Part shown: piece by piece, positions 1 through 64,000 of the stretch
Position numbering within the stretch: position 1 is the first letter of the stretch
Layout of the letters: each line of letters starts with the position of its first letter
DNA from: a bacterium HR40
Lineage (GTDB): Bacteria > Pseudomonadota > Alphaproteobacteria > Geminicoccales > Geminicoccaceae
Direction: 5' to 3'
Assembly: GCA_002898275.1 (NCBI GenBank)
Contig: BEIQ01000002.1
Coordinates: 1-64,000 of the forward strand
Length of the DNA: 64,000 nucleotides
The notes under the pieces: generated by a model
What the model saw: the letters and a program-made list of their open reading frames with translations, nothing else
Databases searched by the model: none
What the model was told of the DNA's origin: nothing
Program-made: the position numbers and the translations under genes

Positions 1-903
1 TAGCACAGGGGAGACCGTGGGGGAACCACGGCCCACTGGCCATCACGAGGGCGAGGGCGGTGGTGCTTAGCACAGGGGAGACCGTGGGGGAACCACGGCG
101 CGCGTCCATGTCGCTCAAGAGTCGCTCCAGTGCTTAGCACAGGGGAGACCGTGGGGGAACCACGGCTCGCGCGGTCATGCTGAAAGTCGCTCACCTGTGC
201 TTAGCACAGGGGAGACCGTGGGGGAACCACGGCCGTGATAGGCCTGCTCTCGCCGCGGCGCGCGTGCTTAGCACAGGGGAGACCGTGGGGGAACCACGGC
301 TCGCCTCTGTGCGAGCTGACCTGGAGCGAAGTGCTTAGCACAGGGGAGACCGTGGGGGAACCACGGCAAGTGGCCGTATGGCTTCACTCGGTTCAAGGTG
401 CTTAGCACAGGGGAGACCGTGGGGGAACCACGGCACAGCGCCGCGCGTTATCGAGGACTTGACGGTGCTTAGCACAGGGGAGACCGTGGGGGAACCACGG
501 CTATAGGGGGAGGTCGGGGGCGGTCTGTCCGGTGCTTAGCACAGGGGAGACCGTGGGGGAACCACGGCTGAACGGCATGCATTGAATTATAATTAGCCGT
601 GCTTAGCACAGGGGAGACCGTGGGGGAACCACGGCACGGTGAAACCGTAAAGCTGGCGAACCTTGGTGCTTAGCACAGGGGAGACCGTGGGGGAACCACG
701 GCCCACTGGCCATCACGAGGGCGAGGGCGGTGGTGCTTAGCACAGGGGAGACCGTGGGGGAACCACGGCGCGCGTCCATGTCGCTCAAGAGTCGCTCCAG
801 TGCTTAGCACAGGGGAGACCGTGGGGGAACCACGGCTCGCGCGGTCATGCTGAAAGTCGCTCACCTGTGCTTAGCACAGGGGAGACCGTGGGGGAACCAC
901 GGC
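1..903. CRISPR. CRISPR-type array: 14 repeats (first truncated), 13 spacers, 10 distinct
   Basis: A 37-base repeat recurs with an exact 67-base period, so every spacer is exactly 30 bases. It begins GTGCTTAGCAC and ends CCGTGGGGGAACCACGGC. Full repeats start at 63, 130, 197, 264, 331, 398, 465, 532, 599, 666, 733, 800 and 867; the first copy (1-32) lacks its first five bases because the window starts inside it. All copies look identical, including the last (867-903). The repeat holds two perfect hairpins, GTGC-TTA-GCAC and CCGTGG-GGGAA-CCACGG. No cas gene lies within the window, so type and direction are undetermined; the genes would have to be left of position 1 or elsewhere. The spacer at 569-598 is AT-rich compared with the host, as expected for phage or plasmid DNA. 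Confidence 0.93.
671..903. repeat. 233-base exact duplication of the array's first units (1-233)
   Basis: Positions 671-903 repeat positions 1-233 base for base, an offset of 670 bases or ten array units. As a result spacers at 703-732, 770-799 and 837-866 are copies of those at 33-62, 100-129 and 167-196. Either a three-unit segment was duplicated inside the array, or the left edge of the contig is an assembly loop caused by the repeats. The position of one copy at the very start of the window makes the second explanation plausible. Confidence 0.95.
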
Positions 904-1036
904 GGATCCGGCCGGACCCGGCCGAGCCCCACGCCCGCCAGCCCCTCGTCGCCCTCCCGAAAAACCCGCCCAACCCCTGCGATCGCATGTCGCATCCTCG
1001 CACCCCCCTTCGACGCGAACATTGCCCGACTCGGAG
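904..1036. other. Flank between CRISPR array and cox11
   Basis: This 133-base stretch separates the terminal repeat from cox11. It is very GC-rich, with runs such as GGCCGGACCCGGCC near 911, and shows no degenerate repeat copy. It is not obviously the AT-rich leader expected next to the newest spacers, so the leader may lie on the other side. No promoter could be picked out with confidence. Confidence 0.4.
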
Positions 1037-1708
1037 ATGGCTTCGGATCCCGCCATGATCGCCCTCGCGCGACGCAATCTGCGCACGCTTTTGCTCCTCG
1101 CCCTACCCGTCGCCGCCATGATCGGCCTGGTCGCCGCCTCGCCCACCCTCTACCGCCTGTTCTGCGCCGTCACCGGCTACGGCGGCACCACCCAACGCGC
1201 CGACGCCCCGCCCGCCACCCCTGCCACCGACCGGCCCGGCACCCTCCCCACCCTCACCGTGTCCTTCGACGCCAATGTCGGGCGCGGCCTGCCCTGGCGC
1301 TTCGGCCCGCGCGTCTCGCACATCGACGTGCGCCCCGGCGAACCCGTCCTCGTACACTATTTCGCCGAGAACCTCGCCGACCGGCCGGTGGTCGGGCGCG
1401 CCACCTTCAACGTCACCCCCTTCAAGGCCGCACCCTATTTCTTCAAGACCGAATGCTTCTGCTTCAGCGAACAGAAGCTCGACCCGGGCGAGCGCGTCGA
1501 GATGCCGGTCCAGTTCTTCATCGATCCCGGCCTGTTCGACGATCCCTACGCCCGGGAAGTCCGCCACATCACCCTGTCCTATACCTTCTTCCCGCAAGAC
1601 GTCGATCCGGCCACCGCCCGCGATCTCGCGGACACCGCCGCCGCCCGGCGCGAGGCGCTCGCTCGCGGTGCCAGCGGGCCCTTCCGCGCCGACGCCCCGC
1701 GCCGCTGA
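1037..1708 (+). CDS. cox11: Cytochrome c oxidase assembly protein Cox11/CtaG
   Basis: Copper chaperone that delivers copper to the CuB site of cytochrome c oxidase subunit I; it is anchored in the inner membrane with its copper domain in the periplasm. The 223-residue product has one N-terminal membrane segment (about residues 16-35), the family-typical LFCAVTGYGG stretch after it, and the copper-binding CFCF motif (Cys140, Cys142, in TECFCFSEQ). The ATG at 1037 is chosen; an ATG at 1055 or a TTG at 1022 are alternatives and none has a convincing ribosome-binding site. No other cox/cta gene lies downstream, where ctaE would normally follow: prfC is convergent only 38 bases on. The usual partners may be left of the array. 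Confidence 0.93.
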   Translation: MASDPAMIALARRNLRTLLLLALPVAAMIGLVAASPTLYRLFCAVTGYGGTTQRADAPPATPATDRPGTLPTLTVSFDANVGRGLPWRFGPRVSHIDVRPGEPVLVHYFAENLADRPVVGRATFNVTPFKAAPYFFKTECFCFSEQKLDPGERVEMPVQFFIDPGLFDDPYAREVRHITLSYTFFPQDVDPATARDLADTAAARREALARGASGPFRADAPRR

Positions 1709-1746
1709 CCCCGCCTCGCCCGCGCCCCGCCCCCGGACGCTCGCCC

Positions 1747-3402
1747 TCACCCGGACGGCACGGCCCCGGAGCCGCGCTCCAGGGTGGCAGCGAAGCGCAC
1801 CCTCGGAAAGTCCTTCTGCGCTCGCTCGAGATCCCAGAGGTTGCGGGCGAGATAGACGAGATGGCCGTCGCTGTCGACGCCGAGGCTCGCCCGTTTGGCG
1901 GCGACGAAGCGCTGCCGCTCCGCCTCGTCGGCCGGCCGACACCAACGGGCGGTGACATAGGGGGCGGCCTCGAACGCGATCGGCAATTGGTACTCCGCCT
2001 CCAGCCGGGCGGCCAGGACGTCGAGCTGGAGGGGACCGACGGCACCGACGATCCAGTCCTGGCCGAGCAACGGTCGGAAGACCTGGACCACTCCCTCTTC
2101 CGCCATGTCGGCGAGCGCCTTGTTGAGATGCTTGGCGCGCATGGGATCGCCGAGCCGCACGCGCGCCAAAATCTCGGGGGCGAAATTGGGAATGCCCGAA
2201 AACCGCACCGGCTCGTCCTCGCCCAGGCTGTCGCCCACCCGCAGCTGGCCATGGTTCGGCAAGCCGACGATGTCGCCCGCCACCGCCTCTTCCGCGAGCT
2301 CGCGGGCGCGGGCGAAGAAGAAGATGGGATGGGCGGTGGCGATGGCGCGACCGTCGCGCGCCGCCCGCAGCCGGACGCCGCGGGTGAAGCGACCGGAACA
2401 GAGGCGCACGAAAGCCACCCGGTCGCGGTGGCGCGGGTCCATGTTGGCCTGCACCTTGAAGACGAAGCCGGTCACCCGCGGCTCGGTCGGGGCGACGGCG
2501 CGCGGCTCCGCCGGCTGGGGACGCGGCGGCGGAGCGAAACGGGCGAGATGATCCAATAGCGCCCGCACCCCGAACTGGCGCAGCGCGCTGCCGAAGAACA
2601 CGGGAGACAGATGGCCGGCGCGAAAAGCGGCAGGATCGAAGCGCGGCAGCGCCGCCTCGACGAGCGCCAGGCTTTCGGTGAAGCGCGCGAGGATGTCGGG
2701 CTCGGCGTGGGCGGCGAGGGCGGCGCGGTCGATGGCGCGCTCGGGAAAGGGCTCCACGGTCGGATCGAACAGCCACAGCCGTTGCGTGGCGAGCTCGAAG
2801 GTGCCGCGGAAGCTGCGGCCGCTGCCGACCGGCCAGTTCACCGGCGCGGGATCGAGGGCGAGGCGGTCGTGGATCTCGTCCATGAGCGACAGCGGATCGC
2901 GCGCCTCGCGGTCGAGCTTGTTGACGAAGGTGGCGATGGGGATGTCCCGCAGCCGGCACACTTCGAACAGCCGCAAGGTGCGGCTCTCGATGCCCTTGGC
3001 CGCATCGATCACCATGACCGCGCTGTCGACGGCGGTGAGGGTGCGGTAGGTGTCCTCGGAGAAATCCTCGTGGCCCGGGGTGTCGAGCAAGTTGAACACG
3101 CAGCCGGCATATTCGAAGGTCATCACCGAGGTGGTGACGGAGATGCCGCGCTTTTGCTCGATGGCGAGCCAGTCCGAGCGCGCCCGCCGCCGTTCGCCGC
3201 GGGCCTTGACCTCCCCGGCGAGATGGATCGCGCCGCCGGCCAAGAGCAGCTTTTCCGTGAGCGTCGTCTTGCCGGCGTCCGGATGGGAGATGATGGCGAA
3301 GGTGCGCCGACGGGCGACCTCGGCGGCGAGATCGGGGCGTGCATCCACGGACAACAGCCGAGCTCCGGAAGCAGAGAGGATCGACGCAGGTCGGTCCGTC
3401 AA
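1747..3402 (-). CDS. prfC: Peptide chain release factor 3
   Basis: Class II release-factor GTPase that recycles RF1 and RF2 from the ribosome after termination. At 551 residues it is close to the family's usual ~530. The GTPase motifs are clear: P-loop SHPDAGKTT near residue 40, DTPGHEDF for G3 and NKLD for G4, followed by the EF-Tu-like domain 2 and the RF3 C-terminal domain. The start used is a TTG at 3402; an internal GTG/TTG pair about 15 codons in (LLSVDARP) sits behind a GGAG and could be the true start. It lies 40 bases downstream of the thiamine-diphosphate enzyme on the same strand, so the two may be co-transcribed although their functions are unrelated. Confidence 0.93.
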   Translation of the reverse strand: MTDRPASILSASGARLLSVDARPDLAAEVARRRTFAIISHPDAGKTTLTEKLLLAGGAIHLAGEVKARGERRRARSDWLAIEQKRGISVTTSVMTFEYAGCVFNLLDTPGHEDFSEDTYRTLTAVDSAVMVIDAAKGIESRTLRLFEVCRLRDIPIATFVNKLDREARDPLSLMDEIHDRLALDPAPVNWPVGSGRSFRGTFELATQRLWLFDPTVEPFPERAIDRAALAAHAEPDILARFTESLALVEAALPRFDPAAFRAGHLSPVFFGSALRQFGVRALLDHLARFAPPPRPQPAEPRAVAPTEPRVTGFVFKVQANMDPRHRDRVAFVRLCSGRFTRGVRLRAARDGRAIATAHPIFFFARARELAEEAVAGDIVGLPNHGQLRVGDSLGEDEPVRFSGIPNFAPEILARVRLGDPMRAKHLNKALADMAEEGVVQVFRPLLGQDWIVGAVGPLQLDVLAARLEAEYQLPIAFEAAPYVTARWCRPADEAERQRFVAAKRASLGVDSDGHLVYLARNLWDLERAQKDFPRVRFAATLERGSGAVPSG

Positions 3403-3442
3403 ATGGGACGCCCCCTGGGGCCGGCAAGGGCGGCCGCGGCGG

Positions 3443-5131
3443 TCAGGCGATCCACTCGCTCACGGGTGCCGCGGCCTCCTCGAGCGGCTGACAGAGGATC
3501 TCGAGCAGGGCCGGGCCCGACGCGCGCAGCAGGCGCGCGACCGCCGGCTCGAGGGCGCGCGGGTCGTCGACCCGCTCCGCTTCGAGGCCGAAGGCCCGCG
3601 CCACGGCGGCGTGCTCGAGCGGGCCGAAGTCGACGGAGAAATAGCGGCCGCCAAAGCGAGTCTTTTGACCCGCCCGGATCCAGCCGTAGCTGCCATTGGC
3701 GAGCACCACGAACAGCACCGGCAGGCCGAGGCGCACGGCGGTCTCGAGTTCGCCGCACGCCATGGCGAAGCTGCCGTCGCCCATGACCGCCACCACCTTC
3801 TGCTCGGGGCGCGCCAGGGCCGCACCGAGCGCCGCCGGCAGGGCCCAGCCGAGGGCGCCATGGGCGCGGTTGGAGAGGAAGTGGCGGCCCGCTCGGGCGA
3901 GCGGGAAATAGGCCGAGAAATAGGGGCAGGGGGTGCCGGGATCGCACAGCAAGATGGCATCGGCGGGAAGCAGCCGCGCGAAGGTGGCGACCACCCGCTC
4001 CGGCCGGATCGGCCGCTCGTCGCTCAGGGCACGCTCGCGAAAGGCGGCGAACTTGCGCTCGCGCAGGCTCGTCACCTCCTGCCGACTGCGGCGGGCCACC
4101 GACGGCATGGGGTCGAGGGCGGCGAGAAGCGCCTCGAGAGCCGTGCGGGCATCGCCGACCAAGGCCGCCTCGGTCGGATAGTTGGTGCCGATCGCGGCGG
4201 GATCGATGTCGATGTGCACGACCCGCACCTCGCCGGGCTTAGGGTGACGCCAGCGTTCGGTGGTCACCGATCCGGCGCGGCAGCCGACGAAGAGCACGAG
4301 ATCGGCGGCATCGACGAGCGCTCGGGTCTCGGGGGTGCCGCCATTGCTGCCGACCACCCCGACCGCGAGCGGATGGGTCTCGGGGATCGCTCCTTTGCCC
4401 GAGATCGAGGTGGCCACCGGCAGATCCAGCCGCTCGGCGAGGGCGAGGAGGGCCGCCTCCGCCCCCGAGGCGAGCACCCCCCCACCGCAAATGGCCAGCG
4501 GCCGCTCGGCTTCGCGGAGCGCCCTCGCCGCCCGCTCCACCTCCGCCGGATCCGGCATCGGACGTTCGGCCGGCCACTGCTGGTTGCGCGGTTCGACCCA
4601 CAGTTCTTCGGGCGGCACCGTCCCCTGCTGCACGTCGAAGGGGATACCGAGATGGACCGCTCCCGGACGGCCACATGTCGCCATCCGGAACGCCTTGCGG
4701 ACGGCCCGCGGCAACGCCTCGGGCCGATCGACCACCTCGCTCCAGCGGGTGACGGGCCGGAACAGGGCGGCTTGGTCGAGCTCGGTCAGGGTGAAGCGTC
4801 CGCGGGCCGTCACCGCGACGTCGGTGGTCAGGGCCACGAGGGCGGTGGCGCTGCCGTCGGCTTCCGCGACGCCCGGCAGCATGTAGGTGGCACCGCCTCC
4901 GGAGGGCCCCTCGACGACCCCGGGCCGGCCGGTGAGGCGGGACCAGGCTTCTGCCATATAGGCGGCGTGCCGCTCGTCGCGGGCGAGCAGGTGGCGGATC
5001 GCGTGACGGCCACGGGCGAGGGCATCGTAAAAAGGCAGGCTGGTATCCCCGCACAGGCCGAACACCAGGCGCACGCCGTAGGAGTCGAGGAGCCAGACGA
5101 GCGCCTCCGCACCGCTGTAGGCGTTGCTCAA
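3443..5131 (-). CDS. Thiamine-diphosphate-dependent enzyme, acetolactate-synthase-like
   Basis: A 562-residue member of the acetolactate synthase/pyruvate oxidase superfamily with the three usual domains: PYR (1-170), central (about 190-320) and PP (about 370-540). The cofactor-activating Glu is present in ARDERHAAYMAEAW, and the ThDP/Mg motif GDG with its downstream Asn is seen in VMGDGSFAM...LANGSYG. There is no acetolactate synthase small subunit and no branched-chain biosynthesis gene beside it, so it is more likely a decarboxylase, carboligase or oxidase of unknown substrate than IlvB. The ATG start at 5131 faces the SleB-like gene across about 200 bases of divergent intergenic DNA. Confidence 0.85.
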   Translation of the reverse strand: MSNAYSGAEALVWLLDSYGVRLVFGLCGDTSLPFYDALARGRHAIRHLLARDERHAAYMAEAWSRLTGRPGVVEGPSGGGATYMLPGVAEADGSATALVALTTDVAVTARGRFTLTELDQAALFRPVTRWSEVVDRPEALPRAVRKAFRMATCGRPGAVHLGIPFDVQQGTVPPEELWVEPRNQQWPAERPMPDPAEVERAARALREAERPLAICGGGVLASGAEAALLALAERLDLPVATSISGKGAIPETHPLAVGVVGSNGGTPETRALVDAADLVLFVGCRAGSVTTERWRHPKPGEVRVVHIDIDPAAIGTNYPTEAALVGDARTALEALLAALDPMPSVARRSRQEVTSLRERKFAAFRERALSDERPIRPERVVATFARLLPADAILLCDPGTPCPYFSAYFPLARAGRHFLSNRAHGALGWALPAALGAALARPEQKVVAVMGDGSFAMACGELETAVRLGLPVLFVVLANGSYGWIRAGQKTRFGGRYFSVDFGPLEHAAVARAFGLEAERVDDPRALEPAVARLLRASGPALLEILCQPLEEAAAPVSEWIA

Positions 5132-5337
5132 GAGCGTGCCTCCCCTCGGGCTGCGATCCGGCTTTCGCCCGCGACGGCCTTTCGGTCAAGACCGCCTGCG
5201 CCGTGCGGGAGGGCGCCCGAACCGTCGGCCGCGATCTTCAGCATGCGTTAACGGGAGCGTGTTCAAATGGGCGCGGTCGGGTCGCGGATGGGATCGTGCT
5301 CGCCGGCGAACCCCTCGAACTGTTGCGTGCGCTCGCG

Positions 5338-6066
5338 ATGTTCGTCGCCGGGGGCGAACCCTCGCCGGCGCGGCTCCGCGACATCTCGTGCCTCGCCACC
5401 AATGTGTGGTTCGAGGCGCGCGGCTCGCCCTTCGTCGACAAGCTGGCGGTGGCCCAGGTGGTGGTGAACCGCGTGCGCGATCCGGCCCGGCCGAATAGCG
5501 TGTGCGGGGTGGTGTTCGAACCGCACCAGTTCTCCTGGACCAGCGACGAACGTCCCGACCACGTCCGCATCACCAACCGCATCGAGCGCGAGGCGTGGCT
5601 CGACAGCGTGCTGGCCGCCATCACGGCCCTCGACGGTCGTATGCCCGACCTCGCCGCCGGTGCCACGCATTTTCACAATCCGCAGGTGTCGCCCGCTTGG
5701 GCAGCCGCATTCGAGTATGTCGCCCGCTGGGGCGGCCACCGCTACTATCGCCCGGCCGAGCCTGCGGCTCGGAAAACCGCGGCGCGCGCGGGCGAGCGGG
5801 ACCCGCCGCCGGGGCCCCGCGCCGACGCTCCTCGTCGCGGCAATGGGCCGGCAGCGACAAAGGTCCCGCCGCCGCGACCGGGCGAGCGTGGCCTCGCGTT
5901 GTTCTGGCGCTATGCGGCACCGCTCGGGGCGGTGGTGGATTCCTCCCGTGCCGCCCAGCCGGCCCGGCGGCAGCCCTTCGCCTGGCTGCAGCCGCCTGCC
6001 ACATGGGCGGGGCTCGAGCCCACCGCGTCGCCGGAGAAGCCTCGCGGCAACACCGGGCGACCCTGA
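5338..6066 (+). CDS. Cell wall hydrolase, SleB/Hydrolase_2 family
   Basis: Carries the SleB-like hydrolase domain soon after the start (CLATNVWFEARG, then VAQVVVNRVRD, CGVVFEPHQFSWT and GATHFHNPQVSPAW), with the Glu of the FEARG motif as the presumed catalytic acid. Family members cleave peptidoglycan, in spores (SleB) or in vegetative Proteobacteria. The second half is a low-complexity Pro/Arg/Ala tail with no recognisable domain. No signal peptide is visible with the ATG at 5338. The frame stays open upstream to a GTG at 5203, with another GTG at 5296, so the N-terminus is uncertain. Confidence 0.78.
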   Translation: MFVAGGEPSPARLRDISCLATNVWFEARGSPFVDKLAVAQVVVNRVRDPARPNSVCGVVFEPHQFSWTSDERPDHVRITNRIEREAWLDSVLAAITALDGRMPDLAAGATHFHNPQVSPAWAAAFEYVARWGGHRYYRPAEPAARKTAARAGERDPPPGPRADAPRRGNGPAATKVPPPRPGERGLALFWRYAAPLGAVVDSSRAAQPARRQPFAWLQPPATWAGLEPTASPEKPRGNTGRP

Positions 6067-6139
6067 CGAATGGGCGAAGTTGCAGAGACCTGTGCGAGGA
6101 TGTTAAGGTGCCGTGCGATCGGGCCGGGATGGCTCTCGC

Positions 6140-7336
6140 ATGCACCCACGGAATCCCCGTCTCGACCGCCTCGCGGATTTCCCCTTCCGCCGTCTGGCGC
6201 GCCTTCTCGCTGGGCTCGCGCCACCGGCCGAGGTGGTGCCGATCGATCTGTCGATCGGCGAACCCCAGCACGCGCCGCCGCCCCTCTTGGCCGAGACCCT
6301 GGCGGCGCACGCCCATCTCTGGAACCGCTATCCGCCTCCCCAGGGCACGCCGGAATTCCGCGCCGCTTGCGCCGCTTGGCTGGAGCGCCGGTACCGGCTG
6401 CCGCCGGGTTCGGTGGATCCGGAGCAGCAGGTCCTGCCGCTCGCTGGCACCAAAGAAGGGCTCTTCCTCGTCGCTCAGCTCGTGGTCGATGCCGAATCCG
6501 CCTCCCGCCCTCCTCTCGTGGCCATGCCGGATCCGCTCTACGCCGTTTACTACGGCGCGGCGGTGGTGGCTGGAGCCGAGCCGCTTTGCCTTCCCGCTAC
6601 CGCGGCGTCCGGGTTTCTGCCCGACCTCGACGCCCTCGACCGGGACCAGCTCGATCGGCTGGCTCTCTTCTATCTCTGTTCGCCGGCCAATCCACAGGGA
6701 GCCGTCGCCGACCGGGACTATCTCGCCCGCCTCTATCGGCTCGCCCGCGAGCACGACTTCCTGGTCGCGGTGGACGAGTGCTACGCCGAGATCTACGATG
6801 GCCTTGCACCCCCGGGTGCGCTTGAGGTGGTGCGTGCGATCGATCCGGAATGGCGGAATCTGCTCGTCTTCCATTCGCTCTCCAAGCGGTCGAATGCGGC
6901 TGGGCTGCGCTCGGGTTTCGTCGCCGGCGATGCGCGGGTGATGCGACGGTTTTTGGAACTGCGCGCCTATGCCGCCGCGGTGCAGCCGCTTCCGGTCTTG
7001 GCAGCGGCGACGCGGCTCTGGCAGGACGAAGCCCATGTCGAGGCGAACCGCCGGCTCTACCGGCGCAAGTTCGACGTGGCAGAGGAGGTGCTCGGCGGTC
7101 GTCTCGGCTTCTATCGGCCGCCGGGCGGCTTCTTCCTCTGGCTGGGGGTCGGTGATGGCGAGGCCTTCGCGAGGCGAGCGTGGCGGGACGCAGGGGTGAA
7201 GCTGCTGCCGGGTGGCTATCTGAGCCCCGGAGTCGGGAAACACGCTCCCGGCGCGGGTCACGTGCGGGCCGCACTCGTGCACGGCGAGGAGGTGGTACGG
7301 GAGGCCCTCGGCCGGCTCGCGGCGCTCGCGACTTGA
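6140..7336 (+). CDS. dapC: Class I/II PLP aminotransferase, DapC-like
   Basis: A fold-type I pyridoxal-phosphate aminotransferase of about 398 residues. The Lys that binds PLP sits in HSLSKRSNAAGLRSGF, and the Asn of the cofactor site in YLCSPANPQG. The SKRSN(A/V)AGLRSGF signature and overall length match proteobacterial N-succinyldiaminopimelate aminotransferases, which act in the acyl-lysine branch of lysine and diaminopimelate synthesis. The family is not fully specific, so the substrate call is by similarity only. The start is the ATG at 6140 (MHPRNPRLDRLADFPF); the frame extends to 6113. ftsK begins 38 bases downstream. Confidence 0.75.
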   Translation: MHPRNPRLDRLADFPFRRLARLLAGLAPPAEVVPIDLSIGEPQHAPPPLLAETLAAHAHLWNRYPPPQGTPEFRAACAAWLERRYRLPPGSVDPEQQVLPLAGTKEGLFLVAQLVVDAESASRPPLVAMPDPLYAVYYGAAVVAGAEPLCLPATAASGFLPDLDALDRDQLDRLALFYLCSPANPQGAVADRDYLARLYRLAREHDFLVAVDECYAEIYDGLAPPGALEVVRAIDPEWRNLLVFHSLSKRSNAAGLRSGFVAGDARVMRRFLELRAYAAAVQPLPVLAAATRLWQDEAHVEANRRLYRRKFDVAEEVLGGRLGFYRPPGGFFLWLGVGDGEAFARRAWRDAGVKLLPGGYLSPGVGKHAPGAGHVRAALVHGEEVVREALGRLAALAT

Positions 7337-7374
7337 GAGGCTTGTTTGCGGGTAGCAAGCGGAAACGGTTGGCG

Positions 7375-9903
7375 ATGGCAGCGACGATCGCCGGCGAGCG
7401 GGTAGGAGGGGTGATCCGCAACCTCGTGCTCGGGCTTCTGCTCCGTACCGGCGGTGCCGTCCTCCTGGGATTGGCGGGTTTCCTCGCTCTCGCCCTCGTG
7501 GGCCACGATCCTGCCGATCCCTCCTTCAGCACCGCGAGCGACCGGCCGGTGCGCAATCCGGCGGGGCTCGCCGGGGCGGTGCTCGCCGACCTCGTGCTCC
7601 AGCTCTTCGGGCTCTCCGCCTGGCTGTTGGTCGCCGTCTCCCTCTCCTGGGGCCTGCGCCTCGTGCTGCGGCGGCCGCTGCGCTGGCCGTGGCTGCCTGT
7701 CGCGTTCCTGCCGCTCGCGCTCCTTTCCACCAGCGCCTTTTTCGCCCTCCTTCCCCAGCCCGCCCCCGCGAGTTGGCCCTTTCGGGTGGGACTGGGCGGT
7801 CTGGTCGGCGATTTCCTGTGGTCGCGGATCCAGACCCGGCTCGCCTTCGAGACATGGTATCTCGGCACGCTCGTCGCCGCGCTCGTGTCGAGTGTCCTCG
7901 CCCTCGGCTTGCGGTGGGGCGAGTCGCTCTGGGCGCTCGGACGCATTGCCGCCGGCTCGCTGTGGCTCGGCCGTCGCGTGAGCGCGGCTGCGGTGCGCGC
8001 CGGAAGACTGTCGCAAGAGGCATGGCGCGGCGCACGGTCTTCGGTGGCGCCGCCCGTCCACCCGGTCGCGCCGCCCGCCGCAGCGGAGCGGGGAGAAGAG
8101 GCCGAGCCTTCGCCCGCGCGCCGCCGGCGCAACCTGTGGCGACGGGTCGGTCGGCCGCTCGAAGCCGTGGCTCGTTGGCTCGATCCTGAAGAGGACGACG
8201 TCGCCACCGCCGGACGTCGGCCGGGCCAACTCTCCCTGCGGCCCGCGGTCGAGGAAGAGGCCGTGTCCGCTCCTCCGACACCGGCCGGGGAGCGCCGCCA
8301 GCCACGCTCTCGCAACCGTCCCTCGCGCGTACCGGAGCCACAGGCGGTGGCCGCTGCGGCGGAAGGAGAACGACCCTTTGCGCTCCCCTCGCCGGAGTTG
8401 CTCGCGGAAGCTCGGCGCGACAGCCGGCATGCCCAGTCGCGGGGGGCGCTCGAGGAGATGGCCCGCCGCCTCGAGGGCGTGCTCGAAGACTTTGGCGTGC
8501 GGGGCGAGATCGTCGACATCCGCCCGGGTCCGGTGGTCACGCTGTTCGAGCTGGAGCCTGCACCCGGTACGCGTTCCCAGCGAGTGATCAATCTCGCCGA
8601 TGACATCGCCCGCTCGTTGTCCCAGACTTCGGTCCGCATCGCCACGGTACCCGGGCGCAACGTCATCGGCATCGAGCTGCCCAATCCGAAGCGGGAGATC
8701 GTCTATCTCCGCGAGCTCATCGAGAGCGAAGCGTTCCGCTCGACCGAGGCCCGCCTGCCCCTCGCCCTGGGCAAGGACATCGCCGGCGAACCCTATGTGG
8801 TCGATCTCGCGCGCATGCCGCACCTCCTGATCGCCGGCACGACCGGCTCGGGCAAGTCGGTCGCCATCAATGCCATGATCCTCTCCCTCCTCTACCGGCT
8901 CACCCCCGACCAGTGCCGGCTCCTCATGATCGATCCCAAGGTGATCGAGCTTTCCGTCTACGAGGACATTCCCCACCTCCTCTGCCCGGTGGTGACCGAG
9001 CCGCAAAAGGCGGTGGTGGCGCTCAAATGGGTGGTGCGGCAGATGGACGAGCGCTACCGCCTGATGTCCTATCTCGGCGTCCGCGACATCTTCTCCTTCA
9101 ACCGCCGGGTGGCCCAAGCGCGCGCCCGCGGCGAGCGCCTCGAGCGACGGGTGCGAGTCGGCTTCGAGCCCGGCACCGGCGCCCCGATCATGGAAAACCA
9201 ACCCATCGATACCACGCCGCTGCCGCTCGTCGTGGTCATCGTCGACGAAGTGGCCGATCTCATGATGACCGCCGGCCGCGAAATCGAACACGCCATCCAG
9301 CGCCTCTCGCAGAAGGCCCGGGCCGCCGGCATCCACCTCATCGTGGCCACCCAACGCCCGTCGGTCGACGTGCTCACCGGTGTGATCAAGGCCAACCTCC
9401 CCTCCCGGATCAGCTTCCGCGTGAGCTCGAAGATCGACAGCCGTACCATTCTCGGCGAGTCCGGCGCCGAACAGCTCCTCGGCCAGGGCGATATGCTCTA
9501 CCTCATGCCGGGCGACCGCATCACCCGCATCCACGGGCCGCTGGTCACCGACCAGGAGGTGGAGGCGGTGGTGGAACACCTGCGCCGGCAAGGCGAGCCC
9601 AATTATCTCGAGGAGATCACGCGTGGCGACGACAACGAGGCCGAGAGCCCGGGCCCGTGGCCTGCGGGCGAGGGCGGTGGCGAGGATCTCTATGCCCGCG
9701 CGGTGCAAATCGTGATCCGCGACGGCAAGGCCTCGACGAGCTACCTGCAGCGCCGGCTGAGCATCGGCTACAATAGCGCGGCGCGCCTGATCGAACGCAT
9801 GGAAGCCGAAGGGATCGTGAGCGCCGCTGACCATGTCGGTCGCCGGCAGGTCCTAGCCGGTCGGGGTGGTGTGGACGGCACCGAGCCCATGGACCATCTC
9901 TGA
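7375..9903 (+). CDS. ftsK: DNA translocase FtsK
   Basis: Septal DNA pump that moves chromosome dimers and termini during division and activates XerCD at dif. The 842-residue protein has four predicted membrane segments in the first ~200 residues, a variable Pro/Arg-rich linker, then the motor with Walker A GTTGSGKS near residue 487 and Walker B VVIVDEVADLM near 620. It ends in a winged-helix gamma domain that reads KOPS sites (from about LYARAVQIVIRDGKAS, ending near VGRRQVL). The ATG at 7375 is the first that gives a normal N-terminus. lolA follows after three bases, the usual ftsK-lolA order in many Proteobacteria. Confidence 0.96.
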   Translation: MAATIAGERVGGVIRNLVLGLLLRTGGAVLLGLAGFLALALVGHDPADPSFSTASDRPVRNPAGLAGAVLADLVLQLFGLSAWLLVAVSLSWGLRLVLRRPLRWPWLPVAFLPLALLSTSAFFALLPQPAPASWPFRVGLGGLVGDFLWSRIQTRLAFETWYLGTLVAALVSSVLALGLRWGESLWALGRIAAGSLWLGRRVSAAAVRAGRLSQEAWRGARSSVAPPVHPVAPPAAAERGEEAEPSPARRRRNLWRRVGRPLEAVARWLDPEEDDVATAGRRPGQLSLRPAVEEEAVSAPPTPAGERRQPRSRNRPSRVPEPQAVAAAAEGERPFALPSPELLAEARRDSRHAQSRGALEEMARRLEGVLEDFGVRGEIVDIRPGPVVTLFELEPAPGTRSQRVINLADDIARSLSQTSVRIATVPGRNVIGIELPNPKREIVYLRELIESEAFRSTEARLPLALGKDIAGEPYVVDLARMPHLLIAGTTGSGKSVAINAMILSLLYRLTPDQCRLLMIDPKVIELSVYEDIPHLLCPVVTEPQKAVVALKWVVRQMDERYRLMSYLGVRDIFSFNRRVAQARARGERLERRVRVGFEPGTGAPIMENQPIDTTPLPLVVVIVDEVADLMMTAGREIEHAIQRLSQKARAAGIHLIVATQRPSVDVLTGVIKANLPSRISFRVSSKIDSRTILGESGAEQLLGQGDMLYLMPGDRITRIHGPLVTDQEVEAVVEHLRRQGEPNYLEEITRGDDNEAESPGPWPAGEGGGEDLYARAVQIVIRDGKASTSYLQRRLSIGYNSAARLIERMEAEGIVSAADHVGRRQVLAGRGGVDGTEPMDHL

Positions 9904-9906
9904 GAC

Positions 9907-10554
9907 ATGAATGCGCAGTGCTGCGGAACCTGCCGGCGGCTGCTCCGCGCCGCCTTGCTGCTGATCGTCGCGCTTGTCGCCACGGGCGGCACGACATCGC
10001 CCGCGACCGACAGCGATCCCGACGTGCTCGCCCGGGTCGAACACTATCTCGAGGGCCTTCGGAGCTTTCAAGCGCGCTTTTCCCAGATCAACCCCGACGG
10101 CAGCGTCGCGACCGGCACCATCTCCGTCGAGCGGCCCGGGCGCATGCGGGTCGATTACGATCCGCCGTCGAAGGTATTGCTCGTCGCCACCGATTGGCGG
10201 CTCGTCTTCTACGACGGCAGCATCCGACAGGTGAACACCATTCCCCTCTCCCAGACCCCTCTCGCCTTCCTTCTCGCCGAGGATATCGATCTCGCCAAAG
10301 CGGTGCGGGTGACCGAGGTCCGCGAGACCGCCGACACGCTGGATGTCCGGGTGGTGCGAGCGGAGGCCCCCGATCAGGGTAGCCTCACGCTCCACTTTTC
10401 CACCCGTCCCTTCGAGCTCCGGAGTTGGACGGTGATCGATCCCCAGGGTCTCGCGACCCAGGTGGTACTCGAGGACTTGCGCACCAACCTCGCCTTCGAC
10501 CGCGAGCTCTTTCATTGGCGCGATCCGGCGATCTTCGGCCTGCCGGATGACTGA
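9907..10554 (+). CDS. lolA: Outer-membrane lipoprotein carrier protein LolA-like
   Basis: A 215-residue exported protein with a hydrophobic signal segment (about residues 12-27) followed by a LolA-family beta-barrel half-fold: LRSFQARFSQINPDG, GTISVERPGRMRVDYDPP and LVATDWRLVFYD are typical. LolA carries lipoproteins across the periplasm from LolCDE to the outer membrane. It starts three bases after the ftsK stop and is probably co-transcribed with it. The downstream gene on the opposite strand ends only four bases away, so there is no room for a dedicated terminator. Confidence 0.88.
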   Translation: MNAQCCGTCRRLLRAALLLIVALVATGGTTSPATDSDPDVLARVEHYLEGLRSFQARFSQINPDGSVATGTISVERPGRMRVDYDPPSKVLLVATDWRLVFYDGSIRQVNTIPLSQTPLAFLLAEDIDLAKAVRVTEVRETADTLDVRVVRAEAPDQGSLTLHFSTRPFELRSWTVIDPQGLATQVVLEDLRTNLAFDRELFHWRDPAIFGLPDD

Positions 10555-10558
10555 CACA

Positions 10559-11170
10559 TCAGGGAGGTCTGGTGGCAGACGGCCCGCCCACAGCCGCAAG
10601 CCGATCGGCATCGACCTCGTGGTCGAAGCGAAGGCGCAGAGTTCGGAAGATCGCCACGTCGCGGAAGCCCACGAGGAGCGGCCAGCCGTCTCCGGCGTAG
10701 GCGTCGAACGGCAGCGCGCCACAGCCGGGCCGCGGCTTCGGCCGCAATGCGGCGTCGACCCGCTGCAGTAGGGCGAGGGCGCGCACCAGCGGTTCGAGGA
10801 AGGACTTCATCCAGGGACTCGAGAGGACCTCTGCGCAGATCGCCTCGCCACGCCGCAGCACCCCGTACTGGCTCGCATATCCGGCAACGGCCGGGCCGCG
10901 GCTCCACCGCTCGAGCTGGAAAATCCCCTCCGGCGTGCCCGCCTCCGACGACGCCGGCGCCGCAGCCCCGCCGGGCCAGATCTTGCCGGCTGCGAGATCG
11001 ACGAGCTGGGTGCGCCCGTCCACCGTCACCAGCACCCGGTCGGGATCGCTGCCGAGTTCGAGCCGCAGCGGCACTCCCTCGAGGCGAGCGTCGACGAGAA
11101 TGCCAGCTTGTGCTGGCGCTCCGGTGACCAAGACCGTCGCGAGCCCGAGCGTCGGCAGGCGCCTTCTCAC
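10559..11170 (-). CDS. Hypothetical secreted protein
   Basis: 203 residues with a short Sec signal peptide ending near GAPAQA. The mature part holds a run of beta-like segments (VDARLEGVPLRLELG, RVLVTVDGRTQLVDL) and three Cys residues, with no domain I recognise. Its GTG start at 11170 overlaps the purB stop in a GTGA, so it is probably translated from the purB message. It converges on lolA with four bases between stop codons. The function is unknown; an envelope role is suggested only by the signal peptide. Confidence 0.7.
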   Translation of the reverse strand: MRRRLPTLGLATVLVTGAPAQAGILVDARLEGVPLRLELGSDPDRVLVTVDGRTQLVDLAAGKIWPGGAAAPASSEAGTPEGIFQLERWSRGPAVAGYASQYGVLRRGEAICAEVLSSPWMKSFLEPLVRALALLQRVDAALRPKPRPGCGALPFDAYAGDGWPLLVGFRDVAIFRTLRLRFDHEVDADRLAAVGGPSATRPP

Positions 11171-12492
11171 CCTCGGCCACTCCCGCCGAAGACACGGGCG
11201 AAGATCCGGTCCACGTGACGGGTGTGGTAGCCGAGATCGAAGAGGGAGTGGAGCCGCTCGCGCCCGAGCCGGCCGACCACTTCGGGATCCTCCAAAAGGA
11301 GATCGAGAAGGGGGCGTCTCTCGTCGAGCGCGCGCATGGCGTGGCGCTGGACGATCGCGTACGCACTCTGGCGCGGGAGACCGCTTTCGGTGAGGGCGAG
11401 CAGCACGCGCTGGGAAAAGACGAGGCCGTGGGTGAGGTCGACATTGGCGCGCATGCGGTCAGCCCGGACCACGAGACCGTCGACGAGAGCAGTCGCCCGC
11501 ACGAGCGCGAAGTCGCAAAGAACGAGGGCGTCCGGCAGCATCACTCGCTCGACCGAGCTGTGCGAGATGTCCCGTTCGTGCCACAGCACGACGTTTTCGA
11601 GCGCCGGCGCCAGGGCGGCGCGAATCATGCGGGCAAGGCCCGTGAGGTTTTCGGCCTGGATCGGATTGCGCTTGTGGGGCATCGCCGAGCTGCCCTTCTG
11701 GCCGGGAGCGAACGGCTCCTCCACTTCCCCGACCTCGGTCCGCTGCAGATGGCGCACCTCGACCGCCAGTCGTTCGATCCCGGCGGCGAGCAGCGCCAGG
11801 GCGGCGTGGAGGGCCGCGTGGCGGTCACGGGGCACCACCTGAGTGGCCACGGTCTCGGGCACGAGCCCGAACCTCTCAGCGACTCGCTCCTCGACGCGCG
11901 GGTCGATGTTGGCATAGGTGCCGACCGCACCCGAGATCTTGCAGATCGACACTTCCGCCCGCGCCCGCACGAGCCGCTCCCGGTTGCGCTGCATCTCGGC
12001 GAAGAATCCCGCGAGCTTCAGGCCGAAGGTGGTGGGCTCGGCGTGAATACCGTGGCTGCGCCCCATGCACACGGTCATCCGGTGTTCCAGGGCGCGACGT
12101 CGAAGGGCCGCGAGCAGGCCGTCGAGATCGGCCAATAACAGGTCCGTCGCCCGGCGGAGCTGGATCGCCAGGGCGGTATCGAGCAAATCCGAGGAGGTCA
12201 TGCCGAGATGGAGGACCCGCGCATCCGGCCCGCACACCTCCTCGACGTGGGTGAGGAAGGCGATCACGTCGTGGCGGGTGACGCGCTCGATCTCTTCCAC
12301 CCGGGCGGGATCGACGAGGCGCGAACGCTCGCGCTCGGCGGTCCGCAAAAGACGCTCGACGAGGGTGCGATCGACGAGACCGAGATCGGCCATCGCCTCG
12401 GCCACTGCCAGTTCGACATCGAGCCAGAGCGCGAGGCGCGCCTCGGGCGAAAACAGGCCCGCCATTTCGGGCCGGCTGTAGCGCGGGATCAA
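11167..12492 (-). CDS. purB: Adenylosuccinate lyase
   Basis: Cleaves SAICAR and adenylosuccinate in purine synthesis. The 441-residue length and the N-terminus IPRYSRPEM match the short bacterial form; the fumarase/lyase signature [11 protein letters not shown] with its catalytic Ser loop is present, as are TSSDLLDTA and [14 protein letters not shown]. The start is a TTG at 12492 rather than the longer open frame, because AGGAGAGGG lies about six bases upstream and the protein then begins at the conserved IPRYSRPEM. It is divergent from the fhcB gene, with 170 bases between them. Confidence 0.95.
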
Positions 12493-12662
12493 GACGCCCT
12501 CTCCTTGCGCAGGACGCCGCGCTTCTAGCAGCTGCAAGCTTGGCGGGGGAGCCTCGCCGGCCTCGCTCCTCGACAGCCGGACCGCTCGCAGGCGACCCGC
12601 GCGCCACTTCCGCCCGCGGGCGTGGGCGATTATGGTGCAGCCGACGTCGAGGATGGCCGGGA

Positions 12663-13886
12663 ATGCTCCATACCGCCGTCGTCTGCCCGTTCTGCCCGCT
12701 TTTGTGCGACGATCTCGAGATCGCCGACGAGGGCGGACGGCTCGAATTGCGCGCGGGCGGCTGCCGGGAAGCGCGGACGAGGCTGGCGCAGTTGGAGCCC
12801 GCCGGCGAACCATCGGTCCGGGGCGAGCGGCGGAGCTACGACGAGGCCCTCGCTCACGCTGCCGCTCTCCTCGCGCGTGCCCGTCAACCCCTGATCTCCG
12901 GCCTCGGCTGCGACGTCGACGGCATCCGCGCGGCGTTGCGACTGGCCGAGACGGTAGGGGCGATCGTCGATCATGGCGCGAGCGACGGGCTGTTCGCCAA
13001 CCTCCTCGCCATGCAACGTCAGGGATGGGTCACGGCGACACTCGCCGAGATCCGCAACCGTGCCGACATCGTGCTGTTCTTTGGCACCGACGGCGGCCCA
13101 TGGGCGGAAGTCCTGGAGCGCCGGGTGTTGCAACCGGAAGCCGCATTGGTGACCGAGGCGCCGGCCCGCCGCCGCCTCTTCTTGGGGCCCGGCACTCCGC
13201 CCCCTCGCACCGAACTCGCGATCTCCTGGCCGGCCGAGACCCTGCACCGAGCGGCGGCGATCCTGCGGGCGCGGCTTTCCGGTCGGCGCCTCGCCGACGG
13301 CTTCGAGGTCGCCGCCATCGATCGCCTGGCGGCGTCGTTGCGCGCGGCACGCTATGCGGCGATCCTTTGGGATGCGGCGGCGCTCCCACGAGAGATCGCC
13401 GAGGTCACGGTGGCGCAGCTCGCTGGCCTCTTGCTCGAGCTCAATCGGACGACCCGGGCGGTGGGCTTGCCCCTCGCCCGCAGCCATCACGCGGTGTCGG
13501 CCAACCAGGTGTGCACCTGGCAGTGGGGCGTGCCTTTGCGCACACGGGTCGCGGCGGACGGTCCGGAACCGGATCCGCTCGCCTTCGCCAGCGACCGCCT
13601 GCTCGCGCGCGACGAGGCCGATCTTCTCCTCTGGATCTCGGCCTTCGGCGATCTGCCGCTGCCGAGAGGGACACGCCCCACGATCGCCCTCCTCGCCCCG
13701 ACATCGACGGCGGTCGCGGCCGATGTCGTGCTGCCGGTGGCCGTTCCGGGCATCGACCATGCCGGCACGGCCTTCCGGATGGATCAGGTGGTGGCGATGC
13801 CGCTGGCCGCACTCCGCAGCGCTCCGCTTCCGACTGTGGCGGACGTGCTCGATTCGCTCCGCGAGCGGATCGCGAGCAGCCCCTGA
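12663..13886 (+). CDS. fhcB: Formyltransferase/hydrolase complex subunit B (formylmethanofuran dehydrogenase subunit B-like)
   Basis: Resembles FhcB/FwdB: the N-terminal Cys-rich motif [10 protein letters not shown] and the later molybdopterin-domain remnants ([40 protein letters not shown]) fit subunit B of the methylotroph formyltransferase/hydrolase complex. That complex converts formyl-tetrahydromethanopterin to formate. FhcB in methylotrophs is thought to be structural rather than redox-active. The product is 407 residues from the ATG at 12663. fhcA, fhcC and fhcD are not nearby, so this is an isolated subunit gene, next to a transporter set linked to PQQ alcohol dehydrogenases. Subunit identity is likely; the pathway role is inferred. 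Confidence 0.8.
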
Positions 13887-13901
13887 AGGTCGCGGCTCGG
13901 C

Positions 13902-14669
13902 TCACTCGCCCTTGCCGGTGGCGGCGAGAAAGCCGCGTTGCGGATTGTAGCCGAGGAGCGCTCCAGCCAAGAACAGAGCGGTCCAACCGACGGTGATCGC
14001 AAGTGCCTCGACGTGCAACTGAAGATAGAGCGAGAACCGGATCAGCTCGACCGCGTGGGTGAAGGGGTTGAGCATGGCGATCTGCCACAGCGCGTAGCTC
14101 GCTTCCTTCACTCGCCACAACGGATAGAGGGCCGAGCTCGCGAAGAACATCGGGAAGATGACGAAGTTCATGACCCCGGCGAAGTTCTCGAGCTGGCGTA
14201 CCAACGACGATAGCAGCAGGCCGAGCGCACCCAGCATGAAGCCACCGATCACCAGCGCCGGAAGGGCGGCGAGATAGCCGAGCGCCGGCGGCCGCACTTC
14301 CCACAGCCAGGCGATGGCGAGGAAGACGTAGACCTGGAGGCTCGCCACGACGACCCCAGCGAAGAGCTTGGCGCAGAGCAAGAACCATCGCGGCAGCGGG
14401 CTCACCAGCAGCACCCGCATGGAGCCCATCTCGCGGTCGTAGACCATGGAGAGCGAGCTCTGCATGCCGGCAAAGAGCAGGATCATGCCGCAGAGCCCGG
14501 GTGTGATGTAGACTTCGTAGAGGACGTAGCTTTGGTAAGGCGGCTGGATCGACACGCCGAGGATGGAGCGGAAGCCGGCGGCGAAGATGAAGAGCCAGAC
14601 GAGCGGGCGAATGAGGGCGGCGAAAAACCGGCTGCGCTGCAGGAGAAAGCGCAGCAGCTCGCGCCACAA
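13902..14669 (-). CDS. ABC-2 type permease of the PQQ-alcohol-dehydrogenase (LutF/PedC-like) system
   Basis: An integral membrane protein with about six hydrophobic segments. The sequence around SYVLYEVYITPGLCGMI and SSLSMVYDREMGSMRVLLVSP, followed by PRWFLLCAKLFAGV, is characteristic of the ABC-2 permease found with PQQ-dependent alcohol dehydrogenases (PedC, and LutF of the methylotroph lanthanide-uptake cluster). The start is uncertain: conserved sequence (ALRCLAGVLWREL) begins just where the upstream ATPase stops, and the frame holds no ATG there. A TTG at 14669 is used, while a CTG overlapping the ATPase stop at 14702 would include the conserved start. It ends 15 bases from the convergent fhcB stop. 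Confidence 0.82.
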   Translation of the reverse strand: MWRELLRFLLQRSRFFAALIRPLVWLFIFAAGFRSILGVSIQPPYQSYVLYEVYITPGLCGMILLFAGMQSSLSMVYDREMGSMRVLLVSPLPRWFLLCAKLFAGVVVASLQVYVFLAIAWLWEVRPPALGYLAALPALVIGGFMLGALGLLLSSLVRQLENFAGVMNFVIFPMFFASSALYPLWRVKEASYALWQIAMLNPFTHAVELIRFSLYLQLHVEALAITVGWTALFLAGALLGYNPQRGFLAATGKGE

Positions 14670-14698
14670 GACGCCCGCGAGGCAGCGCAGCGCCCGGC

Positions 14699-15436
14699 TC
14701 AGGACGGCTCCGCTGTCACGCGCACGTAGACGTCCTGCAGGCTCGGCACTCGGTAGGTCCGTGTGAGCTCCGGCGGCGAGCCCGTGGCGCGCACGCGCCC
14801 GCGATGCAGGATCACCACCTGGTCCGTCGGCCGGATCTCGTCGATCAGGTGCGTCGTCCAAAGTACACTCACCCCGTCGGTTGCGCACAGATCGTGGACA
14901 TGGTCGACGATCGCCCGCCGGCTATCGATGTCGAGGCCGACCGTGGGCTCGTCGAGGATGAGGAGCTCGGGCTCGTGCAGGAGTGCCCGGGCGAGCTCGA
15001 CTCGACGCTGCTGGCCGCCCGAGAGGGTGCGCACCGGCCGCCTCTCGAGGCCCCCGAGGCCGAGCCGCTCGATCACCGCGGCGATGCGGGCCGTCGCCCG
15101 CGCGCGTGGCAGGCCCTGCAACGCGCAGGCATAGCGCAGGTTCTGAATCACCGACAGATCGACATCGAGAGTCGGGCGCTGGAACACCACGCCCATGCGG
15201 GCGAGTGCGGCGCAGGTGTGGCGGGCGAGGTCGAGACCGCATACCCAGATCCGTCCTTCCCGCGCCCGGAAGAGATGGGTGACGAGGGCCATGAGGGTGG
15301 TCTTGCCGGCTCCGTTCGGCCCGAGCAGGGCGGTGAAGCTGCCCCGCGGCACCGCGAGCGACACGCCGTCGAGCGCCCGCTGCCGCCGTCCGTAGGCGAA
15401 GCTCACCTGTTCGACCAAGAGGGCAGGTTCGCTCAC
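14699..15436 (-). CDS. ABC transporter ATPase of the PQQ-alcohol-dehydrogenase (LutE-like) system
   Basis: A 245-residue ABC ATPase with Walker A GPNGAGKTT, signature LSGGQQRRVELARAL, Walker B LLILDEPTVGLD and H-loop TTHLIDE. It resembles the drug-efflux/ABC-2 class that pairs with the downstream permease and forms the ATP-binding part of the PQQ-dependent catabolism-associated transporter. Its GTG start at 15436 overlaps the preceding gene's stop in a GTGA, so translation is coupled. Which solute is moved is not shown by the sequence; the homologous LutE/LutF pair in Methylobacterium serves lanthanide uptake. Confidence 0.88.
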   Translation of the reverse strand: MSEPALLVEQVSFAYGRRQRALDGVSLAVPRGSFTALLGPNGAGKTTLMALVTHLFRAREGRIWVCGLDLARHTCAALARMGVVFQRPTLDVDLSVIQNLRYACALQGLPRARATARIAAVIERLGLGGLERRPVRTLSGGQQRRVELARALLHEPELLILDEPTVGLDIDSRRAIVDHVHDLCATDGVSVLWTTHLIDEIRPTDQVVILHRGRVRATGSPPELTRTYRVPSLQDVYVRVTAEPS

Positions 15437-16179
15437 GCCGATGTCCCCTCTCGTTCGAGGAGCCGCGCGAAGTCGCCGAGGCGCAGGCGAAACTCTTCCA
15501 CTGCCGATTCATCGGAACGCGCCTCGCGAGAAAGCGGTACCGCAATGTCGGCCACGATCTCGGCCGGCGGATGCGACAGGACGAGGATGCGGTCGGCAAC
15601 CGTCACCGCCTCGCGCAGGTCGTGGGTGACGAAAAGGGTGGTGGGTCGATGGGCGGCGAGCAGCTCGAGCAACAACAGCCGCATGCGGCGCGCCGTGGGA
15701 GTATCGAGGGAGACGAAGGGCTCGTCGAGCAGCAGGAGTTCCGGCTCGATGACGAAAGCCCGGGCGATCGCCACCCGTCGCGCCATGCCGAGCGACAGAC
15801 GCGAGGCAAAGACATCGCGCGCGTCGGCGAGACCGACTTCGGCGAGGATGCGGGCGATCCGTTGCTCCTGTTCTTCCCGGGAGCCAGCCAGGACGAGGCG
15901 GAGATTGTCGGCCACCGTGCGCCACGGCAGGAGTCGCGGCTCCTGGAACACGTAGCCGATGCGCCCCGACGGCGGCCGCTCGACGTGGCCGCGGAAGTCG
16001 CCATCGAGGCCGGCGACGATGTTGAGCAGCGTGGTCTTGCCGCAGCCCGACGGGCCGGTGATCGCTACCGTCTCCCCGGCCGCGGCGGCAAAATGTACGC
16101 GGCCGAGCACGTGCTTTTCCGGTGCCGCCCCGACCGCCGGGAAGCGTTTTTCCTCGATCGCCACCCTCAGCGCCGCCAT
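15433..16179 (-). CDS. ABC transporter ATPase, NitT/TauT (NMT1-associated) type
   Basis: A 248-residue nitrate/sulfonate/taurine-class ATPase. Walker A is GPSGCGKTT, Walker B is LLLLDEPFVSLD and the H-loop lies in FVTHDLREAV. The signature loop reads LSLGMARRVAIARA instead of LSGGM, a mild change whose effect is unknown. The ATG at 16179 overlaps the end of the permease gene by 13 bases. It works with the permease and binding protein just upstream in the operon as a complete importer. Confidence 0.88.
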   Translation of the reverse strand: MAALRVAIEEKRFPAVGAAPEKHVLGRVHFAAAAGETVAITGPSGCGKTTLLNIVAGLDGDFRGHVERPPSGRIGYVFQEPRLLPWRTVADNLRLVLAGSREEQEQRIARILAEVGLADARDVFASRLSLGMARRVAIARAFVIEPELLLLDEPFVSLDTPTARRMRLLLLELLAAHRPTTLFVTHDLREAVTVADRILVLSHPPAEIVADIAVPLSREARSDESAVEEFRLRLGDFARLLEREGTSA

Positions 16180-16976
16180 CGCGCGATCCGCCGCTCGACC
16201 GGCTGCAGAAGGCCCCATTCGATCGTCTGCACGACGGCGACAAAAGCGAGCGCGTAGGCGAGGATGCCGGCGACGTCGAAGAACTGGAAGAAGGTGGCGA
16301 TCTGGAAACCGACCCCATTGGGACGGCCGAGAAGTTCGACCACCAGCACGATCTTCCAGATGAGGGCGAGCCCCGAGCGCGCCGCTGCCGCCACATAGGG
16401 AGCGAGCTGCGGCAGCACGACATGACGCAGGCGGCGCGGCCAGGGCACGTTGAACACCCGCGCCATCTCGGCGAGGGCCGGGTCGAGGGCGCGTGCCCCC
16501 TCCCGCAGGGTGACCGCCACGTTCGGGATCTTGTTGATGGCAACGGCGAAGATCGCCGCTGTCTCGACGAGCCCGATCCAGATATAGGACAGGACGATCG
16601 TCACCAGGGCTGGCAGGTTGAGGAAAAACACCAGCCACGGCCCCCCGAAGGCGTCGGCGAAGCGGACGCGTCCGAGCAAGATGCCGATCGCGATCCCCAC
16701 CGCCATGGCGATCACGAAACTCGCCACCACCCGCACGAGGGTGATGCCGAGGTGAGAGAATAGCGCCCCACTGCGAGCTTCCGCGACCATCCGGGCGAAC
16801 ACCGCGGCTGGCGGCGGCATCAGCCGCGGCTCGGCGGCGAGCCAAGCGAGCAGCTGCCACAGGGCGACGAGCGCCAACAGCGACAGCACCGGGATCGCCA
16901 CCGCCCGCCCGAGCTGTTGCGAGGCGCCTGCTGCCGTGCCCGGCAGGGTCGCCGTTTCGCCGATCGCCCGCGCCAC
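16167..16976 (-). CDS. ABC transporter permease, NitT/TauT type
   Basis: A 269-residue BPD-type inner-membrane permease with about six membrane segments and the cytoplasmic EAA loop in the form EGARALDPALAEMARVFNVP. That loop docks on the ATPase. Family members import nitrate, sulfonates, taurine, pyrimidine precursors or other small solutes. The GTG start at 16976 lies three bases after the stop of the binding-protein gene, so the three genes form one transport unit. The substrate is unknown. Confidence 0.9.
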   Translation of the reverse strand: MARAIGETATLPGTAAGASQQLGRAVAIPVLSLLALVALWQLLAWLAAEPRLMPPPAAVFARMVAEARSGALFSHLGITLVRVVASFVIAMAVGIAIGILLGRVRFADAFGGPWLVFFLNLPALVTIVLSYIWIGLVETAAIFAVAINKIPNVAVTLREGARALDPALAEMARVFNVPWPRRLRHVVLPQLAPYVAAAARSGLALIWKIVLVVELLGRPNGVGFQIATFFQFFDVAGILAYALAFVAVVQTIEWGLLQPVERRIARWRR

Positions 16977-16979
16977 TGC

Positions 16980-17960
16980 TCAGTACCGCACGCCGTCCCA
17001 GAAGGTGCCCTCGGGCAAGACCTTCGCCTTGCCCACCAACTCCTCGCCACCGAGCTCCGCGAGGATGGCGAACAGCTTGGCCGCCTGGGCACGCTCCTCG
17101 TCGCCCCAATGCTTCACGATGCCGGAACGATAGCGGCGGACCAGAACCTCGAAGACCGCGTCGTTCTCCGCCTTGGTGAGGGGGCGTAGACGCTGCCATT
17201 CGGCATCGTCGGCAGCGAGGATAACCTTGGCTGCCCGCGACGCCGCGGCAAAGGCCCGCACCACATCCGCCTTCTTCGCCAGCACTTCGCCACGACAGAC
17301 ATAGCCGAGCTGGGGCACGTCCCTCGTCACCCCGAGCTCGACCTGGGCATCGGCCACCTCGAGCAACACGGGATGGCCGGCCGCCTCGAGCCGCGACACG
17401 AAATGCCAATAGGTGAGCACCGCGTCGAGCTCGCCGCTCGCGAACTTCTCGCTCAAAAGCGGGGGCGCGCCGTAGGCCAGCGTCGCGACTGTAGCGAGAT
17501 CGATGCCGTGTCGTTTGCGGGCGATGGCCCGCACGAGCAGCCAGCTCTTGTCATAGGCACCGCCCGCCACGCCGAGCCGACGTCCGGCGAGGTCGTCGAG
17601 CGAGTCCATCGCCGAGTCCTTGCGGGCGACGAGCGCGCCGACACTGCTCGAATAGGGGAAGGCATAGGCGATGTCGGCTCCGTCGGCGCGCATCCGCGCG
17701 ACCCACAGATAGTCGTCGACGATGCAGTCGACCTCGCCGGCCATGAAAGCGACATTGCTCGCTTCGCCGCCGGCGAACCCCATGATCTCCAAGTTGAAGC
17801 CTTCGCGGGTGTCGAGCCCGTGATGCTTGATGACATCGAGCTCCCACTGGACGGTACCGAACTTGAGGACACCGAGCTTGAGCGCTGCCTCCTGTGCTGC
17901 CGCTCCGGCGGCGAGACCCAGCGACAGCAAGGACGCCAGCACGATCCGCAACGCCGACAT
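16980..17960 (-). CDS. ABC transporter substrate-binding protein, NMT1/TauA type
   Basis: A 326-residue periplasmic binding protein with a clean Sec signal (MSALRIVLASLLSLGLAAGAAAQ). The mature part starts with the family-typical LKLGVLKFGTVQWELDVIKHHGLD and continues through VDCIVDDYLWVARM and GRRLGVAGGAYDKSWLLVRA, the hinge-flanked lobes of the NMT1 class. The ATG at 17960 is preceded by GGGAGGT nine bases upstream. It sits between the cupredoxin-like gene and its own permease, inside an operon that also encodes a LutA-like binding protein, so two different ABC systems are co-transcribed. The ligand is unknown. Confidence 0.88.
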   Translation of the reverse strand: MSALRIVLASLLSLGLAAGAAAQEAALKLGVLKFGTVQWELDVIKHHGLDTREGFNLEIMGFAGGEASNVAFMAGEVDCIVDDYLWVARMRADGADIAYAFPYSSSVGALVARKDSAMDSLDDLAGRRLGVAGGAYDKSWLLVRAIARKRHGIDLATVATLAYGAPPLLSEKFASGELDAVLTYWHFVSRLEAAGHPVLLEVADAQVELGVTRDVPQLGYVCRGEVLAKKADVVRAFAAASRAAKVILAADDAEWQRLRPLTKAENDAVFEVLVRRYRSGIVKHWGDEERAQAAKLFAILAELGGEELVGKAKVLPEGTFWDGVRY

Positions 17961-18034
17961 GGTGCCCGACCTCCCTTCACCGCCGGACCAGGAGCGAGTT
18001 AGGGCACCGCCTCGGCCGCTGCAAGCGATGCCGC

Positions 18035-18460
18035 CTATTCGACGCGGATAATACCTGTCATACCGCGTTCCTCGAGACCGCGGCAGGCGAACGGATACTG
18101 GCCGGGGCGCACGGGGACGAAGGTCAACTCGAACTCCCCCTCGTCGTCGAGCTCGACCACGGAAAGCTTGGCGTTCAGGAATTCCACCTCGCCTGCCTTG
18201 GCTTGGCGCAACCAGACGTTGTCGAGGAAGTCGCGCATGTCGAGGACGCATTCGACGGCACCGGTGGAGTTCACCGTCAGCCGATAGCCTTTGCCGGTCT
18301 CGAGCGTGTATTCCTTGGGCTCCAGGCCATAGCCCGTATCGCCCAAGCCGATGCGCAACGGGGGCAGGGGTTCCGCCCGGGCCCCGAGATAGCCGGCGGC
18401 GTTCGCCGGCGACCCAACCAGTCCGGCCAGCGTTGCCAACGCGATGATCGTGCTTCGCAT
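18035..18460 (-). CDS. Secreted cupredoxin-like protein
   Basis: 141 residues with a signal peptide ending near SPANAA. The rest looks like a one-domain beta-sandwich of the cupredoxin kind, ending in LTFVPVRPGQYPFACRGLEERGMTGIIRVE, where a type-1 copper centre would have its Cys, His and Met. Cys and Met are there but the expected His between them is not, so copper binding is uncertain. The ATG at 18460 has GGGGAGAA eight bases upstream. Its place between two periplasmic binding proteins suggests a periplasmic electron- or metal-handling partner of the transporter set. Confidence 0.7.
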   Translation of the reverse strand: MRSTIIALATLAGLVGSPANAAGYLGARAEPLPPLRIGLGDTGYGLEPKEYTLETGKGYRLTVNSTGAVECVLDMRDFLDNVWLRQAKAGEVEFLNAKLSVVELDDEGEFELTFVPVRPGQYPFACRGLEERGMTGIIRVE

Positions 18461-18493
18461 CGTCTTCGTTCTCCCCTGCGCTCGCTCCGGCGT

Positions 18494-19720
18494 TCAGAAC
18501 CTGCAGGCGGACATCGGTTCGTCGACGCCGAGCGTGTCCAGATGATTGCGGGCGTGGAGGAATTCGGGAAGCGGCGCGTAGGCGATGACGGCGTCGTCCG
18601 TGTGCAACACGATCGGCTGACGCATCTGGTGGTCCCAGCTGCGGAAGCTCGCCGGCACACCCTTGTAAAGGTCGAAACGCATATCGGGCGACAGCAGGGC
18701 CTGACGGAGCGCCGCGAAGTCGTCGCTTTTCGTCCGCATCACCGCTTCGAGCAGCGAGCGGATCGCTGCCCAAGCTGCGAACTCGGGGTCCTGCATCCGC
18801 CGCAGCCGGCCGACATGGCGCTCGAAGCGGCTGTTGAGTTGCGGCGACCCGAAGCGCTCCGAAGCCCAGTGCCAGGCGGAGGGGACGAGTCCGACGCTCC
18901 CCACCACGGGGCGCGGTAGCACCGTGTCGTAGGGAACGTAGCGGGCGAACTCCCCGAGCGTGTCGACCACCAGCACGGTGTCGTAGTTCACACCGGTGGT
19001 GAGCAGCTGCACGTCGTTTTTCTCTCGCGCCCGCGGGTCGTTGCCTGAAACGAAGTCGCGCTTTTCCACCACTTTCACGCCGAACTTGGCGAGCGACGCC
19101 TCGTAGGCAGCAGCGAGCGCAGCATCCTCGGCCAGCGGTCCGTGGAGGAGAAGGACGGCGCGCCAGTTCTTGTGCGCGAGGAACTGAGCCAGCGCATCCG
19201 TGAGCATCGATCGGCTGGGCACGATGTGCAGCACATTGGCGGCACAGCGCGCCCCCCTGAGCGCGTCATCGATTTCGGAAACGTTGAAGAACAGGGCATC
19301 CCGTCCGGCGGCGTGGCCGGCGACGCGAGTGAGGGAATCGCTATCGAGGTCGGCGACGAAGAAGCGGACGCCGAGCTCGTGGAGGCGGTCGAATGCCGCT
19401 TCCAGTTCGGCGGCGTCCCGCACCCTCGCGGCTTCGAGGGTGAACTCGAAACCGGTGGCGCGGCCGACGATCTGCGCATCGCGAAGGGCGATCTCGACAC
19501 CGGCCATGGTATCGATGGCAGGGCGGAGGATCAGGCGGGCATAGGTCTCCCGCGCCGCGTGTCGAGGGTCGTTGTCGAGGCCGAGGAAACCGATGCGAAA
19601 TGGCTTTCGCTCCGCCGCCAGCGCCGCGCCCGTCCCCAGCACCGCCAGAAGCACGAAAACCCAGGCGCGAAGTGCCTCCATCGCTCGGCAGACCCGGTCC
19701 CTCGACAGGCGCCTGCGCAT
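18494..19720 (-). CDS. Periplasmic binding protein of the PQQ-dependent alcohol dehydrogenase ABC system (LutA-like)
   Basis: A 408-residue exported protein of the branched-chain-amino-acid-like binding fold. Motifs such as GVRFFVADLDSDSL, LFFNVSEIDDALRG, LHIVPSRSMLTDALAQFL and QPIVLHTDDAVI, and the C-terminal LDTLGVDEPMSACR, match the family called ABC transporter, substrate binding protein, PQQ-dependent alcohol dehydrogenase system; LutA of Methylobacterium belongs there. The ATG at 19720 is preferred over the one at 19681 because GGGAGGG lies ten bases upstream. It is the first gene of a seven-gene minus-strand operon, with a promoter-like site just upstream. Confidence 0.85.
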   Translation of the reverse strand: MRRRLSRDRVCRAMEALRAWVFVLLAVLGTGAALAAERKPFRIGFLGLDNDPRHAARETYARLILRPAIDTMAGVEIALRDAQIVGRATGFEFTLEAARVRDAAELEAAFDRLHELGVRFFVADLDSDSLTRVAGHAAGRDALFFNVSEIDDALRGARCAANVLHIVPSRSMLTDALAQFLAHKNWRAVLLLHGPLAEDAALAAAYEASLAKFGVKVVEKRDFVSGNDPRAREKNDVQLLTTGVNYDTVLVVDTLGEFARYVPYDTVLPRPVVGSVGLVPSAWHWASERFGSPQLNSRFERHVGRLRRMQDPEFAAWAAIRSLLEAVMRTKSDDFAALRQALLSPDMRFDLYKGVPASFRSWDHQMRQPIVLHTDDAVIAYAPLPEFLHARNHLDTLGVDEPMSACRF

Positions 19721-19752
19721 CGTCGGTCGCCCTCCCTTACCGCACGGCGAGG

Positions 19753-19780
19753 AAGTTATTCTGGAAAATCGGGCGATCAA
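19753..19780 (-). promoter_or_regulatory. Possible sigma-70-type promoter for the Lut-like operon
   Basis: On the minus strand TTGATC (19780-19775) and TAACTT (19758-19753) are spaced by 16 bases in a locally AT-rich patch (ATTTTCCAGAATAACTT) that stands out from the surrounding GC-rich DNA. The -10 element lies about 33 bases before the ATG at 19720. The -35 overlaps the mltA stop codon. The match is only partial and no transcript evidence is available. Confidence 0.4.
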
Positions 19781-20988
19781 CCCAGGGGGGTGCGCGAGCG
19801 CGCGGCGAAGACCGGGGCGAGCCCACGCGGCAAGAGCAGCCACAGCCGGCCCGGATGCTTCAAGTGCCCAGCGATCCATTCGGCCTCCGGACCCGCGCCG
19901 AGGAAGAGATCGGCGCGCAGCGGCCCGCGGATCGCCCCTCCGGTGTCCTGGGCCACGACGAGCCTCGCGAAGGGTCGCTCACCGTCCGGGTACGGCAGGG
20001 TGGTGGCGAGCCACAGGGGCACCCCCAGCGGGAGGTAGCGACGATCGACGGCGAGCGACCGGCCGGGTTCCAGCGCGACACCCATGGAGCCCGGCGGTCC
20101 CTCGTCGTCGCGGGCTTGGCCGAGCTCGCGGAAGAACACATAGGAGCGATTGCGCGCCATGACCCGCCGCGCCTCCCCGGGATGGTCCCGCAGCCACGCG
20201 CGGATGGAAAAGAGCGACAGCTGCTCGGGGGCGAGCGCACCCATCTCGACCAGGTCGCGGCCGATGGCTCGATAGGGGTGACCGTTCTGGCCGGCGTAGC
20301 CGACACGAATGGTCCGGCCATCGGCCAGCCGGATCCGTCCCGAGCCCTGAATCTGCAAGAAGAAGAGGCCGATGGGATCGTCGACCCACAAGAGCTCGAG
20401 GCCGCGGCCGGCAAGCGCCCCATGGTCGATTTCGGCCCGCTCCGGATAAGGAACGAGGCGCTGGCCGTCGAGCCTGCCGACGAGCCGACGGCCGTCGAGT
20501 TCGGGGTCGAAGAGCCCGAGTTCGACCGTCACCAGATCCTCGGGAAGCCGGTAAAGGGGGTAGCGGAAACGGTCGTCCGGCCGTCGTGCCCCGGCCAACA
20601 GCGGCTCGTAGTAACCGGTGAGAAAGGCTCCCGGATCCTCGTGGTTGCGCAGCCCGAAGACGACGAAATGCTCCTCGAGAAAGCGCCGGGCGGCGCCGGG
20701 AGCGCTCGTGGCACCGGCGGCCGCGGCGCAGGCGGGAAGCCAGTCCGCGATGACGCCGAAACGTCGATCCTGAGCGAGGGGAGCGTCCGGAGGCCGCGCC
20801 ATCCAGACCTGGCAGCTGCGCGAAAACGCCCGCAGCGCCGGGCGCGGATCGTCGTCCTGCCAGCCGGGAAGCTCGGCGAAGCTCGCCGGAGCGAGGACGA
20901 GCCGTGGTTCCGCGGGAGGCGGCGGTCGTCGCTCGCAAGCCGCGAGCGGCACCAGCAGCAGGGCGAAGACGAACGCCCACCCCTTCAT
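19777..20988 (-). CDS. mltA: Membrane-bound lytic murein transglycosylase A
   Basis: Cleaves the glycan strand of peptidoglycan with 1,6-anhydro ring formation. The 403-residue precursor has a lipoprotein signal ending in LAAC, so it is probably an outer-membrane lipoprotein. The MltA domain motifs are seen (FLTGYYEP near residue 125, LFFLQIQGSGRI, VGYAGQNGHPY), followed by the 3D domain whose catalytic Asp lies in AQDTGGAIRG...RADLFLG. The ATG overlaps the stop of the Tim44-domain gene, the common alphaproteobacterial order. Confidence 0.95.
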   Translation of the reverse strand: MKGWAFVFALLLVPLAACERRPPPPAEPRLVLAPASFAELPGWQDDDPRPALRAFSRSCQVWMARPPDAPLAQDRRFGVIADWLPACAAAAGATSAPGAARRFLEEHFVVFGLRNHEDPGAFLTGYYEPLLAGARRPDDRFRYPLYRLPEDLVTVELGLFDPELDGRRLVGRLDGQRLVPYPERAEIDHGALAGRGLELLWVDDPIGLFFLQIQGSGRIRLADGRTIRVGYAGQNGHPYRAIGRDLVEMGALAPEQLSLFSIRAWLRDHPGEARRVMARNRSYVFFRELGQARDDEGPPGSMGVALEPGRSLAVDRRYLPLGVPLWLATTLPYPDGERPFARLVVAQDTGGAIRGPLRADLFLGAGPEAEWIAGHLKHPGRLWLLLPRGLAPVFAARSRTPLG

Positions 20989-21659
20989 TCGGGAACGCGG
21001 GTCTCGACGAGCTGCCAGTTGGGATCGGAGGAACGGACGTCGCGTTCGAACGTCCAGATGTCCTCGACCTCCTGGATCTTCGACGGATTGCCGTCGACGA
21101 GATGGCCCTCGGCATCGCGCGTCGCGGTGATCTGCTCGCTGAGGAACCGCACGGTGATGCGGGCCCGCCGGCCGCGCATGCCGGCTTCCACGACTTCCGC
21201 CCGGCGGATCGCCACCACCTCCACGGTGAGCTCGTGGCCGCGCGCCAGGCGTTCATCGATCGCCCGCGCGAAGCTGTCGTAGACCTCGGGGGCGAGCAGC
21301 ATGCGCAGCGTGTCGCGATCGCCCCGGGCGAAAGCGGTGAGGATCATCTCGAAGGCCGCCTTGGCGCCCTCGAAGAAATGGTCGAGATCGAAGTGCGGGT
21401 CCTGCAGCCGGATCTCGGTGAGGCCAGCCTTGAGGGCGGGGTCGGCAGCGTCGGCGATCGGCGCCGTCTCGCCCGCTTCCTCGTTTCCCGCGGCCCGACG
21501 TCCGAAGGGCACCACCTTGTCGGGCGCGGCCTCGAACGGGGTCTCCCGGCGTCGCTCGTGGCCGGTGCGGCGGCCGAGCACCGAACCCAGCCGGAAGACC
21601 ACGAAGGCGGCGATCATGGCGAAGAAGAGGATATCCAGGTAAGCGAAGCCGTCGGACAT
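20985..21659 (-). CDS. Tim44/TimA-domain protein
   Basis: A 224-residue protein with one N-terminal membrane segment (FAYLDILFFAMIAAFVVFRLG) and a C-terminal Tim44-like domain (about 90-220; LQDPHFDLDHFFEGAKAAFEMILTAFARGD). Bacterial TimA proteins are inner-membrane anchored; the fold is shared with mitochondrial import factor Tim44, but the bacterial role is not settled. It is divergent from fxsA and upstream of mltA, the standard alphaproteobacterial arrangement around secB. Confidence 0.9.
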   Translation of the reverse strand: MSDGFAYLDILFFAMIAAFVVFRLGSVLGRRTGHERRRETPFEAAPDKVVPFGRRAAGNEEAGETAPIADAADPALKAGLTEIRLQDPHFDLDHFFEGAKAAFEMILTAFARGDRDTLRMLLAPEVYDSFARAIDERLARGHELTVEVVAIRRAEVVEAGMRGRRARITVRFLSEQITATRDAEGHLVDGNPSKIQEVEDIWTFERDVRSSDPNWQLVETRVPE

Positions 21660-21783
21660 CGTCCACCGTCGAAAGAGAGAGGTCGCGGGCCGCTGCACTG
21701 CACGCCCGAGGTCGCATCCGGCTGGCCCGGGTGCCATTGCTGCATCATATAGCCCCGGTGCCGGGAAAACAAACGTCCGCTCC

Positions 21784-22242
21784 GTGCCGCTCTTCGCCCT
21801 TCTCCTCGTCTTCCTGCTGGTGCCGCTGGTCGAGCTCGCCGTCCTGATCGCGGTCGGCACGCGCATCGGCGTCCTGTCGACGGTCGCCCTCTGCCTCCTC
21901 ACGGCGGTCGTCGGCGCCGCCCTGGTGCGTGCCCAAGGGCTGGCCGTGCTGCGCAGTCTGCGGCGCGAGCTGGAGCGGGGACAGCTACCGGTCGCTCAGG
22001 CCTTCCACGGCCTCTGCCTGTTGCTGGCCGGCGCGCTGCTGCTGATCCCGGGCTTTTTCACCGATCTCCTCGGCCTGCTCCTGCTCCTCCCGCCGGTGCG
22101 GCGGGGGCTCTATGAGCTGCTCCGGCGCCGTTTTCTCGTCGCGAGGAGAGGGCCCCGCGACGTACCACCGGTCCTCGAGACGGAGTATCGCGTGATCATC
22201 GATGACGAACCGCCGTTGACGGATCGCCGGAGGCCTCGGTGA
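21784..22242 (+). CDS. fxsA: FxsA family membrane protein
   Basis: A 152-residue small inner-membrane protein with three or four hydrophobic segments: FALLLVFLLVPLVELAVLIAVG, STVALCLLTAVVGAALV and the LCLLLAGALLLIPGFFTD stretch that is diagnostic of FxsA. In Escherichia coli FxsA affects exclusion of phage T7 by the F plasmid when overproduced; the normal role is unclear. The GTG start at 21784 is used. The GTG of the next gene overlaps its stop, so the two are translationally coupled. Confidence 0.9.
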   Translation: MPLFALLLVFLLVPLVELAVLIAVGTRIGVLSTVALCLLTAVVGAALVRAQGLAVLRSLRRELERGQLPVAQAFHGLCLLLAGALLLIPGFFTDLLGLLLLLPPVRRGLYELLRRRFLVARRGPRDVPPVLETEYRVIIDDEPPLTDRRRPR

Positions 22243-22793
22243 TTTTCCTTTTGCGCCACGCGGAATCGCTGTGGAATCGGGAATTCTCGGCCTGGCGCGT
22301 GGATCCCGGATTGCCCGATCCACCCCTCACCGAGGTCGGTCGCCGACAGGCCGCCGCCCTCGCCGAGCGCTTGCGGCGAGAGCGACCCCGGCGGGTGCTG
22401 GTGAGCCCCTACCGGCGGTCGATCGAGACCGGGCTCGTGCTCGCCGAGGTGTGCGGGGCGGAGCTCGCGGTGGAGCCGCTTTTGCGCGAGCGCTGCGCCT
22501 TTTCCTGTGATATCGGCACCCCCGCCTCCGAACTGCGGCGGCAGTATCCCGGGCTCGCCCTCGACGGCCTGCCGGAAGTGTGGTGGGGTGGGCTCGTCGA
22601 GAGCGACAGCAGTCTCGAACGGCGCTGCCGCGAGCTGTTGCGGAGCCTCCATCGGCACGAAGCAGGGCGGGTCCTCGTGCTGGTGTCCCATTGGGGATTC
22701 GTCCGTGCCCTCACCGGACATCGGCTCGATAACGCGGGAATGCTGTGTACCGACTGGCAGAGTCTCGAACGAGGGGAGTGGTGGAGCGCATGA
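22239..22793 (+). CDS. Histidine phosphatase family protein
   Basis: A 184-residue member of the phosphoglycerate-mutase-like superfamily. The phosphohistidine motif reads LLRHAESLWNRE at the N-terminus, and the second catalytic His is in VLVSHWGFVRAL near the C-terminus, so both are intact. The substrate is unknown. It sits between fxsA and secB with 4-base overlaps on both sides, an insertion that is unusual in an otherwise standard fxsA-secB neighbourhood. Confidence 0.85.
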   Translation: MIFLLRHAESLWNREFSAWRVDPGLPDPPLTEVGRRQAAALAERLRRERPRRVLVSPYRRSIETGLVLAEVCGAELAVEPLLRERCAFSCDIGTPASELRRQYPGLALDGLPEVWWGGLVESDSSLERRCRELLRSLHRHEAGRVLVLVSHWGFVRALTGHRLDNAGMLCTDWQSLERGEWWSA

Positions 22794-23296
22794 ACGGCGA
22801 CAGACAGCACAACGGCGGCCAGCAGCCGGCCGCCGACGAAGGCCAGCCGCAGGGCCCGCGGCTCGCCATCCTCGCCCAGTACGTCAAGGATCTGTCCTTC
22901 GAGAACCCGCGGGGTCCGGGCGGCTTCGCGGGGATCCAGGCCCGTCCCGAGATCCAGATCCGGGTCGAAGTGCGGGGCGAACCGCGCGGCGAAGACCAGC
23001 ACGAGGTGGTGCTGGAGCTCGCGGTCGATGCCCGCCTCGGCGAGCAGCCGGTGTTCTTGCTCGAGCTCGCCTATGGCGGACTGTTCGCGTTGCAGAACAT
23101 CCCGCCCGACGCCCTGCAGCCCCTGCTCATGATCGAATGCCCGCGGCTGCTCTTCCCCTTCGCCCGCCGCATCGTCGCTGACCTCACTCGCGACGGCGGC
23201 TTCCCTCCGCTCATGCTCGATCCCATCGATTTCGTCTCGCTCTACCGTCGGCAGTTGCAGCAGCAGGCTGCCCAGCGACCCACCGGCTCGGCATGA
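22790..23296 (+). CDS. secB: Protein-export chaperone SecB
   Basis: Cytosolic tetrameric chaperone that keeps preproteins unfolded and passes them to SecA. The 168-residue protein shows the family core: LAILAQYVKDLSFENP, a run of beta strands to LELAYGGLF, then IECPRLLFPFARRIVADLTRDGGFPPLMLDPIDF. The start is the ATG at 22790 overlapping the phosphatase stop, which gives the usual short acidic or Gln-rich lead. Followed by an 80-base gap before the molybdenum hydroxylase operon. Confidence 0.96.
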   Translation: MNGDRQHNGGQQPAADEGQPQGPRLAILAQYVKDLSFENPRGPGGFAGIQARPEIQIRVEVRGEPRGEDQHEVVLELAVDARLGEQPVFLLELAYGGLFALQNIPPDALQPLLMIECPRLLFPFARRIVADLTRDGGFPPLMLDPIDFVSLYRRQLQQQAAQRPTGSA

Positions 23297-23377
23297 CCGC
23301 GATCGCCCGGCGGGTGCCTTGACAGGGCTTCGCCCCGGCGCTTCCCTACCGGCGCGAAGGAGGGGGTCGGGGAGCGG

Positions 23378-24265
23378 ATGACGGCCTGGGCGTGTCCGGC
23401 CGGTCTCGATGAGGCCTTGCGGCTTCTCGCGGGAGGAGCCCAGCGGGTGGTCGCGGGAGCCACCGATCTCTACCCCCTCGATGCCGTTCGACGCGCCTCG
23501 TGGGATGTCCGCGTCGGACGGGAGCTCCCGCTCCTCGATGTGTCGCGCCTTCCCGAACTCCGCGAGATCCGGCTGAGCCCGAGCGGGCTCCGCCTCGGAG
23601 CGGCGGTGACCTTTTCCGAGATCGCCGAAGCCGGCCTGCCGGATTGGTGCCGGGCCCTGGTGCAGGCAGCGCGCGAGGTGGGCGGGCGGCAGATCCAGAA
23701 CCGCGCCACCATCGGCGGCAACCTCTGCAACGCCTCGCCCGCAGCCGATAGTGCGCCTCCCTTGCTGGCCTTCGAGGCCGAGGTCGAACTCGCGAGCGTG
23801 GCGGGTCGGCGGCGCCTGGCCCTGTCGCGGTTCCTCCTCGGCAATCGCAAGACGGCGCTCCTGCCAGGCGAGCTCCTGGTCGCCATCGACATCCCCCATC
23901 CTGGCCCGGGCACTCGTTCGTTGTTCTCGAAGCTCGGAGCGCGACGGCATCTCGTCATCTCCATCGTCTCGCTCGCCGTTGTTCTCCGCCTCGAGGCCTC
24001 CGGGCGCATCGACCGCGTGCGCCTCGCCGTCGGCGCCTGCGCACCCACGGCCGTGCGGCTGAAAAGCTTGGAGGAGGAGCTCTCCGGCCTCGATGTCGGG
24101 ACGGCCGAGGCGCGGATCGCGCCTGCGCGGCTGGTGGAGCTCGCCCCTATCGACGATGTGCGGGCGAGCGCCACCTATCGCCTCGAGGCCACGGCGGAAC
24201 TCCTGCGGCGGGCGTTGCGGGAGCTTGCCGCAGTGGCTCGCTGCGCCGGAGGATCCGACCGGTGA
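23378..24265 (+). CDS. Molybdenum hydroxylase FAD subunit (CoxM/XdhB/NdhF type)
   Basis: A 295-residue medium subunit that passes electrons from the 2Fe-2S clusters to FAD. The two FAD-binding signatures are present, VVAGATDLYP near residue 25 and NRATIGGNLCNASPAADS near 110, with a CO-dehydrogenase flavoprotein C-terminal domain after about residue 180. The ATG at 23378 follows GGAGGGGGTCGGGGAG. It is the first gene of the ten-gene operon; the next gene starts inside its stop codon. Confidence 0.92.
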   Translation: MTAWACPAGLDEALRLLAGGAQRVVAGATDLYPLDAVRRASWDVRVGRELPLLDVSRLPELREIRLSPSGLRLGAAVTFSEIAEAGLPDWCRALVQAAREVGGRQIQNRATIGGNLCNASPAADSAPPLLAFEAEVELASVAGRRRLALSRFLLGNRKTALLPGELLVAIDIPHPGPGTRSLFSKLGARRHLVISIVSLAVVLRLEASGRIDRVRLAVGACAPTAVRLKSLEEELSGLDVGTAEARIAPARLVELAPIDDVRASATYRLEATAELLRRALRELAAVARCAGGSDR

Positions 24266-27012
24266 GCGACGAGCCGATGGTCCTGCGGTTGCGGGTCAAT
24301 GGCGATCCCGTCACCCTGGCCGTGGATCCTTTCTTGCGCCTCAGCGAGCTGTTGCGCGAGCGATTGGGCCTGTTCGGTACCAAGGTGGGCTGCGAGGCCG
24401 GCGACTGCGGCGCTTGTACCGTGTTGCTCGATGGCGCGCAGGTCTGCGCCTGCCTCGTCCCTGCCTTCCAGCTGGGCGACCGCGAGGTCACGACCATCGA
24501 GGGCCTGACCCGGGATCCCCTCGGACGCCGCCTGCAACAGGCCTTCCTTGCCTGCGGCGCCGTGCAATGCGGGATCTGCACTCCGGGTATGATCATGGCA
24601 GCCTACGACCTGCTGCGCCGGATACCGCACCCGTCGCGCGAGCAGATCGAGACGGCGCTCGGTGGTGTGCTCTGCCGCTGCACCGGCTACCTGCGCATTC
24701 TCGATGCCGTACTCGCCGCCGCCAGTGGCCGGATCCCCGAACTCCCGCCTTCCGGCGGGGTAGGAGTCCGCATCGCCAAGCGCGACGGTCTCGGCAAGGT
24801 GACCGGGCAAGACCGCTTCGGTGCCGACGCGGCTCCCGAGGACGCGCTGTGGCTGCGGGTGGTGCGATCGCCTCATGCCCGGGCGCGCTTCGAGTTGGGC
24901 GATCTTGCAGCGTTCTGCCGCCGGCATCCGGGTATTCGGGCGGTGTTCACGGCGAAAGACGTGCCCGGCCGCAACCGCTTCGGCATCTACCCGGATGTCA
25001 AGGATCAGCCGGTGCTCGCCGAGGGCGAGGTGAGATATCGCGGCGAGGCGGTGCTGCTGCTCGTGGGCGATCGCGACGCGGTCGAGGCGGTGCGTCTTGC
25101 CGATCTGCCGCTCACCTTCATGCCCTCGGACGCGATCACCAGCCCCGCTCAGGCGCTTGCCGGCGAGCTTCCCCCGGTGCACGCGGACCGACCCGACAAT
25201 GTTCTGGTGCGCGGCACCTTCCGCACCGGTGACGCGGCGCACCTCCTGGCTTCGGCTCCGTTGCGCGCGAGCCTCGAGCTCGAGACCTCGTTCGTCGAGC
25301 ACGCCTACATCGAGCCCGAGGCTGGCTGGGCTCGACGGCTCGGCGAGCGGATCGAGATCGGCGTGACCACCCAGACCCCGTATATGGACCGCGACGAGGT
25401 CGCGGCGATCCTCGGGCTCGCACCGGAGCAGGTGCGAATCCTGCCGACCTGCTGCGGCGGCGGCTTCGGCGGCAAGCTCGATCTCTCCGTCCAGCCTTTC
25501 CTGGCACTGGCCGCCTGGCTTTCGAACGCGCCGGTGCGCATGGTCTATGACCGCATCGAGTCCATGGCCTCGACCACCAAGCGGCATCCCGCGCACATCC
25601 GCGTCGAGGCGGCGGTCGACGCCAGCGGCCGGATGTGCGCGCTGCGCTTTTCCGGTACCTTCGATACCGGTGCCTATGCGTCCTGGGGTCCGACCGTGGC
25701 CGGCCGGGTGCCGCTCCATGCGAGCGGCCCCTATCGCCTCGCCCACATCGATGCCGAGGCCCTCGCGGTCTACACCAACAACACGCCAGCCGGCGCGTTC
25801 CGCGGCTTCGGGGTGCCGCAAACCGCGCTCGCGGTGGAACAGCTGGTGGACGAACTCGCCCTGCGGCTCGGCCGCGACCCGCTCGCCTTTCGCCTCGACC
25901 ACGCTCTGCGCCGCGGCGATCCCACACCTTTTGGCCAGCGCCTGACGAGCTGCGGACTCGTCCCCTGCCTCGAGGCGCTGGCGCCCGCCTGGCGCGAGCT
26001 CCGTGCCCGCAGCGAGGCGATGAATGCCGAAGCTCGGACGCGCGGCGATGCGCGCCGGCGCGGCGTCGGGCTCGCCGCCATGTGGTACGGGTGTGGCAAC
26101 ACCGCGATGAGCAATCCCTCGGAGATCCGGGTGGGGCTGCGGCGCGACGGGCGGTTCGTGCTCTTCAACGGCGTGCAGGACATCGGCCAAGGCTCGAACA
26201 CGGTCTTGGTGCAGATCCTGGCCTCCGCCCTCGGGGTGCCCGAGGATTGGATCGAGTCGACGGCCGCGGATACCGCGCTCACTCGCGATGCCGGCAAGAC
26301 CTCGGCCTCGCGCCAGACCTACGTCTCCGGGCGAGCGACCGAGCTCGCCGGGCGCGACCTGCGCGCGAAGATCTTGCGGCTCGCCAATGCCGGGCCGGAT
26401 GCGCGGATCGTCGCCGAACCCGGTCGGCTCGTGGTCGAAGATCGCGGCCTTCGCCACGAGCTCTGGCTCGAGCGGCTGGCCGCCGACGCCGACGGCATCG
26501 TCCTCGAGGGACTCGGGCGCTTCGACCCGCCGGCTCGCGCCGTGGAGGATGGCTGCGGTGCGCCCTATGGGGCCTACGCCTTTGGCGCTCAGCTCGCCGA
26601 AGTCGAGGTGGATCTCGGCCTCGGCACGGTGCGGGTGCTGCAGGTCCATGCTGCCCACGATGTCGGTCGCGCGATCAATCCCCAGCAGGTCGAAGGTCAG
26701 ATCCACGGCGGCATCGTCCAGGGCATCGGGCTCGCGCTCATGGAGGAATACGTGCCCGGGCGCAGCGAGAACCTGCACGACTATTTGATCCCGACGGTGG
26801 GCGACGTCCCGACGATCGTCGTGCACCTCATCGAAGATCCCCAGCCCGACGGGCCCTTCGGTGCCAAGGGCGTGGGCGAACCGGCGCTCATCCCGACGGC
26901 GCCGGCGATCCTCAACGCTATCCACCACGCCACCGGAGTCCGGCCGCGCAAAGTGCCGGTGTTGCCGCACCGGCTGCGCGCGGCTCTGCTCGCACACGGA
27001 GAACCACCGTGA
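24262..27012 (+). CDS. Fused 2Fe-2S and molybdopterin subunit of a molybdenum hydroxylase
   Basis: A 916-residue fusion of the small and large subunits of the xanthine-oxidase family. Residues 1-155 hold two 2Fe-2S clusters (Cys44, 49, 52, 62/64 and Cys103, 106, 138, 140). The rest is the molybdenum cofactor domain with CCGGGFGGK, GAFRGFG and the catalytic Glu873 in GVGEPAL. Members hydroxylate N-heterocycles or aldehydes using water. The length is like the one-chain aldehyde oxidoreductase of Desulfovibrio, but here the FAD subunit is separate and encoded upstream. With a 6-hydroxynicotinate-reductase-like gene next, nicotinate dehydrogenase activity is a reasonable guess. GTG start, overlapping the previous stop. 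No XdhC-type maturation gene is in the operon. Confidence 0.9.
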   Translation: MSDEPMVLRLRVNGDPVTLAVDPFLRLSELLRERLGLFGTKVGCEAGDCGACTVLLDGAQVCACLVPAFQLGDREVTTIEGLTRDPLGRRLQQAFLACGAVQCGICTPGMIMAAYDLLRRIPHPSREQIETALGGVLCRCTGYLRILDAVLAAASGRIPELPPSGGVGVRIAKRDGLGKVTGQDRFGADAAPEDALWLRVVRSPHARARFELGDLAAFCRRHPGIRAVFTAKDVPGRNRFGIYPDVKDQPVLAEGEVRYRGEAVLLLVGDRDAVEAVRLADLPLTFMPSDAITSPAQALAGELPPVHADRPDNVLVRGTFRTGDAAHLLASAPLRASLELETSFVEHAYIEPEAGWARRLGERIEIGVTTQTPYMDRDEVAAILGLAPEQVRILPTCCGGGFGGKLDLSVQPFLALAAWLSNAPVRMVYDRIESMASTTKRHPAHIRVEAAVDASGRMCALRFSGTFDTGAYASWGPTVAGRVPLHASGPYRLAHIDAEALAVYTNNTPAGAFRGFGVPQTALAVEQLVDELALRLGRDPLAFRLDHALRRGDPTPFGQRLTSCGLVPCLEALAPAWRELRARSEAMNAEARTRGDARRRGVGLAAMWYGCGNTAMSNPSEIRVGLRRDGRFVLFNGVQDIGQGSNTVLVQILASALGVPEDWIESTAADTALTRDAGKTSASRQTYVSGRATELAGRDLRAKILRLANAGPDARIVAEPGRLVVEDRGLRHELWLERLAADADGIVLEGLGRFDPPARAVEDGCGAPYGAYAFGAQLAEVEVDLGLGTVRVLQVHAAHDVGRAINPQQVEGQIHGGIVQGIGLALMEEYVPGRSENLHDYLIPTVGDVPTIVVHLIEDPQPDGPFGAKGVGEPALIPTAPAILNAIHHATGVRPRKVPVLPHRLRAALLAHGEPP

Positions 27013-28544
27013 ATCTTTCGCGGGAGTCCTCGGCCACCGGCCGCGCCGATATGACGGAGCGTTTCGGGGCGCGGGAGGAAGGTGGCATCGTCCGCTGCGA
27101 CGCCTGCCCCGTACTGTGCCGCATCCGCCCCGGGCGCAGCGGTGCCTGCGGTCGCTACGCGAACGAGAACGGAGCCCTCGTGCGCACCGATCCGGTGGTG
27201 TTGCTCGAACGGGTGCGAGCCGAAGGTGGCGCGGTCGTGCCCTTCGCCGCTGGGGGCCGAGAGGGGGCGCTGGTGACCCACCGCGACCTCTTCGTCACCG
27301 GCATCGGCGCCGGTACCACCTACCCCGACTACAAGCCGGCCCCCTTCATCGTGGCGAGCCGCTACGACGGCATCGATACCGTGACGGTGGTCTCCGAAGG
27401 CATTTTTTCCTACTGCGGCGTCAAGGTGAAAATCGACACCGACCGTCACCTCGGCCCGGAAACGGCGACGATCCGGGTCGAGGGGGAGCCGGTCGGGCAC
27501 GTGACGACAGCCGAGTACGGCTCGCAGATGCTGTCGATTGGCGGGGTGCGCCATCTCACAGGCGGCAGCAAACGCGAGGGAACGGTCACCTGCGAGACGC
27601 TCCTGCGCCTGTGCAATGGCGAGCCGGTGGAACTCTCGATCGAGGGTGGAGCGCAGGTGGTGGTGCAAGCGGGTGCCGCGCCTATCGTCGACGGCCGGCG
27701 CGAGGAGCGCATGCGAGTCGGTTGCGGCTCGGCGACCATTGGCATCTTCGCCAAACAATGGTACGGCCATGTGGACGAGGTGATCGTGGTCGACGACCAT
27801 ATCACCGGTGTGCTCACCGAACATCAGGCCGGCCGCTGTCTCGGCATGCGACCCTCGGGTATTCGCATCGAAGGCCGGCGGTCGACTCCCGGTCGCTATT
27901 TCCATGTCGCCCGCCCGGGCAAAGGCTGGGGCGGCACCGACATCACCGATCCGCTGTCCATCGTGCGCGAGATCGACCGCCAGCTCGCCTGGCCGGGAAT
28001 GCGGGTGTTGTTCACCAGTACCACGGGCGAGGACGCGCTCTTCTGCCTGCTCGACGAGGACTTCCGCCTGCGCGAGGCGGAGATGCCGGAGGCGGTGCGG
28101 CAGACGATCGAACGCATCGCCGAGAACTGCGAGCCGTCGCTCTGCTCGGTCTTGTTCATGGCTGGAGCTGGCGGCTCGCTGCGCGCAGGAGTGACGGAAA
28201 ATCCGGTGCGGCTCACGCGTTCGGTGCACCGCGGCGAGACCCGCATCACCATGGGCGGCGCACCGGTCTATCTGTGGCCGGGGGGTGGCATCACCATCAT
28301 GGTGGACGTCACGCAGCTGCCGCGACGCGCTTTTGGCTATGTGCCCACGCCGGCGCTGGTCGCTCCCATCGAGTTCACCCTGCCGACCTCCCTCTATGCC
28401 CAGATCGGCGGCCATGTCGCGGCGGTCGAGCCGCTTGCCGAGGTGGTCGCCCGCTATCGCGAGGCCGCACGCATCGAGCCCGCGGACCCCGCACTGCCTT
28501 GGCCCGGACAGCCACCTCGAGGCGATGGAGCCGATCTCCCGTGA
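27009..28544 (+). CDS. 6-hydroxynicotinate reductase-like iron-sulfur protein
   Basis: A 511-residue protein like those annotated 6-hydroxynicotinate reductase (Hnr), which in Eubacterium barkeri reduces 6-hydroxynicotinate to 1,4,5,6-tetrahydro-6-oxonicotinate. An N-terminal Cys cluster (Cys30, 33, 37, 47) suggests an FeS centre. Typical family segments are ATYPDYKP-like GAGTTYPDYKPAPF, SEGIFSYCGVKVKID, EYGSQMLSIGG and RSTPGRYFHVA. Many homologues are annotated by similarity only, so the substrate is not proven. The GTG at 27009 is chosen because GGAGAA lies seven bases upstream; the ATG at 27051 has no such site. It overlaps the molybdoenzyme stop and the UPF0280 start. Confidence 0.78.
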   Translation: MNLSRESSATGRADMTERFGAREEGGIVRCDACPVLCRIRPGRSGACGRYANENGALVRTDPVVLLERVRAEGGAVVPFAAGGREGALVTHRDLFVTGIGAGTTYPDYKPAPFIVASRYDGIDTVTVVSEGIFSYCGVKVKIDTDRHLGPETATIRVEGEPVGHVTTAEYGSQMLSIGGVRHLTGGSKREGTVTCETLLRLCNGEPVELSIEGGAQVVVQAGAAPIVDGRREERMRVGCGSATIGIFAKQWYGHVDEVIVVDDHITGVLTEHQAGRCLGMRPSGIRIEGRRSTPGRYFHVARPGKGWGGTDITDPLSIVREIDRQLAWPGMRVLFTSTTGEDALFCLLDEDFRLREAEMPEAVRQTIERIAENCEPSLCSVLFMAGAGGSLRAGVTENPVRLTRSVHRGETRITMGGAPVYLWPGGGITIMVDVTQLPRRAFGYVPTPALVAPIEFTLPTSLYAQIGGHVAAVEPLAEVVARYREAARIEPADPALPWPGQPPRGDGADLP

Positions 28545-29461
28545 CCGCCGTCGTTTGGCGCGAGCGGGCCGTCGCCGCTCGCCTCGGTCCCAACCGGTTG
28601 CATCTCCAGCACGGGCCCATCGATCTTTTGGTCGACGTCGAGGGTCCAGCGCCTTCGGTCGAGGCGGCGTTGACGGCCGCCCGCCGGCGTTTCGACGGGC
28701 TCCTCGAGGGGCTGTGCGCCGTGCTGCCGGTGCTGCGTCGCCCGATTCCCCCGGGCTTCGACGCGGCCGGGCTGCCCGAAACGGCACAGCGGATGATCGA
28801 AGCGGTGCGGCCCTATCATCCGATCTTCGTCACTCCGATGGCGGCGGTGGCGGGCGCGGTCGCCGACACCATCCTCGCGGCGATGCGCCGGGTCCCTGGC
28901 CTCGGCCGAGCGATCGTCAACAATCGTGGCGACATCGCCCTGTCCTGCCCGCACGGTCGCACCATCCGCACGGGCGTGGTCACCGACCTCGCGCGTCCCG
29001 TACCGACTCTCGTGATCGAGACCGGGCCCGAGATCGGCGGTATCGCCACGAGCGGCCGGGAGGGCCGGAGCTTTTCCCTCGGCATCGCCGACGCGGTCAC
29101 CGTCCTCGCCGACGACGGGGCGACCGCGGACGCCGCCGCCACCCTCGTCGCCAATGCCGTGGACCTCGACCATCCCGCGGTGGAACGGCGTCCGGCCGCG
29201 AGCCTCGATCCCGACAGCGACCTCGGCGGACTTCCGGTGGTGACCCGGCTCGGGCCGCTCGGCCGGGCGGAGGTAGCGGCCGCTCTCGATGCCGGCGCTG
29301 CCTTTGCCCGCTCGCTCGTCGCGATCGGCCGCATCCGCGGGGCCGTGCTGGCCCTGCGCGGCCAACTGCGGATCGTCGGCGAGGTCGGAAGACTTGCGCA
29401 TGGCGCGCCAGCGCGCCATCGACACCATCGCCCCCAGCCAGGAGAGGAGAGCCCGGGATGA
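28541..29461 (+). CDS. UPF0280 family protein (ApbE-like fold)
   Basis: A 306-residue UPF0280 protein. Segments such as PFIV-like HPIFVTPMAAVAGAVAD, AIVNNRGDIAL and GGIATSGREGRSFSLG resemble the core of ApbE, the FMN transferase that attaches flavin to Ser or Thr; the family is counted as ApbE-like. Its gene sits directly after the Hnr-like gene with a 4-base overlap, a pairing I recall from other alphaproteobacteria. A role in flavin or other cofactor insertion into the Hnr-like enzyme is my inference. The final ~20 residues (RHRHHRPQPG) are basic and probably not part of the fold. Confidence 0.82.
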   Translation: MTAVVWRERAVAARLGPNRLHLQHGPIDLLVDVEGPAPSVEAALTAARRRFDGLLEGLCAVLPVLRRPIPPGFDAAGLPETAQRMIEAVRPYHPIFVTPMAAVAGAVADTILAAMRRVPGLGRAIVNNRGDIALSCPHGRTIRTGVVTDLARPVPTLVIETGPEIGGIATSGREGRSFSLGIADAVTVLADDGATADAAATLVANAVDLDHPAVERRPAASLDPDSDLGGLPVVTRLGPLGRAEVAAALDAGAAFARSLVAIGRIRGAVLALRGQLRIVGEVGRLAHGAPARHRHHRPQPGEESPG

Positions 29462-30660
29462 CCACGAGACGGGATGTTCTGGCCCTCGCGAGCGCGCTGA
29501 TCCTGCTGCCGCCTGCGGTCGCCGCGGCGGCGGAGACCATCCGCATCGGCGAGCTCATGAGTTACAACCGCTTTGCCGCCTTCGCCGAGCCCTACCGCAA
29601 CGGCTGGCAGCTCGGCATCGGCGAAATCAACGCTGCCGGCGGCGTCGCCGGAAAGATGCTGGAAGTCGTGAGCCGCGACGACGGCGGCACCACCGGCGAC
29701 GCGGTGCGCGTCGCCGAGGAGTTGGTCTCCGGCGAAAAGGTGAGCTTCCTGTTCGGCACCTTCCTTTCCAACGTCGGCCTCGCGGTCGCCGACTTTGCCA
29801 ACCAGAAGCGCATCCTCTTCATCGCCGCGGAGCCGCTGACCGACGCCCTGAGCCTGGACAAGGGCAACCGCTACACCTTCCGCATGCGCCCCAGCACCTG
29901 GATGCAGACGGCCATGCTGGTGGACGAAGTGCGGGATCTCGGCGTCAAGCGCTGGGCGGTGGTGGCGCCCAACTACGAATACGGCCAAGCCGCCGCTGCC
30001 GCCTTCCGCCAGCTGCTGACACAGCGCATGCCGGGAGCGGAGATCGTGGCCGAACAGTTCCCGGCGCTAGGCAAGATCGACGCCGGTGCCACCATCGCTG
30101 CCCTCGAGCAGGCCAACCCGGATGGCATCTTCAACGCCCTCTTCGCCGGCGATCTCGCCAAATTCGTCCGCGAGGGCTCGATTCGCGGCACCTTCGAGGG
30201 CCGCACGGTGGTGAGCCTGCTCACCGGCGAGCCCGAATATCTCGACCCGCTCGGCGCCGAAGCGCCGGTCGGCTGGATCGTCACCGGCTATCCCTGGGAC
30301 AAGATCGACGATCCGAAGCACCGCGCTTTCGTCGAGGCCTATCAACAGAAATACAAGGATCATCCGCGGCTCGGCTCGCTCCTCGGCTATATCATCGCCC
30401 GCACCATTGGCGCGATGCTGCAAGAGACCGAGGGCTCGACCGACACCGAGACGATGATCGCCGCCCTCGAGCGCATCACCGTCGACACGCCGGTCGGACC
30501 GATCCGCTTCCGTGCGCTCGACAACCAGTCGACCCTCGGCGCCTGGGTCGGCAAGCTCGCCGTCGAAAACGGCCGCGGCACCATGGTCGACGTGCGCTAT
30601 CGCGACGGCGCCGATTACCTGCTTCCGGAAGCCGAAGTGCGCAAGGTGCGCACCGACTGA
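29458..30660 (+). CDS. Branched-chain-amino-acid-type ABC substrate-binding protein
   Basis: A 400-residue type I periplasmic binding protein. The signal sequence MTTRRDVLALASALILLPPAVAAAA-like carries a TRRDVLA pair and could be Tat-dependent. The mature part has the usual order IRIGELMSYNRFAAF, EINAAGGVAGK, VSFLFGTFLSNVG and AVVAPNYEYGQAAAAAF. Such proteins feed the LivHMGF-type importer encoded just downstream. Sitting in a heterocycle-oxidation operon, the ligand may be an aromatic or N-heterocyclic acid rather than an amino acid; this is inferred. A hairpin with a T-run follows the gene. Confidence 0.9.
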   Translation: MTTRRDVLALASALILLPPAVAAAAETIRIGELMSYNRFAAFAEPYRNGWQLGIGEINAAGGVAGKMLEVVSRDDGGTTGDAVRVAEELVSGEKVSFLFGTFLSNVGLAVADFANQKRILFIAAEPLTDALSLDKGNRYTFRMRPSTWMQTAMLVDEVRDLGVKRWAVVAPNYEYGQAAAAAFRQLLTQRMPGAEIVAEQFPALGKIDAGATIAALEQANPDGIFNALFAGDLAKFVREGSIRGTFEGRTVVSLLTGEPEYLDPLGAEAPVGWIVTGYPWDKIDDPKHRAFVEAYQQKYKDHPRLGSLLGYIIARTIGAMLQETEGSTDTETMIAALERITVDTPVGPIRFRALDNQSTLGAWVGKLAVENGRGTMVDVRYRDGADYLLPEAEVRKVRTD

Positions 30661-30677
30661 ATGGAACGTGTGGGAAA

Positions 30678-30711
30678 GGCGGCGGGGGCGACGGTCCCGC
30701 CGCCGCTTTTT
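30678..30711 (+). terminator. Intrinsic-terminator-like hairpin inside the operon
   Basis: A 9-bp perfect stem, GGCGGCGGG (30678-30686) with CCCGCCGCC (30696-30704), loop of nine bases, followed by GCTTTTT (30705-30711). It lies between the binding-protein gene and the permease gene, where a partial terminator would raise binding-protein expression over the membrane parts. Some read-through must occur if the downstream genes share the promoter. Confidence 0.7.
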
Positions 30712-30737
30712 CCGACACCGGCAAGGCGGCAAGGCGG

Positions 30738-32591
30738 ATGGATCTCGGTTTCGTCGCTGTCCAGTTCCTCAATGGACTCGCGAGCGCTTCCTCGCTGTTT
30801 TTGACAGCCGCGGGACTCACCATCATCTTTGGCGTGACCCGCATCGTCAATTTCGCCCATGGCTCGCTCTACATGCTGGGAGCCTATTGCGCCCTGAGCC
30901 TGCTTGCCGCCATGGGTCCATGGGCGTCGACGCCCACCGGCTTCTGGCTCGCGGTCCTGGCTGCCGCCGCGGCGGTCGGAACGATCGGGATCGTCGTCGA
31001 AGTCGGTCTGCTGCGGCCCATTTATCGCGCGCCGGAGTTGTTCCCGCTGCTCCTCACTTTCGGCCTGGTGCTCATCGTCCAAGACCTTGTCAAATACCTA
31101 TGGGGGCCGGAAGATGTGTTGGGACCGCGAGCACCGGGACTGGCGAGCTTCGTGCGCATCTTCGGCTATCGCTTCCCGCAGTACGATCTGCTGTTGATCG
31201 CGATCGGGCCGCTCGCGCTCCTCGCCATCTGGCTCCTTTTCCATCGCACGCGCTTCGGCATTCTCGTGCGCGCCGCCACCGAGGACCGCGAGATGGTCGA
31301 AGCGCTCGGCGTCAATCAGCGGCTGCTGTTCACGAGCGTCTTTTTCCTGGGAGCAACTCTTGCCGGGCTCGCCGGAGCGCTGCAGATCCCGCGCCAGGCA
31401 GCCACTCCCTTCATGGACCTCGACATCATCGTCGAAGCCTTCGTCGTCACCGTGATCGGGGGTATGGGCAGCGTCGCCGGAGCGTTCCTCGCTGCCCTCT
31501 TGATCGGCGAGTTGCACGCCTTCGGCATCCTCCTCTTCCCCCGCATCACCCTCGTCTTGGTCTTCCTCGTGATGGCAGTGGTACTGGTGCTGCGCCCATC
31601 GGGCCTGCTCGGTCGGCCAGAAGCGCCTTCGGCTGCCTCCCGTCACGACAGTTTCCCGCCGCTCCGGCCTTTTGGCTGGCGGGCGCTCGCCACCGTGGCA
31701 GTTGTCCTCGTCCTGCTCCTGCTCTTGCCGATCTTCGTCTCGGAATACGGGCTCAAGGTGGCGATCGACACGCTCGTCTTCGCGCTCTTTGCGACCAGTC
31801 TCGGCTTCCTCATGGGTCCGGGCGGGCTCATCTCCTTCGGCCACGCTGCCTGGTTCGGGCTCGGCGCCTATGCCGCGGCCCTGCTCGTCGATCACCTCGG
31901 GGCGCGGATGGAGGTCACGTTCCTCGCCGCTCCGCTCGCCGCGGGGCTCGGCGCCTCGTTGTTCGGTTGGGTGATCGTGCGCCTGTCGGGTGTGTACCTC
32001 GCGATGCTCACTCTCGCGGTGGCGCAGATCCTCTACGCCATCGCCTTCCAGTGGGTCGAGCTCACAGGCGGTGACAACGGGCTCATCGGCATCTGGCCGC
32101 CGGAGTGGGCGCGCGGCCGCACGGTCTACTATTACCTGGTGCTCGCCGTCACCCTTTCCGGCCTCGCCTTGCTGGGGCGTGCGACCTTCGCACCCTTCGG
32201 CTATGCGCTGCGCGGCATCCGCGATTCGCAGCCGCGCGCGGAAGCCATCGGCATCGACGCCCCGTTCCATCGCTGGCTGGCCTTCGCCTTCTCGGGAGCG
32301 CTCGCCGGGCTCGCCGGCTGTGTCTACACCTTCTCGAACGGCAGCATCGATCCCAGCCTGCTCGCCATTCCGACCTCGGTGGATGCCCTGGTGATGACCC
32401 TCCTCGGCGGCATTCATGCGGTGAGCGGTCCGGCGATCGGCGCCCTCGCTTTCACCCTGCTCGAGGATCTGGTGATGCCGCTTACCGACTATTGGCGGGC
32501 GCTGCTCGGCGCGATCATCGTGCTGCTCGTGCTCGGCTTCCGCGACGGCCTGGCTGGAAGCCTGGAGCGCCGCTTCGCGACGAAGGGCTGA
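30738..32591 (+). CDS. LivH-LivM fused ABC permease
   Basis: A 617-residue fusion of the two permeases of a branched-chain-amino-acid-type importer. Residues 1-300 are LivH-like (LTAAGLTIIFGVTRIVNFAHGSLYMLGAY at the start, VIGGMGSVAGAFLAALLIGE later). From about residue 325 LivM-like sequence follows (FLMGPGGLISFGHAAWFGLGAYAAA, then LLGGIHAVSGPAIGALAF). Each half has about eight membrane segments. Fused LivHM proteins exist but the usual form is two genes. The ATG at 30738 has AAGGCGG just upstream. Confidence 0.92.
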   Translation: MDLGFVAVQFLNGLASASSLFLTAAGLTIIFGVTRIVNFAHGSLYMLGAYCALSLLAAMGPWASTPTGFWLAVLAAAAAVGTIGIVVEVGLLRPIYRAPELFPLLLTFGLVLIVQDLVKYLWGPEDVLGPRAPGLASFVRIFGYRFPQYDLLLIAIGPLALLAIWLLFHRTRFGILVRAATEDREMVEALGVNQRLLFTSVFFLGATLAGLAGALQIPRQAATPFMDLDIIVEAFVVTVIGGMGSVAGAFLAALLIGELHAFGILLFPRITLVLVFLVMAVVLVLRPSGLLGRPEAPSAASRHDSFPPLRPFGWRALATVAVVLVLLLLLPIFVSEYGLKVAIDTLVFALFATSLGFLMGPGGLISFGHAAWFGLGAYAAALLVDHLGARMEVTFLAAPLAAGLGASLFGWVIVRLSGVYLAMLTLAVAQILYAIAFQWVELTGGDNGLIGIWPPEWARGRTVYYYLVLAVTLSGLALLGRATFAPFGYALRGIRDSQPRAEAIGIDAPFHRWLAFAFSGALAGLAGCVYTFSNGSIDPSLLAIPTSVDALVMTLLGGIHAVSGPAIGALAFTLLEDLVMPLTDYWRALLGAIIVLLVLGFRDGLAGSLERRFATKG

Positions 32592-32594
32592 CCC

Positions 32595-33359
32595 GTGTCA
32601 CCGCTGCTCGTGGCGGAAGGTCTCGTCAAACGCTTCGGTCCGGTGCTCGCCGTCGATGGGGTGAGCTTCAGCCTGGCGCCGGGCGAGCGGCTCGCCATCA
32701 TCGGCCCGAACGGGGCTGGCAAATCCACCTGCTTCAACCTGATCGGCGGCCAGCTGCGCCCCGACCGGGGACGAGTGATCCTCGACGGCCGGGACGTCAC
32801 CGGTTGGCCCGCCTCGCGCATCTGGCGCCTCGGCGTCGGGCGCACCTTCCAGATCGCCCGCACCTTCCACTCCATGACCGTGGCAGAGAACGTCCAAATG
32901 GCGCTTTTGAGCCTGCACCGCCGGACCCGCGCCCTGTTGCCGCGGGCGAACCGGCTGTGGCGGGAGGACGCGCTCGCGGTGCTGGCGCAGGTCGGCCTGC
33001 TCGACGCCGCGGACCGACCGTGCGGCGAGCTCGCCTATGGCGATGTCAAACGCGCCGAACTGGCGATCGCCCTCGCCACTTCGCCGCGCCTGCTGCTCAT
33101 GGACGAACCGACGGCCGGCATGGCACCGGCCGAGCGGCATGCGCTCATGGAGTTGGTCTCGGAGCTCGCCACCGGTCGCGGCATCGCGATCTTGTTCACC
33201 GAGCACGATATGGACGTGGTCTTCCGGCACGCCGACCGCATCCTGGTGATGGCCCAAGGGCGGACCCTCGCCATGGGCACCCCGAGCGAGGTGCGCGAGG
33301 ATCCGGAGGTGCGCGCCATCTATCTCGGCGGCGGCATGCGGCGGGAGATGGTGCTTTGA
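32595..33359 (+). CDS. LivG-type ABC ATPase
   Basis: A 254-residue ATPase of the branched-chain-amino-acid class. Walker A is GPNGAGKST, Walker B LLLMDEPTAGM and the H-loop FTEHDMDVVF. The signature region reads LAYGDVKRAELAIAL, where family members usually have LSYGxQRxLEIARAL, so the signature is close to normal for this class. The GTG start is three bases after the permease stop. It pairs with the LivF-type ATPase that begins in its stop codon. Confidence 0.93.
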   Translation: MSPLLVAEGLVKRFGPVLAVDGVSFSLAPGERLAIIGPNGAGKSTCFNLIGGQLRPDRGRVILDGRDVTGWPASRIWRLGVGRTFQIARTFHSMTVAENVQMALLSLHRRTRALLPRANRLWREDALAVLAQVGLLDAADRPCGELAYGDVKRAELAIALATSPRLLLMDEPTAGMAPAERHALMELVSELATGRGIAILFTEHDMDVVFRHADRILVMAQGRTLAMGTPSEVREDPEVRAIYLGGGMRREMVL

Positions 33360-34075
33360 CGGCCGGCCTCGAGCTGGAGCGGGTGGCAGCGGCCTATGGT
33401 GCCGCGCAAGTGCTCTTCGATATGTCCTTCGCGGTGGCAGCGGGCGAAGTCGCGGTGCTGCTCGGCCGCAACGGTGCCGGCAAGTCGACCACGCTGAAAT
33501 GCATCATGGGTCTCGTCCGCCCCCTCTCCGGCACGATCCGCTTCGAAGGACGGGACATCACCGGCCTCGAACCCTGGCGCATCGCCCGCCTCGGCATCGG
33601 CTACGTGCCGGAAGAGCGGCGGATCTTCTCGACCCTGACGGTGGAGGAGAATCTCGAAGTGGGCAGACGCCGAGCAGGCGGGCCCCGGCTTTGGAGCTAC
33701 GACCGTCTATTCCGCCTCTTCCCCAATCTCGCGGTCCTCCGCCGCCAGCGCGCCGGCCATCTCTCGGGTGGCGAGCAGCAGATGTTGGCGATCGCCCGCA
33801 CGCTCGTCACCGATCCGCGGCTTCTTCTGCTCGACGAGCCGTCCGAGGGCCTCGCTCCCGTCATCGTCGAGCAGCTGGCGGCGGCCCTGATCGAGATCAA
33901 AGCACAGGGTGTGAGCGTGCTGCTGTCGGAGCAAAACCTGCACTTCGCTGCCGCCGTGAGCGACCGCGCCTTCGTCGTCGAACGCGGCCATGTTCGCTAT
34001 GCCGGGGAGATGAGGCGGCTTTTGCAGGAGCGCGCGGTCCTCGAGCGCTATCTCGCCATCGAAGGAGTGCCATGA
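33356..34075 (+). CDS. LivF-type ABC ATPase
   Basis: A 239-residue second ATPase of the importer, with Walker A GRNGAGKST, signature LSGGEQQMLAIARTL, Walker B LLLLDEPSEGLAP and the LSEQN H-loop form in LLSEQNLHFA that is typical of LivF. The TTG at 33356 overlaps the LivG stop as TTGA; no better start is available upstream of the conserved GLELERVAAAYG. The hyuA ATG overlaps its stop, which keeps transport and hydrolysis genes translationally linked. Confidence 0.92.
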   Translation: MTAGLELERVAAAYGAAQVLFDMSFAVAAGEVAVLLGRNGAGKSTTLKCIMGLVRPLSGTIRFEGRDITGLEPWRIARLGIGYVPEERRIFSTLTVEENLEVGRRRAGGPRLWSYDRLFRLFPNLAVLRRQRAGHLSGGEQQMLAIARTLVTDPRLLLLDEPSEGLAPVIVEQLAAALIEIKAQGVSVLLSEQNLHFAAAVSDRAFVVERGHVRYAGEMRRLLQERAVLERYLAIEGVP

Positions 34076-36156
34076 ACGAGCAAGCGGGACGGGCGGGCGG
34101 GCTTCGGGTCGGCATCGACGTCGGCGGCACGTTCACCGACCTCATGCTCGTCGACGAAGCCGGTCGGGTGCGCGTCGCCAAGACCCCGACCACGCCGGAC
34201 AACCAGGCCGAGGGCGTGCTCGCCGCTCTCGAGGCCGCCGGCGTCGATCTCTCCGCCGTCTCCCTCCTCGTGCACGGCACCACCACCACGACCAACGCCT
34301 TTCTCGAACGCCGCATCGCTCGGGTCGGGCTCATAACGACCAAGGGGTTCCGCGACGTGCTCGAGCTCGGCCGACGTACCCGTCCGCGACCCTACGGCAT
34401 GACCGGGACCTTCGAGCCGCTCGTCGAACGGCCCTTCCGGCTCGAAGTGGACGAGCGGATCACCGCCGAGGGCGAGGTGTTGCGACCGCTCGATCCCGAG
34501 GAGGTGCGAGGGCGTGCCCGCGCGCTCTTGGACATGGGGTGCGAGGCCGTGGTGATCCATTTCCTCCACGCCTATGCCAATCCTGCGCACGAGCTGCTGG
34601 CGGAGCGGGTGGTGCGCGAGCTGTGGCCCAACGACTATGTCACCGTCGGCCACCGCATCCTCTCCGAATATCGCGAATACGAGCGGGGCTGCACGGCCAG
34701 CGTCAATGCCGCGGTGCAGCCGGTGCTCGACCGCTACCTGCGCCGCCTCGAGGCTCGGTTGCGGGAACGCGGTTACCGCCACGAACTCCTCGTGGTCCAG
34801 GGCAACGGCGGCACCCTGCCCGCCCGGATGGTGGTCGAGGAGGCGGTCAAGACCCTGATGTCCGGCCCGGCGGCGGGAGTGATCGCCGCTGCCTGGTGCG
34901 CCCGCCAGGCGGGCTTCGCCCATGTCATCACCTACGACATGGGCGGCACTTCGACGGACGTGGCGCTGATCGAGAACGGGGTCCCGGCGGTGAGCTCCGA
35001 GCTCGAGCTCGCCTATGCCATGCCGGTGCACGTGCCGATGGTGGACGTCGTCACCCTGGGTGCGGGAGGAGGCTCCATTGCCCACGTCGACGCCGGCGGC
35101 GTGCTCAGGGTCGGACCGCGGAGCGCGGGAGCGGTGCCCGGTCCCATCGCCTACGGCCGGGGTGGCGACGAGCCGACGATCACCGACGCCCAGCTCGTCC
35201 TCGGACGGCTGCCGCCCGACCGACTGACCGGGGTCGAACGGCCGGTGCCGCCCGCGGAAGTGGCGCGCCGGCTCGAGGAGCGCATCGGTCGCCCGCTCGG
35301 GCTCGACGGTGTCGGCGCGGCAGCGGCCATCCTGCGGGTCGCCGACGACCGCATGGCGGGGGCGATCCGCACCACCTCTCTCGCCCGCGGCTACGACCCC
35401 CGCGACTTCGTGTTGTTCGCCTTCGGCGGCGCAGGACCGCTGCACGCCTCTGCCCTGGCCAAGGAACTCGGCATTCCGCTGGTGCTGGTACCCCCGCGGC
35501 CGGGGGTCACCAACGCCCTGGGTTGCCTCGTCGCCGATGCGCGCCACGACTTCGTGCGCACCCTCAATCGGCCCTTGGCAACCCTCGACGTCCAGGATCT
35601 CGCCGCCGTCGCCCGCGCCCAGCTCGGCGAGGGCGAGGCTGCGCTCGGGCGCGAAACCACCCCCATTCTCGGCCGCGAGGTGCGGATCTCGGCGGAGATG
35701 AAGTTCGAGGGTCAAACCCATTTGATCCGGGTCGAACTGCCCGCCGAGGAGGTCCTTTCCGGCCGACTCACCCGAACGCGTCTGCTCGATGTGTTCGCCG
35801 AGGCCTACGACCGACGCTTCGCCGTGCGCCTTCCCGGGATTCCCGTATGGCTGGTCAATCTCCAGACGACCGTGATCGGCCGTCGTCCGGGGCTCGATCC
35901 GCATGCCCTTTTGCCCGAACGCGCGGCCAGCGACGCCGAAGCCGCCTGCATCGGGGTGCGACCCGTATGGTTTTCCGGTCGGTTCTTGCCGACCCCGATC
36001 CTGGCGCGCGAGCGTCTCGCGCCGGGAGCGCGTTTCCAAGGTCCAGCGATCGTCGAGCAGCTCGATGCGACGACGGTCGTGGAGCCGGGCGACGAAGGGC
36101 AGGTCGACGCCTTCGGCAATCTCGTCCTGCGCGTCCGCTCCGACTGGGAGGGCTGA
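34072..36156 (+). CDS. Hydantoinase/oxoprolinase family subunit A
   Basis: A 694-residue HyuA-type subunit. The family uses ATP to phosphorylate and open cyclic amides (5-oxoproline, N-methylhydantoin) or, in acetone carboxylase relatives, other substrates. The actin-like ATP-site motifs are present: GIDVGGTFTDLMLVDE at residue 13 and YDMGGTSTDVALIENG near 285, then LGAGGGSIAHVD and FGGAGPLHA. Its partner HyuB follows by four bases. In this operon a lactam made by the Hnr-like enzyme would be a sensible substrate; that is inference. Confidence 0.92.
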   Translation: MNEQAGRAGGLRVGIDVGGTFTDLMLVDEAGRVRVAKTPTTPDNQAEGVLAALEAAGVDLSAVSLLVHGTTTTTNAFLERRIARVGLITTKGFRDVLELGRRTRPRPYGMTGTFEPLVERPFRLEVDERITAEGEVLRPLDPEEVRGRARALLDMGCEAVVIHFLHAYANPAHELLAERVVRELWPNDYVTVGHRILSEYREYERGCTASVNAAVQPVLDRYLRRLEARLRERGYRHELLVVQGNGGTLPARMVVEEAVKTLMSGPAAGVIAAAWCARQAGFAHVITYDMGGTSTDVALIENGVPAVSSELELAYAMPVHVPMVDVVTLGAGGGSIAHVDAGGVLRVGPRSAGAVPGPIAYGRGGDEPTITDAQLVLGRLPPDRLTGVERPVPPAEVARRLEERIGRPLGLDGVGAAAAILRVADDRMAGAIRTTSLARGYDPRDFVLFAFGGAGPLHASALAKELGIPLVLVPPRPGVTNALGCLVADARHDFVRTLNRPLATLDVQDLAAVARAQLGEGEAALGRETTPILGREVRISAEMKFEGQTHLIRVELPAEEVLSGRLTRTRLLDVFAEAYDRRFAVRLPGIPVWLVNLQTTVIGRRPGLDPHALLPERAASDAEAACIGVRPVWFSGRFLPTPILARERLAPGARFQGPAIVEQLDATTVVEPGDEGQVDAFGNLVLRVRSDWEG

Positions 36157-36160
36157 ATCG

Positions 36161-37822
36161 GTGAGCAGGCTCGATCCCGTGACCCTCGCCGTCATCCAGA
36201 ATGGCCTCGTGCAGGTCTGCAACGAGATGGACATCGCCTTCTCCCGCGCCGCCTTCAGTCCGGTGATCGCCGAGGCCAACGACCGCTCGGACGGCATCTA
36301 CGGCCGCGCGGACGGGTCGCTCATCGCCCAGGGCGAGCTCGGCCTGCCGATCTTCGTCGGTACCATGCAGGACTCCACCCGCGCGGTGATCGAATGGATC
36401 GAGGCCGGCCGAGTCGCCCCGCCCGAGCCCGGCGACGTCTATGCCGTCAACGACCCCTATCTCGGCGGCACGCATCTCATGGATGTGCGCTTCGTCAAAC
36501 CGTTCTGGTATCGGGGCGAGCTGTTCTGCTGGCTGGCCAACACCGGCCACTGGCCGGACATCGGCGGCAGCGTGCCGGGAGGTTTCTCGGCATCTGCCAC
36601 CGAGATCGAGCAAGAGGGGCTGCGTATCCCGCCGGTCAAGCTCTACAAGCGCGGCCAACTGGATCGCGAGCTCTGGGCCCTCGTCACCGCCAATATCCGC
36701 ATCGCCGAGCAGCGCATCGGCGACATCGAAGCCCAAGCCGCTGCCCTCGAAGTGGGAGCCCGTCGACTCGCTCGTCTGCTCGACCGCTACGGTCGCGACA
36801 CGGTGGACGCGGCGATCGCCGAGATGCGCCAGGCGGCAGCCCGACTGATGCGGGCGCGGATCCGCGAAGTCCCGGACGGAGTCTACGAGAGTGTCGCTTG
36901 GATCGACAGCGACGGCGTGGTGGACGAGCCCCTCGCGATCCGCCTCCGCCTCACGGTGGACGGCGAGCGCATGGTGTTCGACTTCCGCCACAGCTCGCCG
37001 CCCTGCGAGGGGCCGATGAACTCCGTCCTCGCGACCACCAAGAGCGCTGTCTACCTCGCGATCAAACACGTCTGGCCGGAGGTGCCGATCAACGCTGGCA
37101 TGTTCGAACCCCTCCACATCCCCGATCCCGAGGGCACCTTCCTCTACGCCCGCTATCCGCGTCCCGTTTCGGGCTGCGCCGCCGAGGTCTCGCAGCGCAT
37201 CGCCGAGGCGGTGTTTCTCGCCCTCGTCCAGGCGGTGCCGGAGCGGCTGTGGGGAGCTCCTGCTGGTACCTCCGGCAATTTCTCGCTCGGCGGCTACGAC
37301 CCGGAAAAGGGCCGCTCGTGGGTGATGTACCACATCACCGGTGGCGGTTACGGGGGCAACGCCGAGACGGATGGCCTGAGCTACGGCTGCTCGACCATCG
37401 GCATTTCCAAGAGCGCGCCGATCGAGGTCACCGAACAGCAATACCCCGTCCTGTTCGAGCACTATGCCTTGCGCGAGGGATCGGGGGGACGGGGTCGACA
37501 TCGCGGCGGCTTCGGCCTCGACTACGCCGTCCGGCTGCGCCGCGGCCGCGCACGCGCCTCCTTCGTCATGGACCACGGTCGCTTGGGTCCACCCGGCGTA
37601 CTCGGCGGCGAACCCGGGGCACCCAACGAGATCGAGATCCGCTTTGCCGACGGTCGGGTGTGGCAGCCGCCGCACCGCTCCAAGGCGCAAGGGATCGAAG
37701 TGCGGGCAGGCGACGTCATCCACATTCGCACCCCCGGCGGTGGCGGCTACGGCCGCCCGGAAGAACGCGACCCCGAACTCATCGCCCGCGACCTTCGCCG
37801 CGGCTACTACGACCGCTGGTGA
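36161..37822 (+). CDS. Hydantoinase B/oxoprolinase family subunit B
   Basis: A 553-residue HyuB-type subunit. Typical segments are LDPVTLAVIQNGLVQVCNEMD at the start, VYAVNDPYLGGTHLMDV, WLANTGHWPDIGG, CEGPMNSVLATTKSAVY and the C-terminal RTPGGGGYG. It forms a complex with HyuA. The GTG at 36161 is four bases after the hyuA stop. This is the last gene of the co-directional run that begins at 23378; no strong terminator is seen after it. Confidence 0.92.
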   Translation: MSRLDPVTLAVIQNGLVQVCNEMDIAFSRAAFSPVIAEANDRSDGIYGRADGSLIAQGELGLPIFVGTMQDSTRAVIEWIEAGRVAPPEPGDVYAVNDPYLGGTHLMDVRFVKPFWYRGELFCWLANTGHWPDIGGSVPGGFSASATEIEQEGLRIPPVKLYKRGQLDRELWALVTANIRIAEQRIGDIEAQAAALEVGARRLARLLDRYGRDTVDAAIAEMRQAAARLMRARIREVPDGVYESVAWIDSDGVVDEPLAIRLRLTVDGERMVFDFRHSSPPCEGPMNSVLATTKSAVYLAIKHVWPEVPINAGMFEPLHIPDPEGTFLYARYPRPVSGCAAEVSQRIAEAVFLALVQAVPERLWGAPAGTSGNFSLGGYDPEKGRSWVMYHITGGGYGGNAETDGLSYGCSTIGISKSAPIEVTEQQYPVLFEHYALREGSGGRGRHRGGFGLDYAVRLRRGRARASFVMDHGRLGPPGVLGGEPGAPNEIEIRFADGRVWQPPHRSKAQGIEVRAGDVIHIRTPGGGGYGRPEERDPELIARDLRRGYYDRW

Positions 37823-38245
37823 TCGGCACCAGCGGCCGGCATCCTCCTCGGGCCACGTTCCCGCGCTGGCGAGAGCGGTCGTTAACCGATCGTTGGGAAC
37901 TCGACGGCATGATCTGGCCCAGAACTGCCGGCGTCCTCCGTGTCGCCGGCTCGACGAGGACCTCGCAGCCGGTATGCTACCGGTGCCGTCAAGGACGCAT
38001 CGTCGACGGGGCGCCACCAGGAAAGATGGCGGCTTCCGGTCGACGCGGGCCACGGCCGAGTGGCCATGGCCGGCACGCGGGAGCGGTCATCCGGCCGGGT
38101 ACGCGCCACTCCCCGCGTCCTGTCCGCATCGCGGCGCGACCGGCACGGCGCACCAGCGCCCGACCGATGGGAAATCGGCGATCCTGCCCGGGCGCGGCGC
38201 CGTTCGCCCGCTTCGCTCTCCAGGGCCACCTGGCGGGGTCTCGGG
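37823..38245. other. Intergenic stretch after hyuB
   Basis: 423 bases without a gene I would accept. The frame of the downstream signalling protein stays open back to 37940, but that part is basic, lacks a membrane segment and does not look coding. A small perfect inverted repeat, CCGGTA-TGC-TACCGG, lies at 37969-37983; it has no T-run and could be an operator or chance. No promoter could be assigned. Confidence 0.45.
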
Positions 38246-40684
38246 ATGATCCCGAAACCGCGCAACTGGCCCCTCGTGGTGCGGGCCCTCGTCTTGATGT
38301 TGGCGGCCCAGGTGGCCGGGCTCGCGCTGCTCTTCGCCAATGGCGAGCGGCTTGCCGATCGCGCCGCCGAAAGCGCTTTTGCGCGGCTGCGCGACGAAGT
38401 GCTGCCGAGCCTCGCTCGGGCCATCGCCGCAGCGGCGCTGGACCAGGACCGCGACGAGATCGGGCGCCTGCTCGCACCGTGGGTCGAGGCGGACGGGGTG
38501 TTGGCCATCCAGTTGCGAACAGCGAGCGGGCAGCTGCTTTACGAGGTGCGCAACCCCCAGCGCGCGGCCGAGACGTCTTCGACCTTGGCGCTGCCGGTGA
38601 CACTCGGGGCCGAGGAGCTCGGCACGCTCGCGGTGATGGTCGACCTCGAGGCGTTCCGGAGTCTCACGCGCAGTGCGGCGAGCAGCAGCATGCTGCTGGT
38701 GGCTTGCGGGCTGTCGGCGGGGACGTTGTTCCTGGCGCTGCTCGCGGTCCGGCTCGCGGGCCGCGTGGAAGGACTGGCGCGGGCGGCGACGGCCATTGCC
38801 GAGGGTGCCACCGGAGCGCGCGCCCCCGTCGCCGGTCCGCCGGAGCTGCGCGCTCTTGCCGGCGCATTCAACGCCATGGTGGACCGCCTGCTCGAAGCGA
38901 ACCACCGTCTCGCCGAGGAGCGCGAGCGGCTGGCGAACAGTGAGCGCCGGTTTCGGGAATTCGCGCAGGCAGCCTCGGACTGGCTGTGGGAGACCGATGC
39001 CGATCATCGTTTCGTCTATTTCTCCCAGTTGGACAATCCCGAGCATCCGTTCGATCAGCCAAGACTGCTGGGCAAGCGCCGGCAGGACGTGATCGCCGAA
39101 TGCGATCCCGAGCTCTTGCGGCAGCATCTCGAGGATCTCGCCCAGCGTCGGCCGTTTCGGGACTTCCGCTACGCCATCCGCGACCGCCACGGGACGCTGC
39201 GCACCATCGAGGTCAGCGGTCGGCCCCAGTTCGACACTTGCGGCCGCTTTACCGGTTATCGCGGTGTCGCTCGCGATGTCACGGAGAAGATGGAGGCGGA
39301 GCGTCGCATCCACTATCTCGCGACCCATGACACCCTGACCCGCCTCGCCAACCGGCCGGCGTTCGACGAGCAGCTGCGCCGAGCACTGGCGGTTGCCCGC
39401 CGCAACGGCTCCAAGGTGGGCTTGCTGCTGTTCGATCTCGACGGCTTCCGTCGGGTCAACGAGCTCTACGGCCATGCTGCCGGCGATCTGCTCTTGCGGC
39501 ACACGGCCGAGCGGCTCGTCGGGGCGATCCGCGAGGGCGATTTGGCGGCCCGCTTGGCTGCCGACGAATTCGTGGTGCTGCAGCCGGATGTGACCAATCC
39601 CGGCGAGTGTGCGGCGTTGGCGAGTCGCCTCGTGCGCGAGCTCGGCGAGCCCTTCGGGGAAGGGCGCTGTCCCTTCCGCCCGAGCGTCAGCTGTGGCATC
39701 GTTCTCTTTCCCGACAATGGCGAGGATGCGGAAGCGCTCTTGCGCCACGCTTCGGTCGCGGTCGCGCGGGCGAAGCACGATGGCGGCGGCGGCTTTCGCT
39801 TCTTCGAGGCGGACATGGAGAAGGTGGAGGCGCGCCGACGGCTCGTCGAAGCCGAACTGCGGCGGGTCCTCCAGCAGGCCGATGGTGCCGGCCTCGCCCT
39901 TCACATCCAACCGCGAGTCACCCTCGACAAAGGCGAGCTCTGTGGCGGCGAGGCCCTCCTGCGCTGGCGGCATCCCGAGCTCGGCGAATTGCCGCCCTCG
40001 CTCTTCGTGGCCATCGCCGAGCAAGCCGGGCTCGCCCACGAGCTCGGCAGCTGGGTCCTGCGCGAGGCCTGTCGACTGCTCGCCAGCTGGCATCGCGAGC
40101 TGCCGGCGGGTTTCCGGCTCGCCGTCAACCTCTCGCCGCTGCAGTTCCGGCGCCACGACATCGTCCGGGAGGTGGCCTCCGCGCTCGCCGAGAACCGGGT
40201 GCCGGGTGGACTGCTGGAACTCGAGATCACCGAGAGCGCTCTCGTCGAGGACACCGACGCCACGGTGCGCCAGCTCGCCCGCTTCCGCGAACTGGGCATC
40301 GCTCTCGCCCTCGACGATTTCGGCACCGGCTATTCCAGCCTCGGCTATCTCAAACGTTTCGCGCTCGACAAGCTCAAGATCGACCGCTCCTTCGTCTCCG
40401 GACTCGCCGACAGCAAAGAGAACGGGGCCATCGTCCGGGCCATCATCACTCTCGCCCGCAGTCTCGAGCTCGGAGTGGTGGCGGAAGGGGTGGAGAGCGA
40501 GCCGCAGCGGCAGTTTTTGCTGCGCGAGGGTTGCCGCGAGGCGCAGGGTCATCTGTTCGCAGCCGCCTTGCCAGCCGAGATCTTCGCCCGCGACTGGCTC
40601 GCCCTTCGGGAGAAAGACGCTGCGCCGCCGTCGCGGCTTTCGCCCGCGCAATGGCACTTGTCATTCTCTGCCGCCAGCGATTGA
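38246..40684 (+). CDS. Membrane cyclic-di-GMP protein: HAMP-PAS-GGDEF(degenerate)-EAL
   Basis: An 812-residue sensor. Two membrane segments (about 9-30 and 148-170) flank a periplasmic region, followed by HAMP (172-225), PAS (about 235-350), GGDEF and EAL domains. The GGDEF site reads AADEF, so cyclase activity is doubtful, while the RxxD inhibitory site five residues before it (REGD) is kept. The EAL domain looks active: EALLRW, LEITESAL, DDFGTGYSSLGYLK and the later VAEGVES. It probably degrades c-di-GMP under control of a periplasmic signal. The ATG at 38246 directly precedes the first membrane segment. Confidence 0.9.
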   Translation: MIPKPRNWPLVVRALVLMLAAQVAGLALLFANGERLADRAAESAFARLRDEVLPSLARAIAAAALDQDRDEIGRLLAPWVEADGVLAIQLRTASGQLLYEVRNPQRAAETSSTLALPVTLGAEELGTLAVMVDLEAFRSLTRSAASSSMLLVACGLSAGTLFLALLAVRLAGRVEGLARAATAIAEGATGARAPVAGPPELRALAGAFNAMVDRLLEANHRLAEERERLANSERRFREFAQAASDWLWETDADHRFVYFSQLDNPEHPFDQPRLLGKRRQDVIAECDPELLRQHLEDLAQRRPFRDFRYAIRDRHGTLRTIEVSGRPQFDTCGRFTGYRGVARDVTEKMEAERRIHYLATHDTLTRLANRPAFDEQLRRALAVARRNGSKVGLLLFDLDGFRRVNELYGHAAGDLLLRHTAERLVGAIREGDLAARLAADEFVVLQPDVTNPGECAALASRLVRELGEPFGEGRCPFRPSVSCGIVLFPDNGEDAEALLRHASVAVARAKHDGGGGFRFFEADMEKVEARRRLVEAELRRVLQQADGAGLALHIQPRVTLDKGELCGGEALLRWRHPELGELPPSLFVAIAEQAGLAHELGSWVLREACRLLASWHRELPAGFRLAVNLSPLQFRRHDIVREVASALAENRVPGGLLELEITESALVEDTDATVRQLARFRELGIALALDDFGTGYSSLGYLKRFALDKLKIDRSFVSGLADSKENGAIVRAIITLARSLELGVVAEGVESEPQRQFLLREGCREAQGHLFAAALPAEIFARDWLALREKDAAPPSRLSPAQWHLSFSAASD

Positions 40685-41889
40685 CTGCGACGGCCTGCGA
40701 CTGGGGAGCCCTCGTCCTGACTCCGATCCGCCCCGTGGTCCGACGTCTCGAGCTTTCCGCCATCATGCGGGTGGCGATCCAAGCCCTCGGCGATCCCGAA
40801 GTGGTGCCGCTGTGGTTCGGCGAGAGCGATCTGCCCACACCGTCGTTCATCCGCGACGCGGCCAAGCGCGCCCTCGACGAGGGAAGAACCTTTTATTCCT
40901 TTGCCCGCGGCCATCGGCCTCTGCGCGAAGCCCTCCTTGCCTATCACCGCCGACTCTACGGAATCGATCTCGATCCCGACCGGGTCACGGTGCCGGGCTC
41001 GACCATGCTCACGGTGGTGATCGCCTGCCTGTGCACGGTCGAACGGGACGACGAGGTGATCCTGATTTCGCCCTACTGGCCCAACATCCGCACCGTGGTC
41101 CAGCTTCTCGGCGGCCGACCGGTGGAAGTGCGTCTCGAAGAAGGGCCGGAGCAGTGGTGGCTCGATCTCGACCGCGTGGCCCAGGCGATCGGGCCGCGCA
41201 CCCGGGCCATCTACGTCAATTCGCCCGCCAACCCGACGGGCTGGATCGCTTCGCGCGACGAGCTCGCAGCCCTGTTGGAGCTCTGCCGCCGCCACGGTCT
41301 CGCCCTCATCGCGGACGAAGTCTACCATCGGTTCGTGTACGAGGGGCGCGATCCCGCCCCTTCGCTGCTCGAGCTCGCCGATCCCGAGGAACCGGCGTTC
41401 GTGCTCAATGGCTTCTCCAAGTCCTTCGCCATGACGGGCTGGCGCCTCGGCTGGCTCGTCCACCCCCGCGGTCTCGCGGAACCCATGGCGGTGCTCGCGG
41501 AAGTGCTCAACACCGGCGCCACCTCTTTCGCCCAGTACGGGGCCATCGCCGCCCTCGAGCAGGGGGAGGACTTCGTCTCGGCCTTTGTCGCCCGCTGCCG
41601 CCGCAACCGCGATCTGGTGGTCGAGCGTCTCGGCGGTCATCCGCGCGTGCGGTTGCTGCCGCCGCGCGGCGCCTTCTATGCCTTCCCGCAGATCCGCGGC
41701 CTCGGCGACAGTCTCGCCTTCTGTCGGCGGCTTCTCGCCGAGGAGAAGGTGGGAACCGCCGCCGGCTATGGCTTCGGCGCCGGCAATGCCGGCCATATTC
41801 GATTGTGTTTTGCCATCGCCAGCGAACGACTCGAGCAGGCCCTCGAGCGCCTGTGCGCTTTCCTCGACCGCATGCCGGAGGCTGGCTGA
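40681..41889 (+). CDS. Pyridoxal-phosphate aminotransferase (aspartate/tyrosine class)
   Basis: A class I/II aminotransferase of about 402 residues. The PLP Lys is in NGFSKSFAMTGWRLGW and the Asn in YVNSPANPTGW; WFGESDLPTP near the N-terminus is typical of this subgroup. The substrate is not evident. A TTG at 40681 overlapping the previous stop is taken as the start; an ATG at 40651 within the preceding gene is the other candidate. A cobalamin riboswitch begins about 55 bases after the stop and belongs to the next gene. Confidence 0.82.
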   Translation: MTATACDWGALVLTPIRPVVRRLELSAIMRVAIQALGDPEVVPLWFGESDLPTPSFIRDAAKRALDEGRTFYSFARGHRPLREALLAYHRRLYGIDLDPDRVTVPGSTMLTVVIACLCTVERDDEVILISPYWPNIRTVVQLLGGRPVEVRLEEGPEQWWLDLDRVAQAIGPRTRAIYVNSPANPTGWIASRDELAALLELCRRHGLALIADEVYHRFVYEGRDPAPSLLELADPEEPAFVLNGFSKSFAMTGWRLGWLVHPRGLAEPMAVLAEVLNTGATSFAQYGAIAALEQGEDFVSAFVARCRRNRDLVVERLGGHPRVRLLPPRGAFYAFPQIRGLGDSLAFCRRLLAEEKVGTAAGYGFGAGNAGHIRLCFAIASERLEQALERLCAFLDRMPEAG

Positions 41890-41944
41890 TCGCCACCGCT
41901 CGCGGCGGGACTGGACAGGGGCGGGCACGAGCGCGATAAGGGCG

Positions 41945-42100
41945 AGGACGGCGGTGCGAATCCAGGGAATCCGGTGCGAATCCGGAGCTGCCCCCGCAAC
42001 CGTGAACGGTGAGCCGCCTCCAGATGCCACTGGGCCCCGCGCCTGGGAAGGCGGAGGCGGCGTTCGAACCGTGAGCCGGGAGACCGACCGCCGCGAAGGA
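41945..42100 (+). ncRNA. Cobalamin (B12) riboswitch
   Basis: The conserved core is unmistakable: GGGAA at 41965, GGTGCGAATCCGG at 41973, CTGCCCCCGCAACCGTGA at 41988-42005, TGCCACTGG at 42025, GGGAAGGCGG at 42044 and the B12 box GAGCCGGGAGACCGACCGCC at 42073-42092. An 11-base piece, GGTGCGAATCC, occurs twice (41953 and 41973). Downstream, GCGGGC (42110-42115) pairs with GCCCGC (42121-42126) just before the ribosome-binding site AGGAGAG, which suggests control of translation. It is on the same strand as, and 40 bases before, the PCu(A)C-like gene, which should be repressed when cobalamin is plentiful. Confidence 0.95.
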
Positions 42101-42140
42101 CCACAGCATGCGGGCGGAGGGCCCGCGAAAGGAGAGAACC

Positions 42141-42632
42141 ATGGCCATCTCGCGTCGTTCCTGGGTCGTCGCTGCGGCGGCTCTGGCCTTTCTGCCGTCC
42201 CTTGCCGGAGCTCATCACCCGGGCGAGGAGGGCGTGCAGGTGGGAGAGCTCCGCGTGGGTCATGCCTGGGCCGAAGAACCCTCGGCCATGCAGCATTCGC
42301 TCCCGGTGTGGCTGACCATCGAGAACCTCGGAAGCGAGTCCGACGAGCTGTTGGAGGCGCGGACGGAGGTGGCGGAGCGCGCGGTGATCCAAGGTCTCGT
42401 GGTCGACGCCCATGGCCGCGCGGCTTTGCGCGAATTCGGCAGCCTCGAAGTGGGACCCGGTCAGACCCTGTCGTTCGCCCCGGGTGGCCTCGCCCTCATG
42501 CTGCACGGACTGCGTCTCGAAGCCCTTCCCGCAGCCGGCGATCACTTCGATCTCACGCTCCGGTTCGCCAAGGCCGGAGAGGTGACCATCGAGGTCGAGG
42601 TCGAAGAACGGCAGCTCAAACCGGCGTCTTGA
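42141..42632 (+). CDS. Exported PCu(A)C-like protein lacking copper ligands, B12-riboswitch controlled
   Basis: 163 residues with a signal peptide that includes SRRSWVV (possible Tat motif) and ends near SLAGA. The mature part begins HHPGEEG and has the PCu(A)C (DUF461) fold pattern: [49 protein letters not shown] and [19 protein letters not shown]. In copper-binding members His and Met ligands sit in the ELHE, MRM and GYHLML positions; here these read VIQG, REF and GLALML, so the copper site is gone. The ATG at 42141 has AGGAGAG six bases upstream. It is the only gene behind the riboswitch, since the next gene is convergent. A link to cobalt or corrinoid handling is inferred. Confidence 0.85.
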
Positions 42633-42734
42633 CGCGCATCGCACCCACGGCCGGCGGGATCGGCGCCACCGGGTCGGGACGCCACGCGCGGTGGTGCCGG
42701 TCTGGGGCTCGGAGCCGGGACAGCGGGACAGCGC

Positions 42735-43130
42735 TCAGCGCTGGTACTGCTCGTCGCTCACCGGCTCGAGCCATGTGACGTGCTGGCCGTCTAGCGCCTC
42801 GTGCACCGCGATATGGGTCATGGCGGTGGTGGGGGTGGCTCCGTGCCAGTGTTTCTCGCCGGGCGCGATCCATACCACGTCGCCGGGGCGGATCTCCTCG
42901 ATCCGCCCGCCCTCGCGTTGCACCCAGCCCACGCCTGAGGTGACGATCAGGGTCTGACCCAGAGGGTGGGTGTGCCAGTGGGTGCGCGCACCCGGCTCGA
43001 ACGTCACGCTCACGATCCGCACCCGCGCCGGGTCGGGCGCCTCGAAGAGGGGATCCTGACGCACCTGTCCGGTGAAATAGCTGTCCGCCGCCCGGCGCGA
43101 AGGTCGCGACCCTACTCGGTAGATCTCCAT
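42735..43130 (-). CDS. Cupin-domain protein
   Basis: A 131-residue single-domain cupin. The metal-binding motifs are intact: [17 protein letters not shown] for motif 1 (His, His and a later His/Glu) and [17 protein letters not shown] for motif 2. Close relatives are annotated as carboxymuconolactone-decarboxylase-associated cupins or (R)-mandelonitrile-lyase-like cupins; the reaction is unknown. The ATG at 43130 follows GGGGGTAGG. It is divergent from nrdR across about 220 bases. Confidence 0.85.
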
Positions 43131-43354
43131 CCTACCCCCATTGCGGATACCGGCCCGGAAAGCCGCTCGAGCCGCTCGCACGGCTGCACGATCCGGAAGA
43201 CGAGGCGTTCGTCAAGAACCCGAAACGGCGAGCCGGACCGTCGACAGCCGACGGCGACCCGCGACCGCAGCCGCCGCGCCCGATCGGCCAGTCGGTCTGG
43301 AAGCCGTGCCCGCTGCCGTTATACTCCGCTCCATCGGAGCGTCCGGATCGTGGC

Positions 43355-43864
43355 ATGCGCTGTCCGTTCTGCAGTTCGGAAGACACCCAGGTCAAGGATT
43401 CGCGTCCCGTCGAAGACGGCACCGCTATCCGCCGCCGCCGCCAGTGCGGGGCCTGCGGCGGACGCTTCACCACTTTCGAACGGGTGCAGTTGCGGGATCT
43501 CGTGGTGATCAAGAAGGACGGCCGTCGCGTGCCGTTCGACCGCGACAAGCTCGCGCGCTCGATCCGCATCGCCACTCGCAAGCGCGGCATCGATGAGGAG
43601 CGGATCGACCGCATCGTGGCCGGCATCGTGCGGCGGCTCGAGACCAGCGGCGAGACGGAGGTGCCGTCGACCCGTATCGGCGAGCTCGCCATGCAGAGCC
43701 TGGCCGAACTCGACGAAGTGGCCTATGTGCGCTTCGCCTCGGTCTACCGGGACTTTGCCACGGCGCGCGATTTCGAGGAATTCATCCGCCGTCTCCCGAC
43801 CGCCGAAGAATCCGCGGGCGGCCCCATGGAGCCGCAGGCGGCAGCCGGGGGACGGATAGTTTGA
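43355..43864 (+). CDS. nrdR: Transcriptional repressor NrdR
   Basis: Zn-ribbon and ATP-cone repressor of ribonucleotide reductase genes that senses ATP/dATP. The 169-residue protein has the zinc ribbon [13 protein letters not shown]...[17 protein letters not shown] (Cys3, 6, 31, 34), then the ATP cone ([20 protein letters not shown]). No typical NrdR box was seen near its own start. It leads the riboflavin gene run, with ribD starting in its stop codon; glyA, the frequent upstream neighbour, is absent. A -10-like TATACT lies at 43320, without a good -35. Confidence 0.97.
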
Positions 43865-44952
43865 GCTCCGCCACCGACGAACGCTTCATGCGCGCGGCCC
43901 TCGCGCTCGGTGCTCGGGGGCTCGGCCGCAGCTGGCCCAATCCCTCCGTCGGCTGTGTGCTGGTGCGGGACGGGCGAGTGGTCGGGCGCGGTTGGACCCA
44001 GCCCGGTGGTCGGCCGCACGCCGAGACCGAAGCCCTGCGCCGGGCTGGCGCACTCGCCCGCGGGGCCACGGCCTATGTGACCCTCGAGCCTTGCGCCAAT
44101 TGGGGTCGGACTCCGCCCTGCTGCCGCGCGCTGGCGGAAGCCGGGGTAGCGCGTGTGGTGGTCGGCTGCATCGACCCGGATCCGCGCACCAACGGCAAAG
44201 GTGTCGCCTTCCTGCGCGAGGCCGGGATCGAGGTGGTCGTCGGTTGCCTCGAGGACGAGGCGCGGCGGCAAAGCCTCGGCCTGTTCCGGCGGATCTTCGC
44301 CGGTCGACCGATGGTGACCCTCAAGCTCGCCCTGTCCCTGGACGGACGGATCGCCACCCGCACCGGGCACAGCCAGTGGATCAGCGGCGAGCGCGCCCGG
44401 CTCGAGGCCCATCTGCTGCGGGCAACACACGACGCGGTGCTGGTCGGGAGCGGCACGGTCCTCGCCGACGATCCCGCCCTGACCTGCCGGATTCCCGGGC
44501 TCGGCGACGCCCGACCGCTGCGGATCGTCCTCGACCGCCGCCTGCGCACGCCACCGAGTGCCAGACTGTTCGCCGGCGGGCCTCCCGTCCTCGTCTTCAC
44601 CCGCCGCGACCACCAGCGGGAGTCGGCCGAAAAGCTGCGTGCCCGAGGCGCGGAAGTGGTGGGGGTGGACGAGCCCTATCTTCCCAATGTGCTCGACGAT
44701 CTCGCCCGCCGGGGGCTCACCCGGCTGCTCGTCGAAGGCGGCGCCCGGGTGGCCGCCGCCTTCCTCGCCGAGCGGCTGGTGGACCGACTCTGCCTCGTCT
44801 ATGCTCCCATCCTACTGGGCGGCGATGCCCATCCCGGCATCGCCGACCTCGCGCTCGACGAGGTCGGCGAGGCGCCGCGATTTCGCGTGACGGAGCGCCG
44901 ATCGCTCGACCAGGACACGCTCGTCGAACTCGAAGCCGTCGCGGGAGAGTGA
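43861..44952 (+). CDS. ribD: Bifunctional riboflavin deaminase/reductase RibD
   Basis: Carries out the second and third steps of riboflavin synthesis from GTP. The 363-residue protein has an N-terminal zinc deaminase domain (HAETEAL, then [14 protein letters not shown] with the zinc Cys residues) and a C-terminal reductase domain ([36 protein letters not shown]). The start is a TTG overlapping the nrdR stop. ribE follows three bases after its stop. Confidence 0.96.
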
Positions 44953-44955
44953 GCC

Positions 44956-45564
44956 TTGTTCACGGGGATCATCACCCATCTCGGCCGGGTCCTCGCTGTC
45001 GCGCCAGGCGCGGGCGGCAGACGGCTGCGGATCGCCCCCGACTTCCCCGTGGCGGACCTCGCCATCGGCGGCTCGGTCGCGCACGACGGTATCTGTCTCA
45101 CCGTCGCCGCATGCGGACCCGACTTCTACGAGGTTTTCCTCGCCGAGGAGACCCTGGCCCGTACCACGGCCTGGCAGTGGCAACCTGGGCGACGGATCAA
45201 TCTCGAACGGGCATTGCGGCTCGGCGACGAGCTCGGCGGGCATCTCGTCTTCGGCCATGTCGACGCCACCGGCCGCATCCTCGCGCTCGATCCGGTGGGC
45301 GAAGGGTTTCGGCTGGTCGTCGGCATGCCCGAAAGCCTCGCCCCGCTCGTGGCCGTCAAGGGCTCCATTGCCGTCGACGGCATCTCCCTGACGGTGGTGG
45401 AGGCGGACTCCGATCGGTTTTCGGTGGCGATCGTGCCCCACACCTTCCGGGTCACCACCCTCTGCGACCGTCGGCCGGGCGATGCGGTCAATCTGGAAGC
45501 CGACATGCTCGCGCGCTATGTGGCGCGACAGCTGCAGTTTCGCGATCTTCCCGGATCCCCATGA
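44956..45564 (+). CDS. ribE: Riboflavin synthase alpha subunit
   Basis: Dismutates two 6,7-dimethyl-8-ribityllumazines into riboflavin and the pyrimidinedione. The 202-residue length and the two similar lumazine-binding halves are normal: MFTGIITHLGRV with SVAHDGICLTV in the first, and GHLVFGHVDATGRI with GSIAVDGISLTVVEAD in the second. The start is a TTG at 44956. The ribBA ATG overlaps the stop. Confidence 0.96.
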   Translation: MFTGIITHLGRVLAVAPGAGGRRLRIAPDFPVADLAIGGSVAHDGICLTVAACGPDFYEVFLAEETLARTTAWQWQPGRRINLERALRLGDELGGHLVFGHVDATGRILALDPVGEGFRLVVGMPESLAPLVAVKGSIAVDGISLTVVEADSDRFSVAIVPHTFRVTTLCDRRPGDAVNLEADMLARYVARQLQFRDLPGSP

Positions 45565-46676
45565 ATCAAGCGGTGCGTCTCAGCCCCATCGAGGAGATCA
45601 TCGAGGCCGCCCGCCGCGGGGAGATGTTCATCCTCGTCGACGACGAGGAGCGCGAGAACGAGGGCGATCTCGTCGTGCCGGCGCAGTTCTGCGACGCGGC
45701 GGCGGTCAACTTCATGGCCAAATACGGGCGCGGCCTGATCTGTCTCGCCCTCACCCGCGAGCGCTGCGAACAGCTCGGCCTGCCGCTCATGGCGCAGGGC
45801 AACGAGCATCGGCTGAGCACCGCTTTTACGCTCAGCATCGAGGCGCGCGAGGGGGTAACCACGGGTATATCCGCCGCCGACCGGGCGCGCACCATTGCCG
45901 TTGCCATCGATCCGCAAAGCACCCGCGAGGATCTCGTCACACCTGGCCATGTGTTCCCGGTCATGGCCCGCGACGGTGGCGTGTTGGTGCGGGCCGGACA
46001 TACCGAGGCGGCAGTCGACATCGCGCGGCTTGCGGGCCTCAATCCGTCCGGCGTCATCTGCGAGATCATGAACGATGACGGCACCATGGCGCGGCTGCCG
46101 GATCTCCTCCTTTTCGCGCAGCGTCATGGGCTCAGGATCGGCACCATCGCCGATCTCATCGCCTATCGGCTCAAGCATGACCGGCTGGTCGAGCGCGACC
46201 TCGCGACCGCCTTCCACAGCCGCTACGGCGGGGATTTCCGGCTCCAGGTCTATGTCAACGTGCTCGACCGCGTGGAGCATGTGGCCCTGGTCAAGGGAGA
46301 CATCGAGTCGGGCGGTCCGGTGCTCGTGCGAGTGCATGCCGTCAACATGCTGGAGGACCTGCTCGGCGAAGGCGAGAGCGGCCGCGGCGACCAACTGCAC
46401 CGGGCCATGCGGATGATCGGCGAGGCCGGCCGCGGTGTGGTCGTGATCCTCCGCGAGCCCGCACCGGATGCCATCTCGCGCCGCATTCGCGAACGCCTCG
46501 GCCATCGCCAGCCGCCGCCGCGCGACCTGCGGGTGTACGGTATCGGCGCGCAGATCCTCGTCGACCTCGGCGTGCGCGAGATGATCTTGCTTTCCAACTC
46601 GGGCCGCTCGATCCCCGGGCTCGAGGGCTACGGTCTCCACGTGGTGGAGACCCGCCCGATTCCCGCCGACGGCTGA
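45561..46676 (+). CDS. ribBA: DHBP synthase RibB fused to a degenerate RibA-like domain
   Basis: Residues 1-205 are an intact 3,4-dihydroxy-2-butanone 4-phosphate synthase: DDEERENEGDLVVPA, MAKYGRGLICLALT, TTGISAADRA and RAGHTEAAVDIA. The C-terminal half has the GTP cyclohydrolase II fold (DLRVYGIGAQILVDLGV, LLSNSGRSIPGLEGYGL) but not the catalytic zinc site. Where RibA has three Cys (SECxTGDVFGSLRCDC), this protein reads VHAVNMLEDLLGEGES. So it can make the four-carbon unit but probably not the first GTP step, which must be encoded elsewhere. Such RibB plus inactive-RibA fusions are known in other alphaproteobacteria. Confidence 0.92.
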   Translation: MNQAVRLSPIEEIIEAARRGEMFILVDDEERENEGDLVVPAQFCDAAAVNFMAKYGRGLICLALTRERCEQLGLPLMAQGNEHRLSTAFTLSIEAREGVTTGISAADRARTIAVAIDPQSTREDLVTPGHVFPVMARDGGVLVRAGHTEAAVDIARLAGLNPSGVICEIMNDDGTMARLPDLLLFAQRHGLRIGTIADLIAYRLKHDRLVERDLATAFHSRYGGDFRLQVYVNVLDRVEHVALVKGDIESGGPVLVRVHAVNMLEDLLGEGESGRGDQLHRAMRMIGEAGRGVVVILREPAPDAISRRIRERLGHRQPPPRDLRVYGIGAQILVDLGVREMILLSNSGRSIPGLEGYGLHVVETRPIPADG

Positions 46677-46683
46677 GAAGCCC

Positions 46684-47157
46684 ATGGCCGGCACACCGGA
46701 GCTCGCGGAAATCCCGGTGCTCGCGGGAGCGCGGGTGCTCCTCGTCGAGGCCGCCTATCACCCGCGAATCACCGCGCTCCTGCGCGAGGGGGCGATGCGG
46801 GTGCTGCGCCGTGCCAAGGTCGAGGTCGACCACCGACTGGTTCCGGGAGCCCTCGAGATCCCGATCGCCATCGCGATGGCCGTACGCACCACCCGCTACG
46901 AGGCCTGCGTCGCCATCGGCTGCGTCATCCGCGGCGAGACCATCCATTTCGATCTCGTCGCCGGCGAGAGCTGCCGCGGGCTCGTCGAGCTCGGCATCCG
47001 GCACGCCCTGCCCATCGGCAATGGCATTCTCACCGTCGACAATGAACATCAGGCGCTGCAGCGGGCCGATCCGGCGGGCGAGGACAAGGGCGGGTTCGCT
47101 GCGCTGGCAGCGCTCCGGCTGCTCGAGCTCCGCCGTTCGCTCGGAGCCCCCTCGTGA
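46684..47157 (+). CDS. ribH: 6,7-dimethyl-8-ribityllumazine synthase
   Basis: Joins the RibB product and the RibD-derived pyrimidine to form lumazine. The 157-residue protein shows the standard motifs VPGALEIPIAI, CVAIGCVIRGETIHFD and the C-terminal GNGILTVDNEHQALQRA. The ATG at 46684 is seven bases after the ribBA stop. The GTG of nusB overlaps its stop codon, the common ribH-nusB pairing. Confidence 0.97.
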   Translation: MAGTPELAEIPVLAGARVLLVEAAYHPRITALLREGAMRVLRRAKVEVDHRLVPGALEIPIAIAMAVRTTRYEACVAIGCVIRGETIHFDLVAGESCRGLVELGIRHALPIGNGILTVDNEHQALQRADPAGEDKGGFAALAALRLLELRRSLGAPS

Positions 47158-47645
47158 ACCGCCGCCAACCCAGCCTGCCGAAGCGACGAGCCGCGCGTTT
47201 TGCCGCCGTGCAAGCGCTCTACCAGCTCGAGGTCGGCGGCCAGCCGGTCGAGGAGGTGGTGGGCGAGTTCCGCCAACATCGCTTGACGAGCCTGCTCGAA
47301 CCCTTTGCGCCCGAAGCCGCGTCACCTCCGGTCGATGCCGCTTGGTTCGAGAGGGTGGTGCGCGGCGCCCATCGCATGGCGCCGGAACTCGATCCCATGA
47401 TCGAGGCCTGCCTGGCGCCGGGTTGGACCCTGCAACGCTGCGGCTATCTCTTGCGCGCCTGTTTGCGCGCCGGCGCTTTCGAACTCGCTGCCTGCCCGGA
47501 CGTGCCGGTGGCGGCGGTGATCAACGAATATGTCGAGGTCGCCCATATGTTCTTCGACGGCGACGAGCCGGCTTTCGTCAACGCCGTGCTCGACCGGCTC
47601 GCCCGCCGGTTACGGGCGGCGTCGAGCTCCAACCCGGCCTCCTGA
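47154..47645 (+). CDS. nusB: Transcription antitermination factor NusB
   Basis: All-alpha RNA-binding protein that works with NusE, NusG and NusA on boxA, chiefly in rRNA operons. The 163-residue product starts with an Arg-rich region (RRQPSLPKRRAARFAAVQALYQLE) and ends with the conserved VPVAAVINEYVEVAHMFFDGDEPAFVNAVLDRLAR. The GTG start overlaps the ribH stop. thiL follows after three bases. Confidence 0.96.
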   Translation: MNRRQPSLPKRRAARFAAVQALYQLEVGGQPVEEVVGEFRQHRLTSLLEPFAPEAASPPVDAAWFERVVRGAHRMAPELDPMIEACLAPGWTLQRCGYLLRACLRAGAFELAACPDVPVAAVINEYVEVAHMFFDGDEPAFVNAVLDRLARRLRAASSSNPAS

Positions 47646-47648
47646 AGG

Positions 47649-48605
47649 ATGGACGAGTTCGCCTTCATCGACCGTTTCCTACGGCCGCTCGCCGCCCGCT
47701 CGCCAGAAGCCCTCGGGCTTCGGGACGATGCCGCACTGTTGTCCTGCCGCAGCGGCGAGGAGCTCGTGCTCACCAAGGACGCACTCGTCGAGGGCGTTCA
47801 CTTCTTTCCCAACGATCCGCCCGATCTCGTCGCCCGCAAGCTGCTGCGGGTCAATCTCTCCGATCTCGCGGCGATGGGAGGGGAGCCGCTCGGCTATCTG
47901 ATGGCGCTCGCCTTGCCGCGGCGGTGCGACGAGCGATGGGCGGAAGCCTTTGTCGGCGGGCTCGCCGACGACCAGCTGCGCTTCGGTCTCGGACTCTTCG
48001 GCGGCGACACGGTGTCGTCGCCGGACCGCATCGTGCTCTCGCTCACGGCCATTGGCACGGTGCCGGCGGGAAGGGCCCTCCGGCGCAGCGGCGCGCGGCC
48101 GGGCGACGACATTTGGGTCTCGGGGACACTGGGCGATGCTGCCCTCGGGCTTCGCATCCTCATGGGCCTCGCCGTGCCCGAGGAGGAGGCGGAGCCGTTC
48201 GTGATGCGCTATCGGCTGCCCGAGCCCCGGATCGCCCTGGGACGCGCCCTGCGCGGCCTGGCCCATGCCGCCATCGACATCTCGGACGGCCTGATCGCCG
48301 ATCTCGGCCATGTGTGCTCGGCCTCGAGCGTGGCGGCGGAGATCGAACTCGAGCGTCTACCGGTGCGGGCCCTCGCTCGCGGCATCCCGGGCTGGCGAGA
48401 GGCCGCGCTCGCCGGGGGCGACGATTACGAACTCCTGTTCACCGCCGCACCGACGCGGCGCGCCGAGGTGGAGGCGCTGTCGGCGGAGCTCGCCCTGCCG
48501 CTTGCGCGTATCGGCCGTATCGCCGAGGGCAGCGGCGTGCGCGTGGTGGACGCCTCCGGCAAGGAGGTGCCACTTTCGCGAACCGGCTACCGTCACGAAG
48601 TCTAG
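47649..48605 (+). CDS. thiL: Thiamine-monophosphate kinase
   Basis: ATP-dependent kinase that makes thiamine diphosphate from the monophosphate. The 318-residue protein has the PurM-like two-domain order: GLRDDAALLSCRSGEELVLTKDALVEGVHF, KLLRVNLSDLAAMGGEPLGYL, then AIDISDGLIADLGHV and AGGDDYELLFTA. The ATG at 47649 lies just behind GAAGGA. The stop TAG shares CTAG with the stop of the convergent deacetylase gene. Confidence 0.96.
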   Translation: MDEFAFIDRFLRPLAARSPEALGLRDDAALLSCRSGEELVLTKDALVEGVHFFPNDPPDLVARKLLRVNLSDLAAMGGEPLGYLMALALPRRCDERWAEAFVGGLADDQLRFGLGLFGGDTVSSPDRIVLSLTAIGTVPAGRALRRSGARPGDDIWVSGTLGDAALGLRILMGLAVPEEEAEPFVMRYRLPEPRIALGRALRGLAHAAIDISDGLIADLGHVCSASSVAAEIELERLPVRALARGIPGWREAALAGGDDYELLFTAAPTRRAEVEALSAELALPLARIGRIAEGSGVRVVDASGKEVPLSRTGYRHEV

Positions 48606-49639
48606 GCGGGCCAGCCCTCCTCGAATCCGACGAGCACGTTGACCACGTTCTCGCCGAGGGTTTCGAGAGCGTAGCCCCCTTCCATGACGAACAGGGTGGG
48701 TCGGGCGAGTCGGGCGATGCGCCGGCCGATTTCGGTCAGCTCGTGGCTCTCGAGATCGAAAAAGCCCAGGGGATCCCCTTCCCAAATGTCCACGCCGAGC
48801 GACACCACGAGCACATCCGGCCCGAAATCGTCGATGCGCGAAAGGGCGTGGTCGAGCGCCTCGGCATAGGTATCGAAGCCGGTCGACGGTGGGAGGGGGA
48901 TGTTGAGGTTGTACCCCTCTCCGGGTCCCGCGCCGATCTCGTCGGCAAAGCCGGAAAACCACGGGAACGCGTCGCGGGGATCGCCGTGCAGCGATGCGAA
49001 TAGAACGTCGTCGCGTTCCCAAAATATGTCCTGAGTTCCATTGCCGTGATGGAAGTCTACATCGAGAATAGCCGCTCTACTCACTCCGTTGTCGATCATA
49101 TACTGTGTCGCGATCGCGGCATTGTTCAAGAAACAATAACCACCGAACAGGTCCCGGCTGGCGTGGTGGCCTGGCGGCCGACAGAGGGCGAATGCCGCCC
49201 GTTCGCCCGCGAGCAAGCGCCCAGCAGCCGTGAGCGCCACATCCACGCTCGCCGTTGCTGCATCCCAGGTGCCCGCGTCGATCCCCGTGTCCGCCGAGAA
49301 GGTATAGTAACCCAGTCGGCCCTCGATAGCCCGCGGTGGCTGGCCCCGCATCCGGCGGCCCGGCCACACGTCGGCGATGGCCTCGCCGCTGCGACCGCTG
49401 GCGTGCCAGGCGTCGTGGGCAGTGGCGAGGAACTCGAGATAGTCCGGCGTATGGATGCGAAGCAGCGGCTCGAGACCGTGCTCGCGAGGGTGGAGGATCT
49501 CTCCCAGCCTGACCTCTTCGATCCGCCGGCGAACGATTTCGACGCGCGCCGGCGAGTCCCATGGCGGGACGAGCCGACCGCCATCGAATTCCACTTGCGG
49601 ATCTCGTAAAACGTGTTTTTCCGAGAAGATCGTATGCAT
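48602..49639 (-). CDS. Histone deacetylase family protein (acetylpolyamine amidohydrolase-like)
   Basis: A 345-residue zinc amidohydrolase of the arginase/deacetylase fold. The metal and catalytic motifs are complete: LCRPPGHHA, AAILDVDFHHGNGTQDIFW and LVVSLGVDIWEGDPLG. Bacterial members deacetylate acetylpolyamines, acetoin-related or other acyl-amide substrates; which one is not shown. The stretch around 49040-49150 is less GC-rich and uses codons rarer in the neighbours (ATA, TTA, TCA, AGT-type), which could mean transfer or relaxed selection. Single gene, convergent with thiL. Confidence 0.88.
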   Translation of the reverse strand: MHTIFSEKHVLRDPQVEFDGGRLVPPWDSPARVEIVRRRIEEVRLGEILHPREHGLEPLLRIHTPDYLEFLATAHDAWHASGRSGEAIADVWPGRRMRGQPPRAIEGRLGYYTFSADTGIDAGTWDAATASVDVALTAAGRLLAGERAAFALCRPPGHHASRDLFGGYCFLNNAAIATQYMIDNGVSRAAILDVDFHHGNGTQDIFWERDDVLFASLHGDPRDAFPWFSGFADEIGAGPGEGYNLNIPLPPSTGFDTYAEALDHALSRIDDFGPDVLVVSLGVDIWEGDPLGFFDLESHELTEIGRRIARLARPTLFVMEGGYALETLGENVVNVLVGFEEGWPA

Positions 49640-49803
49640 CGGCCACGAGCGGTCCTTCGCAGGCCCTCTACGCCATAGACCGCGGCGGTCCGCCGGTCTG
49701 TGCGAAAACGCACATCTCCGCGATCGTCCGACGCCAGGCTCGCCGCCCGCCGAACGGCCGGTCTTCGCCGACCGGAAGGAGGAAACGGTCTCGAGGGGCA
49801 GCC

Positions 49804-50418
49804 TCAACCTTTGAGCCGCGGCCGCAGCAGCAGCTCGAACAGGGTCTGCTGATCGGGAAGCCCGGTGACCGGGAGGTTCTGCTGTTTCTGAAAGGTCTCG
49901 AGCGCTGCCTTGGTCTTGGGCCCAAAGGTACCATCCGCCTTGCCGTCGAGGAGCTTGCGGTCGATCAGCGCCTGCTGCACCCGCTTGATCACTTCGCCAT
50001 AGATGCGGAGCTTCTGTTCCCCCTCGCCGATCTCGGCGACTTCGGAGCGGGTCGCGAGCCGATCCTGGGCGAGCAGCAACTGCAGCTGGTGGACCACCTC
50101 GAAGAGGCGGTCATCCGGATGCTGCTCGCAATGGGCGCGGATGAGCGACAGCAGCATTCCGGAAGTCTCCCAAGGTGCGATGTCGAACGTATCCGGCCGG
50201 TAGCGATTGACCGCCGTGAGATAGCCTTCGACCCAGCCGCGGAACTCGGCTACGCTCGCCAGCTTCTCGGCCGCCGCTTTGACGAAATTGCGGCAGGTAT
50301 CGGCCCCGAGGCCCTTGACGGCGAACTCGCCCTTTTCGCTGAAGGCGCGGGCAGGCGCAGCGGCCAGCACGGAACCGAGCAGGAGGAGATGGACGAGGCG
50401 TCGCGTAACGGCCGACAT
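49804..50418 (-). CDS. Secreted protein with C-terminal peptidoglycan-binding domain
   Basis: 204 residues with a Sec signal ending near PARAFS. Residues 35-125 form an unrecognised helical region with two Cys (DTCRNFVKAAAEKL, RAHCEQHPDDRLFEVVHQL) and the segment FRGWVEGYLTAVNRY. Residues 140-200 are a PG_binding_1 domain (QQALIDRKLLDGKADGTFGP, then LETFQKQQNLPVTGLPD). It is likely a periplasmic peptidoglycan-associated protein of unknown function. The ATG is at 50418, about 70 bases downstream of the hmgL stop on the same strand, so a separate promoter is possible. Confidence 0.82.
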   Translation of the reverse strand: MSAVTRRLVHLLLLGSVLAAAPARAFSEKGEFAVKGLGADTCRNFVKAAAEKLASVAEFRGWVEGYLTAVNRYRPDTFDIAPWETSGMLLSLIRAHCEQHPDDRLFEVVHQLQLLLAQDRLATRSEVAEIGEGEQKLRIYGEVIKRVQQALIDRKLLDGKADGTFGPKTKAALETFQKQQNLPVTGLPDQQTLFELLLRPRLKG

Positions 50419-50490
50419 AGGGACTCCTTCGGGCAGGTCCTAAAGCCGCCTATCTCGGATGGCTCCGGCGCCTTTCCAGACCCCGTCCCC

Positions 50491-51420
50491 TCAGTCGCTG
50501 CGGCGGCAGGCGCGGGCCAGCGCCACGCGCGAGCGATTCGGTCGCCCGAGGAGGTCGCAGATGAAGGCCCCGGCTGCGATCAGCCGTTCGAGGTCGATGC
50601 CGGTCGGGATCGCGAGCCCCTCGAGCATGTAGACCAGATCCTCGGACGCGAGGTTCCCGGCCGCCCCGGGCGCGTAGGGACAGCCTCCGAGACCGGCCAC
50701 ACTGGCATCCAAGGTGCGCACGCCGCACTCGAGGCCGGCTAGGGCATTGGCGAGCGCCTGGCCGTAGGTGTCGTGCAGATGCAGGGCGAGGGCGGAAAGC
50801 GGCAGTTCGCTGGCGCAGGCGCGGACCACCTCGACGATCCGCCGCGGCGTACCGACCCCGATGGTGTCGCCCAGGGACACTTCGTAGCAGCCCATGGCGT
50901 GGAGCGCCCGAGCCACCTCCACCACCCGACGGATCGGCACCGTGCCCTCGTAGGGACAGCCGGCGATGCAAGACACATAGCCACGGATCGCGACCCCGGC
51001 TGCCCGTGCCGCCTCGCACACCGCACGGCAACGCGCGAGGCTCTCGGCGATGGAGCAGTTGACGTTGCGGCGGCTGAAGGTCTCGGAGGCGGCGGCGAAG
51101 ACGGCGATCTCGCGCACCCCCGAGCGAAGCGCCGCCTCGAGCCCGTGCAGATTGGGGACGAGAGCCGAGAACGCGACGCCGGGAGTCTGCGGCAAGCGGG
51201 CAAAGACCTCCGCGGTGCCGGCCATCTGCGGCACCCATTTCGGCGACACGAAGGCTCCCGCTTCGATCCGCCGGCAACCCGCCGCGACCAGCCGCGCGAC
51301 GAGCTCGAGACGCGCTTGGACCGAAACGGGTGCGGGTTCGTTCTGCAGCCCGTCGCGAGGTCCCACTTCGACGATCGACACCCGCTCGGGCAGGTCGCTC
51401 AACGGATCGCGCCCGCTCAC
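50491..51420 (-). CDS. liuE: Hydroxymethylglutaryl-CoA lyase
   Basis: Last step of leucine catabolism: splits HMG-CoA into acetoacetate and acetyl-CoA. The 309-residue protein has the DRE-TIM-type sequences EVGPRDGLQNE, FVSPKWVPQMA and SLGDTIGVGTP, and the catalytic Cys in the GLGGCPYAPGAAGN loop. The GTG start at 51420 overlaps the stop of the biotin-carboxylase gene (GTGA). It ends the liu operon. Confidence 0.95.
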   Translation of the reverse strand: MSGRDPLSDLPERVSIVEVGPRDGLQNEPAPVSVQARLELVARLVAAGCRRIEAGAFVSPKWVPQMAGTAEVFARLPQTPGVAFSALVPNLHGLEAALRSGVREIAVFAAASETFSRRNVNCSIAESLARCRAVCEAARAAGVAIRGYVSCIAGCPYEGTVPIRRVVEVARALHAMGCYEVSLGDTIGVGTPRRIVEVVRACASELPLSALALHLHDTYGQALANALAGLECGVRTLDASVAGLGGCPYAPGAAGNLASEDLVYMLEGLAIPTGIDLERLIAAGAFICDLLGRPNRSRVALARACRRSD

Positions 51421-53420
51421 GCTGTCTCTTCTCCGGGTTCGAGGACGATGAGCACCGTCCCCTCCTGCACTTGCTCGCCCGCTTCGACCCGGACTTCGGC
51501 CACTCGGCCATCGCGCGGGGCGAGGATCTTCTGCTCCATCTTCATCGCCTCGAGCAAGGCGAGGAGCTGGCCGCGTACCACGGACTCGCCCGCGGTCACG
51601 CAGATGCGCACGAGACGCCCCGGAAGCGGGGAGGTCACCACATCAATGGCGCGGTCGTCCTCCCCCGCATGTTCGACCGTTCCCGGCCGGCTGAAGATCG
51701 CGGCTTCCCCCTCGTCCACGACCGCGAGCTCCTCGCTTCCGAAAAGAGCGAGCACTGGACGCGACAGTCCCTCTTCCTCGATCTCCACGAGCGGCGGTCG
51801 ATAGGCGTTGAGGCGGGCCCGCAGCCGCCCCTGCGGCGCATGGACGAGCCAGCCGTCCCCATCGCTCTCGACGAGCAGACTCCGTTCGCCGGATCCATCG
51901 TCCAAGCGGACGAGATGACGCGCCGGCTGCGCCAGCCGGAAGCCATCTGCCACATCCCAGGGCGATTGCGGGTGGGTCGCATCCCAGCGCTCGAAGGCAT
52001 GCCGGCGACGGGCGACCTCGGCCAGGGCCGCCAGCGCGAGAAGGCGCGGCGAGCGCGGTGCCGGCACGAGAAGGCTCTGGCCCTCGCCGCGCTCGAGCCA
52101 GCCCGTGTCGACCTCGCCTCGGCGGAAGGCTTCGCTGCGCACCACCCGCCGCAGCAGATCGAGATTGGTCGCCACACCGAGCACTGCGCTGCGGTCGAGT
52201 GCCCGCTCCAGACGGCCGAGAGCCGTTTTGCGGTCGGGACCGTGGACGATCAGCTTGGCGATCATGGGATCGTAGAACGGTCCGATCTCCGCTCCCTCGT
52301 CGATGGCGGAATCGATGCGCACCTCCCGACAGCCGTGGGCGAGCGCGAGACGCTCGATGCGCCCGGTCGAGGGCGCGAAGTCGCGGGCGGGATCCTCGGC
52401 GTAGACGCGCGCCTCGAAGGCGTGACCGTGGCAACGGACATCCTCCTGCGACAAGGGCAGAGACTCCCCGGCTGCGAGCCGCAGCTGCCATTCGACGAGG
52501 TCGAGGCCGGTGATCGCCTCGGTCACCGGGTGCTCCACCTGCAGGCGGGTGTTCATCTCGATGAAGAAGAAGCGGCCGCTGCCGTCGACCAGGAATTCCA
52601 CGGTGCCGGCATTGGCGTAGCGGGCGTGGCGCACGAGGGTGACGGCGGCTTCCCCGAGGGCCGCTCGGGTGGCCTCGTCGAGCCCCGGTGCGGGCGCCTC
52701 CTCGACGATCTTCTGATGCCGCCGCTGCAGGCTGCAGTCGCGCTCGAAAAGATGCAGCGCGCCGCCGCGCCCGTCGCCGAACACCTGCACTTCGACGTGG
52801 CGCGGAGCCTCGAGCCGGCGCTCGAGCAGGAGCCTGCCATCGCCGAAAGCCGCCTCGGCTTCCCGTCGGGCCGCGGCGAGGGCCTCGGCGAGATCCTCGA
52901 GGCGCTCGACCCGGCGCATGCCGCGACCGCCGCCCCCAGCTGCAGCCTTGATGAGGAGCGGCAGGCCGATGGCGCGCGCCTGCTGCTGCAGCACTCCCTC
53001 GTCTTGGAGCTCGCCGTCGTAGCCTGGGAGTATCGGCACACCGGCCTCGACGGCAAGCCGCCTTGCCGTGTCCTTGGCGCCGAGGAGCTCCATCGCCTCG
53101 GGCGACGGACCGACGAACACGAGGCCGGCATCGCGCACGGCGCGGGCAAAAGCGGGACGTTCCGAGAGAAAGCCGTAGCCGGGATGGATGGCCTCGGCAC
53201 CGGTTCGCCGGGCAGCCTCGAGGATACGATCGATGCGCAGATAGCTGTCGGCTGCCGGCGGCGGCCCGATGCGCACCGCGACGTCGGCCGCGCGCACATG
53301 CGGGGCATCCCGGTCGGCGTCGGAGAACACGGCAATGGTGCGAATGCCGAGGCGCTGGCAGGTGCGGAAGATGCGGCAGGCGATCTCGCCTCGGTTGGCG
53401 ACGAGGAGGCTTCGGAACAT
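51417..53420 (-). CDS. liuD: Methylcrotonyl-CoA carboxylase biotin-containing alpha subunit
   Basis: Biotin carboxylase plus biotin carrier in one chain of 667 residues. It has the ATP-grasp carboxylase (LLVANRGEIACRIFRTC at the start, KAAAGGGGRGMR, EMNTRLQVEHPVTE) and the biotinyl domain with Lys627 in LLEAMKMEQK. With the beta subunit it carboxylates 3-methylcrotonyl-CoA; gene context rather than sequence alone separates it from propionyl- or geranyl-CoA carboxylases. The ATG at 53420 is used; a TTG two codons upstream overlaps the enoyl-CoA hydratase stop. Confidence 0.93.
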   Translation of the reverse strand: MFRSLLVANRGEIACRIFRTCQRLGIRTIAVFSDADRDAPHVRAADVAVRIGPPPAADSYLRIDRILEAARRTGAEAIHPGYGFLSERPAFARAVRDAGLVFVGPSPEAMELLGAKDTARRLAVEAGVPILPGYDGELQDEGVLQQQARAIGLPLLIKAAAGGGGRGMRRVERLEDLAEALAAARREAEAAFGDGRLLLERRLEAPRHVEVQVFGDGRGGALHLFERDCSLQRRHQKIVEEAPAPGLDEATRAALGEAAVTLVRHARYANAGTVEFLVDGSGRFFFIEMNTRLQVEHPVTEAITGLDLVEWQLRLAAGESLPLSQEDVRCHGHAFEARVYAEDPARDFAPSTGRIERLALAHGCREVRIDSAIDEGAEIGPFYDPMIAKLIVHGPDRKTALGRLERALDRSAVLGVATNLDLLRRVVRSEAFRRGEVDTGWLERGEGQSLLVPAPRSPRLLALAALAEVARRRHAFERWDATHPQSPWDVADGFRLAQPARHLVRLDDGSGERSLLVESDGDGWLVHAPQGRLRARLNAYRPPLVEIEEEGLSRPVLALFGSEELAVVDEGEAAIFSRPGTVEHAGEDDRAIDVVTSPLPGRLVRICVTAGESVVRGQLLALLEAMKMEQKILAPRDGRVAEVRVEAGEQVQEGTVLIVLEPGEETA

Positions 53421-53422
53421 CG

Positions 53423-54214
53423 TCAATCGCCATCGCCCCGCCAGCCCGGCCGGCGCTTTTCGAGAAAGGCCAAGACGCCCTCCTGTCCCTCGCGCGAGGC
53501 GCGGCGTTCGGCGAGGATTCGCGCCGTGGTTTCGGCGACCAGCGAGCCCTCGCGTCCGGCGACCGTGCCGACGAGGGCTTTGGCTTCGGCGAGCGCCTCG
53601 GGACCGCCCGCGAGCAACGCGTTCACGAGCTCGCAGGTGCGGTTGGCCAGCGCGTCGTCGTCCACCACCTCGTGCACGAGACCGATCCGCCGCGCCTCCT
53701 CGGCTGAAAAGCGTTCTCCCGTGAGGAAATAACGACGAGCCGCGCGCGCCCCGATGGCGCGCACCACATAGGGAGAGATGACTGCCGGCACGAGCCCGAG
53801 GCGAACCTCCGAGAAAGCGAAGACCGCGCGGCGTGCGGCAATGGCTACGTCGCAGGCGGCGACGATCCCGGTCCCACCGCCGATGGCGGCGCCATTGACC
53901 ATGGCCACCGTCGGCTTCGGCAGTTGGTCGAGCACGGCCAGCATGCGGGCGAGCCGGCGCGCGTCCTCGATATTCTCGGCAAAACCGTATGCCGCGGTTC
54001 GCCGCATCCAGTCGAGATCGGCCCCGGCCGAGAAGCTCCTGCCCGCTCCGGTGATCACGACACAGCGCACCGCATCCTCGACGGCGAGCCGCTCGAGGGC
54101 CTCGGTGAGGGCGGCGACGAGCCGCTCGTCGAAGGCATTGTGTACCGCCGGCCGGTCCATCACCAGCCGCGCGACCGAACCTTCGCGCTCGAGGCGCAGG
54201 CAGCTTTCGCTCAT
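53423..54214 (-). CDS. liuC: Enoyl-CoA hydratase, methylglutaconyl-CoA hydratase type
   Basis: A 263-residue crotonase-family protein. The oxyanion-hole segments are SFSAGADLDWMRR and NGAAIGGGTGIVAACDVAIA. Its place between the two carboxylase subunit genes identifies it as the probable hydratase that turns 3-methylglutaconyl-CoA into HMG-CoA. The ATG at 54214 lies four bases after the stop of the beta subunit gene. Confidence 0.9.
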   Translation of the reverse strand: MSESCLRLEREGSVARLVMDRPAVHNAFDERLVAALTEALERLAVEDAVRCVVITGAGRSFSAGADLDWMRRTAAYGFAENIEDARRLARMLAVLDQLPKPTVAMVNGAAIGGGTGIVAACDVAIAARRAVFAFSEVRLGLVPAVISPYVVRAIGARAARRYFLTGERFSAEEARRIGLVHEVVDDDALANRTCELVNALLAGGPEALAEAKALVGTVAGREGSLVAETTARILAERRASREGQEGVLAFLEKRRPGWRGDGD

Positions 54215-54218
54215 GACC

Positions 54219-55826
54219 CTACATCCGAAAGACGCCGAAACGGGTGTCGGGAATCGGGGCATTGAGAGCGGCGGCGATGGCGAGCGCGAGCGCGCGGCGC
54301 GTATCCACCGGGTCCAAGATGCCGTCGTCCCACAATCGCGCAGTCGCGTACCAGGGATTGCCCTGGCGCTCGTACTGTTCGCGGATCGGCGCCTTGAATC
54401 GCTCCTCCTCCTCCGCCGACCAGCGGCCACCGCGGGCCTCGATGGCGTCGCGACGCACTTGGGCGAGCACGTTGGCCGCTTGCTCGCCGCCCATCACCGA
54501 GATGCGCGCATTCGGCCACATCCACAACAGCCGAGGCTCGAAGGCACGCCCGCACATGCCGTAATTGCCGGCCCCGAAACTGCCGCCGACGATCACCGTG
54601 AACTTGGGGACCCGTGCACAGGAGACGGCGGTCACCAGTTTGGCGCCGTCGCGGGCGATCCCGCCATGCTCGTACTTCTTGCCGACCATGAAGCCGGTGA
54701 CATTCTGCAGGAAGACGAGAGGAATCCGCCGCTGGCAGCAGAGCTCGACGAAATGCGCCCCTTTCAAGGCGGATTCGCTGAACAGCACGCCGTTGTTGGC
54801 GAGGATGCCGACCGGATAGCCCCAGATGCGCGCGAACCCGCAGACGAGGGTGGGGCCATAGCGAGACTTGAACTCGTGGAATACCGATCCGTCCACCAGC
54901 CGGGCGACGATCTCGCGGATCTCGAAGGGTTCGCGCAGGTCCTCGGGCAGCAGTCCGTAGATATCCTCGGCTGGCCACAAGGGCTCCACCGGGTCGGCGA
55001 CGTCGAGGACAGTGCGCGAGGGCGCCGGCAAGCCGGCGACGATCTGGCGGCACAGCCGCAGCGCGTGACGGTCGTCCTCGGCGAGATGGTCGGCGACACC
55101 CGAGATGCGCGTGTGCACATCGCCCCCGCCCAACTCCTCGGCACTCACCACTTCGCCGGTCGCCGCCTTCACGAGCGGCGGCCCCCCGAGGAAGATGGTC
55201 CCCTGATTGCGCACGATGACGGTCTGGTCGGCCATCGCCGGTACATAAGCGCCGCCCGCCGTGCAGGAGCCCATGACCACGGCGATCTGGGGGATGCCCT
55301 CGGCTGACATGATCGCCTGATTGTAGAATATCCGTCCGAAATGATCGCGATCCGGGAATACCTCGTCTTGATGCGGCAAGTTGGCCCCGCCGGAATCCAC
55401 GAGATAGATGCAGGGAAGACGGTTCTGGCGGGCGATTTCCTGGGCGCGCAGGTGCTTTTTCACGGTCATGGGAAAGTAGGTGCCGCCCTTGACCGTGGCG
55501 TCGTTGACGACCACGACGCATTCGCGGCCGCATATCCGGCCGATACCGGTGATCAGTCCGGCTCCTGGGATATCCTCGCCATACATGCCCCATGCCGCGA
55601 GGGGCGACAGCTCGAGAAAGGGCGAGCCGGGATCGAGCAGATGTTCGAGGCGCTCGCGCGGCAGGAGCTTGCCGCGCGCGAGGTGACGTTGCCGCGCCTG
55701 CGCCGGGCCGCCCTCGGCCACTCGGGCGATATCGGCCCGCAGCCGCTCGGCGAGGGCGCGATGATGGGCATAACGTCGGCGGAAGACCTCGCTGCGGCGG
55801 TCGATGCGACTCTCGAGGACGGTCAC
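54219..55826 (-). CDS. liuB: Methylcrotonyl-CoA carboxylase carboxyltransferase beta subunit
   Basis: A 535-residue carboxyltransferase with two crotonase-like halves. Characteristic stretches include [59 protein letters not shown] and [22 protein letters not shown], all close to known MCC beta subunits. It uses a GTG start at 55826, four bases after the stop of the DsbA-like gene. Confidence 0.95.
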
Positions 55827-55830
55827 CGCG

Positions 55831-56439
55831 TCACCATCCGCCGGTCGCCAGCCAACGCTCGACCTGGTCCAGGCGGTCCGCGCCCCAGAAACCCTCGCCG
55901 TCGACGATGATGAACGGAGAGCCGAACACGCCCTTTTCGATCGACCTCTCGGTCTCGTCGCGCAGCCGCTGTTTGATCGCTGGCTGCTGCACGGCCGCGA
56001 GCAGGTCCTCGGGCGAAATGCCGAGCCGTGCCGCGATCTCCGCCACCGCCTCCGGTGCCGAAAGGTCCCGTCCTTCGCCCCAATGGGCGTGGAAGATGCC
56101 GCGGGCGAATTTCTTCGCGAGACAGCGATCCCGCTCGAAGAGCCACCAGTAGGCGCGGCTCGCCGCGAGCGAATTCATCGGCATCACCGGTGGCAGCCTG
56201 AGGGGCACGTCGAGAAGCCGCGCGAAGCGCTGGATATCGTGCTTGAGATAGTCGCCCTTGATGGGGATCTGCACCGTCGGCAGCTGCCCGGTACGCTTGA
56301 GCGCAGCCCCGAGCATGATGGGCTTCCAGATCACCTCGCGCTGGTAGCGGGCGGCGACATCGTCGATCTGGGTGCTCGCGAGATAGCCATAGGGACTTGC
56401 GAACTCGAAATAGAACTCGATGGGCGCGCGCGTGGGCAT
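55831..56439 (-). CDS. DsbA-family oxidoreductase, 2-hydroxychromene-2-carboxylate isomerase-like
   Basis: A 202-residue kappa-class GST/DsbA-fold protein. The N-terminal [15 protein letters not shown] has a Ser-Pro-Tyr active site in place of the CxxC of DsbA, as in 2-hydroxychromene-2-carboxylate isomerase; later [21 protein letters not shown] is typical. There is no signal peptide, so it is cytosolic. It lies inside the leucine-degradation operon between ivd and the beta subunit with four-base gaps. It may be a glutathione-dependent isomerase acting on a CoA ester or a detoxification enzyme; this is unknown. Confidence 0.87.
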
Positions 56440-56443
56440 GATA

Positions 56444-57619
56444 TCACCCCGTGATACGGAAGAGTTCCCGACCGATCAGCATGCGACGGATCTCGCTCGT
56501 CCCGGCCCCGATCTCGTAGAGCTTGGCGTCGCGGAGAAAGCGTCCGGTGGGAAAGTCGTTGATGTAGCCGTTGCCCCCGAGTGCCTGAATCGCCTCCAGC
56601 GCCACCCGGGTCGCGCTCTCGGCGGCGAACAACAAGCAGGCTGCCGCATCCTGTCGGGTCAGTCGCCCCTGGTCGGCGGCTCGCCCGCACATATAGGCGT
56701 AGCTGCGGGCAGCGTTGAACGCCGTGTACATGTCGGCGATCTTGCCCTGCATGAGCTCGAAGGTGCCGATCGGCTGCCCGAACTGCACCCGCTCGTGCAC
56801 GTAAGGCAGCACCACATCGAGGCATGCGGCCATGATGCCGAGCGGCCCGCCGGAGAGGACCAGGCGCTCGTAGTCGAGCCCGGACATGAGGACCCGGACG
56901 CCCTCGTTCACCCTGCCGAGGACATTGTCCTCGGGTACCTCGCAATCCTCGAACACGAGCTCGCCCGTATCCGAGCCGCGCATGCCGAGTTTGTCGAGCT
57001 TGGGCCCGCTGCGGAAACCCGGAAAGCCCCGCTCGACGATGAATGCCGTAATGCCGCGGGCTCCCGCCGCCGGGTCGGTCTTGGCATAGACCACGACGAC
57101 GTCGGCGACCGGCCCGTTCGTGATCCACATCTTGCTGCCGTTGAGCAGGAAACGGTCGCCGCGCTTCTCGGCCCGGGTGCGCATGGACACCACATCCGAG
57201 CCCGCCCCTGGCTCGCTCATGGCGAGCGCCCCCACATGTTCGCCAGACAGCAGCTTCGGCAGATAGCGCCGCTTCTGTGCTTCCGTGCCATTGAGGCGGA
57301 TCTGGTTGACGCAGAGGTTCGAATGGGCGCCGTAAGACAGTCCGACGGCCCCCGAGGCACGGCTGATCTCTTCCATGGCGACGAGGTGTTCGAGATAGCC
57401 GAGTCCGGCGCCGCCATACTCCTCCTCGACGGTGATCCCGAGCAATCCCGCTCGGCCCAGCTGCGGCCACAGATCGCGCGGAAAGCTGTTGGTACGATCG
57501 ATCTCGTCGGCACGCGGGGCGATCTTCTCCTCGGCCAGGCGACCTGCCAGCTCGCGGATGGCTTCGGCGTTCTCGCCGAGATCGAAGGGCATGGACGGAG
57601 TCCGAAAACCGTGGGTCAC
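56444..57619 (-). CDS. liuA: Isovaleryl-CoA dehydrogenase
   Basis: First committed step of the liu pathway, oxidising isovaleryl-CoA to 3-methylcrotonyl-CoA with electrons passed to ETF. The 391-residue acyl-CoA dehydrogenase has the isovaleryl-type catalytic Glu in [16 protein letters not shown], and also [26 protein letters not shown] and [19 protein letters not shown]. The GTG at 57619 is preferred because GGAGGC lies five bases upstream; an ATG nine codons later has no such site. It leads the six-gene liu operon. Confidence 0.94.
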
Positions 57620-57650
57620 GCCGCCTCCGTACGCTCCCGCGACAGTCCGA

Positions 57651-59027
57651 CTACAAAAGCACGAGGGTTGCAAGACCGAGAAAGACGAAAAAGCCCAACA
57701 TGTCGGTGACGGTCGTGACGAAGATCGACGAGGCGACCGCCGGATCGAAACCCAGTCGTTCGAGCACGAGCGGCACGAGCACCCCACCGAGAGCCGCACC
57801 GGCGAGATTGATCAGCATGCCGCAACCGAACACGATCGCCAGTTGCGTGTCGCCGAACCAAAGGAAAGCGAGGAGAAAGCCGACCAGCAGGAAGACGAGT
57901 CCATTGAGGGCGCCGGTCGCCAGCTCCCGCAGGATCATGCGGCCGGCGTTGGCCGGGCCGAGCTCGCGCGTCGCCAAGGCACGCACGGTCACGGTGAGGC
58001 TCTGGGTGCCTGCGTTGCCGCCCATGCCGGCGACGATGGGCATGAGCACGGCGAGGGTGGTAACGCGAGCGATGGTATCCTCGAACATCGCCACCACCGA
58101 GGCGGCTGCCACGGCCGTCACCATATTGACGAGCAGCCAAGGTATTCGCCGCTTGGCGCGTTTGAGGGGTGGGGCATAGACGTCGGTCTCGTGCAGGCCG
58201 CCGAGGCTCAGCAGGTCCTCTTCGGCCTCTTCTTCCATGACGTCGACCACGTCATCGATGGTGATCACCCCGACGAGCCGCCCGTCCTCGTCGACCACGG
58301 GTGCCGAGACCAGCCCGTACTGGCGGAAGAGGAAGGCCACTTCCTCCTGGTCCATCGTCGCCGGAATCGGGCGGATCTCCTTGAGCCTCAGCTCCCGTAG
58401 CGGGACGGAGCGGTTGCTGCGCAGCACCCGGCTGACGGGGACCCCACCCACCGGGCGCATGCGCGGGTCGACGATGAAAATGTCGTAGAACTCGTCGGGT
58501 AGCTCCGGCGTCGCCCGCAGATAATCGATGGTCTGGCCGACCAGCCAATATTCCGGCACCGCGACGAACTCGCGCTGCATCAGCCGGCCGGCGCTGTCCT
58601 CCGGATAGGCGAGCTGCTGTTCGACCGCAATCCGCTCCGGGGGCGGCAGACGTGCCAGGATCTCGGCCTGCTCTTCCGCCTCGAGTTCGCTCAGAAGGTC
58701 GACGACATCGTCGGTCTCGAGGCCGGAGACGATCTCCGCCACCCGCTCCACGCCAAGCGCTTCGACCAGCTCCTCCCGCACCTCCTCCTCGAGATAGCTG
58801 AACGTCTCGGGATCGAGGCGCTCGCCCAGCGCGCGAGTGAGGGCGAGCCTTTGTTCGGGCTCGAGCAGCTGCAAAAGGTCGGCGAGGTCGGCGGCATGCA
58901 GCCCTGCCACGAGCTCGGCCGCGCGCGGCCAATCGCCGGCTGCGATGGCGCTCTGGACCTCCTCGACCAGCTCGTCGGTGAGGGGGCGCGCGTTCGACTC
59001 CACGCCGCTACCCTCCGCCGCGCTCAC
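57651..59027 (-). CDS. mgtE: Magnesium transporter MgtE
   Basis: A 458-residue Mg2+ channel/transporter. The N domain (about 20-125, with repeated [29 protein letters not shown]-like helices) and two CBS domains ([45 protein letters not shown]) sense cytosolic Mg2+. A five-segment membrane domain follows, with the pore motif [14 protein letters not shown]. The GTG start overlaps the maeB stop (GTGA), so the two may be co-transcribed. Confidence 0.96.
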
Positions 59028-61330
59028 GCTGCCGCCTCCGGGCGGCCGGCAGAACGGCGTACCAGGGCATCGACGCAGGCGAGTGTGGCCATGTTGACGA
59101 GGCCGCGGGTCGTCACCGAGGCGGTCACGATATGGGCGGGGGCGCCGATCCCGAGCAGGATCGGCCCGACCGCGACCACTCCGGTCACGGCCTTGACGAG
59201 ATTGAAGGCGATGTTGGCAGCGTCGAGACCAGGACAGATCAAGAGATTGGCGGCTCCCCGAAGGGTCGAGGTGGGCAGGATGCGCGCCCGGATCTCCTCC
59301 GACAGCGCGGCATCGGCATGCATCTCGCCATCGATCTCGAGCCCGGGTGCGAGTTCGCGGACTCTCGCTAGCGCCTCGCGCATGCGCAGCGCCGAGGGGC
59401 TGTCGCGGCTGCCGAAATTGCTGTGGGAGAGCAGGGCCGCTCGCGGCTCGATGCCGAAGCGCCGCACCATCTCCGCGGCCGCGAGGGTGACGCGGGCGAT
59501 CTGTTCGGGTGAGGGCTCGTAACAGACGTAGGTGTCGGCGAGGAAGAGCGGCCCGCGATCGAGCACGAGCGCGTGCAAGGTCGCGGGTTCCGGCAATAGC
59601 GGATCGAGTCCGAGCACACCGGCGATGTGTTTGAGATGGCTCTCGAACACTCCGACCGGGCCGGCGACCAAAGCATCCGCTTCGCCCTTGCCGACCATGA
59701 TGGCGCCGATCACCGTCCGGCGGGTGCGCACGATCTCGCGCGCCATCGACGGCGTGACGCCCCGCCGCCCCATGCGAGCGAAGTAGAAGGCGACGTAATC
59801 GTGATAGCGCGGATCGCTGTCGGGATTGACGAGCTCCAAATCGATGCCGGGAGCGATGGCGAGGCCGTAGCGCTCGATGCGCATACGCACCACTTCGGGC
59901 CGGCCGATCAAGATCGGGCGAGCGAGGCCCTCCTCGACGATCACCTGCACCGCCCGCAACACCCGCTCTTCCTCCCCATCGGCGAACACCACCCGCTGCG
60001 GATCGCGGCGGGCACGCTCGAAAAGCGGCTTCATGAGGAAGCCGGATTTGAACACCCGCTCGGCCAGGGAGGCGCGATAGGCCTCGAGATCGGCGATCGG
60101 CCGGGTGGCGACCCCGGTCTCCATCGCTGCCTTGGCGACAGCTGGCGGGAGCTCGGTTATGAGCCGCGGATCGAAGGGCTTGGGAATGATGTAATCGGGG
60201 CCGAAGGAGAGACTCTCGAGCCCGTAGACGGCGGCCACCGTGTCCGGCGTGGTCCGCCGGGCGAGCCCGGCAAGGGCCTCCACACAGGCGATTTTCATCG
60301 CCTCGTTGATGGTGGTGGCGCCCACGTCCAGAGCGCCCCGAAAGATGAAGGGGAAGCAGAGGACATTGTTCACCTGATTGGGATAGTCCGAGCGACCAGT
60401 GGCGACGATGGCATCCGGCCGGACTTCCTTCACCTCCTCCGGCATGACTTCCGGCACCGGATTGGCGAGCGCCAGGACGAGCGGCCGCTCTGCCATCCGC
60501 CGCAGCCACTCCGGCTTCACCACCCGCGGCGCCGACAGCCCGAGGAAGACGTCGGCACCCTCGAGGGCTTCCTCGAGGGTTCGCAGATGGGTGCGCTGGG
60601 CGTAGCGCGCCTTGAAGGGATCCATGAGCTCGCGGCGCCCCTCGTAGACCACCCCGGCAATGTCGGTGGCGATGATATTCTCGCGCGGCAGGCCCATGGT
60701 GACGAGCAGATCCAAACAGGCGAGCGCCGCCGCCCCGGCGCCACTCGTCGTGAGCCGGATTTGCGACAGTTTCTTGCCGACGAGCTCGAGACCGTTGCGG
60801 ATGGCGGCGGCGACGATGATCGCCGTCCCGTGCTGATCGTCGTGGAAGACCGGAATCCTCATGCGCTCGCGCAGCCGACGCTCGATCTCGAAGCACTCGG
60901 GCGCCCGGATGTCCTCGAGGTTGATGGCGCCGAAGGTCGGCTCGAGGGCGCAGACGATCTCGACGAAGCGGTCCGGATCGGGAGCATCGATCTCGAGGTC
61001 GAAGGCGTCGATGTCGGCGAACTTGCGGAAGAGAACCGCCTTGCCCTCCATCACCGGCTTGGCCGCGAGAGGGCCGATGTTGCCCAGGCCGAGGACCGCC
61101 GTGCCGTTGGTCACCACCGCCACGAGGTTCGATCGGATCGTGAGCTCGGCTGCAGCCTTCGGGTCGCGCGCGATCTCCTCGCAGGCAGCGGCAACCCCTG
61201 GCGAGTAGGCGAGCGACAGATCGCGCGGATTGGCGAGCGGTTTGGTGGCGACGACGGCGAGCTTGCCGGGATGCGGCCGGCGGTGGAATTCGAGAGCGGC
61301 TTCGCGCAGGCGATCGGCTCGCTCGGTCAT
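59024..61330 (-). CDS. maeB: NADP-dependent malic enzyme with C-terminal phosphotransacetylase-like domain
   Basis: Oxidatively decarboxylates malate to pyruvate. The 768-residue length is that of the MaeB class: malic domain (1-160; [24 protein letters not shown]-type [14 protein letters not shown]), NAD(P) domain (about 165-420) and a C-terminal phosphotransacetylase-like domain (about 430-768) that is regulatory, not catalytic, in known members. The ATG at 61330 is preceded by AGGAGG; a GTG two codons upstream is too close to that site. Confidence 0.95.
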
Positions 61331-61447
61331 CTCCACCTCCTGCCCGGCTCGGCTCCCTGCCGGGCACGCGTCGCGCGGCCTCTACCCTTATCGACCCCCG
61401 GGACGATGCATCCGGCGGTCTCGTCGCGTTCGCGGGCGGTAGGCGTA

Positions 61448-61534
61448 TGGTGCGGCCGAGAAGACTCGAACTTCCACGGGGTTGCCCCCACCAGCCCCTC
61501 AAGCTGGCGCGTCTACCAATTCCGCCACGGCCGC
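61448..61534 (-). tRNA. tRNA-Leu(GAG)
   Basis: The minus strand reads GCGGCCG for the acceptor, a D-arm with GGCGGAATTGGTAGACGC, an anticodon stem CCAGC/GCTGG with loop TTGAGGG (anticodon GAG, decoding CUC and CUU), a long variable arm GGGGGCAACCCC as expected for leucine tRNA, a T-arm with GTTCGAGTC and the closing CGGCCGC followed by discriminator A and an encoded CCA. It lies between maeB, on the same strand, and the divergent lipB. Confidence 0.96.
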
Positions 61535-61595
61535 CTAGGTGTTCCGGGCGGACCGGGAGGTAGCAAACGGGCGGTCGCGTTTCAAGAGGCCGGAG

Positions 61596-62306
61596 ATGAC
61601 GGTAGGCCACCAGCAGGCGGTGGAATGGTACCGGAGCGCCGAGCTCGTAGCCTACGAGCCAGCCCTCCGCTGGATGGAGGAGCGAGTCGAAGCGATCCGC
61701 GCCGGGCGGGCAGCCGAGTGCGTCTGGCTGCTGGAACACCCCCCTCTCTACACGGCCGGGACCTCGGCGCAGCCAGAGGAGCTGCTCGATCCGCGCTTTC
61801 CCGTCTACCGCGCGGGCCGCGGCGGCCGTTTTACCTACCACGGGCCAGGTCAGCGGGTGGTCTATGTGATGCTCGATCTCGCCCGGCGCGGTCGGGACGT
61901 GCGGGGGTTCGTCGCCGCCCTCGAGGAGTGGCTGATCCGCACCCTCTCCGACTTCGGTGTCAGAGGCGAACGGCGACCTGGCCGTGTCGGCATCTGGGTG
62001 CCCCTCGCCGACGGGCGGGAGGGGAAACTCGCTGCGATTGGCGTTCGCCTACGCCACTGGGTGAGCTATCACGGCATGGCCATCAACCTGGCGCCCGATC
62101 TCGGGCATTTCTCCGGGATCGTGCCCTGCGGGCTGGCGGGCTATCCGGTGGTCTCCCTGGCCTCGCTCGGTCACTCGGTGCCCGCGGCCGCCTTCGATGC
62201 CGCCCTCTGCCGCCACTTCGAGGAGCTGTTCGCGACAGCCACCGTCCCCGCCGAAGCTCCCGCTGCCCTCGCCGTCACCGCTTGTGCTGCCGATGCTGTG
62301 GGCTAG
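61596..62306 (+). CDS. lipB: Lipoyl(octanoyl) transferase LipB
   Basis: Moves the octanoyl group from acyl carrier protein to lipoyl domains. The 236-residue protein has the motif [20 protein letters not shown], the Lys-containing [18 protein letters not shown] and the catalytic Cys in [15 protein letters not shown]. The ATG at 61596 follows GGCCGGAG. The open frame extends to 61539, but that part adds no conserved sequence. Confidence 0.95.
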
Positions 62307-62315
62307 GTATTGTCT

Positions 62316-62909
62316 ATGGCCATACCCGTCGTCCTGCCCCGGATCGTATTTCTCGCTGTTTTCGGCGGCTTCTTGCTGCTGACCCTGACTGTCCCGCCGG
62401 CAGCTGCCGGTTGCGCCGACGCCCCGCGGCCGGGCGTGGAATGGCGCCGCTGTCTCGTCGATGGAGTCGATCTCGCCAACATCGATCTGAGCGGCGCCGA
62501 GATCCGCGATTCCTCCTTCAAACGGACCAATCTCGAGGGCGCCGTCTTGGCGCGGGTGGATGGGCGTCGGGCCAAATTCGTTTCGGCGCGGCTGGTGGGA
62601 GCGGATCTGAGCGGCGCCAATCTCGTCGAAGCCGATTTCACCAATGCCGATCTCACCGGTGCCAAACTCGTCGATACCGATCTCCGCGGCGCTCGGTTCT
62701 TCCGCGCCATCCTGCGCCAGGCCGATCTCAGCGGAGCCCGGCTTGATCGCGCCGACTTCCTCTACGCCGATCTCGGGGGCGCGCGCTGGGTGGATGGCCA
62801 TACCCTGTGCGCCGAGGGCTCCATCGGCCGCTGCCATCCCGCTCGCGAGGATGGTGCCGCTGCCGGACCGGCGCGGGCAGCGGAAGCGCCGACGCATATC
62901 CCCCGCTGA
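62316..62909 (+). CDS. Exported pentapeptide-repeat protein
   Basis: 197 residues with a Sec signal (VFLAVFGGFLLLTLTVPPAAAG), then about residues 35-150 built of A(D/N)Lxx-type pentapeptides: CLVDGVDLANIDLSGAEI, TNLEGAVLARV, ARLVGADLSGANLVEADFTNADLTGAKL and ADLSGARLDRADFLYADL. This should fold as a right-handed quadrilateral beta helix of about six coils. Two Cys pairs near the ends (GCAD...RRCL and TLCAEG...RCHP) might cap the helix in the oxidising periplasm. Most pentapeptide-repeat proteins are cytosolic, so export is less common. The function is unknown. The ATG at 62316 is used; a TTG lies two codons upstream. Confidence 0.8.
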   Translation: MAIPVVLPRIVFLAVFGGFLLLTLTVPPAAAGCADAPRPGVEWRRCLVDGVDLANIDLSGAEIRDSSFKRTNLEGAVLARVDGRRAKFVSARLVGADLSGANLVEADFTNADLTGAKLVDTDLRGARFFRAILRQADLSGARLDRADFLYADLGGARWVDGHTLCAEGSIGRCHPAREDGAAAGPARAAEAPTHIPR

Positions 62910-62915
62910 ACGGCC

Positions 62916-64000
62916 ATGCCTCGTCGCGAAACCACCGGCGAAGCCTTCGCATGGGCGGGAACGGGCGACATGCGGGGGCTCAGGCGCTCATCGCCCGGCG
63001 ACGAGGCCAACCGGGAAGCCCGGCAAATGGCACCAGGCCGCAGGCTCGTCGCCGCGGGCATCCTCGCCCTGCTCGTCCCCGCCCTGTTGGGGCTCTGGCA
63101 CCTGCGGGCGCCGCTCTTCCTGGTGCACCATGCCCCCGAGATTTTCGAAGCGCGTGCCGGCGCCTTTTCCGCCAACATCACCGGCGAACGCTCGTGGCGG
63201 ACGGAAGCGCTCAGCTGGCGCCTCGACGGCGGGCCGCCGCAACCCCTCGCTGTCTGGCCGCCGCGAGTGCCATGGCCGCAGTTCGTCGTGGAGATTCCGG
63301 CAACCATGTTGCTACCCGGTGACCACGTGCTGGTGGTCGAAGCGACGGCACCGTTGCGCCCGCGGCAGATCTGGGAGCATCGGTTCCGTTACGATCCCCG
63401 ACATCCGTCCGGACCGGTGGTGCGGAGCTGGCAGCCGGCAGAGCCGCTCGACGTCCAGGACGGCCACTTCCAGCGCATCCGCCGCGGTGACGGGAGCTTT
63501 TGGGTGCGCCCCGTACCCGGCCGCGAGGGTTGGGACCGCACCCTCGTGGTCACCGGGGCGTTCGTGGGCGCCCGCCGGGTCGAGACCCGATTGATCTTCC
63601 GCTACCCGACCGTCGACCATGGCCGATTCGGCTTCGGCATGTTTCCGCTCTGGGGCGGTCGGCCGGATGTCGGCCATCGGCCGGCGCGCGGCTGGCGGTT
63701 CGCCATCCTCTGGTACTGGGGAGACCTGCCGGGACTGCAGCTGGGCTTTTCCGAACGGGTCGGCGATGCACCGCCGGTCGACGGTCCGCGAAGCTGGCCC
63801 TTCCTCTTCGAGCCGGGCCGGATCTATCGACTGATCGCCGAGGTTTGGCCCGCAGCCGACGGCCGCTGGCGATTGCGGGCGAGAGTGCATCCCGAAGACG
63901 AGCCCGCCTCCGTCGGCTGGTTCGTCGCGGAGGACGACAACGGGCTCTTTGCCGCCGACGAACCCCTCGGGGTCCCCCTCTTCGCCCACCGGAGTCAGGT
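62916..64000 (+). CDS. Membrane-anchored protein of unknown function (3' end outside window)
   Basis: An open frame from the ATG at 62916 to the window edge, 361 codons without a stop. It has a single membrane segment near residues 47-65 (RRLVAAGILALLVPALLGLWHL), and the rest would be periplasmic. The visible part is rich in Trp, Pro and Arg, with segments like RVETRLIFRYPTVDHGRFGFGMFPLWGG and GWRFAILWYWGDLPG that suggest a beta-sandwich, possibly lectin or glycan-lyase like. I do not recognise the family. It starts seven bases after the pentapeptide-repeat gene and may be co-transcribed with it. Confidence 0.6.
   Translation, partial: MPRRETTGEAFAWAGTGDMRGLRRSSPGDEANREARQMAPGRRLVAAGILALLVPALLGLWHLRAPLFLVHHAPEIFEARAGAFSANITGERSWRTEALSWRLDGGPPQPLAVWPPRVPWPQFVVEIPATMLLPGDHVLVVEATAPLRPRQIWEHRFRYDPRHPSGPVVRSWQPAEPLDVQDGHFQRIRRGDGSFWVRPVPGREGWDRTLVVTGAFVGARRVETRLIFRYPTVDHGRFGFGMFPLWGGRPDVGHRPARGWRFAILWYWGDLPGLQLGFSERVGDAPPVDGPRSWPFLFEPGRIYRLIAEVWPAADGRWRLRARVHPEDEPASVGWFVAEDDNGLFAADEPLGVPLFAHRSQ

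Follow-up and report, generated by a model that had tools for sequence, protein, structure and literature searches.

The ten genes at positions 23378-37822 on the plus strand of the window, a 64,000-nucleotide stretch from the alphaproteobacterium HR40, are interpreted, with a probability of roughly 80%, as a gene set for reductive nicotinate degradation in which the two-subunit protein HyuAB takes the place of the enamidase; all of the reactions and the substrate are inferred. The observations made here concern the genes present, their orthologues, the either/or pattern of enamidase and HyuAB across genomes and the catalytic motifs; nicotinate is the likely substrate, by inference and not by demonstration. 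In the proposed scheme an ABC importer would take up nicotinate, a molybdenum (Mo) hydroxylase would convert it to 6-hydroxynicotinate, and the reductase Hnr would convert this to 1,4,5,6-tetrahydro-6-oxonicotinate (THON). HyuA would use ATP to activate the lactam carbonyl of THON and the metal site of HyuB would hydrolyse the C-N bond; the expected product, aminomethylene-glutarate, would yield 2-formylglutarate and ammonia, either spontaneously or with assistance. A further protein of the block, UPF0280, probably assists Hnr maturation.

The replacement of the enamidase by HyuAB is strongly supported by the complementary distribution of the two across Hnr-positive genomes, the activity of HyuAB being inferred. 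On the best reading the pathway itself is already known and the HyuAB version is a variant of it that occurs widely, with no activity, growth or expression data so far. The assignment offers a specific, testable function for a single branch of the HyuAB/oxoprolinase proteins, a large family with uninformative generic names, and supplies the absent ring opener of a vitamin-degradation pathway in the genomes concerned. This is a clear instance of repeated exchange, at one step, between unrelated enzymes of which only HyuAB is expected to consume ATP; why the costlier version should be favoured by selection is the question that follows.

Organization of the gene block

The first-pass annotation had described ten genes on one strand, mostly overlapping by four bases, and all ten are indeed present, with such overlaps at six of the nine junctions (distances in block order: -4, -4, -4, -4, +77, +3, -4, -4 and +4). 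The block opens with the FAD subunit of the Mo-hydroxylase (NdhF/CoxM type; 23378..24265, alternative starts 23378 or 23447; Pfam FAD_binding_5 at 3.7e-42 and CO_deh_flav_C at 5.4e-17), followed by a fused [2Fe-2S] and molybdopterin subunit (24262..27012; Fer2, Fer2_2, Ald_Xan_dh_C, MoCoBD_1 and MoCoBD_2), the 6-hydroxynicotinate reductase-like protein Hnr (27009..28544), recognized from its relatives and their annotations, and a UPF0280 protein with an ApbE-superfamily fold (28541..29461; NCBIfam NF003322, 315 bits with a cut-off of 290). The importer consists of a substrate-binding protein of the branched-chain-amino-acid type (29458..30660; Peripla_BP_6, 6.4e-67), a fused LivHM-type permease (30738..32591; two stretches of BPD_transp_2) and two ABC ATPases, one of the LivG type (32595..33359; ABC_tran, 4.7e-31, and BCA_ABC_TP_C) and one of the LivF type (33356..34075; ABC_tran, 3.6e-34), for which the best NCBIfam model, TIGR03410, scores below its cut-off. 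The block ends with the two genes of the putative ring opener, HyuA being its ATP-binding subunit (34072..36156; Hydantoinase_A, 6.1e-87) and HyuB its metal-binding hydrolase subunit (36161..37822; Hydantoinase_B, 5.9e-165).

The 77-base gap between the binding-protein and permease genes is occupied by a terminator-like stem-loop (30678..30704, plus strand; ten pairs and a T run), with an RNA folding z of -2.0 and 7 of 200 shuffles folding equally well; across the region terminator-like sites show no excess (six versus a shuffle mean of 5.1). This hairpin with its T run leaves the single transcription unit that had been proposed uncertain. The grouping of the genes recurs across many related genomes and is therefore not due to chance.

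The hydroxylase and the putative reductase

The Mo-hydroxylase adjoins the Hnr homologue, as is expected of the reductive (THON) nicotinate pathway. No Pfam or NCBIfam model matched the Hnr-like protein, and its name, which is thus far a putative one, rests on annotated relatives and on PMC3511419, the Hnr of Eubacterium barkeri not being in the comparison. Identity to full-length relatives is about 60-78%, and 26 plasmid matches are 61-73% identical, 17 of them annotated as 6-hydroxynicotinate reductase. Fe-S clusters and a covalent flavin are features of 6-hydroxynicotinate reductase; for the Hnr-like proteins compared here only conserved cysteines were observed: C136, C195, C239 and C374 are present in all 86 alignment rows, and C37 and C47 in 85 of 86. 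The predicted structure (pLDDT 75.9) has no PDB fold match at E < 0.001, which at such confidence carries little weight.

Catalytic motifs of HyuAB

HyuA and HyuB hold the Hydantoinase_A and Hydantoinase_B domains that the HyuAB/OPLAH family requires. For caprolactamase, PMC8453981 defines the motifs that bind ATP and metal, and HyuA meets the ATP-motif criterion (DxGGTxxD, DxGGT, GxxPGP), with DVGGTFTD, DxGGTSxD and GxxPGP conserved across 30 rows. In HyuB, residues D41, H105, D108 and H130 align with the Asp-His-Asp-His metal site of CapB (D41, H99, D102 and H124), and H105, D108 and H130 are conserved across 28 rows; the presumed catalytic Tyr136 of CapB corresponds to Phe142. CapA and CapB are the best NCBIfam models for HyuA and HyuB, in each case below the equivalog cut-off (NF050156 and NF050157, 477/1000 and 305/1000 bits). 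HyuA is similar to PDB entries 6yra and 7hk5. The former is CapAB of Pseudomonas jessenii, which PMC8453981 presents as a two-subunit ATP-dependent lactamase; it shares the ATP and metal motifs with HyuAB, and differs from it in expected substrate. The latter, an N-methylhydantoinase, is the best PDB sequence match of HyuA (1.4e-146); its PDB entry holds a single fused chain, 1288 residues long, whereas the window has two genes.

Distribution of enamidase and HyuAB

Among 109 Hnr-positive genomes, 56 carry a HyuB orthologue only, 50 an enamidase only, two both (G515 and G555) and one neither, so that 106 of the 109 have exactly one ring opener. HyuB is counted for the pair, HyuA being left out of the whole-genome counts. 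This strongly supports the earlier suggestion that HyuAB replaces the enamidase. Pathway genomes without hyuAB, which had been set as a refutation, do occur (51 of 109 lack HyuB), yet 50 of these 51 carry an enamidase, which supports replacement instead. In HR40 itself the reported lack of an enamidase was confirmed, with none in the operon and no close match in the genome (against an enamidase relative nothing scored better than E 3.9e-6, over 84 residues), although the broad family PF01979 is matched in six places. The enamidase representative taken from the relatives matches 2vun (phmmer, 1e-109), the sole PDB match at 1e-10.

The class sample contrasts Hnr-positive with Hnr-negative genomes, the latter defined by the absence of a match at E 1e-50 or better: enamidase is found in 32/76 versus 2/311 genomes, and the HyuB orthologue in 43/76 versus 4/311. 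Within this sample the HyuB orthologue never occurs together with the enamidase. In a second sample, Hnr-positive genomes that lie outside the class number four, all of the enamidase type. The identity limits (≥64% for HyuB, ≥60% for enamidase) were chosen after viewing gaps in the match lists, and matches at 41-62% (HyuB) or 38-43% (enamidase) were excluded as other groups. Scoring covered the top three or four preliminary candidates of each genome in the class sample and all candidates in the second, and many of the sampled genomes belong to few genera.

A first count of 90 neighbourhoods gave 30 loci with HyuAB, 23 with enamidase, none with both and 37 with neither. Its reach was restricted, since flanks extended no further than 10 kb and contigs were cut, and whole genomes were for this reason used for counting; among the 90 loci a single genome has two entries (L025/L074) and a second is present as two fragments (L030/L031). 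A distant HyuAB pair (41/30% identity), which was not treated as orthologous, also occurs at one of the 23 enamidase loci.

In 27 of the 58 genomes with both hnr and a hyuB orthologue, the two genes are either over 25 kb apart or on separate contigs, and the single operon is accordingly one arrangement among several. This separation, and the generic nature of the name hydantoinase, leave room for the view that HyuAB performs another step, such as 5-oxoproline or hydantoin salvage, while an unrecognized enzyme opens the ring. Such a role is very unlikely given the class-sample frequencies and the lack of co-occurrence with enamidase; moreover, HR40 has another, oxoprolinase-like open frame (1221 aa, with a separate Hydantoinase_B match), and clustering of the 90 neighbourhoods yielded no third equally frequent family, the 37 loci with neither ring opener not having been individually inspected.

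Inferred exchange of ring openers, and accessory genes

On the Hnr tree (74 rows; the short rows G053 and G223 dropped, the unlabelled genome G375 left uncounted) the ring-opener label changes nine times, compared with a shuffled mean of 23.8, and at least seven of the changes are forced by starred branches; the Hnr of the window sits on a long branch (0.96). The label changes eight times on the UPF0280 tree and six times on that of the large hydroxylase subunit (both FastTree), and three times on a quick tree of the binding protein (shuffles six or more), which shows the least mixing. Three families (f28, f68 and f89) each contain genomes of both types. The nine changes on the tree, taken with these families, indicate that the ring opener was repeatedly exchanged while the reductase was kept. 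That the split merely mirrors the ancestry of the sampled genomes, without any functional link, could be argued from the clustering of the labels and from the few genera that supply many of the genomes; it is hardly tenable against this number of changes, the three mixed families and the near absence of both genes from Hnr-negative genomes.

Mo-hydroxylase orthologues accompany both kinds of ring opener. Gene content was compared for 74 labelled loci (32 enamidase, 42 HyuAB): UPF0280 lies beside hnr in 31/32 and 41/42 respectively, a binding protein is found in 14/32 and 16/42, and MarR in 21/32 and 20/42. AA_synth genes are commoner with enamidase (29/32 versus 14/42), and the two versions of the pathway thus differ beyond the ring opener. 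No AA_synth was found in the HR40 genome, where controls likewise matched nothing, so that its absence is unproven. In one HyuAB cluster (L194) and two enamidase clusters (L197 and L167) a NicA/NicB-type hydroxylase takes the place of the usual one; its end matches cytochrome c weakly. The L194 pair is named nicotinate dehydrogenase by its depositors; this remains their annotation only, since no specific NCBIfam model is met by the L194 and L197 proteins, every match being below cut-off.

The unequal AA_synth content leaves open that clusters of the HyuAB type take another N-heterocycle as substrate than those of the enamidase type, HyuAB opening a related lactam and not THON. HyuAB and caprolactamase-like enzymes accept several lactams (PMC8453981), the labels are clustered on every tree, with the binding protein least mixed, and close HyuB homologues (64-65%) occur in four Hnr-negative genomes, all of one family, adjoining another Mo-hydroxylase in both of the two genomes examined; the HyuB family is therefore not confined to the nicotinate pathway. 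A different substrate is nonetheless unlikely, although it cannot be dismissed: the labels are still mixed on all four trees, NicAB-type hydroxylases accompany both kinds, and pathways for two substrates should often coexist, whereas only 2 of 109 genomes have both enzymes. Opening of THON by HyuAB remains the preferred reading.

UPF0280 and a possible role in flavin transfer

UPF0280, a family without a known reaction, gains a candidate job in Hnr maturation. The window's protein matches PDB 2o34 (phmmer, 9e-9), and its predicted structure (pLDDT 92.8) gives VIA Z scores of 20.8 to 2o34 and 14-17 to ApbE, Ftp and FmnB, the next unrelated structure scoring 8.0; it thus shares the fold of these flavin transferases. 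Its conserved TSG and ADxxxT segments resemble those of ApbE. ApbE transferases have a catalytic histidine and an FAD-binding region; in UPF0280 no conserved His was seen among the near-invariant residues (80 rows), without a residue-level structural alignment. We take UPF0280 to be the same family as COG2122. A role in flavin transfer is retained as a possibility only, there being no activity data. PMC5764234 reports COG2122 without the flavin-binding region of ApbE-type transferases, and gives it an alternative role in homocysteine synthesis with DUF39. That role is not excluded; Hnr itself has no Pfam match to DUF39 at E up to 10.

UPF0280 may help Hnr mature, although the usual target motif is missing: the canonical flavinylation motif D-x-x-[S/T]-G-A-[S/T] (as given in PMC12052999) is found in none of the 86 Hnr rows. 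Flavinylation at GCGSAT was considered and rejected, since no more than 66 of 86 rows have Thr at position 243 (19 have Ala and one Ile) and the canonical motif is absent. In a broader proposal the ATP-spending HyuAB type would be a major version of reductive nicotinate degradation among the sampled bacteria (58 of the 109 genomes with Hnr have HyuB), with HyuAB and enamidase having repeatedly changed places, and UPF0280 would serve as an ApbE-type maturase, linking the covalent flavin to Hnr at a non-canonical site; this is tentative and falls well short of probable.

Comparison with known systems

Work by Alhapel in 2006 is said to have traced nicotinate fermentation in E. barkeri through Ndh, Hnr and an enamidase. 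A Mo-hydroxylase, a 6-hydroxynicotinate reductase and hydrolytic opening of THON would be common to that pathway and to the one proposed here; reportedly, E. barkeri has a bifunctional enamidase and a four-subunit hydroxylase, in contrast to HyuAB and two hydroxylase genes in the window. This comparison was made without the sequence of the E. barkeri cluster; the fermentation is described in PMC9304392 and PMC10331938.

The block had also been put forward as a distinct aerobic-type variant. The ring-opening enzyme is new, but the aerobic setting is not: the reductive route from nicotinate through 6-hydroxynicotinate and tetrahydro-6-oxonicotinate to ring opening has already been reported in the aerobes Azorhizobium caulinodans and strain SG-6C (PMC3511419 and PMC9304392). 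According to PMC3511419, their cluster, with genes for the first three steps, was found by BLAST using the E. barkeri cluster, and for that reason it presumably includes the enamidase; the window differs in having HyuAB, and its operon lacks AA_synth.

In literature searches that covered neither preprints nor the majority of subscription journals, UPF0280 was not found by name, no paper combined "6-hydroxynicotinate" with "hydantoinase", and no link between HyuAB and nicotinate appeared in the titles or abstract beginnings of the 25 papers listed out of 57 in a wider search. One fungal transcriptome paper contains both a nicotinate term and "oxoprolinase".

Ten-gene block

The genome of bacterium HR40 (2.89 Mb, 8 contigs, 100% complete) contributes part of its contig C2 to the window, in which ten genes at 23378-37822 all lie on the + strand, with 4-base overlaps at six of the nine junctions. 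Pfam and NCBIfam models support the identities of the Mo-hydroxylase pair, UPF0280, HyuA (34072-36156), HyuB (36161-37822) and a branched-chain type ABC importer with a fused permease. The protein resembling 6-hydroxynicotinate reductase (Hnr; 27009-28544) matched no model in either collection. The 77-base gap between the binding-protein and permease genes holds a terminator-like hairpin with a T run (30678-30704, + strand), which could mark transcription end or attenuation inside the operon. The block is flanked upstream by secB and a histidine-phosphatase-like gene and downstream by a GGDEF/EAL gene, and the flanking genes that were scanned include no MarR-type regulator. A riboflavin synthesis cluster of NrdR, RibD and RibBA genes (43355-46676, +), probably an ordinary one, follows some 5.5 kb after the operon. 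The second Hydantoinase_B match of the genome (G000:C4:153217-154737) lies within a 1221-residue open frame that is probably a fused oxoprolinase.

Distribution of the enamidase and the proposed HyuAB ring opener

Among 387 genomes of the class, each at least 90% complete, Hnr occurs in 76, of which 32 encode only an enamidase, 43 only a HyuB orthologue, none both and one neither; the 311 Hnr-negative genomes include two with an enamidase and four with a HyuB orthologue. A second sample of 397 genomes of the phylum yielded Hnr in 38, and the 33 of these that were new comprise 18 with enamidase only, 13 with HyuB only, two with both and none with neither. Four Hnr genomes in this sample come from outside the class, all with enamidase only. 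Combined (n = 109), the counts are 50, 56, 2 and 1, and an enamidase is present in 50 of the 51 Hnr genomes that lack a HyuB orthologue; the assembly of G375, the sole genome lacking both, has 770 contigs and 6% contamination. No more than 25 kb separates hnr from the enamidase in 40/52 genomes and from HyuB in 31/58. Enamidase and HyuB orthologues occur together, on different contigs, only in G515 and G555 of genus g278, possibly snapshots of an exchange.

Hnr relatives were also fetched with their neighbourhoods from related and from named genomes, the latter limited to the best 80 of 577 confirmed candidates. By clustered gene calls, 90 hnr loci have HyuAB in 30, an amidohydrolase in 23, both in none and neither in 37, and an amidohydrolase representative matched the enamidase structure 2vun at 1e-109. 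Of the 26 plasmid matches, the four inspected show both arrangements in annotated form: the order hnr-UPF0280-AA_synth-hyuA-hyuB in Neorhizobium and Pleomorphomonas, and the enamidase type in Sulfitobacter and a Comamonadaceae strain. HyuAB adjoins hnr outside the class too, in metagenome-assembled genomes named Betaproteobacteria (L098) and Thiotrichales (L059).

Several minor features accompany these loci. AA_synth genes (PF06684), often two in tandem, occur at 29/32 enamidase-type versus 14/42 HyuAB-type loci (L114-L188); none was found in the HR40 genome, where absence is unproven as the search controls also matched nowhere. A ferredoxin-NADP reductase gene, a candidate electron donor for Hnr, lies within some Hnr clusters (L194, 5834-6670; L195, 9493-10299; L197, 12881-13654), with homologues at 10 of 174 loci searched and none in the HR40 operon. 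At L117 (G053:C1:2969775-2971255) the Hnr reading breaks near residue 255 into two pieces that overlap, owing to a frameshift or a split gene.

Inheritance and exchange

Fisher values for the class sample overstate the evidence because genomes are not independent; the tree is the better test. On a careful Hnr tree of 74 proteins the enamidase/HyuAB label needs nine changes, and well-supported branches force at least seven of these; shuffled labels need 23.8 on average (0/500 shuffles as low as nine). From this tree the ring opener is inferred to be inherited yet repeatedly exchanged; three families (f28, f68 and f89) each contain both kinds.

The main inference of the first-pass annotation, that HyuAB replaces the enamidase, is well supported by the either/or distribution and by repeated exchange on the tree. 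An aerobic reductive pathway is not itself novel, since two papers already describe a conserved gene cluster of a Bradyrhizobiaceae strain and Azorhizobium that includes an Hnr homologue (42% to Eubacterium barkeri; PMC3511419) and the opening of the 1,4,5,6-tetrahydro-6-oxonicotinate (THON) ring by the bifunctional E. barkeri enamidase (PMC9304392). The HyuAB type is a new variant of this known pathway; no published report of HyuAB replacing the enamidase in nicotinate breakdown was found in the literature searched.

Catalytic residues and UPF0280

All three ATP motifs, as given in PMC8453981, are retained in HyuA across 30 rows. HyuB retains the metal ligands known from the same source for caprolactamase, although conservation of D41 across rows was not shown. 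CapB Tyr136 of caprolactamase, named there as the sole obvious acid/base group, aligns with Phe142 in the HyuB of HR40. It may be, speculatively, that an enamine leaving from THON needs less help than an alkyl amine.

UPF0280, which we take to be COG2122, is present at 31/32 enamidase-type loci, 41/42 HyuAB-type loci and the sole unlabelled Hnr locus. The fold of its predicted model (pLDDT 92.8) is that of ApbE (Z 14-17, with the nearest unrelated structure at 8.0), and its conserved TSG and ADxxxT segments resemble those of ApbE. These features, and the covalent flavin that E. barkeri Hnr reportedly bears (a finding ascribed to Alhapel 2006), suggest a flavin-attaching role, which is possible but not shown. 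Against it, the Hnr rows lack the canonical flavinylation target motif, and COG2122 is described in PMC5764234 as needed for homocysteine synthesis and without a flavin-binding region.

Substrate

Nicotinate as substrate is supported by the annotation of 17/26 plasmid relatives of Hnr as 6-hydroxynicotinate reductase, by PMC3511419 and by NicA/NicB-type hydroxylases, which occur in clusters of both kinds (cytochrome c matches are weak); there is no direct test. Alternatively, the two kinds of locus could serve different substrates, in which case the label would be expected to divide importer, hydroxylase and reductase as well. The division is incomplete: the kinds are mixed in the trees of UPF0280 (73 rows, 8 label changes), the large hydroxylase subunit (65 rows, 6) and the binding protein (30 rows, 3), although each is more clustered by label than 200/200 shuffles, and the argument against different substrates is weakest for the binding protein, with its three changes. 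That alternative also draws on close HyuB homologues in Hnr-negative genomes. These lie next to a different Mo-hydroxylase, joined by a BKACE gene in the single case examined with Pfam, and suggest other lactams as substrates of related HyuAB enzymes. In Hnr-negative G351 (L189, 5692-14634), Pfam identifies in a row a MarR gene, Mo-hydroxylase, HyuA, HyuB, BKACE and a ring-hydroxylating oxygenase, and L190 of Hnr-negative G127 (6973-14634; no Pfam scan) is arranged similarly as far as the gene that follows HyuB; the two loci may encode a different N-heterocycle pathway in which HyuAB opens the ring.
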